Virus record (IMG/VR): IMGVR_UViG_3300030109_001359
Location: 1-38,020 of that record
Strand: one strand, 5' to 3'
Source of the DNA: a virus
DNA length: 38,020 nt
Part shown: positions 1-38,020 of the stretch, piece after piece
How the letters are laid out: every line of letters begins with the position of its first letter
How positions within the stretch are numbered: position 1 is the first letter of the stretch
Position numbers and translations under genes: made by a program
The notes under the pieces: model-generated
What the model was told of the DNA's origin: nothing
The model's database searches: none
Seen by the model: only the letters and a program-made list of their open reading frames with translations

Positions 1-1
1 T

Positions 2-3000
2 GTGGTAACTGCAAACGCAGGAGTGGTGGTAGACAATATTACCATTGATGGGACAGAGATAGATTTATCCAGTGGAGATCTCACTTTAGATGTTGCAAGT
101 GACATCATTCTTGACAGTGATGCTGGAAATTGGAGATTCAAAGATGCTGGTACTGCGGTATTAGAAATTGGAAGGGGTGGCACTGGCGATGGACCTTCTC
201 TTTTTAGCGCGATTTCTGATGCTGACATGGTGTTTAAAGGCAACGATGGTGGTTCAGCAATTACAGCCCTTACTTTGGACATGTCGGCAGCAGGTGCAGC
301 TACGTTTAATTCTACAGTTACATCTACTAAATTTATTGCCGATCAATTTACATCCGCATCTGGCGATGTAACTTTTAGACGAGGAGGCTCGTCAACAGCA
401 AGACTCTTGATTGAAAACGGAACAACAACGTCGGGACAAAATTTAGCAGTCACAGGAACCTTAACACCTTCTGGAGTACTCACAGCTAACGCAGGAGTGG
501 TGGTTGATAACATCACGATTGATGGAAATGAAATAGACTGTGGGTCAGGAAATCTTACGCTCGACAGTGCAGGAGATATTATTCTTGACGCGGATGGGGC
601 AGATATAACACTTTCCGACGCAGGCACTGGGTTTGGTAATTTTAAAAATAGTTCTAGCGATTTTGTAATTCAATCGTTAGTGCAAGATAAAGACATTAAA
701 TTTCTCGGAAACGATAATAATTCTGATGTGACCGCCCTTATTTTGGACATGTCAGCGGCAGGAGCAGCGACGTTCAACGCAGGTGCTACTTTTTCAGGTA
801 TAGTTACAAGCTCTGGAGCTAACACCTCAACAAATGTTACTTCTTCTCAAACCCACGGAATTGCTCTGCAAAACACCTCTAATACAGACGGTAATTTTAT
901 ATCGGTAGATTTTTTCAACTCCACTGGGTTTATCACTGGAAGAATTGGTGCAGAGTTTCAAGATGCAGGTGACAGAAATACCGATTTATATTTTGCTACT
1001 AGGGCAAACAGTGGATCATTGACGGAGCAACTTCGCATCACCTCCACAGGAGCTGCTACGTTCAATTCAGGAATGGTCGTTAACGAATCAGGAGCTGACG
1101 CTGACTTCCGCGTTGAGTCCGACGACAATACTCATATGCTGTTTGTTGATGCTAGTGTTGATCGGGTTGGTGTGGGGGCCGCGCCTATGACAAACGGAAG
1201 CACTTTCCAAGTCACAAGCGACTCCACTGAAAGCACTAATATGCAACTCACGCTTCGAGGTGCATCAGACACTAATAAGCAAATGGTGATGGGTTTTGAT
1301 ACCACTGCTAACACTGCTCACGTTACAACTCAAATAGCAGGTTCAGCACCAACTTCTCTTATATTTAAAACTGGTGATGTTGTATTTAATGAGGCTAGTA
1401 GTGATTCTGACTTCCGCGTTGAGTCTAACGACAACACCCATATGTTCTTCGTTGATGCTGGGAATAATAATGTTGGTATCGGCACTAACGCACCTTCAGG
1501 GAGTGGTTTGCACGTTCATGACTCAACTGGTGGTGAGCAGTTTATCTCTAGCAGTAATTCTGCTATGCGTTTCGTTTCTACAGGAGGCGTGAACTTTATT
1601 CAAAGCGGAACTGCAACCTCGTCCTCTTCTGCCGCTGACCTTATTTTTACAAATGTTGGTGGCACGGGCGAAGTTTTCCGTATAGCCGCAGACGGCTCTC
1701 TATCCACCGCCACATCTGGCACAAACAACGTCCGATTTGGTGCTAACGCAGGTAACTCCATAGCCTCTGGCGGCATCAGGAATACGCTTATCGGAGATGA
1801 CGCAGGCACTTCAATTACTACCGGGGATAGTAATGTAGCTGTAGGATTTGGGGCACTTGATGCGGAAGATACAGGTAGCTCTTCAACCGCTTTGGGTGCT
1901 TTTGCCTTATCTGCTCAAGACACAGATACAAACGCTTACAACACAGCCGTGGGTGCGTCAGCAGGACTATCAGTTACCACCGGAATTAAAAACATCCTTA
2001 TAGGTGCTTTATCAGGTGATGCGATTACTGATGCAGACGGCAATGTAGCTATGGGTCATTCTACACTGTCTTCAAATGTTCTTGGAAGTTATAGCGTTGC
2101 AGTTGGTTTTAGAGCTTTAAATAACCAAAATCCTGCTAGTGCAGCCGATATGTACAACACGGCTGTTGGAACAGATGCAGGTGTTTCAGTTACCACCGGA
2201 ATTAAAAACACCATAGTGGGTGGTCTTGCAGGAGATGCAATTACTACAGGTAACTCAAATGTTGCTATCGGGTATGAGGCTTTATCAACAGAAGATGGAG
2301 ATGATGCAAACGTAGCTGTGGGATTTGGGGCTTTGAAAACTCAAAATGCAGGTACGACAGCATATAATACATCCGTAGGTTATAATGCAGGTACCGCAAT
2401 TACCACGGGGTTAGTAAACACTTTAATCGGTGGATTAGCAGGAGATGCGATCACTGATGCGGATTCAAATGTTGCAGTAGGGTATGCTTCTTTAAGTCAA
2501 AACGTGCTTGGTAGTTTCAGCACTGCTATCGGAACAGGTGCTTTAGCAGCGCAAAATCCTGATTCAGCCGCCAATATGTATAACGTAGCAGTGGGAGCGG
2601 GTGCAGGTAATGTAGTTTCCACCGGAACTGAAAATACCCTTGTGGGTGGTCTGAGTGGTGATGCTGTCACAGATGGGGGAGCAAATGTTGCGTTAGGTTA
2701 TGCTGCATTAGGTGCCGAAGTAAGAGGAAACAGGGCTGTTGCTCTTGGTCATTCTGCTTTAACTACACAAAGTTTTAATTCATCAACAGCAAATTATAAT
2801 ATAGGAGTTGGGTTTCATGCTGGGACCAGCATTACCACCGGAATAAATAATGTTTTGGTAGGGGGTTTAGCTGGGGATGCAATTACAGATGCAGATTACA
2901 ATGTGGGTGTTGGTACAGGGTCACTTGGCACAAACGTGTTAGGCTCTCGATCAACGGCTCTTGGTACCAATGCCTTATTTGCACAAAATCCTGCTTCAGC

Positions 3001-4006
3001 AGCCGATATGTATAATGTGGCAGTAGGTTACGAAGCAGGTCTGTCAGTTACCACTGGAGTTCAGAACACTATAGTGGGTGCTGAAGCTGGTGACGCGCTT
3101 ACTGATGCAGATTATAACACAGCCGTAGGATTCAGAGCTTTAGGAACCGATACGTTAGGTAATCGTTCTACGGCTCTTGGATACCGAGCTTTAAATACAC
3201 AAAATTTTGACTCTGCCACGGATACTTATAATACAGCAGTTGGATTTCAAACAGGTTATTCTATCACCACCGGCACACAAAATACGTTCTTGGGTTCTCT
3301 TGCTGGCGATGCCACTGATGATGGTGCTCAAAATGTAGCGGTTGGGTATTTAGCATTATCTGCAAATTGTGGAGATGCCAATACGGCAGTGGGTCGCGCT
3401 TGTTTATCACAGGTTACAGGTGGTGCTAATACTGCTATGGGGCAGAGTGCTGGGGGGTCGGTGACAAGCGGAGGAAATAATCTATTGCTTGGACAAGATT
3501 CAGGGCTTACCGGCAGCCCCGGTGGAGCTATATCGACGGCATCTAATATAATTGTTTTAGGGGATGAAAACATAAGTGCGGCAAACATCCAAGTTTCTCT
3601 GACCGTAGCATCTGACGAGCGAGACAAAACAGACTTTGCCGATCTTGCCCTTGGTTTGAACTTTGTAAAAGACTTAAAACCTGTAACGTACAAGTGGGAC
3701 AAGCGTTCTAAGTATGGCGATAAGACAGCCGATGATTATGATCTCAATGCACAAACACCTGATGGAACCCACAAAGAACCGCAACTGGATGTAGGTTTTA
3801 AGGCACAAGAAGTAGAGGCTCTTGAAAAAGCGGCAGGGCATAAGATTGCAGACCAAACTAACCTGTTGACTACTCTCTCGGGGGATGGAAAGCAGTATGG
3901 TATGCAGTATGAGAAATTTGTACCAATTTTAGTAAAAGCAATACAAGAGCAAAATTCATTGATTGAATCACTAACAGCAAGGGTTAAAACCTTAGAAGGA
4001 GGCTAG
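2..4006 (+). CDS. Tail fibre/spike with C-terminal S74 self-cleaving chaperone (5' end cut off)
   Basis: The frame is open from the window edge and the first residues already belong to an internal repeat, so the true start lies upstream; at least 1334 residues are visible. The N-terminal half repeats a beta-rich block (GVVVDNITIDG) about 158 residues apart and two DFRVES-D/N-DNTHM blocks. The middle is a tandem array of about 72-residue units with motifs such as NTAVGxxAG and NVAVGYxAL, as in YadA/beta-roll adhesins. The last ~130 residues match the peptidase S74 intramolecular chaperone: the SDERDK motif puts the expected Ser-Lys dyad at S1204 and K1209, with self-cleavage just before the Ser, and a coiled coil follows at the end. 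In this family the chaperone trimerises the fibre and is then released. The role as host-receptor-binding fibre is inferred. It is the first late gene visible and is followed 2 bases later by a small protein. Confidence 0.9.
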   Translation: MVTANAGVVVDNITIDGTEIDLSSGDLTLDVASDIILDSDAGNWRFKDAGTAVLEIGRGGTGDGPSLFSAISDADMVFKGNDGGSAITALTLDMSAAGAATFNSTVTSTKFIADQFTSASGDVTFRRGGSSTARLLIENGTTTSGQNLAVTGTLTPSGVLTANAGVVVDNITIDGNEIDCGSGNLTLDSAGDIILDADGADITLSDAGTGFGNFKNSSSDFVIQSLVQDKDIKFLGNDNNSDVTALILDMSAAGAATFNAGATFSGIVTSSGANTSTNVTSSQTHGIALQNTSNTDGNFISVDFFNSTGFITGRIGAEFQDAGDRNTDLYFATRANSGSLTEQLRITSTGAATFNSGMVVNESGADADFRVESDDNTHMLFVDASVDRVGVGAAPMTNGSTFQVTSDSTESTNMQLTLRGASDTNKQMVMGFDTTANTAHVTTQIAGSAPTSLIFKTGDVVFNEASSDSDFRVESNDNTHMFFVDAGNNNVGIGTNAPSGSGLHVHDSTGGEQFISSSNSAMRFVSTGGVNFIQSGTATSSSSAADLIFTNVGGTGEVFRIAADGSLSTATSGTNNVRFGANAGNSIASGGIRNTLIGDDAGTSITTGDSNVAVGFGALDAEDTGSSSTALGAFALSAQDTDTNAYNTAVGASAGLSVTTGIKNILIGALSGDAITDADGNVAMGHSTLSSNVLGSYSVAVGFRALNNQNPASAADMYNTAVGTDAGVSVTTGIKNTIVGGLAGDAITTGNSNVAIGYEALSTEDGDDANVAVGFGALKTQNAGTTAYNTSVGYNAGTAITTGLVNTLIGGLAGDAITDADSNVAVGYASLSQNVLGSFSTAIGTGALAAQNPDSAANMYNVAVGAGAGNVVSTGTENTLVGGLSGDAVTDGGANVALGYAALGAEVRGNRAVALGHSALTTQSFNSSTANYNIGVGFHAGTSITTGINNVLVGGLAGDAITDADYNVGVGTGSLGTNVLGSRSTALGTNALFAQNPASAADMYNVAVGYEAGLSVTTGVQNTIVGAEAGDALTDADYNTAVGFRALGTDTLGNRSTALGYRALNTQNFDSATDTYNTAVGFQTGYSITTGTQNTFLGSLAGDATDDGAQNVAVGYLALSANCGDANTAVGRACLSQVTGGANTAMGQSAGGSVTSGGNNLLLGQDSGLTGSPGGAISTASNIIVLGDENISAANIQVSLTVASDERDKTDFADLALGLNFVKDLKPVTYKWDKRSKYGDKTADDYDLNAQTPDGTHKEPQLDVGFKAQEVEALEKAAGHKIADQTNLLTTLSGDGKQYGMQYEKFVPILVKAIQEQNSLIESLTARVKTLEGG
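1937..3442 (+). repeat. 216-bp in-frame tandem repeats in the tail fibre gene
   Basis: Unit starts (the Tyr-Asn codons opening YNxxVG) fall at 1937, 2153, 2363, 2579, 2795, 3011 and 3227. The steps are 216 bases except for one of 210. Each unit encodes about 72 residues with two or more VGxxAG/VGxxAL turns. The units have diverged in sequence, so this is an old duplication array, and a further degenerate unit lies upstream near 1720. Confidence 0.85.
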
Positions 4007-4008
4007 AA

Positions 4009-4260
4009 ATGGCAGAAGCAAGGGATGATGCAACCAAGGCGCAAGCGTATGCAGCTTGTACGGGAATGATCAGCACGATTGATAATGTGCTCGATGATTC
4101 AAATGACTTTTTCAAAACGGCAACCAAGCAAGAGAAGAAAGATCGTATCATGCGAACTGCTGGATATCTTGAGCAACAAGCAGGTTTAACGGATTGGGGT
4201 TCAGAAGATTTCACCGCAATAAATGCAGCGGTTGCAAAAGCAAAAGCGTATACCGTATAA
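4009..4260 (+). CDS. Small hypothetical protein downstream of the tail fibre
   Basis: This is an 83-residue, mostly helical, charged and soluble-looking protein with no membrane segment, beginning MAEARDDATKAQAY. The ATG lies 2 bases after the fibre stop and follows the ribosome-binding sequence GAAGGAGG within the fibre's last codons, which supports translational coupling. I do not recognise the family with certainty. Small proteins in this position in marine phages are often fibre assembly factors, but nothing in the sequence proves that here. Confidence 0.75.
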   Translation: MAEARDDATKAQAYAACTGMISTIDNVLDDSNDFFKTATKQEKKDRIMRTAGYLEQQAGLTDWGSEDFTAINAAVAKAKAYTV

Positions 4261-4270
4261 GGAGGCCACA

Positions 4271-4588
4271 ATGACTGCACAAGTAAACTGGACAATAAAC
4301 TCGATGGATCGTGACATATCTTCGGGTGGCGTAACAGACGTAGAGTGGTCTTGCATTGGACGAGATAGCAAGGACACCGCAGCTAGTGTCACTAATTCAA
4401 GTAACACTGTCTTTACCCCCGATGTAAGTAAAAAAGGGTTCAAGGCATACGACGCGCTTGCTGAATCTGATGTTCTGGGTTGGGTGCAAGCAAAAGAAGA
4501 CAAGGCTGCTATCGAGAAGATTGTGAAAGATAAAATTGTTGCACAGGTTGCAGCGAATAAACTAACCGCTTCGGGAGTGCCGTGGTAA
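4271..4588 (+). CDS. Conserved small phage protein (DUF7936-like)
   Basis: The protein is 105 residues. The start was set at the ATG directly after AAGGAGGCCACA rather than at an upstream in-frame codon inside the previous gene. Its N-terminus (VNWTINSMDR), a GWVQ motif about 30 residues from the end and a terminal SGVPW are features I recall from a widespread marine-phage family (DUF7936-type), in which a beta-rich N-terminus is followed by a helical C-terminus. No enzymatic motif is visible. It sits between two other small proteins in the accessory block behind the tail fibre, and its stop overlaps the next start by one base (TAATG). Confidence 0.75.
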   Translation: MTAQVNWTINSMDRDISSGGVTDVEWSCIGRDSKDTAASVTNSSNTVFTPDVSKKGFKAYDALAESDVLGWVQAKEDKAAIEKIVKDKIVAQVAANKLTASGVPW

Positions 4589-4803
4589 TGACTGATAAAA
4601 ATACAGTAACCATTAATGAGCAAGAGTTTGATGTTGCAGAGTTGTCAATAAATACCCAAGCACACATCGCAAGGGTGGCTCAATTACGTAATGAGATTAT
4701 GAATTTGCAAATGCAGATTAATGAACGGCAAGTTTTGGTGGATACCTATGGTAAGGCTATCGTGAAAGATGTTATACCAGAGGACGAAGCAAAAGAAGCA
4801 TAG
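4588..4803 (+). CDS. Small coiled-coil protein (DUF6447-like)
   Basis: The protein is 71 residues. The chosen ATG overlaps the preceding stop as TAATG; a GTG two codons upstream is possible but less likely. The N-terminus NTVTINEQEFDVAEL followed by a helix containing QLRNEIMNLQMQINER matches the pattern of the DUF6447 type, a short beta hairpin then a heptad-like helix. That family has no known function. No membrane segment is seen. Confidence 0.7.
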   Translation: MTDKNTVTINEQEFDVAELSINTQAHIARVAQLRNEIMNLQMQINERQVLVDTYGKAIVKDVIPEDEAKEA

Positions 4804-4812
4804 GAGGATGTT

Positions 4813-5124
4813 ATGACAGAGTTGCGTATTCCCAGTTGGGCAGTGAGTCTTGGAGCACCCTTAGTGTTAGCTGCAATTCCAGTTGCTATCGCGTGGGGCA
4901 CTATGCAAGCTCAAGCCGAAGCTACAAATGAAGAGGTTGCAAGAGTTGCCAATGTAGTTGAAAACATGGAAGAGGAAGTCGATTCTAACTCGAAAAGCAC
5001 AGCTTTGAATGAGCAAGCTATCCAAGCAATAGCTGATTCTCTTGCGCGAAGTGAGGAGATACAGAAAGCCAGTGACGCTAGACTTGCTCACTTAATTCAA
5101 ATCATGCTGGAACAAAGCAAGTGA
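4813..5124 (+). CDS. Single-TM protein with a periplasmic/cytoplasmic coiled coil
   Basis: The protein is 103 residues. A hydrophobic segment at about residues 9-29 (WAVSLGAPLVLAAIPVAIAW) is followed by a long polar helix rich in Glu, Ala and Ser up to the end. The start follows TAGGAGGATGTT, a good ribosome-binding site. The topology (one N-terminal membrane anchor plus coiled coil) fits an inner-membrane spanin-like or holin-accessory protein, and the lysis genes begin a few hundred bases downstream. No family match could be confirmed by eye, so the lysis role is inferred from topology and position only. Confidence 0.65.
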   Translation: MTELRIPSWAVSLGAPLVLAAIPVAIAWGTMQAQAEATNEEVARVANVVENMEEEVDSNSKSTALNEQAIQAIADSLARSEEIQKASDARLAHLIQIMLEQSK

Positions 5125-5127
5125 TGC

Positions 5128-5337
5128 ATGAAAATAATTGTATTTGCTTTGGTGGTGATGTTCGCAGGAGAACAGGAGCAGATTGCTTCGTATTGGATAA
5201 ACCAAAAACATTGCTTACACGATGCGCGAATGCTATCAAGTAGGGCAGAGGCATACCAACCGATAAAAGCATACTGTAAACCCGTCCTTGTTGATCCTGA
5301 AACTGTGATCATTGAGGGCTACGAGGTGGGGGAATAA
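5128..5337 (+). CDS. Small protein with signal-peptide-like N-terminus
   Basis: The protein is 69 residues. The first dozen residues (MKIIVFALVVMFAG) form a short hydrophobic stretch that could be an export signal. The rest is polar and holds two cysteines, in KHCLHDARM and in KAYCKPVLVD, that could form a disulfide in the periplasm. There is no lipobox cysteine, so it is not an evident outer-membrane spanin. The gene starts 3 bases after the previous stop with only a weak ribosome-binding site. Function unknown. Confidence 0.6.
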   Translation: MKIIVFALVVMFAGEQEQIASYWINQKHCLHDARMLSSRAEAYQPIKAYCKPVLVDPETVIIEGYEVGE

Positions 5338-5338
5338 C

Positions 5339-5539
5339 ATGGCAGTGAAACCAAAATCACCTACTGCTAAAGACGCTATCCTACAAATAGAGCAGCATGA
5401 GAAAGAATGTTTGCTTAGATACAAGGCGATAGAACAACAACTCTACTCAGGGTCTAAGCGATTTGATAAGTTAGAGGTAATGTTGTGGTCAGTATTCCCT
5501 TTTATTTTTACTGTCGTAGCTGCGTTTAAGTGGCTTTGA
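5339..5539 (+). CDS. Tail-anchored membrane protein, XhlA/holin-like
   Basis: The protein is 66 residues, starting at the ATG that overlaps the region just after the previous TAA. The longer frame from 5312 lies inside the previous gene and was not used. A charged helix (KECLLRYKAIEQQL, then SKRFDKLEVM) precedes one C-terminal membrane segment (LWSVFPFIFTVVAAFKWL). This is the layout of XhlA-type haemolysin/holin-accessory proteins. The next gene starts directly after its stop (TGAATG). Confidence 0.65.
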   Translation: MAVKPKSPTAKDAILQIEQHEKECLLRYKAIEQQLYSGSKRFDKLEVMLWSVFPFIFTVVAAFKWL

Positions 5540-5965
5540 ATGCTCGCGGAAATTGCTGCTGCGAATGCCGCTTTTGCCACGATCAAAATGGCTTTAAAAA
5601 ACGGTAGAGAACTCTACGATTGTGCAAATAGTTGTGCTGATTACTTTACCAACAAATCCTCTATTGCAAGACGTTCAAAACGAAACGGGAACAAGACGCA
5701 GTTTCAGGCTTTCATGGAGCTTGAGAAACTAAAAAAACAAGAGGAATGGATACGGGAGTGGATGATTTATGCCGGAAGGCCCGGATTGTATGATGATTGG
5801 TTAAAGTTTCAAAGTGAATGCAAGCGACAAAGAGCAGCGGAGTTAAATAAAAAACGTCAGCAGAAAGTGGAAAGCGATCAGTTTGTGGCAACGATGGCAA
5901 AGTGGACGGGTGGTACAGTGTTAGGTATGTCGATTATATTTTTTGGTATGTGGAGAGTGTTGTGA
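5540..5965 (+). CDS. Conserved phage protein with one C-terminal TM segment
   Basis: The protein is 141 residues. The N-terminus (MLAEIAAANAAFATIK) is followed by a basic, helical middle and a segment with GRPGLYDDW that I recall from many T7-like marine and cyanobacterial phages. The last 18 residues (GGTVLGMSIIFFGMWRVL) are a likely membrane anchor. It lies between other small membrane proteins of the lysis block and overlaps the next gene by 4 bases (GTGA). Its biochemical role is not known to me. Confidence 0.75.
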   Translation: MLAEIAAANAAFATIKMALKNGRELYDCANSCADYFTNKSSIARRSKRNGNKTQFQAFMELEKLKKQEEWIREWMIYAGRPGLYDDWLKFQSECKRQRAAELNKKRQQKVESDQFVATMAKWTGGTVLGMSIIFFGMWRVL

Positions 5966-6276
5966 TATCAAAAAGACTTGAAAAACTATCGAAGTACGCA
6001 GAGTTCGACCTTGATGGCGATGGCGTTGTTACTGACGATGAGCTACAAAAATCTAAAGATATTACAGAACTGGAACTCAGAGAAGAAAAAGCAGACAGTC
6101 AAAAACGTATGGCGTGGGTGGCAATGCTCTCTATGATTGCTTATCCGTTACTGTCTCTTATTATACCAGAAGAAAGACTTGATACATGGTCTGCAATGAG
6201 TGATATGATTTTTCTAAGTCAGGCGAGTGTGATAGGCTTGTATTTTGGTGCAACTGCGTATATGGCAAGGAAATAA
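5962..6276 (+). CDS. EF-hand membrane protein, putative calcium-linked holin
   Basis: The protein is 104 residues, read from the GTG that overlaps the previous TGA (GTGA) and follows GGAGAG; the longer frame from 5902 sits inside the upstream gene. A complete EF-hand loop lies at residues 16-27 (DLDGDGVVTDDE), with Asp or Glu at positions 1, 3, 5 and 12 and Thr at 9. Two membrane segments follow at about 50-68 and 80-101. I recall this EF-hand plus 2-TM layout in many pelagiphages and other marine phages. Holin function is inferred from topology and from the neighbouring 3-TM holin-like protein and lysozyme genes. Confidence 0.75.
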   Translation: MISKRLEKLSKYAEFDLDGDGVVTDDELQKSKDITELELREEKADSQKRMAWVAMLSMIAYPLLSLIIPEERLDTWSAMSDMIFLSQASVIGLYFGATAYMARK

Positions 6277-6277
6277 T

Positions 6278-6676
6278 ATGTTACAAGCATTGATAGGCCC
6301 AGCTACTCAAATCTTGGATAAGTTTATCGAAGACAAAGATCAGAAGATGGTCTTGGCCCATGAGATTGCAACGATGGCAGAGCGTCATGCCCAAGAGCTT
6401 GCAAAGGGTCAGCTTGAAGTCAACAAGACCGAAGCTGCTTCTAAATCTTTATTCGTTGCCGGATGGAGACCCTTCATAGGCTGGACGTGTGGGCTAGGAT
6501 TCTTAGGTAATTTTATCCTAATTCCATTGGGTAATTTTGGTCTTGCTGTAGCAGAAGTAGATATTGTCATACCTATGATCGATACTTCCCAAATGATGCC
6601 CGTCTTGATGGGTATGCTAGGATTGGGTGCCATGAGAACCGTGGAAAAGGTGCAAAAGGTGAGTAGAGAAAAATGA
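6278..6676 (+). CDS. Holin, GTA/3-TM holin family
   Basis: The protein is 132 residues, from the ATG just after the previous TAA (TAATATG). A soluble N-terminal helix (about 1-50) is followed by AGWRPFIGWTCGLGFLGNF, the signature of the 3TM holin family (Holin_3TMs/GTA_holin_3TM), and by two further hydrophobic stretches ending in a GLGAMRTVEK motif. Such proteins form membrane lesions that let the lysozyme reach the cell wall. It overlaps the next gene by 4 bases (ATGA) and lies two genes upstream of the lysozyme. Confidence 0.85.
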   Translation: MLQALIGPATQILDKFIEDKDQKMVLAHEIATMAERHAQELAKGQLEVNKTEAASKSLFVAGWRPFIGWTCGLGFLGNFILIPLGNFGLAVAEVDIVIPMIDTSQMMPVLMGMLGLGAMRTVEKVQKVSREK

Positions 6677-7095
6677 TAGCGCCCGTAAATAAAACACCAA
6701 AGGCAAAAATTTATTTATCAAATTGGCTAGTCCCAAGAAAGATGGTTGCAATAAATATCGGGCCGATTAGTATTATAAAAAAAGATTGGTATGAAGCTGC
6801 CGGAGAAAATACTCGTCAATATATTGAACGGCACGAAAATATTCATTATATTCAATTTTTACGTAATCCTTGGACGCACTATCTCCAATATTTGTTCAAT
6901 GCAAAATACCGTTTAGATTGTGAGATTGAAGCCTACGCACATAATATTGTGCATGATAAAACTGCGAAGTCATGGGTAATAAAATTTCTATGTTCAGAGT
7001 ACGGCCTTCCACATGGTTCTGGCTACGACGAAAAGAAAGTGGGCAAGCTATTGATGGAAGAAATGAGAAGGGTGTCAAAGATCAAAGAATTATGA
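6673..7095 (+). CDS. Small HExxH metallopeptidase-like protein in the lysis block
   Basis: The protein is 140 residues, with an ATGA overlap to the holin upstream and an ATGA overlap to the lysozyme downstream. HENIH at residues 54-58 fits the HExxH zinc-binding motif, and CEIEAYAHN about 25 residues later supplies a glutamate (E84 or E86) suitable as third ligand, an arrangement like that of small gluzincin-type peptidases. A hydrophobic helix lies between them (HYLQYLFNAKY). I see no signal peptide. A cell-wall or membrane-protein target is suggested only by its position between holin and lysozyme, and catalysis is unproven. Confidence 0.75.
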   Translation: MIAPVNKTPKAKIYLSNWLVPRKMVAINIGPISIIKKDWYEAAGENTRQYIERHENIHYIQFLRNPWTHYLQYLFNAKYRLDCEIEAYAHNIVHDKTAKSWVIKFLCSEYGLPHGSGYDEKKVGKLLMEEMRRVSKIKEL

Positions 7096-7559
7096 AAACG
7101 TCAGAGAGAGGAATATATCTTATTAAGCACTTTGAAGGGTGTAGGCTAGAAGCCTATAAGTGCTCTGCAAAGGTATGGACTATTGGTTGGGGTCATACCA
7201 GAGGTATAAAAGAAGGTGATACTTGCACTCAAGAAGAAGCCGATCAGATGTTGGTAGAGGATCTTGAGGAGTTTGAGATTGCAGTTACCAATGCGGTAAA
7301 GCCAGACGTTGCTTACGGTTCTGCTGGTAAATCACCATTGAACCAGAATCAGTTTGATGCCTTAGTTTCTTGGACATATAATCTTGGACCTACCAACTTA
7401 CACGCTTCTACACTTTTAATCCGTCTGAACGAAGGTAAATTCGATGAAGCTCCCGATGAAATTAGACGTTGGAACCGCGCTGGCGGTAAGGTTGTTGTCG
7501 GTTTAGTTAGACGTAGAGAAGCAGAAGCATTATTATTTCAGGGTAAAGACTGGAGATAG
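7092..7559 (+). CDS. Endolysin, GH24 T4-type lysozyme
   Basis: The protein is 155 residues, from the ATG overlapping the previous stop (ATGA). Earlier in-frame codons lie inside the upstream gene and would add an unrelated N-terminus. It hydrolyses the N-acetylmuramic acid to N-acetylglucosamine bond of peptidoglycan. The active-site block KHFEGCRLEAYKCSAKVW is followed by TIGWGHT, so the catalytic Glu is E15 and the Thr is T30. The usual Asp is replaced by C24, a natural variant also seen in other GH24 enzymes. Later blocks NQNQFDALVSWTYNLG and RRREAEALLF are typical of the family. There is no signal peptide or SAR helix, so release should depend on the holin(s). Confidence 0.93.
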   Translation: MKTSERGIYLIKHFEGCRLEAYKCSAKVWTIGWGHTRGIKEGDTCTQEEADQMLVEDLEEFEIAVTNAVKPDVAYGSAGKSPLNQNQFDALVSWTYNLGPTNLHASTLLIRLNEGKFDEAPDEIRRWNRAGGKVVVGLVRRREAEALLFQGKDWR

Positions 7560-7566
7560 GTGATGT

Positions 7567-9417
7567 ATGCCATTACAAAAAATAGCATTCAAACCGGGCG
7601 TTAACCGTGAAAACACTCGTTATACCAGTGAGGGTGGCTGGTATGAAAGTGACAAAGTAAGATTCCGTCAGGGCACACCAGAAAAAATAGGTGGGTGGCA
7701 AAGGATATCTGATAGTACGTTTTTAGGGACTGCCAGATCGTTACATTCTTGGGTAACACTAGGTAGTTTAAAACTTACAGGTGTAGGAACTAATTTAAAG
7801 TTTTATATAGAACGTGGGGGTGCATACTATGATGTCACACCCTTACGTGCTACCGTGTCATTATCAAATCCCTTTCAGACGGTTAGTGGCTCTACCACTG
7901 TCACGGTAACAGACGCTAACGGTGGATATATAAATAATGATTTTGTCACTTTCAGTAATGCTTCTGCTGTCGGTGGACTGACCTTAAATGGTGAGTTTCA
8001 AATAACTTATACTGCAGGTAATACATATACCATAACAGCTTCAGAAGCAGCATCTTCTAGTGCTACTGGTGGTGGTACAGTATCAGCAGTATACCAAATA
8101 AATGTTGGTCCTGAAACGGAAGTGCCTCTTGAGGGCTGGGGTGCAGGGGGTTGGGGTGAAGGTTTTTGGGGTATTGGTGCTACAGGCACTGATGCACTTC
8201 GTTTGTGGAGTCAAAGTAATTTTGGTGAGGATTTAATATTTGGTGCAAGAGGAGGATCTTTATTTCTTTGGGATGCTTCCGAAAGCGATGCGTTAAATGT
8301 AAGAGCTACCCTTTTAAGTGCAGAATCTGGAGCTTCTGGTGTACCTACTGTACAAAATTTTATTCTTATATCAGATATAAACCGCTTTGTGTTTTGTTTT
8401 GGTCCTAATCCAGTGGGATCATCAACACAAGATCCTATGTTAGTGCGATGGTCAGATCAAGAAGATGCTACAAATTGGACACCTGCAGCTACAAATCAAG
8501 CAGGTAGTTTACGGTTTTCGCGTGGTTCAGAGATAATAGCGGCTCTACAAACTAAACAAGAAATATTAATATGGACAGATAATTCTTTATACTCCATGCA
8601 GTATGTTGGTGCTCCTATAGTATGGGCTGCACAAATTGTTGGAGAGAACACATCAATCATATCTCAAAATGCAGCAGCCGTTGCTAGTAATGTTACCTAT
8701 TGGATGGGTAAAGAGAAGTTTTATATGTATGATGGCACTGTAAAAAATCTTCGTTGTGATGTTAAAAAATATATATTTACAGATATAAATATCTTAAATA
8801 AAGCGCAAATATTTGCGGGGACAAATGAGGGATTTAATGAGGTATGGTGGTTTTATCCATCGGCAGATAGCACAACAACTAACAGATATGTTGTTTATAA
8901 CTATGCTGAAAATATCTGGTATTACGGTAACATAACTAGGACTGCATGGTTAGATTCTGGTATAAGAGATAATCCAATAGCTGCTACGGGCAATAGTAAA
9001 ATAGTAGAACATGAGGTTGGGGTTGATGATAATGAGACAGCTACAGTAACAGCTATATCAGCATCTATAACTTCTGCACAGTTTGATTTAGAAGACGGAC
9101 ATAAATTTATGCTTGTATCTCGTATGTTACCAGATATAAGTTTTGATGGATCTACAGCAGAATCTCCCGCTGCCACCATGTCTTTATTACCACTAAAAAA
9201 TTCAGGGTCGGGGTATAATTCACCTGTGTCTGAAAGTGGTAATAGTGAAGGCACGGTAACAAGAACTGCAACTGTGCCCATAGAAAAATTTACAGACCAA
9301 GTATTTTTACGTATACGAGGTAGACAGATAAGTTTTAAAGTAGAATCAACAGGGCTTGGTACAACTTGGCAGTTTGGCTCTCCAAGATTAGACATGCGAC
9401 CAGATGGGAGAAGGTAA
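7567..9417 (+). CDS. Large beta-rich virion structural protein
   Basis: The protein is 616 residues. The N-terminus has a signature I recall from many marine podovirus structural proteins (FKPGVNRENTRYTSEGGWYE, then SDKVRFRQGTPEKIGGWQ). A Thr/Ser/Val-rich beta region (about 95-180), Gly/Trp-rich turns (GAGGWGEGFWG) and a propeller-like second half follow. Related proteins are sometimes annotated as packaged-DNA stabilisation or tail-hub proteins, but I cannot decide between these by eye. It opens a group of structural genes directly after the lysozyme. Its stop overlaps the next start (TAATG). Confidence 0.8.
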   Translation: MPLQKIAFKPGVNRENTRYTSEGGWYESDKVRFRQGTPEKIGGWQRISDSTFLGTARSLHSWVTLGSLKLTGVGTNLKFYIERGGAYYDVTPLRATVSLSNPFQTVSGSTTVTVTDANGGYINNDFVTFSNASAVGGLTLNGEFQITYTAGNTYTITASEAASSSATGGGTVSAVYQINVGPETEVPLEGWGAGGWGEGFWGIGATGTDALRLWSQSNFGEDLIFGARGGSLFLWDASESDALNVRATLLSAESGASGVPTVQNFILISDINRFVFCFGPNPVGSSTQDPMLVRWSDQEDATNWTPAATNQAGSLRFSRGSEIIAALQTKQEILIWTDNSLYSMQYVGAPIVWAAQIVGENTSIISQNAAAVASNVTYWMGKEKFYMYDGTVKNLRCDVKKYIFTDINILNKAQIFAGTNEGFNEVWWFYPSADSTTTNRYVVYNYAENIWYYGNITRTAWLDSGIRDNPIAATGNSKIVEHEVGVDDNETATVTAISASITSAQFDLEDGHKFMLVSRMLPDISFDGSTAESPAATMSLLPLKNSGSGYNSPVSESGNSEGTVTRTATVPIEKFTDQVFLRIRGRQISFKVESTGLGTTWQFGSPRLDMRPDGRR

Positions 9418-9614
9418 TGGCTACAGTAGATTTTACTCAGTACAATTTAACGTTTCGTGCGCCATCGCTTCCCTCACCCCCAAAAGAGTATAACCAAGCT
9501 TCTTTTGACCAGTTTAACAATGTGTTACGAATTTACTTTAACCAGTTAGATTCTGCTTTGCGTAGTAGTGTGTTATCAGATAAATCTGACGCTGCTAGTT
9601 GGTTTCTGAGCTAA
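9417..9614 (+). CDS. Small conserved structural-module protein
   Basis: The protein is 65 residues, from the ATG overlapping the previous stop (TAATG). It has a Pro-rich start (FRAPSLPSPPKEY) followed by a helix (FDQFNNVLRIYFNQLDSAL). I recall short proteins of this pattern directly behind the preceding structural gene in marine phages, which suggests a partner in virion assembly. No membrane segment or catalytic motif is visible. It also ends with a TAATG overlap to the next gene. Confidence 0.75.
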   Translation: MATVDFTQYNLTFRAPSLPSPPKEYNQASFDQFNNVLRIYFNQLDSALRSSVLSDKSDAASWFLS

Positions 9615-9934
9615 TGTCTAACACATTTGTAAATGCAAAGGTAGACCTGTCTACTACTAACGTAACCACGTTGTACACTTGTGCTGCGCTAACCACTGGT
9701 ATAGTAAAATCTATATTAGTATCGGAAGACTCAGGAAATGCAGATACAATCACTCTTACTATCACCTCTGGTAGTGATGTATTTAGCCTATTTAAGACCA
9801 AAGCTGTTAGTGCAAATGCCACCGTAGAACTACTTTCGGCACCTCTTGTTGTGCAGGCCAGTGAGATATTAAAAGTTACCGCTGCTACAGCCAACCGTTT
9901 ACATGTAGTTGCCAGCATACTAGAGGTGACCTAG
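9614..9934 (+). CDS. Small beta-sandwich-like virion protein
   Basis: The protein is 106 residues, from the ATG overlapping the previous TAA. It is rich in Thr, Val and Ser with alternating hydrophobic residues (IVKSILVSEDSGNADTITL, later NRLHVVASILEVT), as in a small beta-sandwich. Proteins of this type occur among the tail or decoration genes of marine podoviruses. It ends in TAGTG, where the stop overlaps the GTG start of the next gene. A structural role is inferred from position and composition. Confidence 0.7.
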   Translation: MSNTFVNAKVDLSTTNVTTLYTCAALTTGIVKSILVSEDSGNADTITLTITSGSDVFSLFKTKAVSANATVELLSAPLVVQASEILKVTAATANRLHVVASILEVT

Positions 9935-12900
9935 TGGACGACGAAATTCTTGCAGGACTTATTGGAGAATTACTATCCCAAGGTTACACAGAAAGAGATG
10001 TTCTCATGGGGGCTGTGGGCCTTGACGGGTATGAAAGAGGGGTAGGTCCACTCCAAGACGATAAAATGATATTTGACTTGAATCAAGACGGTAAAGTTAG
10101 CTCTGCCGATGCTTTATTGTATGCAAGAAATAAAGCTCCTGTCCAAGAAAAAGTTTTTGATGACTTATATGGCACTATTGACTATTCATCTTTTGAAGTA
10201 AAAAAGGGGAAAGATGAGGATGGACGTAGTTTATTTTTTGAAGGTTCTACAAACCCTGATTACAACAAATATATAGAAAACAATCAGGGTTATAGAATAA
10301 ATCATATGGGAGAAGTTTTAGATAAAGAAGGAAATCCTGTATACATAAACGGTGTAGAACAAAGAGTTCATTTAACTGATGGAGATAGTGATAAAAATTA
10401 CAAACCCGCTGCTATTGCTGCCATGCAAGATGATAACAAAACTGTTTTTGGTGAATACTACGCATCACAACTAGACGACGATGTTCTTAATTATCTTTCG
10501 TCTGAAGGTCTTGATTATAGTAATGATGGCACTGCTGATTTCCTTAACATGGGTTATGAAGATGCTTATGGTTATAGTGTAGGTGCTGTTGATGAAGGTC
10601 CAGATGGTTCTTCATTTAGTTTTAGAGATTCTAATGAGGTAGGCAGGTCTTACGATCCCACTACGGGGGAGGTAATGACTAATGTTTTGTATGAAACTGC
10701 TATAGGAGATTTAAATAAATTTAAAGATAGCGGTGCTGTTGCTAAAGATGGATCTAAATTTAATATTATAGATGCTTGGAGTACCTATAGTTCTTCTCCT
10801 ACTTTCGATCAAAATTTTGAAGAGTTAGAAAGAATATTTGATGCCCAAAGAAGCATAGCTGAAATGCAAGGTGGAGACGATCCTGATTATGGGGACTCCC
10901 CCACTGCCCTATATGCAGAACCTAAACTTGAAGGAGCATCAGGAGCATATGATTATGCAAGTGGGACTGCTAATAGGACAGCATTTAATTATTTAGTTGC
11001 AGAATCAGGACTAGATAAAGTAAAAGAAACAGATATGTCTGTATACAATTCTCTATTACCCCAATTTAAGGATCTTACTGGACCTATTGCCTTTGAAAAT
11101 AAAGTATATATGAAACTACCGGGGGATGTGTTTAACCCGGAAATGTATGGGGTAGAAGATCGCAGCACTATCCAATTAGTTGACCTTTCAGGAGGCACTG
11201 CTCCAGTAGGTTCTTATACTATAGCAGCCGTAAAAATACCTCCTGAAAGAGATGATAATCTTATGGATGCTGTAAGGTTTGCCGTAGATGTATCTTCTGT
11301 ATTTTTTCCTCCAATGCGGGCTGTGTCTACAGCATTAAGATTAGCCACTGGTGAGAGAGATTTTGGAGATGCTATTAATGTAGCTAAATACGCTCCTGAA
11401 GAGGGAATATCATTTTTTACTAACAATGGGATTGAATTAACAGACGAGGCTGCAAATGTTCTTAGAGCAGCAGACCCTATAGTAGATGACATATCGGGAG
11501 TTATTTCTGCGGATTTTGCTGAGACAGAACTAGGGCAAAAGTTATCAGATATTGAGGCACTTGATCCGTCAAATGTAACAGATGTAGCAGACGTATCTAC
11601 AGACTTAAACCTTGGGAATGTTATTCAAGGAATTAATGTATTAACAAGAATAGCTTCAGGTGAATATGGTGCAAATGCCCCCTCTATAAATGATATAGCA
11701 GCATCTGTAGGTAAAATAAGTGAATTTGATATTGATACAGGAATAGATCCAGTAACAGGACAATCAACTGTAGAAGTTGAAAATACCGAAACAGGAGAGG
11801 TGGTAGTAACAGACCCTCAAGGTGAAGTAGTAACTCCAACAGGTGAACAACCTGACATGCCTGACATAGAAGAACCAACAATAATTTCACCTGAAGAACC
11901 GCCTGTAGATATAGGAGACCCCGATTTAGAAACTCCTTTAGATGTAAAACCTCCTGTATATGAAGTAGATGAATCTGATGGTGGAGCACCAAAAGAGACT
12001 ACAGGAGAAGGGACAGGGGATAGCGGTGCCGATCCTTCAGTCACCGATGTAGAAGCTGAAGCAAAAGTTGAAGCAGAGAGAATAGCTGCAGAACAAGCGG
12101 CTGAAGCTGAAAGAATAGCAGAAGCTGAAAGAGTAGCAGAAGCTCAAGCAAAAGCTGAAGCTGAAAGAATAGCTGCAGCAGAAAGAGAAGAAGCAGGCAC
12201 TGGTACTACAGAAGGCACTGGCACTGATGTTATAAAGGATCGTGATACTGTAGGCGGTAGTGACGAATCAGATTTAATTTTTACAAGAATAGATAAAGAC
12301 GGTAACGTAATAAAAAATGAAGATGGTGAGGATGCAACTCGTAGTCAAATAGACAGACTTGATAGCCTTGAAAATATATTTGGTAGAAACCCTAATAATC
12401 CTGATGATGATGTAATACCAAGAGATGAAAGAGAGGGTGTAAGACCAGCAGATATTTTAGAACAATCTGAGGGTGCGATATGGGGAGAAACAGGCACATT
12501 TAGAGTGTTGGATGTTGATGGTATAACGGTATATGATTTTGATAATATGACAGCTCAAAACTTACCTGCTCCTGAAGATACTGACACAGAAGGTGATGGT
12601 GCTATAGACCAAGATCAAGATCAAGACCAAGACCAAGACCAAAACCAAGACCAAGAACAAGAACAAGACCAAGAACAAGACCAAGAACAAGAACAAAACA
12701 CTGACATATTAGACCCTATGAGCGGCAATATTGTAGAGGGTGATGGTGATTTTACTAGCGAAGTTGTATTACCGGATATAGCCTCTGAAGCAGATAATCA
12801 AGAGAAAGCTAATCGTGCATTAGAAGAAGCAAGAAGGATAGAAGAAGAAAGAAGGGTAGCGGAAGAAGAAGCAGCAAAAGCTGAAGCTGAAAGAATAGCA

Positions 12901-13638
12901 GAAGCTGAAGCAAAAGCTGAAGCTGAAAGAATAGCTGCAGAACAAGCGGCTGAAGCTGAAAGAATAGCTGCAGAACAAGCGGCTGAAGCTGAAAGAATAG
13001 CAGCAGAACAAGCGGCTGAAGCTGAAAGAATAGCAGAAGCTGAAGCAAAAGCTGAAGCAGAGAGAATAGCTGCAGAACAAGCGGCAAAAGATGCGGCAGA
13101 ACAAACAACAGATACTGGCACTAGCACTGGTGACGAAGTAGGGTCAGAGGACCAGCTTGATCCTACAACAGGTGGAGAAGGAGATGTAGGTGAGACTGGA
13201 GGTGAAACCGATGGTGTTACAGGAAAAGGAGATAGTGTCGAAGATGATATTATTGGAGACGATACTGAAGAAGGCACAGGTGAAGGTGAGGGTGTAGGCG
13301 TAGGTGATGAGGAAGGTAGACAAAGAGACAGAGATAGACTTGAAAATTTAATCAGCCAAATATCAACTTTAGCCCAACCGGGGACAGCACAAACTCAACA
13401 AATGGGTCCAGCACAGATACGGTATATGTATGATATTGGTGGAGATAGTATATTTGCAAACCCACAACAGGAAGCGTTGTTTGCTTCTCCATACGGGGCT
13501 AGGACTGCACAAGCACCCGTTATACAAAATAATGTAAATTTTCCAAGTTTTAACCCCATAGCAAAAAAACAAAAAGGTGGTATTATAGAACGCAATGATG
13601 ATCTGTTAAGATTATTACAGATATTAGGAGAATATTAA
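9934..13638 (+). CDS. Giant low-complexity structural protein with EF-hand-like loop and coiled-coil repeats
   Basis: The protein is 1234 residues with a GTG start overlapping the previous TAG. A dockerin/EF-hand-type calcium loop lies at residues 48-59 (DLNQDGKVSSAD). The middle is acidic and holds Ala/Glu-rich helical repeats (AERIAAEQAAE units), a Gln/Asp tract (residues ~892-922) and a second, longer Ala/Glu repeat block (~980-1056), resembling TolA-like or tail-fibre stalks. The C-terminus carries a GGII motif and ends LLRLLQILGEY. Its place between structural genes suggests a virion component such as an internal or tail protein. No catalytic motif is seen. Family unknown to me. Confidence 0.75.
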   Translation: MDDEILAGLIGELLSQGYTERDVLMGAVGLDGYERGVGPLQDDKMIFDLNQDGKVSSADALLYARNKAPVQEKVFDDLYGTIDYSSFEVKKGKDEDGRSLFFEGSTNPDYNKYIENNQGYRINHMGEVLDKEGNPVYINGVEQRVHLTDGDSDKNYKPAAIAAMQDDNKTVFGEYYASQLDDDVLNYLSSEGLDYSNDGTADFLNMGYEDAYGYSVGAVDEGPDGSSFSFRDSNEVGRSYDPTTGEVMTNVLYETAIGDLNKFKDSGAVAKDGSKFNIIDAWSTYSSSPTFDQNFEELERIFDAQRSIAEMQGGDDPDYGDSPTALYAEPKLEGASGAYDYASGTANRTAFNYLVAESGLDKVKETDMSVYNSLLPQFKDLTGPIAFENKVYMKLPGDVFNPEMYGVEDRSTIQLVDLSGGTAPVGSYTIAAVKIPPERDDNLMDAVRFAVDVSSVFFPPMRAVSTALRLATGERDFGDAINVAKYAPEEGISFFTNNGIELTDEAANVLRAADPIVDDISGVISADFAETELGQKLSDIEALDPSNVTDVADVSTDLNLGNVIQGINVLTRIASGEYGANAPSINDIAASVGKISEFDIDTGIDPVTGQSTVEVENTETGEVVVTDPQGEVVTPTGEQPDMPDIEEPTIISPEEPPVDIGDPDLETPLDVKPPVYEVDESDGGAPKETTGEGTGDSGADPSVTDVEAEAKVEAERIAAEQAAEAERIAEAERVAEAQAKAEAERIAAAEREEAGTGTTEGTGTDVIKDRDTVGGSDESDLIFTRIDKDGNVIKNEDGEDATRSQIDRLDSLENIFGRNPNNPDDDVIPRDEREGVRPADILEQSEGAIWGETGTFRVLDVDGITVYDFDNMTAQNLPAPEDTDTEGDGAIDQDQDQDQDQDQNQDQEQEQDQEQDQEQEQNTDILDPMSGNIVEGDGDFTSEVVLPDIASEADNQEKANRALEEARRIEEERRVAEEEAAKAEAERIAEAEAKAEAERIAAEQAAEAERIAAEQAAEAERIAAEQAAEAERIAEAEAKAEAERIAAEQAAKDAAEQTTDTGTSTGDEVGSEDQLDPTTGGEGDVGETGGETDGVTGKGDSVEDDIIGDDTEEGTGEGEGVGVGDEEGRQRDRDRLENLISQISTLAQPGTAQTQQMGPAQIRYMYDIGGDSIFANPQQEALFASPYGARTAQAPVIQNNVNFPSFNPIAKKQKGGIIERNDDLLRLLQILGEY
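12607..12697 (+). repeat. Six-base (GACCAA/GAACAA) repeat tract coding Asp/Glu-Gln
   Basis: About 15 consecutive GAYCAA, GAACAA or AACCAA hexamers encode an Asp-Gln/Glu-Gln run inside the 1234-residue structural protein. The frame is kept throughout. Such hexamer tracts can change length by slippage without breaking the frame. Confidence 0.85.
12874..13101 (+). repeat. 33-bp in-frame repeats coding 11-residue Ala/Glu coiled-coil units
   Basis: A 33-base unit encoding AERIAAEQAAE is repeated with near-identical DNA, flanked by variants with AEAKAEAERIA. A second copy of the same block, partly identical in DNA, lies at about 12052-12180 in the same gene. The 11-residue period is that of a hendecad coiled coil. 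Confidence 0.8.
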
Positions 13639-15350
13639 TGTCAAATTGGTGGAATGACTTTACCAGCACTGTAACTGATTTAGGTTCAAATGCACTTGAT
13701 GCTGCGGGTGACTATTTTACTACAGGAACTACAGGCAATACAACGCTTGATCTTCTATTGGGTTCTGGGTTGGGCAGTGTTGCTAATAGATTAAATATAT
13801 TACCTAGTGCTGACCCTAATGTTTTTAGACCTATGTTGGGATACCAAGGAAAAATACCGGATTATAAATTTGTACGTGAACGAGTGCCTATAGATCCAGA
13901 TAGAGTAGGAGGAAGTAAAGGGCAAAGATACTTTACTGATGCACAGTTTGCACAAGTATCTGATGATATTGAAAGTAAAAAACCTCCTACTGTGCAAGAA
14001 GCTCAAAAAACGGCTACAGCACAAAGAGCAGCATTAGCCCAAAGAAATTTAATGGAAAGACCTACTATGGCACAAGGCGGTATAGCCAAACTAGCTCAAG
14101 GGCGATATCTAAGTGGTTCCACTGATGGCATGGCAGATGTTGTACCTGCACGTATTGATGGTGGACAAGAAGCTCGTTTGAGTGATGGTGAATTTGTTAT
14201 ACCTGCTGATGTAGTAAGTCACCTTGGTAATGGTAATTCTGATGCAGGTGCTAAACAATTACATAATATGATGGATGGTGTACGACAAGCACGTACAGGT
14301 AGAAAAGCACAAGGAATAGAAATAAACCCTGATAAATTCATGCCAAAAATGGCGAGTGGGGGTATAGCTAGATTTAACACCGGAAACACTGTAAATACTG
14401 GTACAGATAATACCGTGACAGATACAGACCTTCCTATGCCTGATCCAAGTGGAAGCTCTGATACTAATGAAGCTCCGGTTAATATGAATCTAGGTACAGA
14501 AAGTTCTTTATCTAGTTATGCGGGACCGTATGTGACAGATATGTTAGGTAGAGGTGTGGCGTTAGCAGACATGCCATATGAAGCCTATGAAGGTGCATTA
14601 ACTGCTGACATAGATCCGTTACAGGAAAAAGCATTTACAGGTATTGGAGGGTTACAATCTAATGTGGCTGATATGGGAGTAAAAACTTTTGATGCTGCAG
14701 CGGCCCAACAATACATGAATCCCTATGTGCAAGCTGCGTTACAACCACAGATAGATGAAGCAGCAAGATTAGCAGAAATAGAACGTCAAAAAACAGCAGG
14801 TAGGTTGACAAGAGCAGGTGCATTTGGTGGTTCTCGCCAAGCCATTATGGAATCAGAAGGACTACGTAATTTAGCTGACCTACAAAGCAAAATAACGGGT
14901 GAAGGATATCGTGATGCTTATGATAAAGCATTATCTCAATTTAATAAAGAACAAGAAGCTCGTAATAAGTTTGGATTTGATGTTCTTGGGGGACAGGCTA
15001 AAGCTGGAGAAGCTAAACGTAATATAGAACAACAACGTATAGCAGGAGATTTAGCACAGTTTGAAGAAGAACGTGATTTTCCATATAAACAAGTGCAATA
15101 CATGCAGTCTTTATTACAAGGCTTACCATTAGAAGCACAATCTACAGTATATTCAACACCTAGTGATTTAGCTTCTTCTTTGGCAACGGGACAATCACTA
15201 AGGGATCTATTTACTCAAAGTGGGTTAGGGTATCTGTTTGACCAATTAGGTGGCGAGTCACGAGTAGATGTTGGGGAGGCTATGGGTATTCCTTCAGATC
15301 AGTTAGTTATACAAGACCCAAACGAAGAAGATGATTTTATCGTAGATTAG
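13638..15350 (+). CDS. Virion structural/internal protein with Gly-Gly-Ile motifs
   Basis: The protein is 570 residues, with an ATG overlapping the previous TAA after GGAGAATATTAA. The first half has two MA-x-GGIA motifs (MAQGGIAKLAQGRYLSG; MASGGIARFNTG) around a conserved block with DGGQEARLSDGEFVIPADVV. The second half is helical and charged, with an Arg/Ala-rich stretch (GRLTRAGAFGGSRQAIM). I recall this combination from marine podovirus genes annotated as structural or internal virion proteins. No enzyme motif is visible. It lies in the run of large genes that ends with the 2070-aa protein. Confidence 0.75.
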   Translation: MSNWWNDFTSTVTDLGSNALDAAGDYFTTGTTGNTTLDLLLGSGLGSVANRLNILPSADPNVFRPMLGYQGKIPDYKFVRERVPIDPDRVGGSKGQRYFTDAQFAQVSDDIESKKPPTVQEAQKTATAQRAALAQRNLMERPTMAQGGIAKLAQGRYLSGSTDGMADVVPARIDGGQEARLSDGEFVIPADVVSHLGNGNSDAGAKQLHNMMDGVRQARTGRKAQGIEINPDKFMPKMASGGIARFNTGNTVNTGTDNTVTDTDLPMPDPSGSSDTNEAPVNMNLGTESSLSSYAGPYVTDMLGRGVALADMPYEAYEGALTADIDPLQEKAFTGIGGLQSNVADMGVKTFDAAAAQQYMNPYVQAALQPQIDEAARLAEIERQKTAGRLTRAGAFGGSRQAIMESEGLRNLADLQSKITGEGYRDAYDKALSQFNKEQEARNKFGFDVLGGQAKAGEAKRNIEQQRIAGDLAQFEEERDFPYKQVQYMQSLLQGLPLEAQSTVYSTPSDLASSLATGQSLRDLFTQSGLGYLFDQLGGESRVDVGEAMGIPSDQLVIQDPNEEDDFIVD

Positions 15351-15365
15351 TACGGAGAATATTAA

Positions 15366-17117
15366 ATGCAAGGAATAGCTTCTCAAGTCGATAATACCGT
15401 AGATGTTTATAGGTCAAATCCTAAAGCACTACAGAAACGTTATCAAGATAACCCGTCAGTGATAAATGCTCTTGCAAATCAAATACTTATCCAACAAAGA
15501 CAAGCAGTGGCAAATCAACAGTTGTTAAATACTCCTGAAAAAGAACCTTATCAGGTCGTAGATCAACAAGAACAAAAATTATTGGCTATGACTAAAAATG
15601 AATTAGCAGATCAAGCTAAAGGTATTATGGCGCAAAGAGAAGTAATGCAACGCAAAAATCTACAAAGTGCTGCTAAAGGATCACAACTTCCAGAGATGAG
15701 AGCAAAGGGTGGTCTCATGCCATTACCACGTCCTGCCATGCAGAAAATGTCTAGTGGCGGCATATTAGGATATCAAACAGGTGGTCCTATAACTCAAGAT
15801 GAAATAGACAAGTATAATGAGAGGACAGGATCAAATATAACACTTGAAGACTTAAAAAAATACAACGTGAGTACATTGGTTACAAAATTTGGGAGAAATC
15901 CTGATGCTATTTTGGGAGGGGTAAGAGGAGATATTATTACTAAAGAAATGCGAGAAAAAGGTGTTACTCGTGAAGAGTTTGATAAGCTACTTCCCCAACA
16001 AAAAATAAAAAAATTTGGAAAATATGGAGACTTAATAGAAGAAGATATAAATAGGGCATATGGTAAAGAAAGTGGTAAAGGTCCAACAAAAATTCCAATG
16101 GGGGGAATTTTACCCCCTGAAGTAGCAGCAGTAAAACCAATAGCTTCAACAGGACCGGGAATAAGGCCGCCAACTCCAATAGAGAAATTCCAAAGTGATA
16201 TTCTTACAGGTACTCCTACGCCTCCAATATTGGGGTCAGATCCCAGTATACAACAAAATAGAGTTACGTCTGCTATGGGAGCTGGGATAGCAGATCCCCT
16301 TACAAAAATGGCTGAAACAGACCCTAAAAAAGATATGGAAGATTTTGCTAAATTTGCGGATAAAAGAGCAAAAAGAGGTAAATACGATAACATTAGAAAG
16401 CGTAGGGTTGAAGGTCTTGAATCCCAACTAGCTAGAGTATACTCACCAGAGAATCGTAAACGCCTTGAAAGAGAAGCATTTTTAGAAGGCATAATGACTG
16501 GTGGGGGTGGAATTGGTCAAGGGCTAATTGGTGGTGTTAGAGCTAGAACGAAACAACGAGCTGCTATGGACAATGCCATACTTAAAGGCCAAGAGAATAT
16601 TATTGAGAAAGAAAATAAAAGACTTGAGGCTGACCAACTACAAGCTAATAAAGGTTCAGAACTAGGACAGAGAGCGTTTGAAGCAGCCACTAAAAACAAA
16701 AGAGAGGCTTTAAAAGCATTAGGTGATTTTAGTAATGCCGATATTTTAGCGGCTGATAGGCAGGCACAATTAATAGTAGAACAAAATCAAAATAATATAA
16801 CAAACAAGATACAAGTTATAGCCGAAAAGAATAAAAAAGAATTACAAGAATTATTATATGATGTACAAAGAGGAGCTAACATAGGGAATGCCCTAGAAAA
16901 ACTGTTGTCTGTACAACAAGAAATTGAGCAAACAATAATTACTATTGTTCCTGAAGGTGAAAGGCTTCTTATTAAATCAAAAGAAAAACCACTACGTGAC
17001 AAAGACGAAATAGAGCAATTATCAAAGTATCTGGCCCTCAAAGAACGGTTACAAGATATAGCACCGACTATAAATAAACTACAAGAAGCCATAGAAAACT
17101 ACGCTTTAGGGAAATAA
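15366..17117 (+). CDS. Virion structural/internal protein, helical, with Gly-Gly-Ile motifs
   Basis: The protein is 583 residues, with an ATG after the same GGAGAATATTAA leader seen before the preceding gene. It has a Gln-rich helical N-terminus, short GG-L/I motifs (RAKGGLMPLPRPAMQ; MSSGGILGYQTGGP; IPMGGILPP) and then a long charged helical C-terminal half, probably coiled coil. It stands directly before the 2070-aa protein. The arrangement recalls T7-like internal core genes, but no sequence match to those is evident. Confidence 0.72.
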   Translation: MQGIASQVDNTVDVYRSNPKALQKRYQDNPSVINALANQILIQQRQAVANQQLLNTPEKEPYQVVDQQEQKLLAMTKNELADQAKGIMAQREVMQRKNLQSAAKGSQLPEMRAKGGLMPLPRPAMQKMSSGGILGYQTGGPITQDEIDKYNERTGSNITLEDLKKYNVSTLVTKFGRNPDAILGGVRGDIITKEMREKGVTREEFDKLLPQQKIKKFGKYGDLIEEDINRAYGKESGKGPTKIPMGGILPPEVAAVKPIASTGPGIRPPTPIEKFQSDILTGTPTPPILGSDPSIQQNRVTSAMGAGIADPLTKMAETDPKKDMEDFAKFADKRAKRGKYDNIRKRRVEGLESQLARVYSPENRKRLEREAFLEGIMTGGGGIGQGLIGGVRARTKQRAAMDNAILKGQENIIEKENKRLEADQLQANKGSELGQRAFEAATKNKREALKALGDFSNADILAADRQAQLIVEQNQNNITNKIQVIAEKNKKELQELLYDVQRGANIGNALEKLLSVQQEIEQTIITIVPEGERLLIKSKEKPLRDKDEIEQLSKYLALKERLQDIAPTINKLQEAIENYALGK

Positions 17118-17118
17118 A

Positions 17119-20100
17119 ATGGCTTCCCTACAAGAAATTATTCTTGAAGAACGGCAAAGAAGAGAAGATCGTATTCGAGAAATTGTCCTTGCAGAAAGAG
17201 CAAGACGTGGACTGCCTAGTTTACCGCGAACATCCATAGAAGATGACTCTGGTATATTAAGTAATATCTACTCAGGACTTGTATCTGGTGCTACAGGATT
17301 ATTTGAATCCGCAGCACTAGGTGCTGCCGCTGCTTTAGAAGAAGACGCAGAGCTTAGATCAAGGAGAAAAATACAAGCAGCGGGGGAATCCATACGAGAG
17401 AGTCTAGGTGCAGACGAAGCTGATGAAGATTCTATAGCCTATAAACTTTCGGCAGGCATTGGTTCTATCGGTGCTTTACTCCCTGCTGCTGCACTCGGTT
17501 CCGCTGCTTTACCTGTTGCTGGTGCTGTTGCTGCTGCCGCTGGTGCTGGTGAGGCTAGTGAACGTGCCCGTGCTTTTGGTGCTACTGAAGACGAGAGAGG
17601 TGCTGCTGCTCTTAGAGGTACATTGATTGGGGCAACAGAAATAACTCCTTTAGGTAAACTAGCAAAAGCATTCCAGATTACACCTATACAAAAAGTATTA
17701 GATAAACTTGCCCCTGAAGACATTACAGATATAACCAGCCGAGTACAAAGAGCTGGTGCCACAAGCCTTGCTGAAGGTGCTCAAGAAGCTGCCGCAGGTA
17801 TACTACAAAATCTTAACGAGCGTGGATATAACCCCACAAGAGAACTTATTGATTCAGGTGTGCTTGAAGAGGGGCTTATTGGTGCAGGTGCAGGTGGAAT
17901 ATTACAAGCCCTTGCAGATGTATTTATAAAAGGTAGAGCAAGGGGTGTTACACCTGATGATGACGATACTTTTAAAGAAACTGTTGATGATATAGATTTA
18001 GCAGGGACAGATGTTATTACGGATAAAGAAGTAACGACAGAAGTAGACAAGAAACTTAGAGAAGATCCAAACGTACAGAAATCTTTTGACGAAGGAAGAA
18101 AATTAATAGAAGAGTTTCAAAGTAGGTCCGGTGCGACTGGAACGGGTGATAGAACAACTGACATAACCGACGAAGAGGTATCACGACTTCTTAAAGAAGC
18201 TGGTGATAAAGAAGAAGTTGCGCTCAGTGCGGCTAAAACAGGTGACGTAGGAGAAACTACCGATGTTATTACCAAATCTGCAGAAACTGACGAAACAGGA
18301 AGTGGAGTTGGCGTTCCAGTTACTACAAAAACCCCAACAGGAGAAGCTGTTACAGAAACTGCCGGAGTTGTCGGAGAGGGAGTGGAACCTGCTAGAACAG
18401 ATACTGATAGCTTTGATGTACGAGAAAGAGATATCCGTCCTCCATTAAAACCAATTAATTTGGTCGAAGATAAAACACCAAAAGACCAGCCAAGAATGAG
18501 AGACGCAGGTACAGGAATTACAGAAAGGGGAACGATAACATACCCCGAAACAATACCTTATGGTAAAGAAGAATTAAAAGATACAACAGATAGAGAGAAA
18601 ATTCTATCTCTTGTAACCACTGATCCGGTGGGAAAAAGAAACCAAAATGCAAAGGGATTTTTTGAGCAGTTTGAAAGGGCAGATGATGCGCTAACTGCGA
18701 TAGCTGAATATAAAATTGATGAGTCCAAATTTAAAGAATCTTTTCCTACTTTTATGGACGAAGATGGGAAGTTAATTACTTTAAAATCTAAAGACGATCC
18801 AACGTTAATAACAAAAGAAAAAGTAGAGGCTGAACCAGAAAAATACGATAAAACTAAAATAGAAACTCCAGATCCCGCGTTTGCTGACAAGTTAGCACAG
18901 GTCACATACGGTAAGAAAAAAGCGAAGGTAACCCTAGAAGAATTTAATAATCTTAGTCCTGATTCTACTAAAAGGAAGGAACTTAGAAGGGCTATTATGG
19001 AGAAGTTTCATAGCGAAGAAATTAATCCTTTGCGAGAATTGGAACAAAAAGTTATAGGTGGACAAGGTAGGGCATTTAAAGATGCAGAAAGCTGGGTAAA
19101 TGAAAATTTAACTAATCAAGGCTCTAAAATATTACAAGTTAGGATAGGCAACGCAAAAAAAGTAAAAGAAGCAAGGGGAGCAAAAGAAGTAACAAAAAAG
19201 AAAACAGAAACTGGTGTAAAAGCTGGACCTGTTTTTAGATCTCCAGATACTATAAAAGGGCTAGAAGATTCAACTAAAGCAAGGGAAACTATAGCTAAAC
19301 AACCTGTAACTGAGACAAAAACTAAGCCCTTAAATGAGCAGTTAGAAGAGGACAGAAGAGATAAAACAAAAGCCGCAATTAAAGCTGTAAATGATGCGTC
19401 AGTGGCTTTGGAAAACGCCAATATAAAACTTGACAGAGAAAGAGATCCTGATAAGAGACAAAAATTATCTACACAAGCTGGGGCTGCAAGAAGGGTTTTA
19501 GAGAAAGCAGAGAAAACATTAAGTTTATATATACCCAAGGGTCCACTTAGCAAACTTACTAGGACTCAACTGTTACAGGAACTTAAAGAAATACAGAAAG
19601 GTATAGATGATGGCACATATGAAGTCACAAATTTAGGATTTGGCGAAACTGATATTGATGCCCAGAGAACAGTAGTAGGCTATGTGGCTCGTAAATTAGG
19701 AACTGAACTTGATACGCCTTTATCCAACCCTCAAATGACCGCTGTTGCAAAAAATAATTTAAAGGGATTACTAGAAAATATAAGTAAAAATGCGAAAGAT
19801 AAAAACGTACAAGATGTAGCCAAAGCATTATTAAAAGTAGCAGGTGATACTAAGATACGATTTGGTGGCACGGGCGCAGGTTCCTATGTGCCTAGTAAAG
19901 ATACTATATTCATAAACATGAACAACCAATTCGGTCCTACAGTGCAGACTGTTCTGCATGAAATGACTCACGCAGCAACGATTTTAAATTTACAAAACAA
20001 AAGCCACCCGGTGACTAGACAGTTAATGAACTTGTACAAACAAGTTAAGGGGGACTTAGACCCCAATGGGGCAGGAGCATCCTTAGAAGAATTTGTTGCT

Positions 20101-23100
20101 TATTCATTTGCAGAACCTTCTTTCCAAAAAGAACTAGCTGATTTACATCTTAGAGAACCTGTCAATCCTTTGGAGAAGTTTTTTAGGATAGTAAGTAATT
20201 TTGTAAGGCGTTTACTTGGTAAACCTGCTATTCGTACCATGTCTGAGTTAGACATGGCTATATTCTCAACGCTTTCGGCAGACAGAAATTTAAGAGACAC
20301 GCAAGCCTATTTCCGTTTGGACCCCGAAAAGACTCGGGCTAATTTAGGTAGAACACAAGAAACCATAAATAAGACAGTAAGGGAAGCAAGTTTTGGAGTA
20401 AGAGATGCGTGGAATGGTCTTACAAGAGGATTACCACAAAAAATAGGACTCATGTTAGTCGGTGGGCAAGGTATGGGCGATATAGCCGCAACACAATCTA
20501 CCGCTTTAGGTGATCTAGCCGCACTACAACATGTAACCATGGAGAAGATGGTAGGAGACTCAGGTAAATCAGATCAAGAAGTAAGAGAAGTAGTGGAGTC
20601 TGTAAATAATTGGGCTAAACAAAGCGGCAGGGCTAAAAAAGAAGCTCTGGATAAACTTATATACCATAGTGAATTTGGTTCAACCATTTATGATGTTAAT
20701 CCTTTCCTTACTAAAAGCGAAGCTATACGACAATATACTGATGATAAAGGCAACCTTGAGTTTGTTGAAAAAGGTGGGGAAACAAAAATTGATATATGGA
20801 ATAAGCAACGTAAGCAAGTAAGAATTATTGGTGCGGGGGGTAAAAAAGCGTACCAAGATATGTTAAATCTGTACAGAAGACAGTTACAAAGAACTATAGC
20901 TGAGATATCCACTGTTACAGACAAAGCTATGGAGACCACCGATAAGGATGGGAAAGTTGTAGCGAATACAGAAGGTATTTCAAAAGTAAAAAAAGTATTT
21001 AAAGAAATACTCGACAGGGCCAATATAGATCAATACTTTCCTTTAACACGAGAGGGTAAATATAAACTAATCTATAACGTGTTAACCGACAAAGATGGTA
21101 AAGCTCTGGTAGATAATAAAGATGCGTATGTAGTAAGACACTTTCAGACAAAAGCTGAACGTGATGAAATTGCTAAGTCATTAAGGGCCGATAAAACTCA
21201 GTTTGATAATGTACGGACAAGTGATGGAAACCTAGATCAGAATACATCTTTCTTTGAGAACGTGCCTCCTTCATCTTTTGTAGCACAGGTTATAGACGAG
21301 TTAAGAAAAGCGAATGTAGATAAGACAGTAGAAGATCAAATAATAGAATTGTTTATAGACCAGTTACCAGAAACATCTTTCGCAAAAAGCATGAAAAGGA
21401 GGAAAGGGGTTGCGGGATTCCAAACCGATTCTATACATGCTTTGAGATCAAAGGCTTTTGATGCTGGACGACAAGTTGTAAAGCTAAAATACAACAGAAG
21501 ATTAAGAGATATAACAAACGATATAGAAGCAGAAAGGAAAAAAATATTAGAAGATAAACCAGACAAAAATGAAGAAACACTCAATACTATTGTAAATGAT
21601 TTAGCTAAAAGGAATGAATTTGCACGGGGTGTGAACATTGACTCTATACAAAGATTAGCTGCCCCCATAAATCAAGGAGCTTTTTTATACACTTTAGGTT
21701 TTAACATATCTTCTGCAGTTGTTAACTTGTTTCAGATACCCATGTTTGCCTTCAGTATATTGGCACCTAAATACGGTGCTTTGAACACTGAAAAAGCTAT
21801 ACGGGATGCTTACAGGACGGTAATGCGTATAGGGTTGTTTAACAGTCCTCCTTTACAAGTTGAAAAGTATTTTAAGATAACCAGAACCCACGACAGTAAC
21901 GGAGTGCCCGTAGAAAGTTTTACTATAAAAGAGGATACCCCTAAAAAACTTAAAGAAGAATTAAATCGCCTTCTACCACTACTGACAGTAGCCAGAGATA
22001 GAGGACAACTTTACCAAACAAATATAGCAGATGCTCTGGGTTTGGATGAAGCGGGGAGGGTAAGTAGAGAGGGTCTTGTTCTACGAATATTAAATAGAAC
22101 TGCCGCTGCTTCAGCAGTTATGTTCAACGCAGGAGAACGTCTTAACAGGCAAGTAAGCTTATTCGCCATATACAATCTTGAAACTCAACGTATGGCAGAT
22201 GAAAAAAAAGTTAGAGTAGAGGATTTAACACCAGAAGAATTAGACGGAGCTGCGAAAGAATCTTTGTATAAAACGCAAGAGGTTAACGGTGGTGCTAGGT
22301 TAGAAACAGGTGCAAGGATATCGCAAAACGGGTTAGGACGTATGGCGTTTATGTACAAAAACTACGGTTTACAAATGTACTACACCATGATTAAAACATT
22401 TATGCAAGCCATAAACTACAAGGATTTAACAGCAGTAGAGAGAAAAATAGCCAGAAACCAACTAGCAACTTTACATTTAGTACCATTACTGTTTGCAGGG
22501 GTAAAAGGTATACCTATATACGGGGCCGTTAAATTACTGGCAGATATAATGATGCCTGATGACGAGGAAGACTTTGATACTCTGGTACGAAAAAATATCG
22601 GTGAAGGTTTTTATAAAGGTCCGTTAATAGCCGCTACAGGTGTAGATATAGCTGATCGAATAAAATTAAATGGACTCGTATTTCAAGAGAATAGGTTTAA
22701 AGATTCTTTTGAAGATTATGGTAGCACGGAAGAGTGGATTGGTTATCATTTTGGTGGACCTGCTTTAAGCACTTTTAAAAGGTTAGGTAGAGGAGGTTCA
22801 GACTTATTTAATGGTGAGATAGAAAGAGGTGTTGAACAAATAACACCACCAGCAGTAACTAATTTATATAGAAATACGTTTGGGCGTTATGCCAGAGAAG
22901 GAGTGCGAACCAGACGTGGTGATCCCATATTTACAGAAATGACTGCGGCAGATCACATTACAAACGCTATGGGTTTTGCCCCCAAAGAACTCACCTTCAG
23001 ACAGGAATTGACAAGACAGGAGCAGAACATATCTGATGAAATAGATAGAGAAAGAACGAGGCTATTAAAAAATAATCATATTAAAAGACGTATGGGTGAC

Positions 23101-23331
23101 TATGAAGCATGGCGTGAAAATTCAAAAGACATTAGAGAGTTTAATAAAAAAGTAAGGCGTAGGTTCCCCAAAGCAGTTATAAGTTTTGACACCTTAGATA
23201 AATCCATGAAGCGGCATAAACAAACTACTCTTGAAATGCACAACGGTGTAAGGGTGTCACCCATATATAAATTAGCATTTGAAAGAAGTAGGCTACAGTA
23301 TATGCAAGGGTTTGATGCTTTATTTGATTAA
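17119..23331 (+). CDS. 2070-aa polyvalent/internal virion protein with HExxH site and LPD38-like C-terminus
   Basis: The N-terminus is a charged helix (ERQRREDRIREIVLAERAR) followed by an Ala/Gly-rich, partly hydrophobic region (about 115-150) that could insert in membranes. A long acidic, charged linker follows. HEMTH at residues 947-951, with EEFVAY about 40 residues downstream, forms a likely zinc metallopeptidase-like centre. From about residue 1500 the sequence (NQGAFLYTLGFNISSAVVNL, later YKNYGLQMYYTMIKTF) resembles the LPD38 domain of giant phage polyvalent proteins. These are thought to be packaged and ejected with the DNA; that role here is inference. It is the last late gene and ends at the convergence point. 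Confidence 0.8.
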   Translation: MASLQEIILEERQRREDRIREIVLAERARRGLPSLPRTSIEDDSGILSNIYSGLVSGATGLFESAALGAAAALEEDAELRSRRKIQAAGESIRESLGADEADEDSIAYKLSAGIGSIGALLPAAALGSAALPVAGAVAAAAGAGEASERARAFGATEDERGAAALRGTLIGATEITPLGKLAKAFQITPIQKVLDKLAPEDITDITSRVQRAGATSLAEGAQEAAAGILQNLNERGYNPTRELIDSGVLEEGLIGAGAGGILQALADVFIKGRARGVTPDDDDTFKETVDDIDLAGTDVITDKEVTTEVDKKLREDPNVQKSFDEGRKLIEEFQSRSGATGTGDRTTDITDEEVSRLLKEAGDKEEVALSAAKTGDVGETTDVITKSAETDETGSGVGVPVTTKTPTGEAVTETAGVVGEGVEPARTDTDSFDVRERDIRPPLKPINLVEDKTPKDQPRMRDAGTGITERGTITYPETIPYGKEELKDTTDREKILSLVTTDPVGKRNQNAKGFFEQFERADDALTAIAEYKIDESKFKESFPTFMDEDGKLITLKSKDDPTLITKEKVEAEPEKYDKTKIETPDPAFADKLAQVTYGKKKAKVTLEEFNNLSPDSTKRKELRRAIMEKFHSEEINPLRELEQKVIGGQGRAFKDAESWVNENLTNQGSKILQVRIGNAKKVKEARGAKEVTKKKTETGVKAGPVFRSPDTIKGLEDSTKARETIAKQPVTETKTKPLNEQLEEDRRDKTKAAIKAVNDASVALENANIKLDRERDPDKRQKLSTQAGAARRVLEKAEKTLSLYIPKGPLSKLTRTQLLQELKEIQKGIDDGTYEVTNLGFGETDIDAQRTVVGYVARKLGTELDTPLSNPQMTAVAKNNLKGLLENISKNAKDKNVQDVAKALLKVAGDTKIRFGGTGAGSYVPSKDTIFINMNNQFGPTVQTVLHEMTHAATILNLQNKSHPVTRQLMNLYKQVKGDLDPNGAGASLEEFVAYSFAEPSFQKELADLHLREPVNPLEKFFRIVSNFVRRLLGKPAIRTMSELDMAIFSTLSADRNLRDTQAYFRLDPEKTRANLGRTQETINKTVREASFGVRDAWNGLTRGLPQKIGLMLVGGQGMGDIAATQSTALGDLAALQHVTMEKMVGDSGKSDQEVREVVESVNNWAKQSGRAKKEALDKLIYHSEFGSTIYDVNPFLTKSEAIRQYTDDKGNLEFVEKGGETKIDIWNKQRKQVRIIGAGGKKAYQDMLNLYRRQLQRTIAEISTVTDKAMETTDKDGKVVANTEGISKVKKVFKEILDRANIDQYFPLTREGKYKLIYNVLTDKDGKALVDNKDAYVVRHFQTKAERDEIAKSLRADKTQFDNVRTSDGNLDQNTSFFENVPPSSFVAQVIDELRKANVDKTVEDQIIELFIDQLPETSFAKSMKRRKGVAGFQTDSIHALRSKAFDAGRQVVKLKYNRRLRDITNDIEAERKKILEDKPDKNEETLNTIVNDLAKRNEFARGVNIDSIQRLAAPINQGAFLYTLGFNISSAVVNLFQIPMFAFSILAPKYGALNTEKAIRDAYRTVMRIGLFNSPPLQVEKYFKITRTHDSNGVPVESFTIKEDTPKKLKEELNRLLPLLTVARDRGQLYQTNIADALGLDEAGRVSREGLVLRILNRTAAASAVMFNAGERLNRQVSLFAIYNLETQRMADEKKVRVEDLTPEELDGAAKESLYKTQEVNGGARLETGARISQNGLGRMAFMYKNYGLQMYYTMIKTFMQAINYKDLTAVERKIARNQLATLHLVPLLFAGVKGIPIYGAVKLLADIMMPDDEEDFDTLVRKNIGEGFYKGPLIAATGVDIADRIKLNGLVFQENRFKDSFEDYGSTEEWIGYHFGGPALSTFKRLGRGGSDLFNGEIERGVEQITPPAVTNLYRNTFGRYAREGVRTRRGDPIFTEMTAADHITNAMGFAPKELTFRQELTRQEQNISDEIDRERTRLLKNNHIKRRMGDYEAWRENSKDIREFNKKVRRRFPKAVISFDTLDKSMKRHKQTTLEMHNGVRVSPIYKLAFERSRLQYMQGFDALFD

Positions 23332-23356
23332 AAAAAGCCCCGCTTTTACACGGGGC
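23331..23356 (-). terminator. Intrinsic terminator for leftward (early) transcripts
   Basis: On the - strand GCCCCG, loop TGTAAAAG, CGGGGC is followed by a run of T residues, 14 bases after the last early gene's stop. On the + strand the same hairpin is followed by AACGGGG with no T-run, so it is a poor terminator for the late transcripts that end here. Confidence 0.85.
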
Positions 23357-23370
23357 AACGGGGAGAGAAA

Positions 23371-23586
23371 CTACATTGTACGCCAAACACGCACACCTAA
23401 CATACTATCTTCTATAACTATACGGGTTTCATACTGCCATTTTTTAAGTGCGAGCACATTTTTTAGTTGCCTAAGTGCCTTATCTGTATTTACACAGGGT
23501 ATAAATACAGACATACCCACACGCATACTATCCCAATTTATTATCACGCGGAGACCGTCAGGGTCTATATCGTATATTTTAAGCAT
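23371..23586 (-). CDS. Small conserved phage protein, last early gene
   Basis: The protein is 71 residues; its start overlaps the primase-helicase stop by 8 bases. It carries a hydrophobic core motif (VGMSVFIPCVNTDKA) and a terminal GVRVWRT that I recall from short marine-phage proteins with one alpha/beta fold and no known function. No catalytic residues stand out. It lies directly before the terminator and is the most promoter-distal early gene. Confidence 0.75.
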   Translation of the reverse strand: MLKIYDIDPDGLRVIINWDSMRVGMSVFIPCVNTDKALRQLKNVLALKKWQYETRIVIEDSMLGVRVWRTM

Positions 23587-26365
23587 CTACCATATTAGAA
23601 CAATCCATATTAATCCTAATCAACCTTGTCGCTGGTGTATGCAAAGAAACTCCTTTAGTTAGAGACAACGTTACACTTTTACCTGCTAGAGTTGGGTGAT
23701 TAAACAAATCTTTCTCCATTGAAAGAAAGTCTATTTGATATTTTATACACCATTCTTTTAAAGGTTTTTTCCCCAAATATAAAAGTTTTGTGTCCGGTTC
23801 ATATCTACCCACTATCCAAGTTCTAGGATCTTTTTCTGGTATCTTGATATGTTGATCTAGCCCATTGTTATTTAAACTTTCTTCCCCCTTCTTACGTCTG
23901 TCTTCTGTACTTTGTACTTTTAATATGTTGCCCCAATATTTTGACAAGTAATCCGATATTTGCTGTTCTACATTGGATTCCATTTCTTCAAGAGATTCTT
24001 TGTTTGATTTTAAAAGTTCAATAACAAACTCTTTTTGTTTAACCATATCAAAATTGTGAAGTCCTAATTTTTTACTTATAAGAAGACCCATTAAAGAACA
24101 AGCAGCTTTTGCAGACCAAAACCTATTTACTGGGAGTAGCCCTGCCGCTTTGTCTAACTTTTTCTGAAGCTCTCTAGTTTCCGTCCTGTATTGACTAAGA
24201 TTCCTCAAAACATGTTGTATGTACGGCACCCCTGCTACCCCATAAACGTCTTGTATTTTCATAGCTAACTCTCTAGCTCCTTCACTGTCGTTTAAATTAC
24301 CTAATAATTCTTCTGCCTTGTATTCTGCCAACCTTTGACCTTCTGCGGCTGGATTATCTTTTTCAGAGCTTATCTTTTGTATTAGACTTTCATTTGCACT
24401 ACTCACCATTATGAAATTACAAGGATCGCCCCTCCATCGTTCTGTGTTTGCATCTTTTGACTGCCTGTTCCTCTGTTGTCCACCACTTATACTATAAGCA
24501 AAGTTAGAAAGGGCTTTTGGATCTTTACCAGTTAATTCGTCAATATATAGAGGTAAGTTTTTATATGCCTCTGCTCTACCCCAAATAGAGGCTTGAGTAT
24601 CATCATATTTAAGACAATATTTTGCAGGGTTAGCCCATATACCTGCTGCGGCATACATGGCAGTGGATTTACCTACACCAGACTTACCGTGTACGTTTAA
24701 TCCTGCCCCTTTCTCAGGCATAAATATCATTAACGGTGACCCGAAACCCGTGCCTATTATGTACTGGTGTAATTCAAACCCATCCTTGTTATAATAATCT
24801 GTTATCTCTTTCCATTCCTCTAACGAACCTTTACTACTAAACAAATGAAAATACTGACCTGTGTGTACAGAAGGTGGGTTTTCTAATATTTCGTCAGTGC
24901 GTATCTCTTTGTCACCAAGTATAAAACTTTGAAACTCCATTCCGTTATCACTTACCCAACCAAATTGGTTACGTGCTTTTTTAGCTCTGGTAGTGGCTTG
25001 CAATTCATTAATCCATGTATTTGTATATTTCATTAATTCTGCTATCCATAAGACTGATACGCCTTTCTCAGCTAGTGCTTCTTTAAACTTTTGCTGCGAA
25101 GCTACAGTTCTTAGAGAAATCGTAAATTTTTGAGGTTTTTCTTTAGGTAGACGTAGCTCCATAACTATACATTCACCTTCCATGTCATCCCTAATACGTT
25201 CCACTACATAAAGATCGTTGTGGTATACAAGCACTTCCTCTATGTCTCCGTCTTTATTTTCCCTTCTATATACACCCCCATTCGCGCCTCTGAAATAAGG
25301 TTTAGGGTATATGGGGAAGTTTGACTCTACGTGAGGATCGGATTCTTTTATCCTGTTACCTAACACAATGGGGCTTTTTATCTTACCCCAGTGTTTACAG
25401 TTATCACATACTCCTTCGTTGTTTTCATCGAATCTTTCACATGTATGAACATATTCTACTGTGTCATACTTAGTATCTGTTTCTCCTGGGTCGTAACTTT
25501 CATGTCCGCAAGATATTTTATGTGCGCCTTTTCTACCACCATCAACACAGTGTTTAATTATAGATATGCCGTTAAACCACAGGGGTTCTGATATATCATT
25601 AGGGTTTTCAACAATATGTTTTAACTGAGCGCACCCGTCCCCTTGTAAAGATTTTTTTAGTATGTCTTTAAAATAACTCTCTCTATTACCCATCAGATTT
25701 GCCATTACAGCATTAGCACCTTCGGGTATGGGCGTGGGTACTGGTGTAGTATCTACCCCTAGTAAAGATACAAACTGGTCAAAATCATGGAGTTCAAGAG
25801 ATGGAGTACCGAAAAAAGTAACTTGTTTAGGTTCATTTTTATGGTTGTGGGTGTGAGGTACCCGTAAAACTCTGGCAGTATCTGACGTTACTGCAGGATC
25901 TGTTAATAACCCCTGTTCTTTTATTATTTTTTTAAACCTTGTGGCGGCTATTTTCCAGTCTTCTTTGAGCACTGCTTCTTTTAATTGCCAGTGAACATGT
26001 ACCCCATTACCAGAATTTACTATAAGCGGTTTAGGTAAAGAAAGTTTTCTACAGAATCTTTGTAGTGCGGATAGGGCTTCATGTTGTGAATTAAATTTTT
26101 TAGGGTCTTCTATATCTACATCTAAATCCAGAAAAAAAGATTTTAATTTCTTTGCATTGTCGCCTGTCCTACGTGTAGACTCAGTGAATGTACTTAGACC
26201 AAAAAAACAATCATACCCTTGGCTATCTAATTCATTTGCTTTATTAACTAAATCTTCTACATCGCTAAAAAATCGTGTTACTAATTTCTTTTTATCTTTA
26301 ATACCTAGAAGGCAATAGTACCCTTCATCTCCTAGTGACCTTTGTAAAAAAGTATGAGTATCCAT
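23579..26365 (-). CDS. Primase-helicase: AEP-type primase N-terminus plus DUF927-like ATPase
   Basis: The protein is 928 residues. The N-terminal third has primase/polymerase (AEP) motifs: FLDLDVD at 78-84 (catalytic acidic pair), SGNGVHVHW at 118-126 and RVPHTHNHK near 168. A middle region holds Cys/His pairs (SCGHES, HTCERF, CDNCKHW, about 285-325), likely a zinc-binding module. The C-terminal half has Walker A GKSGVGKST (560-568), Walker B LPLYIDEL (604-611) and a sensor-like MVSSANES, as in DUF927-type superfamily 3-like helicases. It should make primers and unwind the phage fork. It is preceded by the widest early intergenic gap (117 bases) and may have its own promoter. Confidence 0.88.
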   Translation of the reverse strand: MDTHTFLQRSLGDEGYYCLLGIKDKKKLVTRFFSDVEDLVNKANELDSQGYDCFFGLSTFTESTRRTGDNAKKLKSFFLDLDVDIEDPKKFNSQHEALSALQRFCRKLSLPKPLIVNSGNGVHVHWQLKEAVLKEDWKIAATRFKKIIKEQGLLTDPAVTSDTARVLRVPHTHNHKNEPKQVTFFGTPSLELHDFDQFVSLLGVDTTPVPTPIPEGANAVMANLMGNRESYFKDILKKSLQGDGCAQLKHIVENPNDISEPLWFNGISIIKHCVDGGRKGAHKISCGHESYDPGETDTKYDTVEYVHTCERFDENNEGVCDNCKHWGKIKSPIVLGNRIKESDPHVESNFPIYPKPYFRGANGGVYRRENKDGDIEEVLVYHNDLYVVERIRDDMEGECIVMELRLPKEKPQKFTISLRTVASQQKFKEALAEKGVSVLWIAELMKYTNTWINELQATTRAKKARNQFGWVSDNGMEFQSFILGDKEIRTDEILENPPSVHTGQYFHLFSSKGSLEEWKEITDYYNKDGFELHQYIIGTGFGSPLMIFMPEKGAGLNVHGKSGVGKSTAMYAAAGIWANPAKYCLKYDDTQASIWGRAEAYKNLPLYIDELTGKDPKALSNFAYSISGGQQRNRQSKDANTERWRGDPCNFIMVSSANESLIQKISSEKDNPAAEGQRLAEYKAEELLGNLNDSEGARELAMKIQDVYGVAGVPYIQHVLRNLSQYRTETRELQKKLDKAAGLLPVNRFWSAKAACSLMGLLISKKLGLHNFDMVKQKEFVIELLKSNKESLEEMESNVEQQISDYLSKYWGNILKVQSTEDRRKKGEESLNNNGLDQHIKIPEKDPRTWIVGRYEPDTKLLYLGKKPLKEWCIKYQIDFLSMEKDLFNHPTLAGKSVTLSLTKGVSLHTPATRLIRINMDCSNMVDA

Positions 26366-26421
26366 AGATGTCCCCGTTTAACATCTTTATATAAGCTATT
26401 GTATTTTTTTAATTTTTAAAG

Positions 26422-26449
26422 TGCCCGTGTTCGACCACACGCACGGGCA
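26422..26449 (-). terminator. Hairpin, weak terminator or processing site in the 117-base early gap
   Basis: An 8-bp stem (TGCCCGTG/CACGGGCA) with a 12-base loop lies just after the ssDNA-binding protein gene. On the - strand it is followed by ACTTTAAAAATT, so the U-run is short and termination is likely partial. The rest of the gap (26366-26421) is AT-rich and holds a TACAAT/TATATAA stretch that could be a -10 element; no good -35 is visible. Confidence 0.5.
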
Positions 26450-26482
26450 ACGTGTTCAACAGGTAGCAGAGGTACCTTGGTC

Positions 26483-27139
26483 TTAATCGTCCCAATCATC
26501 TACGATAGAGGACAAATCTTTATCAGCACCTTTAGTGCCTGTTGCTTTTGTCCTGACTATCTTCTTGGGTTCTTCGGGGGGTTCTTCTACAGCCTCAAAC
26601 AAACTGCCTTGGGTTTCTTCTTCAAAAACGAATCCACCATCTAAGGATTCAAACACAGAACGAGCTTCTATAGGGACATACTTTAACACTTGTACTTGCT
26701 TGAGTCTTAATGATACACCACCCTCCATAGCATGAGGGATAAACTCAATGGCTATATTAACTATACTACCAGAAGTCAATTTAAACGTATTCGGTAATTC
26801 GTTATTCCGTGAATCAAACTGCTTGGGTCTAGGTACTTCTCTTCCACTATAAGCAGCTTTTATTGTGGTTTTAAAAACAAAATCTCCATCGTCGTTCTTT
26901 TTTGGACGGGCTACACTATTATTCCAACCCTTTTGTTTTTTCTCGTCATAGGCGGTTTTCATGCCCTTATGCAGAGCCTTTGCAGTTACTTCGTCTGCTA
27001 CAAAACTCAACTCGTAACAGGCACCGTCATCGTTAGCAGAGCAAGGTACACTCTTACCCCGTTCTCCTGCTTGGGAGTCAAACCTATAAGGTTGATCTAT
27101 CTTCGGGTACAACGCTTTTACTTCTCTTATGTAATACAT
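26483..27139 (-). CDS. Single-stranded DNA-binding protein, DUF2815/T7 gp2.5-like
   Basis: The protein is 218 residues. The start was set at the second ATG, which follows AGAGGA at good spacing; an ATG seven codons upstream overlaps the previous gene. The fold-bearing part contains NSVARPKKNDDGDF, a GREVPRPKQFD stretch and VNIAIEFIPHAMEGGVSLRL, the pattern of DUF2815/gp2.5-type OB-fold proteins. The C-terminus is acidic and ends SSIVDDWDD, matching the acidic tail with one aromatic residue that lets gp2.5 contact the polymerase and helicase. It should coat ssDNA during replication and recombination. Confidence 0.85.
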   Translation of the reverse strand: MYYIREVKALYPKIDQPYRFDSQAGERGKSVPCSANDDGACYELSFVADEVTAKALHKGMKTAYDEKKQKGWNNSVARPKKNDDGDFVFKTTIKAAYSGREVPRPKQFDSRNNELPNTFKLTSGSIVNIAIEFIPHAMEGGVSLRLKQVQVLKYVPIEARSVFESLDGGFVFEEETQGSLFEAVEEPPEEPKKIVRTKATGTKGADKDLSSIVDDWDD

Positions 27140-27149
27140 ATTTTTTCCT

Positions 27150-27818
27150 CTAAGTGGCATTTATATCAAACCCATCTACGGTTTCAAATAAAGATTTACC
27201 TGTGCTAGAAGGTTCTGGTGTGAACGCTATAGCTTTGGAGCAAGACTCGTCTTTCATTATATCCTCCACCTCAAGCATCTCTTCACTATTTAAATTTCGC
27301 ATAGGTTTAAAATAAAGTTTGGGTATTGAACTTTGTTCATCGAAATATATCCTTGTAAGGATACAACTAACTAACTCACCACGACTAGCAATATAATTAA
27401 CATATTGTTGTAGTGGCATTTTACTACCCGCAGTAGCTCTGCCATAAATGGAAGATGCAGGTATTTGCAACTGGTACACCTCGTCTAGCCTATCTTCAAA
27501 CACAATAGCTACCCTTTGGAAGTACCTGCAAGCACGTCCACCATACGAACCTGACCCTCTAATATTTTGACGGCAATCCATACAACGTAATGCTTGTTTC
27601 TGGCTTACTGGAACATCGTTTGCAGGTCGTTGCGTATCTAACGACCAACATGTAGGTGCCGTATGATTATCAGGGTCGTAAAAGCCCTCATAGTAGGATC
27701 TAGCAACATCAGCGGCTCCTACAATTACAACTTCCATAGTTTTGTTAGTACCTGTAGTGGTTTCTATACCATCAACAAATTCGGCAAATCTACCACCACG
27801 GATACTAACCCTACGCAC
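27150..27818 (-). CDS. Conserved Cys-motif phage protein, candidate ssDNA-associated factor
   Basis: The protein is 222 residues from a GTG start that overlaps the end of the HTH gene by 8 bases; the N-terminal VSIRGGRF belongs to the conserved family start as I recall it, which supports this start. The central block has TCWSLDTQRPANDVP, CMDCRQNIRGSGSYGG and ACRYFQRVAIVF, giving four cysteines that could bind zinc. It is followed by MPLQQYVNYIASRG and KLYFKPMRNL. The family is widespread in phages, usually unnamed, and found next to the ssDNA-binding protein, as here. A role in ssDNA metabolism is inferred from that neighbour only. Confidence 0.75.
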   Translation of the reverse strand: MRRVSIRGGRFAEFVDGIETTTGTNKTMEVVIVGAADVARSYYEGFYDPDNHTAPTCWSLDTQRPANDVPVSQKQALRCMDCRQNIRGSGSYGGRACRYFQRVAIVFEDRLDEVYQLQIPASSIYGRATAGSKMPLQQYVNYIASRGELVSCILTRIYFDEQSSIPKLYFKPMRNLNSEEMLEVEDIMKDESCSKAIAFTPEPSSTGKSLFETVDGFDINAT

Positions 27819-28011
27819 TCTCTTCGGTGTCCTTTGCCTTCATAAGCGCATCAGAGACCTCAGATAATCTAAACCTGTAAGTGTTACCTATCTTTAAAAA
27901 AGAATCTTTTGGTAAGTTATCTGTGCGAATCCAAGTTCTTACCGTAGAAATAGATACAGCAAAATGGTCTGCAACTTTTTCAATAGGCACAAATGGTTCA
28001 GCATGTTCCAT
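27811..28011 (-). CDS. Small helix-turn-helix DNA-binding protein (MerR/excisionase-like)
   Basis: The protein is 66 residues. The ATG overlaps the previous stop (TGATG), with GAGG eight bases upstream; a GTG one codon earlier is also possible. The segment PIEKVADHFAVSISTVRTWI is a clear helix-turn-helix, followed by a wing-like GNTYRFRLSEVSDAL, as in HTH_17/excisionase-type proteins. No integrase is in the window, so it is more likely a transcription regulator or replication accessory than an excisionase. It is embedded in the replication operon. Confidence 0.8.
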   Translation of the reverse strand: MEHAEPFVPIEKVADHFAVSISTVRTWIRTDNLPKDSFLKIGNTYRFRLSEVSDALMKAKDTEESA

Positions 28012-28409
28012 CACTTTTTCCTCACTGCAATAATATATTCAGAGTTTACGTTTAGTCCTTGGGGCACTAATTCTGGATTGTCCTCAAGAAACTGTTTAAC
28101 ATTAGATTGATTTAATCGTTTATCAAAAAACTCAGGTACCTCATGCTCTAAAACAAACTCATACATCGCAGACCAATCGGAAGTCCAATAACGTGTTTTA
28201 ACTGACCTATAAAACAAACCTTCAGTAGTCTTGACAGAATCAACTCCGTGGTCGTTACAATACTCTAACAGTGCTTTCTTAACCTGCTCAAGTTGAGCAT
28301 TAAGTTCCTGATCTTCTTCTTTAAACTTCGCAGATAATTCAGCTCGTTTCGCCTTGATCTTTAAATAAATCTTGGTTAGCTTCTCGGCTGATAATTTACC
28401 GTTCTCCAT
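28011..28409 (-). CDS. Gp157-like early phage protein with N-terminal coiled coil
   Basis: The protein is 132 residues, starting after AAAGGAGG. The N-terminal half is a charged coiled coil (KIKAKRAELSAKFKEEDQEL). The C-terminal half has VKTTEGLFYRSVKTRYWTSD, then KRLNQSNVKQFLEDNPELVP and GLNVNSEYIIAVRKK, which I recall from a very common early protein of marine and other podoviruses. Its layout resembles Siphovirus Gp157-type proteins. Exact function is unknown. It overlaps the HTH gene by one base. Confidence 0.75.
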   Translation of the reverse strand: MENGKLSAEKLTKIYLKIKAKRAELSAKFKEEDQELNAQLEQVKKALLEYCNDHGVDSVKTTEGLFYRSVKTRYWTSDWSAMYEFVLEHEVPEFFDKRLNQSNVKQFLEDNPELVPQGLNVNSEYIIAVRKK

Positions 28410-28457
28410 ACATCCTCCTTTAGTATCGAGAAATACAGTTTACTATCAGATAATTAC

Positions 28458-29885
28458 TTAATCAAGTATTTCTTGGTATAAATCTGTAATCTTTGTGTGT
28501 ATGTTAATTCTGTTATCTAACATTGCGTAAACACGTTTTTCTATGTTAGAACCTTGTAGCTGCACCACCGTACATTTGTGGTCTTGTCCTGACCTGTGAA
28601 CACGGGCATTAGCTTGTGCATAAGTTTCTAAACTAGATACTGGCCCCCACCACACCACAGTGTTTGCGGCTGTAAGAGTTATGCCGTGTGCCGCTGCTTG
28701 CGGTTGTATGATTAAAACTTTTGGGTCTCTTTGTTCTTGAAACTGTTTAAATATCTGAGTTCGTTTTGGTGCAGGAACATCACCACGTATTACCTCTGTA
28801 GGTATATATTCTTCACGTAGTTTTTTTGCTAATACGTCTATGACGTGTCTAAAGGCAACAAAGATTAATACCTTTTTACTAGACTCATCGATAACTTCAC
28901 GTAACACCTTGTATCTGTGCTTAATATCAAACTCCAGTGACTCACCACCATCGGTATAAATAGCACCTGCTGATATCTGTAGTAACTTGTTCATGTTTAC
29001 AGCGGCATTAGCGGCAGTAATTTGTTCACCTGCCGCCTCCATAATCATTTTATTTTTTAATTCTTTATAGTATTTAATTTGCTGACGGGTCAATGCTACT
29101 TCTCTTTTAACATACACCATAGGTGGTAAATCCATACACTCATCTTTGGTGTAACGTATCGCAGGTTGTAGCACTCTGTGTACTGTTTTTGTGGCTGTAT
29201 TTCTAGCTTCCCATTTAAAGGCTGTCACCTTGTACATAACTTGATCGCGGAAAGACCCAAAGAATCTCGGTACGCCTAACGGGTTAACAAGTTTAGCTAG
29301 ACCATAGGCATCGAGAGGGCTTTGTGCGGCTGGAGTTCCTGTCATCATCCACAGGCGTGTGTCTGGTTTAAGTATTCTCTTTAACGATTTCCAACGGTTA
29401 GTTTGTGCATTTTTATAGTGAGTGGCTTCATCTACAATAATTAAATCAAACCCAGCTTTGTATAAATCCTCCTCAACAATGGTGATACCATCATAATTTA
29501 TCACTACATAATCAGCATTGTTGGCTATAATTTTCCTTCGTTTTTCTGCTGACCCGTATGCCACATCCACAGTGCGGTGCATGGCAAACTTAAACAGATC
29601 ATCACGCCATGCACTCTCCATAATCGACAGAGGACATATGATAAGAACACGGGATATCTCCCATTGATCTAAGAGATAGTCACTTGCCCAGATTGCACTG
29701 GCTGTCTTTCCTGTTCCTTGTTCGTTGAAGCAGAACGCTTTGTGGTGCGAAGCCAAAAAGTCTGCTGTCTTCTTCTGGTGATCGAAAGGTTGGTGCTTAC
29801 CCGTCCAGTGATAGTCGGTGATCGTCTGAAGTTCATTTGTAGTTACGTTTTCTATTGGCTGATCTGCTTTCGATGCGTATGCCAT
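28458..29885 (-). CDS. SNF2-family DEAD/DEAH-type helicase
   Basis: The protein is 475 residues. Superfamily 2 motifs are in order: I NEQGTGKT (54-61), II VDEATH (151-156), III MTGTP (181-185), a second RecA-like domain with KVLIFVAFRH and VIRGD, and VI ARVHRSGQ (about 427-434). This is the compact SNF2-like helicase common in podovirus replication operons. It would translocate on DNA by ATP hydrolysis, probably in replication or recombination. The start follows GGGAGG, and the first 53 bases overlap the end of the upstream basic protein gene. Confidence 0.93.
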   Translation of the reverse strand: MAYASKADQPIENVTTNELQTITDYHWTGKHQPFDHQKKTADFLASHHKAFCFNEQGTGKTASAIWASDYLLDQWEISRVLIICPLSIMESAWRDDLFKFAMHRTVDVAYGSAEKRRKIIANNADYVVINYDGITIVEEDLYKAGFDLIIVDEATHYKNAQTNRWKSLKRILKPDTRLWMMTGTPAAQSPLDAYGLAKLVNPLGVPRFFGSFRDQVMYKVTAFKWEARNTATKTVHRVLQPAIRYTKDECMDLPPMVYVKREVALTRQQIKYYKELKNKMIMEAAGEQITAANAAVNMNKLLQISAGAIYTDGGESLEFDIKHRYKVLREVIDESSKKVLIFVAFRHVIDVLAKKLREEYIPTEVIRGDVPAPKRTQIFKQFQEQRDPKVLIIQPQAAAHGITLTAANTVVWWGPVSSLETYAQANARVHRSGQDHKCTVVQLQGSNIEKRVYAMLDNRINIHTKITDLYQEILD

Positions 29886-30066
29886 CTTTATTACTACCTC
29901 CCTTCTTCAACGGCTTTTTATGACCTACATCCTTACCTTTACGGTCAACGCCTTTCTTATCCATTTCACGTCTAGCTCTTTGACGTTCCATCCTGTCTTT
30001 ATGTTCTTTTGTACCTTTTTTTGGATTGACCTGTTTCTTTCTATCTTTCGGATTTTTATATGGCAT
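29833..30066 (-). CDS. Small basic protein with degenerate HNH-like motif
   Basis: The protein is 77 residues, starting at the ATG after GGGAGG that overlaps the nuclease stop (TAATG). It is very rich in Lys and Arg. The C-terminal part (GKDVGHKKPLKKGGSN, then SRSANRKRN) aligns by eye with the DHI-PLxKGG...N core of HNH proteins. The first Asp is Gly and there are no zinc-binding cysteines, so nuclease activity is doubtful. It is likely a DNA-binding protein. It lies between a PD-(D/E)XK nuclease and the SNF2 helicase. Confidence 0.65.
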   Translation of the reverse strand: MPYKNPKDRKKQVNPKKGTKEHKDRMERQRARREMDKKGVDRKGKDVGHKKPLKKGGSNKDGIRIESRSANRKRNYK

Positions 30067-30731
30067 TAGTGCCTCCCGTTGTAAATACATTCAGTAACTA
30101 CACAGTGTTTTTTACATAGCCCACTAGGTTTAGGGTTCCAAACATCTATACCATAAGCAGTATGCATATCAGAAACTCTAAGTGCCCATTTACTAAATAA
30201 TGAATCGTAATCTTCTCTAGTATAAGTTCGTTTAATAAGTTCTTTGCACACAACAAACAAGAGTCCAGCATTTATTTTTTGTACTGTTGGGTAGTGAGAA
30301 AAAATAGCCATAGCCATAAGTTCTAACTGTCCTACATCTGCATACTGTGTAGACTTACTGGTTTTATAATCTACTATCCACGCCAGTTCGTCATTTAAAA
30401 TTAATAAATCTACTATGCCTCTATACCAAACTTGATCGTCAAAAAACTTACAAGGGTCTCCTGCATCATCAACACCAAGTCGTAACTCACACAGTTTCAT
30501 ACCTTCTTTCTTATTTAAGTTATCGAGAGCGTCTTTTGCCCAATTAAATTTAAAAGGTAGAGGGGTGTAGTCATTTATATAATTCTCGGCAGCTTTGTGG
30601 AATTGATTACCGTAGAACATAGCAGAGGACATAGGTTCTTTATAATCTTTAATTACACGTAGATGATAAAATTGCTTGGGGCATTGTTCAAATGCCTTCA
30701 ACTTACTGAACGACCAAGGTTCTACACTCAC
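30066..30731 (-). CDS. PD-(D/E)XK exonuclease, Cas4/RecB-like, with possible Fe-S cysteines
   Basis: The protein is 221 residues, read from the GTG that overlaps the upstream TGA (GTGA); a TTG six codons earlier is the alternative. Motifs in order: FSKLKAFEQCPKQFY (C17), GNQFHKAAE (H45), GIVDLLI (D108), IVDYKTSK (D121, K123) and QLELMAMA (Q135), the core of the Cas4/RecB nuclease family. Three further cysteines near the end (C206, C210, C215) together with C17 give the one-plus-three pattern of an iron-sulfur cluster. It likely processes DNA ends in replication or recombination. Confidence 0.88.
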   Translation of the reverse strand: MSVEPWSFSKLKAFEQCPKQFYHLRVIKDYKEPMSSAMFYGNQFHKAAENYINDYTPLPFKFNWAKDALDNLNKKEGMKLCELRLGVDDAGDPCKFFDDQVWYRGIVDLLILNDELAWIVDYKTSKSTQYADVGQLELMAMAIFSHYPTVQKINAGLLFVVCKELIKRTYTREDYDSLFSKWALRVSDMHTAYGIDVWNPKPSGLCKKHCVVTECIYNGRH

Positions 30732-31048
30732 CGCCAGTCCCCAAAACAACCATTTTCGTGGTTGTGAATCGCATATACCATGTAATCCCCCTCTTTACCT
30801 TCACCGATACAAGTTTTGGATTGACACAGGAATAACACAAGAGCACCTGCCACTTCTTCAAAGTGAAATCCATTAGCAGATGCCATATTTTCTGCTTCAT
30901 CATGTAAAACGCAATTAGTACCACCCATATCAGATGCCACGTATTTGGGTATTTGAACATCCCCAACATCCGTGCGTGTATATAAGTCTGTGCCTACCAA
31001 ACGTAAGTCAGTCCCACCGCATTGTGGGCATTTCATTTTAGTGTCCAT
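30728..31048 (-). CDS. Zinc-ribbon protein next to DNA polymerase
   Basis: The protein is 106 residues; its ATG overlaps the polymerase stop (TAATG). The N-terminus KCPQCGG (C7, C10) is half of a zinc ribbon. Further cysteines lie at about 46, 75 and 80 (TNCVLHD, FLCQSKTC) and could complete one. The middle has a helix (DEAENMASANGFHFEEVAG). I do not know the family. The tight coupling to the polymerase suggests a replication partner, but no assignment is possible from the sequence. Confidence 0.7.
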   Translation of the reverse strand: MDTKMKCPQCGGTDLRLVGTDLYTRTDVGDVQIPKYVASDMGGTNCVLHDEAENMASANGFHFEEVAGALVLFLCQSKTCIGEGKEGDYMVYAIHNHENGCFGDWR

Positions 31049-32871
31049 TATTCACATTCCCCGTAGGAATAACCCACACCAGACTCACATGCTATTGGTA
31101 AGCCATCTGCCCACTCAGGAGTTGTACTCATACAAGTTTCAACATACTCCACAGCTTCTTCCATTTCATCTTCTAGTACCATACATACTACTGAATCATG
31201 TACAGTCAATGCAACTTTATATTTAGCACTGATTGCTAACATTTGATCTGCTATGATACAACGTGCGAAAGCCTGACAGACATTCTCTATAACCTTACCA
31301 CCATATAATTTAGTCCGACCATTGCGGGTACGGTAAGTAAATTCTACAGAACCATCAAGTTCCTTATATTCTAAATCGTTATACTTCATCAAAAGACCAG
31401 AGGGTAGTATTATACTAGATTCCCCTGTAGTTTTTATTATGCCATTACGTCCGAAGTTATAAGGCATTTTAGTGTTATGCATATCAATTAACATGCTGTC
31501 AGCTTCGGACCATAAATCTTTTATGTCAGAATTTGTTTTCCTGTATACATCTATAATCCTTCGAGCTTCTTCTAGTTTTATTATCACGCCAAAAGACCGT
31601 AACTGTTGGGCAAACCTTTCTGCCCCCATACCATACCCTGCACCCAGAATAGTAGTTTTACCTACAAATCTTTGTTGCTTAGTAACTTTGTCCTCTGGCA
31701 CTTTATAAATTTTAGAAGCCATTTTCACGTAAACGTCTTCTTTATTGGTAAACGCATCTACTAGGTCATCTTGTTCGGCAAGCCAAGCAAGCACCCTCGC
31801 CTCAATCTGTGATGAATCACAGTCTACAAGTACGTGTCCCTCTGGAGCTAAGATACTTTTTTTAAGTTTTTTACCCTCACCGCGACTGCTTAAATTCTGC
31901 ATATTAATCTTACCGTCTCCGCCCCAACGACCCGTATGTGCCGCATAGTATCTCAGAGGTACAGGTAGCGATCCTCGTTCCGCAATGTCAATAAACCGTT
32001 CAGTGCGTGTTTCTTCTATTGTGCTTTTGTTACCTAACCGTGCTTCGGCTACAGCTTGCACCCTAACGTCTTTATGCACCAGTAGCTCTTTGAAACCGTC
32101 GTCAGTCTTTGCAAAAGCGTAAGTTTCTTTACCCGTGGTAGGACTAACCTTCATAGGAGGTATAACACCCAAGTTCAAAAGCACTTCCGCAAACTTTGGG
32201 TTACTCATTAAATTTTCTTTGTCTATGCCGCAGTTCCAAATCAAGTCCTCCTTATAGTCACGTATTTCCACAAGATAATCTTTAAGTGTGGAGCTGCACA
32301 ATGTAAGTGTAGGATCTATAAACATTCTTAGTGTGGTATCTATGACCTTGAGTTCCTGCTTGGGAAAGTTCTTACCCATACGTTTAAAAAGTTCGTATGT
32401 TAAGTCCACATCATTCACACAATAATCACCATAGCTATCTAGCTCTTCTTCGCTAAAATCTTCTCTTCGCTTACCAATAGCCTCGTGAACCTCTTCTCCC
32501 TTCTGCCCAATCCCGTAAAATTCAGACAGAGCAGAGAGTGATCCGCCAACTTCAACCCCATGTACAGCACGGGCAATGCACAAAGTATCGGCATAGCGGC
32601 TAGGATGAACATCGTAGATCCAAGCAAGAATAGCACCGTCAAACATGGTATTGTGAGCACATAGTATGCTGTTCTTCCAATCAAAACTGTGTAGGTATTC
32701 TTTTGTCTGTTTAAAATTTCCACTAGCCCACTCCGTATCGTTGTTGTTAAGTTTCACACCCACACCTATAACCTCAAAGCGTGAGTCCCTTATATACTCT
32801 TCCGTTGTTAATTTTTTAAGACTATACTTCTTGTCGTAGTACGTCTCAAAGTCTATCGTTATTAAATCCAT
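31048..32871 (-). CDS. DNA polymerase, family A, with 3'-5' exonuclease
   Basis: The protein is 607 residues. The start was set at the ATG before DLITIDFETYYD; a GTG six codons upstream is possible. The exonuclease domain has motif I DFET (D7, E9), motif II AHNTMFDG and motif III CVNDVDLTYEL. The polymerase domain has motif A DSSQIEAR (D352), motif B with R401, K405 and Y413 (RFVGKTTILGAGYGMG) and motif C VHDSVV (H558, D559). All expected catalytic residues are present, so it should be an active proofreading replicase. It is short for a Pol I, as in T7-like phages, and lacks a 5' nuclease domain. Confidence 0.95.
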   Translation of the reverse strand: MDLITIDFETYYDKKYSLKKLTTEEYIRDSRFEVIGVGVKLNNNDTEWASGNFKQTKEYLHSFDWKNSILCAHNTMFDGAILAWIYDVHPSRYADTLCIARAVHGVEVGGSLSALSEFYGIGQKGEEVHEAIGKRREDFSEEELDSYGDYCVNDVDLTYELFKRMGKNFPKQELKVIDTTLRMFIDPTLTLCSSTLKDYLVEIRDYKEDLIWNCGIDKENLMSNPKFAEVLLNLGVIPPMKVSPTTGKETYAFAKTDDGFKELLVHKDVRVQAVAEARLGNKSTIEETRTERFIDIAERGSLPVPLRYYAAHTGRWGGDGKINMQNLSSRGEGKKLKKSILAPEGHVLVDCDSSQIEARVLAWLAEQDDLVDAFTNKEDVYVKMASKIYKVPEDKVTKQQRFVGKTTILGAGYGMGAERFAQQLRSFGVIIKLEEARRIIDVYRKTNSDIKDLWSEADSMLIDMHNTKMPYNFGRNGIIKTTGESSIILPSGLLMKYNDLEYKELDGSVEFTYRTRNGRTKLYGGKVIENVCQAFARCIIADQMLAISAKYKVALTVHDSVVCMVLEDEMEEAVEYVETCMSTTPEWADGLPIACESGVGYSYGECE

Positions 32872-33031
32872 GACTTCCAGTATCTCCACCGTCTACCTGA
32901 TTTTTTATTAATCTATCTAAATACCATCGCGCCTTACGTAAATCCTCTACTTGGTTCCCATGCTTATGCCTCCACCTATGTAGATACTTCTTTACAGAAC
33001 CTTCTAAATAATAACTAAACCCTGCATCCAA
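32846..33031 (-). pseudogene. C-terminal half of a DUF3310-like protein, separated by a frameshift
   Basis: This frame carries GFSYYLEGSVKKYLHRW and VEDLRKARWYLDRLIKNQ, the C-terminal motifs of DUF3310 (nucleotide kinase-like small phage proteins). The N-terminal motif of the same family is at the end of the upstream gene, in the frame one base away, and the two frames overlap at 33015-33031. The only candidate start is a TTG at 33031 behind AAGG. Either the gene is broken, the two parts are joined by +1 frameshifting, or they are made separately. It overlaps the polymerase start. Confidence 0.75.
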
Positions 33032-33269
33032 TTTTACCTTGGTTGTAATGCGGGGGGTGGTTTACATTTTTAAACTCAGTGCGGCTGCAACTTGTTTTAG
33101 ACTCGGTGCGACCAGATGAGACCAGTTCCTCGCCAAAAAATACAGACGTATCTTGATCTGTCTGCACCTCCAAATCTGTCTTAGCTTGTACATCTTTCCA
33201 CGCATTTGATACTGCGTCCCATTGTTCGGGGGTCGCGTCATCGATACTATTTCCTTTTTTCTTAGTCAT
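33015..33269 (-). CDS. DUF3310-like N-terminal half with an acidic leader
   Basis: The protein is 84 residues from an ATG preceded by AAAGGAGGTAGTG, a near-perfect ribosome-binding site; a longer frame from 33341 overlaps the 49-aa gene and was not used. The first 60 residues are polar and acidic. The end is NVNHPPHYNQGKIGCRV and a stop. VNHPPHYNQGKI is the conserved opening of the DUF3310 domain, which normally continues for another ~45 residues; those are found in the next frame (see the 32846-33031 entry). Confidence 0.75.
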   Translation of the reverse strand: MTKKKGNSIDDATPEQWDAVSNAWKDVQAKTDLEVQTDQDTSVFFGEELVSSGRTESKTSCSRTEFKNVNHPPHYNQGKIGCRV

Positions 33270-33411
33270 CACTACCTCCTTTGAATCCGCATAATTTTTT
33301 CTTGAGCCATTTATTGTTAAACTTCTCCAGTGCTTTTTCATTCATAACTTTACGCTTGGCAGTCTGCCGCCACTTGTTACTGCTCACACTACTCACCTGT
33401 TGCCGCCTCAT
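33262..33411 (-). CDS. 49-aa basic protein with FNNKWLKKKL motif
   Basis: This short gene has its ATG overlapping the VRR-NUC stop (ATGA) behind GGAGGAGCT, and its stop overlaps the next gene by 8 bases. The protein is very basic (MRRQQVSSVSSNKWRQ, then KALEKFNNKWLKKKL). The FNN-K/R-WL-K/R-KKL motif recurs in the 39-aa gene at 35199-35318, also near its C-terminus. Coupling on both sides and the recurring motif support a real gene. Function unknown; nucleic-acid binding is a guess from charge. Confidence 0.7.
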   Translation of the reverse strand: MRRQQVSSVSSNKWRQTAKRKVMNEKALEKFNNKWLKKKLCGFKGGSDD

Positions 33412-33683
33412 AGCTCCTCCATAAACGTGTTCATGTTTAACTCATTAACAACCATCGCGCAGCCGCCAGCCATATAAATATCTGATAAGTTCTTTTGCTG
33501 TAATGGCGTAGGTTTGTTCTTACCAGCTTTACATTCGATACCAAAAAATCTACCTTTATGGCACCCGACAATATCCGGCACACCACTTCTCCCATAACCA
33601 CCAGTGGCAGGGAAAAAATAGTAGGCTCCTATTGATTTAAGGTGACGTGATACAGTGCGTTTGACTTTAGCTTCGGGGGTCAT
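33408..33683 (-). CDS. VRR-NUC domain nuclease
   Basis: The protein is 91 residues, the usual size of the stand-alone phage VRR-NUC. It begins MTPEAKVKRTVSRHLKS, the conserved start, and has the catalytic set SGVPDIVG (D), FGIECKAG (E and K) and a Gln a few residues later (TPLQQKN). This PD-(D/E)XK-type enzyme is expected to cleave branched DNA such as Holliday junctions. Its ATG directly abuts the 18-base palindromic repeat, just downstream of a strong terminator; there is no normal ribosome-binding site, only AGGG inside the hairpin arm. Confidence 0.92.
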   Translation of the reverse strand: MTPEAKVKRTVSRHLKSIGAYYFFPATGGYGRSGVPDIVGCHKGRFFGIECKAGKNKPTPLQQKNLSDIYMAGGCAMVVNELNMNTFMEEL

Positions 33684-33700
33684 GGTAGGGGATTCCCTAC
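33683..33700 (-). repeat. 18-base hairpin repeat, copy 1 (abuts VRR-NUC start)
   Basis: TGGTAGGGGATTCCCTAC on the + strand; the + strand T at 33683 is the complement of the A of the VRR-NUC ATG. On the transcript, GGUAGGG and CCCUACC can pair around a 4-base loop, with a 7-bp stem (33684-33701) at this copy. It lies between the terminator U-run and the start codon. Confidence 0.9.
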
Positions 33701-33701
33701 C

Positions 33702-33727
33702 AAAAAAAGGGGGGACGAGTGCCCCCC
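33702..33727 (-). terminator. Strong intrinsic terminator inside the early gene run
   Basis: On the - strand GGGGGG, loop CACTCGT, CCCCCC is followed by seven T residues. It starts 10 bases after the 175-aa gene's stop and ends 18 bases before VRR-NUC. All genes from VRR-NUC to the left lie behind it, in the same direction. Confidence 0.92.
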
Positions 33728-33737
33728 AAGTAGGGTA

Positions 33738-34265
33738 CTACTCTTCGATATAATAAGTCTCTTCGTTGTGGCGTGTTCCAAGCCCTTCAATTTCCTCACC
33801 TTCTTCAAGTAATGATAAACTTGCCATCTTATCTTGAATTTCTACTGGCAACTTATTAATATCATCGTACACAGTGAGTCTTTCGTGGTCAACACATTCT
33901 TTACCAATACAGAGTATTTCGACTCTTTTTGTGGTTTTTGGAGCGTAAACACGATAAAACGTGTTATGTGGTGTCATATCTTCTCTCCTTTTCACGTATG
34001 TTTTTAATTCCTTTACATCACGCATGTTATTAATCCACCCATAGAAAATTTCTCTAGCCATAAAAACATTCTCAGGTTTACCTGTACCATTCCAGAACAA
34101 ACATTTTCCGTGATGTTTTTGCATTTCTTGAAAGTAAAACTTGATTGCCCCGACACCATCCGTAGCAGGGTTTATATCTCCTTCGTCACGCACACCGTCC
34201 ATGTAATCGTATAGCATTGGGACATACATTGGCTTTACATGATTAGTATTTCTCCAGTTAGGCAT
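33738..34265 (-). CDS. Unknown early protein sharing a C-terminal module with its neighbour
   Basis: The protein is 175 residues. The start was set at the ATG overlapping the upstream stop by 8 bases, behind AGAGAAG; a longer frame from 34304 lies inside the upstream gene. It has a Tyr/Met-rich N-terminus (KPMYVPMLYDYMDGVRDEGD), a central GKCLFWNGTGKPENVFMAR and a C-terminus DKMASLSLLEEGEEIEGLGT followed by R-x6-YYIEE. That last module resembles the C-terminus of the 314-aa protein upstream. No catalytic motif is recognised. It is followed by the strong terminator. Confidence 0.7.
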   Translation of the reverse strand: MPNWRNTNHVKPMYVPMLYDYMDGVRDEGDINPATDGVGAIKFYFQEMQKHHGKCLFWNGTGKPENVFMAREIFYGWINNMRDVKELKTYVKRREDMTPHNTFYRVYAPKTTKRVEILCIGKECVDHERLTVYDDINKLPVEIQDKMASLSLLEEGEEIEGLGTRHNEETYYIEE

Positions 34266-35202
34266 GATCGAAATCTTCTCTAGTGATATAGAATAGGTTT
34301 TCATACTTGCGATACCCGACTCCTGTTACGTACTCACCCACATCCACCAGTGATAGCGCAGATAATTTATCCGTAGCGTTATAGGGTAACTCGTTCTGGC
34401 AAAACGTGCTAATTACAGGAAACTCCTTATATTCGTCAGCGTGTTCTACATACCTAAACATTTGCCGTTCTCTTCCCTTATGCCACATAACATGAATAGG
34501 GAGATGCTCAGGTTGATACTCCTGCAACTTAAACGCCTCACTTTCTAAATCCTGTAACGCCAGTAGTTTATTGATTCTGTCGTCAGGCAAAAATGCTTTT
34601 GCTTGGGGAGAATTGGCGAGTTTCCACAGAGTTCCTACCACCCAATGTTCTTCACTGCTATTCCTACCAATTAAAACTCTGCTACTACCAAATAACTCCT
34701 TACTTTGTTCGTATATTTTGTCACTATGATCTTTCTTCGGTAGCCTTTCTTGCTCGCTTATTTCTGCCGCATGCATTTGGTACATGTGAGATAAACTCAT
34801 GCTAGTCAAATAGGTTTTAGCATGTTTTACTATCCGATCCATACTTGAAGATACAAGAAGCCCCGACTTCCAGTAGTCTTGGCTATACTTAGCATTTTCA
34901 ATGAATGGAGACCACACACCATATAAATAGTTGTCGGTACTGTCCTGTAGTTGGTCAAACATTACACCTCCTAATATATAGATATCATCTTCACGATAGA
35001 CAACTGCCATTTTCCGTGTAAAAGCAAACCTAACACCACGTAACTCTCGTTTTAATTTTTCAACTAGCTTTACAAGATTAATATGGTTAGCTAGTGGGGT
35101 TACGTTTACGTCTTGTGGTTGTGCCTTCGCCCATTCCACGGTTTCCAGCATGTTTGATAATACTTTTGGAAAAAAATGTTTTCTAAAATTACGTCTCATC
35201 AT
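34258..35202 (-). CDS. Unknown early protein, 314 aa
   Basis: The start was set at the ATG overlapping the stop of the 39-aa gene (ATGA), behind AAAGGAGAG; the longer frame from 35235 lies inside that gene. The N-terminus is basic (MMRRNFRKHFFPK), then comes REDDIYILGGVMFDQLQD and a helical middle. The C-terminus DKLSALSLVDVGEYVTGVGY is related to that of the 175-aa protein next door. I do not recognise the family. It belongs to a translationally coupled block of three genes bounded by palindromic repeats. Confidence 0.7.
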   Translation of the reverse strand: MMRRNFRKHFFPKVLSNMLETVEWAKAQPQDVNVTPLANHINLVKLVEKLKRELRGVRFAFTRKMAVVYREDDIYILGGVMFDQLQDSTDNYLYGVWSPFIENAKYSQDYWKSGLLVSSSMDRIVKHAKTYLTSMSLSHMYQMHAAEISEQERLPKKDHSDKIYEQSKELFGSSRVLIGRNSSEEHWVVGTLWKLANSPQAKAFLPDDRINKLLALQDLESEAFKLQEYQPEHLPIHVMWHKGRERQMFRYVEHADEYKEFPVISTFCQNELPYNATDKLSALSLVDVGEYVTGVGYRKYENLFYITREDFDHA

Positions 35203-35318
35203 TGTTTCTCTCCTTTTAGTTTCTTTCTCAGCCATCTGTTATTAAATTGTTGCAACTCCTTTTCAAGTCTTTCCCGTTGCCTTCGATTCCGTTCACGGCT
35301 TGCATTACTCTGTGACAT
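35199..35318 (-). CDS. 39-aa basic protein with FNNRWLRKKL motif
   Basis: A short, highly charged protein (MSQSNASRERNRRQRERLEK, then QQFNNRWLRKKLKGEKQ), behind the ribosome-binding site AAAGGAG, which follows directly on the 18-base palindrome. Its stop overlaps the start of the 314-aa gene. The FNN-x-WL-x-KKL motif is shared with the 49-aa protein at 33262-33411. A helical, nucleic-acid-binding peptide is plausible but unproven. Confidence 0.7.
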   Translation of the reverse strand: MSQSNASRERNRRQRERLEKELQQFNNRWLRKKLKGEKQ

Positions 35319-35331
35319 ATCGAGTCTCCTT

Positions 35332-35349
35332 TGGTAGGGGATTCCCTAC
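35332..35349 (-). repeat. 18-base hairpin repeat, copy 2 (supplies the 309-aa gene's stop)
   Basis: TGGTAGGGGATTCCCTAC on the + strand. On the - strand the TAG stop of the 309-aa gene is inside the left arm, and AAAGGAG for the 39-aa gene follows the right arm. Confidence 0.9.
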
Positions 35350-36275
35350 AGTTCTTGGTGTACGTCAATTTTTTTGTTAAATGCAATCTTGTTTATGTAT
35401 CTATTAAAACTGCTACGAAACTTCTTAGCGTCAAGGTATGCAGGGTCATCCCATAAATATTTACCAGCTTCCCGATAATATCTTCTGTTGTCATCACAAT
35501 AGTTCATGTACATGTTGACCACCGTAAGACCGCTTTCCAAGCATGGATCTTCTCCGTTTATACCTAGAGCTTTTGTTGCGTGTTCTTTGAGAGCTTTGGA
35601 TAAGGGTTCAGAGTTTCCTACAATTCCCTCTCTTATATCACCAGTCTCACCACGTAACAATGGAATCATTGTCCACGCCCAATCTGTAAGACGTTTCAAT
35701 TCACCTTTGCTTTTAGCTTTCAATTCTTTATCAACCACAGTCTTAGCAGGTACCCAAGGGCTAGTTATAAGTGCCCAATGGGGGGTGTCACCACTGTCTT
35801 TGTGTAGCCTTTTAAAGGTAATCGTGCGTGTATCATTTTCAGTTGCTTTGGGTAAAAAAGTTTTGTGTAGTTTATCTTTGCCAAATGCAAACTTGTTACC
35901 TTTGTCACGCCACACAATGTATTGCTTGCCGTTTTTAACTTCTAGGAATAAACCGTTGGGTAAAAAGAAGTCTAGGAAACAATATAAAGAATTATGACCA
36001 TAATCCCCATAACCATTAGATATGTGAACATATTCTCCTGTGGCAGTACGTTCCCACCGGATAGCTCTGGCTGTTCTATCCATTATCCAACTACTGTGCC
36101 ACTCCGACCACACCACATATTCATTATCATTCAGACGATCAATGCGCTCATAGTTTCTGCTCCTACAACCCAATGGACGCACATCGTCATCTACCCTTCC
36201 CCTTACGGGTACTATTGATTTCCAATGGTCTTCCGCTTCCTTAAACGTGTTTAGATGTACTCTATACTTAGCCAT
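35346..36275 (-). CDS. Unknown early protein, 309 aa
   Basis: The start was set at the ATG behind AAGGAGAG, just after palindrome copy 3. An in-frame extension to 36335 runs through the palindrome and the upstream gene and was not used. The protein is basic and aromatic (NDNEYVVWSEWHSSWIMDR, RWERTATGEYVHISNGYGDY, NGKQYIVWRDKGNKFAFG), with a helical C-terminal third. No catalytic or metal motif is recognised. It stands alone between two copies of the palindromic repeat, unlike its overlapping neighbours. Confidence 0.7.
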   Translation of the reverse strand: MAKYRVHLNTFKEAEDHWKSIVPVRGRVDDDVRPLGCRSRNYERIDRLNDNEYVVWSEWHSSWIMDRTARAIRWERTATGEYVHISNGYGDYGHNSLYCFLDFFLPNGLFLEVKNGKQYIVWRDKGNKFAFGKDKLHKTFLPKATENDTRTITFKRLHKDSGDTPHWALITSPWVPAKTVVDKELKAKSKGELKRLTDWAWTMIPLLRGETGDIREGIVGNSEPLSKALKEHATKALGINGEDPCLESGLTVVNMYMNYCDDNRRYYREAGKYLWDDPAYLDAKKFRSSFNRYINKIAFNKKIDVHQEL

Positions 36276-36286
36276 TTCTCTCTCCT

Positions 36287-36304
36287 TGGTAGGGGATTCC
36301 CTAC
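36287..36304 (-). repeat. 18-base hairpin repeat, copy 3 (supplies the 74-aa gene's stop)
   Basis: TGGTAGGGGATTCCCTAC on the + strand, extendable to a 7-bp stem at 36288-36305. The TAG stop of the 74-aa gene is in the left arm on the - strand, and AAGGAGAG for the 309-aa gene follows the right arm, as at copy 2. Confidence 0.9.
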
Positions 36305-36525
36305 CCTTGTTGTATGCGCTCCCACGCTTTGTCAATTAGGTTTATCATAGAATCCGACATATCAGACTCCTCGATAAACCCTTCGATTACTGCATCAATA
36401 ACTAACACGGCTTCAGACCACTTCATGCGATTATCTGTAGACGTGTTTTCACAAGAAACATTACTATCCGGTTGTTTTCCTACAGCGGTATTATTGGTGC
36501 CAGTGGTAACATTATCTTCAGTCAC
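36301..36525 (-). CDS. Small acidic early protein, 74 aa
   Basis: The GTG start overlaps the previous stop by 8 bases and follows GAGGAG; a TTG five codons upstream is the alternative. The N-terminal half is Asn/Thr/Ser-rich and probably disordered (TEDNVTTGTNNTAVGKQ). The C-terminal half is one or two acidic helices (WSEAVLVIDAVIEGFIEES, then MINLIDKAWERIQQG). No family recognised. The stop lies in palindrome copy 3. Confidence 0.6.
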   Translation of the reverse strand: MTEDNVTTGTNNTAVGKQPDSNVSCENTSTDNRMKWSEAVLVIDAVIEGFIEESDMSDSMINLIDKAWERIQQG

Positions 36526-36706
36526 TTTTACACTCCTCAATCATCTTACTTGCTAGGTTCCAAGTAATCATAGAACACAGATATGCCAATGCTTTCTCTT
36601 CACCAGAAAACTTCTCAAGGTACTTCGCTAACTCCTCTGGGCTGTCTGGTGTCCAGAACACACCGTTTAGCTCAAACGGATTCTCATCCAGTATTATCTT
36701 ACTCAT
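36518..36706 (-). CDS. Small early protein, 62 aa
   Basis: The ATG overlaps the VWA gene's stop (ATGA) behind GGAGGAG. The sequence begins MSKIILDENPFELNGVFWTP and continues with an acidic helical part (SPEELAKYLEKFSGEEKALA). No family recognised. Coupling on both sides supports a real gene. Confidence 0.65.
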   Translation of the reverse strand: MSKIILDENPFELNGVFWTPDSPEELAKYLEKFSGEEKALAYLCSMITWNLASKMIEECKSD

Positions 36707-37974
36707 TTCATCTCCTCCGATCTTACGTGGACGTACTTGCCCACATTAGGTTTGGCACCCTTGTTGTCAATAATTACCCACAGTACAGGGCAGTACCACT
36801 TAGACCAACCAGAAACGTATCCATCCGTAATGACAATAGCCGCCTGTGGTTTGATCGCTTTCTCCTGCATGTAGTCGGTGACACACTCGACCTCAGTACC
36901 ACCACCACATTTAGGACGAGTAGATGTTACAAAACTATTCATGGTATCCATCGTGTATGTCTCATCACCTACTACTCGTGAACCCCAATAAAGTAATCGC
37001 ACCATGTCAGGTTCCACTGTGTCACAGATAGATTTGATTTCTGTCTTGGCTACGTTCAGTTCCCTGTTACCCACTGAATAAGATGTGTCTACCGCCACCA
37101 CCAGATCCTCTACCTTCTCACTAACACCAGATGGCAAGTAGATGTCCTGTCCAAGTAGTCGCCTGTTAGGACGTGACCACGTACTGTAGTCGTTCCCGGC
37201 ACATGTGGTAGTTACAAATTCACGTAGCACCTCACGCCAATCGACCTGTGTTTTGAGTAAGTCACCAAACTCCAATGCCTCACCGCCACCACCTTTACCT
37301 GCAAGGATGTGTCCCTGCCGTATGGCTTGATCCAGTTCACGTTCCATGTCACGTTGCTCGTCAGGCGATAGTTCCTTACCCTTCCAATCGTGTTCATCAA
37401 ACCCTGCACCTTCACCTTGTTGTTGCTCACCGTCCTCACCATCATCACCACTACCACCACTGGTAGGGGATTCCCTACGGTTCTGTTCATCCTCCTCACG
37501 TTGCTGTTGTAGTGCTTTGAACACCTGTGCCGCTGTCATACCACGAAACTTTGTGTCATAGCATATCTCTACAGACTTAGGTATCTCCAAGAACGGCATC
37601 CCGTCTATAGTCTTAGCACCCTCTGCCTCGTCCATGATCTGTAAGTTCCGCACATGATCGACAGCTTGATTGGCTAGTCGTGGGTCTATCTCCCACAAGT
37701 TCTCCCATGTAGTGAAGTCCCTGTGCATCTTGTGATAGTCCTCATGCACCACAGTAAATCGCAGTGCCGCATCGTTTTCGGCTTCAATAAATTTACGCCC
37801 AAACATACAATCACGTCCGTCGGTACATGCTGTTGGTATATGATCGACCACCTTCTTTTCACCGATCATCAGCACTGGTGCCAGTGCCTTGTACCTGTCG
37901 TGTGACATCACTGCCACCACTGCTTTACTTAGCCGTTGTTCTGGCGTTAGTTCTCTATTACCTATTGCTAACAT
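36703..37974 (-). CDS. Metallopeptidase-VWA protein (DUF2201/VWA-like)
   Basis: The protein is 423 residues, with TAATG overlap to the gene before it. The N-terminal domain has HEDYH at 77-81, an HExxH zinc motif, with further helices as in the putative metallopeptidase of DUF2201-type proteins. A hydrophilic linker (about 160-200, Gly/Glu/Gln-rich) contains a palindrome copy in frame. The C-terminal VWA-like domain has the metal-site motif DTSYS (296-300), a GGGTEVE loop and ITDGY (T383, D384). Such proteins usually act with a MoxR-type AAA+ ATPase; the gene just upstream is cut by the window edge. Role in infection unknown; cofactor-insertion or chaperone-like remodelling is the family precedent. 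Confidence 0.85.
   Translation of the reverse strand: MLAIGNRELTPEQRLSKAVVAVMSHDRYKALAPVLMIGEKKVVDHIPTACTDGRDCMFGRKFIEAENDAALRFTVVHEDYHKMHRDFTTWENLWEIDPRLANQAVDHVRNLQIMDEAEGAKTIDGMPFLEIPKSVEICYDTKFRGMTAAQVFKALQQQREEDEQNRRESPTSGGSGDDGEDGEQQQGEGAGFDEHDWKGKELSPDEQRDMERELDQAIRQGHILAGKGGGGEALEFGDLLKTQVDWREVLREFVTTTCAGNDYSTWSRPNRRLLGQDIYLPSGVSEKVEDLVVAVDTSYSVGNRELNVAKTEIKSICDTVEPDMVRLLYWGSRVVGDETYTMDTMNSFVTSTRPKCGGGTEVECVTDYMQEKAIKPQAAIVITDGYVSGWSKWYCPVLWVIIDNKGAKPNVGKYVHVRSEEMK
37461..37478 (-). repeat. 18-base hairpin repeat, copy 4 (inside the VWA gene)
   Basis: TGGTAGGGGATTCCCTAC on the + strand, same orientation as the other copies. It is translated in frame as part of RRESPTS in the disordered linker between the HExxH and VWA domains. 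Confidence 0.9.
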
Positions 37975-38020
37975 TAGTCGTTCTCCTCGTCGTCTTCTGT
38001 TGTAGGAAAATACACCACGA
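37974..38020 (-). CDS. 3' end of an early gene, acidic C-terminus
   Basis: Only the last 14 codons are in the window, reading VVYFPTTEDDEEND and a TAA that overlaps the VWA gene's ATG (TAATG). By analogy with other phages and bacteria this could be a MoxR-type AAA+ ATPase, but the visible part carries no diagnostic motif. Confidence 0.5.
   Translation of the reverse strand, partial: VVYFPTTEDDEEND

Follow-up and report, generated by a model that had tools for sequence, protein, structure and literature searches.

In phage P1 one repressor, C1, acts at many scattered operators; the operators are asymmetric and the prophage is a plasmid. Palindromic sequences of another kind, the Rickettsia palindromic elements, are insertions of ~100-150 bp found at varied positions. 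The closest described systems are those of the Cluster A mycobacteriophages and of Cluster K. Cluster A phages such as L5 and Bxb1 carry 20-30 repressor sites genome-wide with a genome-specific consensus; autoregulation of the repressor has been proposed, and the sites co-vary with it (PMC6550527). These stoperators are 13-bp asymmetric sequences, mostly in one orientation, and the repressor is a monomer with two DNA-binding domains (PMC9283540). In Cluster K, the SAS and ESAS repeats occur where genes start, within the non-structural half of the genome. The SAS is asymmetric and contains a Shine-Dalgarno core, the ESAS is an inverted repeat with imperfect arms of 17 bp and a consensus that differs between subclusters, and no cognate protein was identified in that paper (PMC3203893). 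The literature library searched contained no paper describing the palindrome set reported here.

The window, i.e., the whole stretch of DNA that was analysed, consists of bases 1-38020 of the 44,263-b virus record IMGVR_UViG_3300030109_001359. A sequence-only reading had pointed to four identical hairpin repeats in the same orientation, and a scan of the whole window agreed with it: the 18-mer TGGTAGGGGATTCCCTAC occurs exactly at 33683, 35332, 36287 and 37461 on the + strand, there is no fifth exact copy in the window, and the expectation from shuffled sequences was 0.02 matches, even allowing 3 mismatches. The contexts that it had assigned to the copies, three at gene borders and one translated in frame within a protein linker, were found as well (Table 1). 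Copy 2 is followed by AAAGGAG and the ATG (35318-35316) of a small gene, and copy 3 by AAGGAG and the ATG of F13. Past the end of the window the record holds five further copies or near-copies in both orientations: the 18-mer recurs exactly at 40463 and, in the opposite orientation, at 39233, it recurs with one mismatch at 40691 and 41231, and a perfect 16-bp palindrome, GTAGGGGATCCCCTAC, is located at 42217. The single orientation therefore holds inside the window and not in the full record. The commonest repeated hairpin with 6-bp arms has 8 occurrences in the record, compared to at most 3 in shuffles. The palindrome at 39233 lies before a MoxR/CobS-like gene, and that at 42217 lies ~25 bp before the ATG of fac (41596-42192, minus strand, 198 aa), the first early gene, located just past the window.

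Table 1. Palindrome copies and neighbouring features in the distal part of the window
Feature	Position	Strand	Remarks
VRR-NUC endonuclease gene	33408..33683	-	Starts directly after copy 1; PHROG 93, E 4e-15; VRR-NUC name inferred from family
Palindrome copy 1	33683..33701	-	GGTAGGGAATCCCCTACC on coding strand; between terminator and VRR-NUC ATG
Intrinsic terminator of preceding block	33702..33727	-	GGGGGGCACTCGTCCCCCC TTTTTTT; stem 33709-33727, T-run 33702-33708; read directly
Gene F15	33738..34304	-	Overlaps F14, block end; family in 13/15 long genomes
Gene F14	34258..35235	-	Family in 14/15 long genomes
Palindrome copy 2	35332..35349	-	Contains F13 TAG stop (ORF end 35346); kept in relative L019
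Gene F13	35346..36275	-	Family in 14/15 long genomes
Palindrome copy 3	36287..36305	-	Contains TAG stop of preceding minus-strand ORF (end 36301)
CobT/VWA-like gene	36703..37974	-	PHROG 1314, E 3e-76; VWA/CobT name inferred from CobS-CobT cassette
Palindrome copy 4	37461..37478	-	In-frame translation RESPT in CobT/VWA linker

The search of the genome and related phages that the sequence-only reading had proposed yielded, besides the extra copies in the record, palindromes at the same junctions in relatives. Most single matches in an exact 16-mer scan of IMG/VR were chance-like, and the scan yielded the phages G001 and L019. G001 is a distant phage (58,206 b) with CobS and CobT/VWA-like proteins 51% and 53% identical, respectively, to those of this phage. 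The same 6-bp stem occurs ten times in G001, seven times with a 5-base centre and three times with a 4-base centre, and the CobT linker again holds one of these copies. L019, a close relative, has a different 20-bp palindrome at the place of copy 1, before VRR-NUC (perfect palindrome GTTAAGTAGCTACTTAAC, L019:2145-2162), and a scan for the L019 palindrome GTTAAGTA..TACTTAAC gave scattered copies only. A CobS search from a single sequence found nothing; a profile of two CobS proteins retrieved 80 related uncultivated-phage loci. No CobS relative was present among 84,980 species genomes, and consequently no host was found.

A repeated palindrome is present in all 80 loci, with a single type and up to 13 copies in each genome; only two of the loci mix types. 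The types are phage-specific and number more than ten, with arms that include GTTAGTG-N3, GTTAGGG, TTTAGGG, TTTACGGAATTCCGTAAA, TTTACGC, GTTGGTCA-N2, TTCGGGCA-N2, TAGCCA-N1, GTAGTGA-N1, GTAGTAC-N2, TGTTATAG-N4, GTTAGTC, and others; the pooled copies comprise 518 perfect and 68 one-mismatch sequences. A palindrome was found upstream of the MoxR/CobS-like gene in 63 of 75 testable loci, at the start region of DUF3150 in 58 of 67, and at fac in 43 of 49, and CobT has one upstream in 48 and internally in 11 of 76 loci. In 15 long genomes the copies are concentrated in the early region and essentially missing from structural genes, the exception being one single-mismatch, chance-like match within a G016 structural gene. 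The sequence-only reading had named as evidence against itself that relatives would have these bases conserved purely as coding sequence; instead, the bases change completely and dyad symmetry and position are kept. Many sites, a genome-specific sequence and confinement to non-structural regions are the layout of a dispersed operator or stoperator system. Counting against operators, in some genomes the spacers of different copies differ in length by 1-2 bases, which is unusual for a rigid dimer and would require a flexible one.

A protein that changes with the palindrome was found in Fac (~170-210 aa), which an iterated profile search detected in 66 loci or genomes. For pairs of phages with CobS proteins of 80-100% identity, Fac identity is 61% in pairs that share a palindrome and 22.5% in pairs that do not, and in the same pairs DUF3150 and CobT remain at 74-77%. 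Palindrome type correlated with Fac with a partial r of 0.58, a value reached in 0 of 2000 permutations, and the controls ranged from -0.02 to 0.21; the permutation serves as a guide and not as a strict p-value because pairs are not independent and some loci are near-duplicates. When 15 gene families were compared over the long genomes, r was 0.66 for Fac and at most 0.39 for the others, with -0.09 for a small HTH protein; the residual correlation of DUF3150, CobT and CobS is to be expected, given their linkage to fac. Palindrome and Fac co-vary beyond overall relatedness, as dispersed operators do with their regulator. As counter-evidence, some distant pairs share the stem and have very different Fac proteins: those of G000 and G001 are 20% identical, and that of L101 is 17-20% identical to those of other GTTAGGG phages. 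AlphaFold2 models of Fac are all-helical with one long basic helix (pLDDT 90 for L050 and 84 for this phage). This helix is the most type-conserved segment, 52% identical in divergent pairs of one type and 20% identical in pairs of different types, and it is likely the specificity element. Fac had no match in a tblastn search of cultured phages or among PDB sequences, belongs to no Pfam family, has no recognised DNA-binding domain, and gave weak scattered matches only, none to a transposase, against PHROG. No PDB structure matched its fold: Foldseek found no match at E 0.001, and VIA-align gave Z values of at most 5.2, a result from which no unlisted fold can be excluded.

Two phages carry two fac paralogues each (L043:5815-6417 and 7420-7971; L090:6553-7062 and 7398-7922), and these pairs possibly represent replacement in progress. 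The small HTH protein (excisionase/MerR-like; 27811-28014, 67 aa) is present in 17 of 27 related records searched, at 43-64% identity. It was a candidate for the cognate factor but was dismissed, since palindrome type is not tracked by it.

Joint switching of palindrome and Fac was seen most directly in pairs of phages that are ~88-95% identical in DNA, in which the whole palindrome set and Fac differ and the other shared genes are conserved. L049 and L059 are 88-93% identical over ~18 kb; all 16 other proteins in the comparison have identities of 81-99.5%, and Fac alone has no match. L036 and L039 show the same pattern wherever both are covered: the three L039 genes that lack a match are past the point where L036 stops, and L038, a phage of the L036 type, has them at 83-85% identity. 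At most of the junctions compared, the palindrome is replaced and the flanks can be aligned, often to within a few bases, and in the noncoding stretch beside fac the flanks are more diverged. Recombinants were found as well. L076, a phage of the GTTAGTG type, has two TTTACGG palindromes in a ~0.5-kb segment whose similarity to a TTTACGG phage is 83-88% and which adjoins a retained GTTAGTG site, and L102 has one foreign palindrome before VRR-NUC. Ordinary recombination can, as these sequences attest, import non-cognate sites. Foreign sites are nevertheless rare, which suggests that they are mostly lost, and the mixed genome of L076 suggests piecemeal recombination combined with selection.

These observations bear on the first candidate of the sequence-only reading, a small mobile palindromic element, similar to Rickettsia palindromic elements or REP/REPINs, that spreads in the phage. 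Such an element would account for the many near-perfect copies in both orientations, some of them in frame in linkers. However, positions are conserved while the sequences change in concert, foreign copies arrive within a homologous segment, and no element-borne gene was found. The palindromes are 16-20 bp long at conserved positions, unlike the Rickettsia insertions, and the RAYT protein cognate to REP/REPIN is an HUH transposase, a class to which Fac shows no Pfam or PHROG match. We consider a mobile element very improbable.

An element acting in RNA, a transcribed hairpin by the ribosome-binding site (RBS) that would regulate translation or processing when Fac or a nuclease binds it, deserves more weight. 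Nearly all copies are within transcribed sequence, in leaders and directly before RBSs, the loop length is flexible, and all ten types tested by RNA folding do fold (-3.6 to -11.4 kcal/mol). Folding energy thus permits the hairpin that had been suggested, but the sequence changes ignore base pairing. Among the 68 one-mismatch copies there are 3 G-U, 8 A-C and 57 other mismatches, many at the non-core outer base, so that G-U pairs are not preferred. Hybrid half-sites that are unable to pair are conserved in ~10 phages. Loops are free to vary in several types, and several others have symmetric central bases (A-N-T, A-NN-T, AATT, AGCT) that cannot pair in an RNA loop. In addition, the copy in the CobT linker is away from any start codon. 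Taken together, the mismatch pattern, the unpaired hybrids and the symmetric centres favour recognition of a dyad in DNA rather than of RNA, and an RNA-level element appears unlikely.

The location of predicted promoters was also informative. In this record the palindrome at 40691 is preceded by a 12/12 sigma-70 match, whose predicted start lies ~30 b before it, and the fac palindrome also has a match upstream, of 9/12; each match is weak by itself because the regional match count is not above that of shuffles. Across the family, a 10/12 promoter whose start falls in the range from 70 b upstream to 5 b inside accompanies 22 of 395 palindromes, versus 2.0% of random positions, and many of these promoters have the form TTGACAT...TGTGGTAT. 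Where promoters can be predicted the palindrome is found in the leader, a location better suited to a roadblock or repressor than to an activator. An activator of the MotA or Ogr kind, or an architectural or segregation site resembling parS or matS, would produce identical co-evolution, the sites do mark block starts, and their number and confinement are like those of domain-organising sites. Yet the palindromes are downstream of the predictable promoters, often only a few bases before the RBS and too close for upstream activation, and one site per gene block favours gene control over segregation. A role of this type, other than repression, seems quite unlikely. The phage promoter listed among the early candidates, in the form of a hairpin promoter for a phage RNA polymerase as in N4, would fit copies located just before gene starts and the one between a terminator and an ATG. 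It fares poorly against the sigma-70-like promoters upstream (one of 12/12, with a regional total not above shuffles) and the position of the palindrome in the leader, and we regard it as highly improbable. N4-type hairpin promoters belong with a single-subunit virion RNA polymerase; a search for PF00940 had no match, and since the control was also empty this result is uninformative.

Among the interpretations offered initially, the comparative evidence favours the repressor operator over the other three. We propose that the palindromes are probably dispersed dyad operators, of the stoperator kind, for a phage-encoded and probably dimeric DNA-binding protein, Fac, that would repress or road-block the early gene blocks. 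In this model a Fac dimer would bind the palindromes at the entry of each block, at sites between a promoter or upstream stop codon and the RBS or, sometimes, inside coding sequence, and the bound dimer would impede transcription into the block. The outcome could be shutdown of the early region or a block of superinfecting phages of the same type. The leader of fac, the first early gene, contains a palindrome too, so the gene is probably autoregulated.

The palindrome system is stoperator-like, yet it is not a member of the Cluster A group. The layout and the co-variation are alike, but here the sites are dyad palindromes rather than 13-bp asymmetric sequences, the protein is unrelated, and whole sets are replaced in otherwise similar phages. 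Cluster A phages are also temperate, whereas the tyrosine integrase PF00589 was not detected in the 15 records searched (14 of 14 controls were positive), so that a temperate-style immunity role is not indicated. The 13-bp Cluster K SAS, GGGATAGGAGCCC, includes the Shine-Dalgarno core, and the palindromes described here are upstream of a separate RBS. P1 C1 resembles the proposed system in having one regulator for many sites and differs in its asymmetric sites and plasmid prophage. A broader interpretation, which we offer tentatively and with less than even confidence, is that this family, with no recognisable tyrosine integrase, has a DNA-binding regulator of the early region with an unseen fold, whose gene and fixed-position operators are all swapped wholesale, generating a large natural collection of orthogonal pairs and an immunity-like diversification without lysogeny.

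If the proposal is correct, Fac would define a novel family of regulators in which more than ten specificities occur naturally, each with ~10 sites, and its recognition code could be read by comparison. It would also pose the evolutionary question of how a regulator and ~10 dispersed operators changed with the flanking DNA still recognisable. One gene of a large group of uncultivated phages would acquire a likely function, and a look-alike set of sites exists in a cultured cyanophage. In this phage, MinM2, GTTCAG-N-CTGAAC occurs exactly 21 times, with many copies in the order stop-palindrome-RBS-ATG and one before the first early gene, MM2_92; unlike in the uncultivated family, copies are also present in the late region. 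A relative with a 61% MoxR has a related palindrome, GGTTCA-N2/3-TGAACC. A scan with the MinM2 palindrome GGTTCAGNCTGAACC was uninformative. No Fac homologue was detected in the stretch of MinM2 searched, so the look-alike set may be convergent. Two negative controls lacked such a repeat: CRP-810, a cultured Roseobacter phage with cobS and cobT in a different gene order (first 50 kb), and KPP25 (39 kb).

Other repeats were noted during the analysis. At L021:4195-4290 (record 41194-41289), and in relatives, a second motif, GAAACCAGTTCYTAG..GCGTTGAGCC, is found around the noncoding palindromes in 1-3 copies. It was found in most genomes checked, and its sequence is constant whatever the palindrome type. 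In the same noncoding stretch, L036 and L039 have clusters of AATGTTC direct repeats near 8450-8600 that resemble origin iterons. The Rhizobium phage RHph_TM3_14A (L159) has 13 copies of GTTACC-N5/6-GGTAAC over 42 kb, many of them inside coding sequence.

Follow-up and report, generated by a model that had tools for sequence, protein, structure and literature searches.

Genome-specific palindromes dispersed through the early operon of uncultivated phages as candidate operators of a jointly replaced putative regulator

Results

The stretch analysed here (the window) covers 38,020 nucleotides, positions 1 to 38,020 of the 44,263-base viral record IMGVR_UViG_3300030109_001359, and a leftward early operon enters it on the minus strand from the remainder of the record. 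The operon opens beyond the window with a 198-aa gene that we call FIRST (41596-42192 of the record), just downstream of a palindrome copy. Inside the window it includes, all on the minus strand, a DUF2201 metallopeptidase/VWA gene (36703-37974, 423 aa) and fast-evolving genes of 309 aa (35346-36275, downstream of the palindrome copy at 36288), 325 aa (34258-35235, no family) and 188 aa (33738-34304, its stop just before a terminator), followed by the 91-aa gene (33408-33683) for a VRR-NUC/Holliday-junction-resolvase-like nuclease, identified by a match to PHROG 93 (4e-15) and a sub-threshold match to Hjc. The DUF2201/VWA gene forms a pair with a MoxR ATPase gene (L086:1116-2219 in a relative, window 36703-37974, both minus strand); the MoxR ATPase matches N4 gp24-like proteins of Pseudomonas phages, and the pair is perhaps a module that these phages share with N4-like phages. 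Elsewhere in the window, the plus strand encodes a 2070-aa protein (17119-23331) that resembles PHROG 10089 (DarB-like antirestriction) in its C-terminal part and weakly matches the DUF6782 metallopeptidase family. Two further plus-strand genes (12050-13144 and 1887-3346) carry long repeats, AE-rich ones with a period of 18 bases and a repeat unit of 216 bases.

Where the operon meets VRR-NUC, the minus strand reads, in order, the stop codon of the 188-aa gene (33740-33738), an intrinsic terminator, an 18-base palindrome and the VRR-NUC ATG. The terminator (33727-33702) consists of a 6-bp GC stem, GGGGGG at 33727-33722 and CCCCCC at 33714-33709, around a 7-nt loop, and ends in TTTTTTT at 33708-33702; the palindrome, GGTAGGGAATCCCCTACC on the gene strand, fills exactly the 18 bases 33701-33684, an operator-like site that abuts the ATG at 33683-33681. 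This is the arrangement described in the original prediction, six G, six C and seven T followed by 18 palindromic bases and the start codon, and the sequence agrees with it. In a scan of 28000-38020 the terminator came out as the top of 11 terminator-like sites (shuffles 6.2 +/- 2.5). The prediction had further held that the terminator leaves no room for a promoter and that the only candidate ribosome-binding site is AGGG in the hairpin arm. Both statements were borne out: the minus-strand scan found no sigma-70-like site between the terminator and the ATG, and AGGG in the 5' arm of the palindrome is the sole purine-rich stretch, 11 nt from the ATG and within a predicted hairpin of -15 kcal/mol. 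No Shine-Dalgarno sequence separates the palindrome from the ATG, and the sequence offers no alternative in-frame start between the upstream stop and the ATG.

Across 96 distinct VRR-NUC upstream regions of relatives, a strict terminator is present in 6 (random control 0.6%), an SD-like sequence in 73 and a CCAGTN motif in 50 (random 12.6%). The order terminator-palindrome-SD-ATG recurs in three relatives (L045, L064, L076), several further relatives have a palindrome and then a GC hairpin at this position, and it is common for the operon's final palindrome to stand directly before VRR-NUC. The window's junction combines a palindrome common to its relatives, a terminator shared with a minority of them and an unusual lack of a Shine-Dalgarno sequence, the last of which may be an assembly error. 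We found no near relative covering this junction; the near-identical contig L207 retains the palindrome before FIRST, and its VRR-NUC junction was not recovered. According to the original prediction, homologues with a ribosome-binding site of their own would speak against it, and with strict terminators in so few regions and SD-like sequences in so many, the family as a whole is of this kind.

The palindrome at VRR-NUC is one of a genome-wide set, not a local device. The record contains eight perfect copies of GTAGGG-n4-CCCTAC, all within 33685-42232 and inside the leftward early operon; GTAGGGRATYCCCTAC occurs seven times, and the eighth copy, at 40691, has the centre AATA/TATT. Allowing up to three mismatches on both strands gives 9 matches where 0.16 are expected. 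A weaker ninth copy lies near 41232, and positions 1-33000 of the window hold none. Besides the copy at 33685, which lies against the VRR-NUC ATG, exact copies are found in the window at 35334, 36289 and 37463, and further copies beyond it at 39233, 40463, 40691 and 42217. Six of the eight (35334, 36289, 39233, 40463, 40691 and 42217) precede a Shine-Dalgarno-like stretch and an ATG. One of these (35334-35349, minus strand) overlaps the stop of the upstream gene and stands before a small ORF with AAAGGAG and ATG, and another (36288-36305, minus strand) stands before AAGGAG and the 309-aa gene. The copy at 37463-37478 (minus strand) lies within the DUF2201 coding sequence, in a linker where it reads RESPT; this linker carries a copy in a relative (L041) too. 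An origin as a host or generic mobile repeat was considered and rejected: the 18-mer form occurs in one viral contig (L001, in coding sequence) and four bacterial/archaeal genome contigs, which we take as chance.

Do other phages carry such sites? In a first set of 164 loci, most of them found by way of VRR-NUC, PolA and DUF2201 and many on short contigs, 51 contain one palindrome family in three or more perfect copies, and the spelling varies by phage (GTTAGTGnnnCACTAAC, GTTAGGGAATTCCCTAAC, GTATGGGGAAACCCATAC, TTCGGGCAGGTGCCCGAA, GGTAGTCCACGGACTACC and others). To avoid selecting on the palindrome, new loci were fetched via MoxR alignment; none of these 79 has fewer than three copies, 77 have four or more and the median is 7, whereas of 79 Markov shuffles 0 reach three, and adding 26 operon regions from the earlier loci, which were partly palindrome-selected, gives 105 of 105. 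The copies occupy syntenic slots at gene junctions, before the first gene, p297, MoxR, DUF2201 (or inside it), variable genes and VRR-NUC. Within the 79 loci, 117 of 426 distinct copies, or just 27%, lie at most 40 nt before an SD-preceded ATG (random positions 5.7%), and in the earlier, selected set an ATG-initiated ORF lies within 30 nt of 94 of 175 copies (random positions 24.6%). The closest cultured relative by PolA, at 35%, is Rhizobium phage RHph_TM3_14A (L171 / L287, MN988472.1), a distant relative with the same replication genes and many TTACC-n-GGTAA palindromes in early and late genes, which may be unrelated to the present system. The KPP25 and Rollin stretches contain no palindrome family of three or more copies, and a three-copy set in PH1 (TTAGTT), unequally spaced, was rejected as chance.

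Other sequence elements accompany the operon in relatives. A family-wide second motif, GANRCCAGTT, frequently with a TCGCGCCGAGCC-like stretch behind it, occurs in 2-4 copies just after FIRST and again before VRR-NUC in many relatives (for example at about 4207 and 4285 of L086, minus strand, and at L191:10057-10230, L177:14751-14930 and L258:5789-6020); its spelling, unlike that of the palindrome, is constant between phages. Directly after FIRST, L086 also has a second terminator-like hairpin (4572-4589, minus strand), GGGGGG TTTCGA CCCCCC followed by ATCTTTTAAG. No Rfam family was matched in the operon; two matches to RF03012 (Mu-gpT-DE) fall in the structural region of relatives (L191:617-669 and L177:5124-5176, both minus strand).

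Two sets of close relatives differ in their palindromes. The structural genes of G003 and G004 have an identity of 98.3% over 9.0 kb and the operon one of 91-97%, and their MoxR and DUF2201 proteins are 100% identical. Each of the seven aligned palindrome slots differs, AGTTAGGGAATTCCCTAACT against GGTAGTCCACGGACTACC, most of them within almost unaltered flanks. The nucleotide match breaks off at FIRST (G003 9232-9800), whose two proteins have no BLAST match to each other. Before FIRST, the copy of one genome and that of the other flank a common stretch from opposite sides, and the slot before p297 is filled in G004 and empty in G003. Two further ORFs are without a counterpart in this comparison, a small one and one of 311 aa that follows VRR-NUC. 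A second case sets L241 and L243 against L255: identity is about 93-95% on both sides and is lost from 4334 or 4509 to 5782, FIRST included, and the palindrome differs at all five slots compared. The palindromes and FIRST have thus been replaced jointly in otherwise similar genomes.

We compared FIRST similarity with palindrome identity over the 218 pairs that reach a MoxR similarity of 0.8 (231 before same-virus pairs are taken out), many of which are non-independent: it was below 0.25 in 103 of 104 pairs with different palindromes and at least 0.25 in 88 of 114 pairs with the same palindrome. At a MoxR similarity of at least 0.9 with near-duplicates removed, the AUC for FIRST was 1.000, on just 10 pairs (4 same, 6 different), and six other genes including MoxR gave 0.26-0.68; at 0.8, again without near-duplicates, FIRST and p297 were equal, with an AUC of 0.786 each. 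A partial Mantel test (16 genomes, 15 usable) gave 0.14 for FIRST (p=0.17) and 0.33 for MoxR (p=0.033), and the nearest neighbour predicted the palindrome in 22 of 27 cases by FIRST, 21 of 27 by MoxR and 22 of 27 by p297. Three probable wrong gene picks (L229, L276, G006) were excluded from the nearest-neighbour test and included in the pair and AUC analyses. L213/L214 and L218 share a palindrome class and have dissimilar FIRST proteins (0.11). Whole-family correlations do not single out FIRST, and its assignment therefore rests on the swap pairs and on the position of the gene; on this footing, FIRST is likely to be the cognate regulator of the palindromes.

What kind of protein is it? Searches with Pfam and PHROGs found no transcription factor among the operon proteins, and 15 FIRST members gave no convincing match, whether to a recognisable DNA-binding domain or to any other family. 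An early BLAST search matched the FIRST protein of the window's record to G001 only, a weak lead by itself; weak BLAST links join 44 of 58 FIRST picks, the record's own included, in one cluster, the remainder forming small groups or singletons; at least three of the 58 picks, those named above, are probably wrong genes. The FIRST alignment shares a patch, RYxQQQIGARxxDxKxxLxKR, and AlphaFold models of L258 (pLDDT 90.6) and of the record's own protein (84.3) agree in an all-helical layout and in the order of the helices. Foldseek searches with these models found no convincing match in the PDB (best E 2.3) or among viral models (best an uncultured Caudovirales protein, E 0.12). VIA-align returned two chains with Z of at least 5, the best 5.6 over 46 residues and likewise not convincing; helical bundles often give higher Z values than this. 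No match to a tyrosine or serine integrase (PF00589, PF07508) was found in 20 records, which are possibly fragments.

The palindromes themselves look more like DNA sites than RNA structures. The unpaired centre, 4 nt here, ranges from 0 to 7 nt across 105 regions and is 0-2 nt in 56 of them, too short for an RNA loop. Among 177 near copies, some of which may be chance, single arm mismatches are G.T in 7 and A.C in 7, and double arm changes are paired in 4 and unpaired in 5; an RNA stem should favour G.U, and the equal counts show no wobble bias. Arms stay constant while centres drift, and asymmetric centres occur in both orientations inside one genome. Given the tight centres, the lack of wobble bias and the use of both orientations, we favour two-fold symmetric sites in double-stranded DNA.

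Discussion

Our best reading of these palindromes is that they are stoperator-like operators of an autogenous phage regulator, and the copy at VRR-NUC is, we think rather probably, one of eight operators for a phage-encoded protein, most likely FIRST. FIRST, made early at the head of the operon, would bind the palindromes as a dimer, damp its own operon at its start, presumably by repression rather than activation, and also act as a road-block (a stoperator) at each downstream junction; as it accumulated, the early block would shut down. Of all the junctions, that at VRR-NUC would be the tightest, because the site lies directly after an intrinsic terminator and on the start codon, and VRR-NUC would then be expressed either by read-through or by slow initiation at the ATG.

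Several other explanations have to be weighed against this one. The original prediction was of a local antitermination switch, in which the terminator and palindrome at VRR-NUC delay the replication genes. The terminator is indeed strong and real, its order with palindrome, SD and ATG is kept in three relatives, and the place retains the look of a regulatory junction ahead of the replication genes, with no normal ribosome-binding site here and the last palindrome of the series, as is common in the operon, just before VRR-NUC. The palindrome itself, however, is no part of a terminator switch: it belongs to a set of eight, the majority of which precede genes with a good Shine-Dalgarno sequence, the same palindrome precedes genes that have no terminator, and a strict terminator is rare upstream of VRR-NUC in the family (6 of 96). 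We consider such a switch unlikely as the explanation of the junction, although it and the operator reading could be true together. Similarly unlikely is a role as RNA hairpins in the polycistronic mRNA, placed by ribosome-binding sites as translational operators, processing sites or insulators for a phage RNA-binding protein. Most copies in this genome do lie just 5' of a Shine-Dalgarno sequence and ATG, the predicted hairpin is strong (-15 kcal/mol), and the centre length differs by one base in several genomes; but more than half of the regions have perfect arms where a loop would be needed (centre 0-2 nt in 56 of 105), mismatches have no G.U bias (7 vs 7), arms are fixed while centres drift, and copies also lie within coding sequence and in a divergent start region.

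Might the palindromes instead be mobile or selfish repeats, or recombination boundaries, spreading within each genome without a regulatory role? Slots do gain and lose copies between close relatives, as before p297 in G004 and G003, and centres occur in both orientations. Yet the arms are uniform while the centres drift, phages whose spellings are unrelated keep the slots in syntenic places, and window positions 1-33000 are free of copies; in the swap pairs, moreover, the flanks match and the palindrome differs, the reverse of what a recombination anchor would leave, on which ground we rejected the boundary idea, and we regard this whole class of explanation as improbable. More improbable still are N4-like hairpin promoters for a phage RNA polymerase, which would give each gene its own start after an upstream terminator. 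Genome-specific repeats in tight gaps before SD and ATG would resemble phage RNA polymerase promoters, a terminator is followed by a palindrome at VRR-NUC, and the operon carries an N4 gp24-like ATPase. N4 promoters, however, have a 5-7 bp stem whose 3-base loop must contain particular bases, according to the portions of PMC4496689 consulted, whereas centres here are 0-7 nt long and drifting, and copies lie inside genes and in both orientations; a PF00940 polymerase was found in 0 of 20 records, a weak argument, as control genomes gave no match either.

A bolder form of the operator reading can be put forward tentatively, and we would sooner doubt it than adopt it: FIRST may belong to a new all-helical DNA-binding family without known fold relatives that acts through dispersed palindromic operators, with regulator and all operators switching specificity together in DNA that is otherwise 91-98% identical. 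This might amount to an immunity-like incompatibility without detected lysogeny genes, or operators might even be actively written across the genome. The breadth of the phenomenon, a large group of uncultivated phages in which 79 of 79 loci fetched by one gene carry a palindrome family, adds to its interest. The swap pairs amount to natural experiments in which nearly identical phages have undergone a joint change of the putative regulator gene and the sites. They open two questions to test: by what route a regulator and its many target sites come to a new specificity in step, and why phages in which no lysogeny genes are seen should diversify their regulation.

How do these palindromes compare with known systems? 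We found no paper describing this palindrome/FIRST system in the open-licence literature, where absence is no proof. Like an intrinsic (rho-independent) terminator, the junction at 33727-33702 has a GC-rich stem and a T run, but the palindromes themselves lack T runs apart from the VRR-NUC junction. They differ from an RNA-hairpin translational operator in that the stem is not kept by wobble or compensatory changes and that so many centres are too tight for a loop. The promoters of the N4 virion RNA polymerase are likewise short inverted repeats ahead of early genes; in the part of PMC4496689 that describes them there are three, with a fixed 3-base loop, and they need a giant polymerase, whereas the palindromes here have no fixed 3-base loop.

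A closer likeness is to the SAS/ESAS elements of cluster K mycobacteriophages, which, in the sections of PMC3203893 that treat them, are confined to the non-structural half, near the start codons of a subset of genes; there the inverted-repeat consensus differs by subcluster and is read as marking sites of DNA-binding proteins with different specificity. Inverted repeats near starts in the non-structural half, with a consensus varying between subgroups, are found here as well. SAS is, however, an asymmetric 13-mer and the ESAS arms are imperfect 17-mers with spacers mostly of 4-13 bp (same passages of PMC3203893), whereas the phages studied here have one compact palindrome, mostly 13-23 bp, that is replaced jointly with a gene.

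The nearest parallel is the stoperator system of cluster A mycobacteriophages such as L5 and Bxb1, in which, as set out in the relevant passages of PMC6550527 and PMC9283540, one repressor has 20-30 sites genome-wide, many in short intergenic spaces, and relatives that differ in site consensus differ in repressor specificity too. Here too the putative repressor sites are dispersed in short intergenic spaces, eight in this genome and a family of its own in each of 79 of 79 relatives, with FIRST as the candidate repressor. A joint change of sites and FIRST is seen in G003/G004 and in L241-L243/L255, but the whole-family statistics are non-specific for FIRST. Cluster A stoperators, by the same passages (PMC6550527, PMC9283540), are asymmetric 13-mers oriented with transcription and bound by a monomeric HTH repressor in temperate phages. 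The sites here are palindromes used in either orientation, the candidate regulator stands at the head of the early operon and has no recognised DNA-binding domain, and no integrase was found in the 20 possibly fragmentary records. Since the sites are not asymmetric, we do not class this as a stoperator system, though it would work like one. It would be a system of the dispersed-operator kind with a co-diverging regulator already known from temperate mycobacteriophages, following the same logic, with symmetric sites and a candidate regulator of no known protein class.
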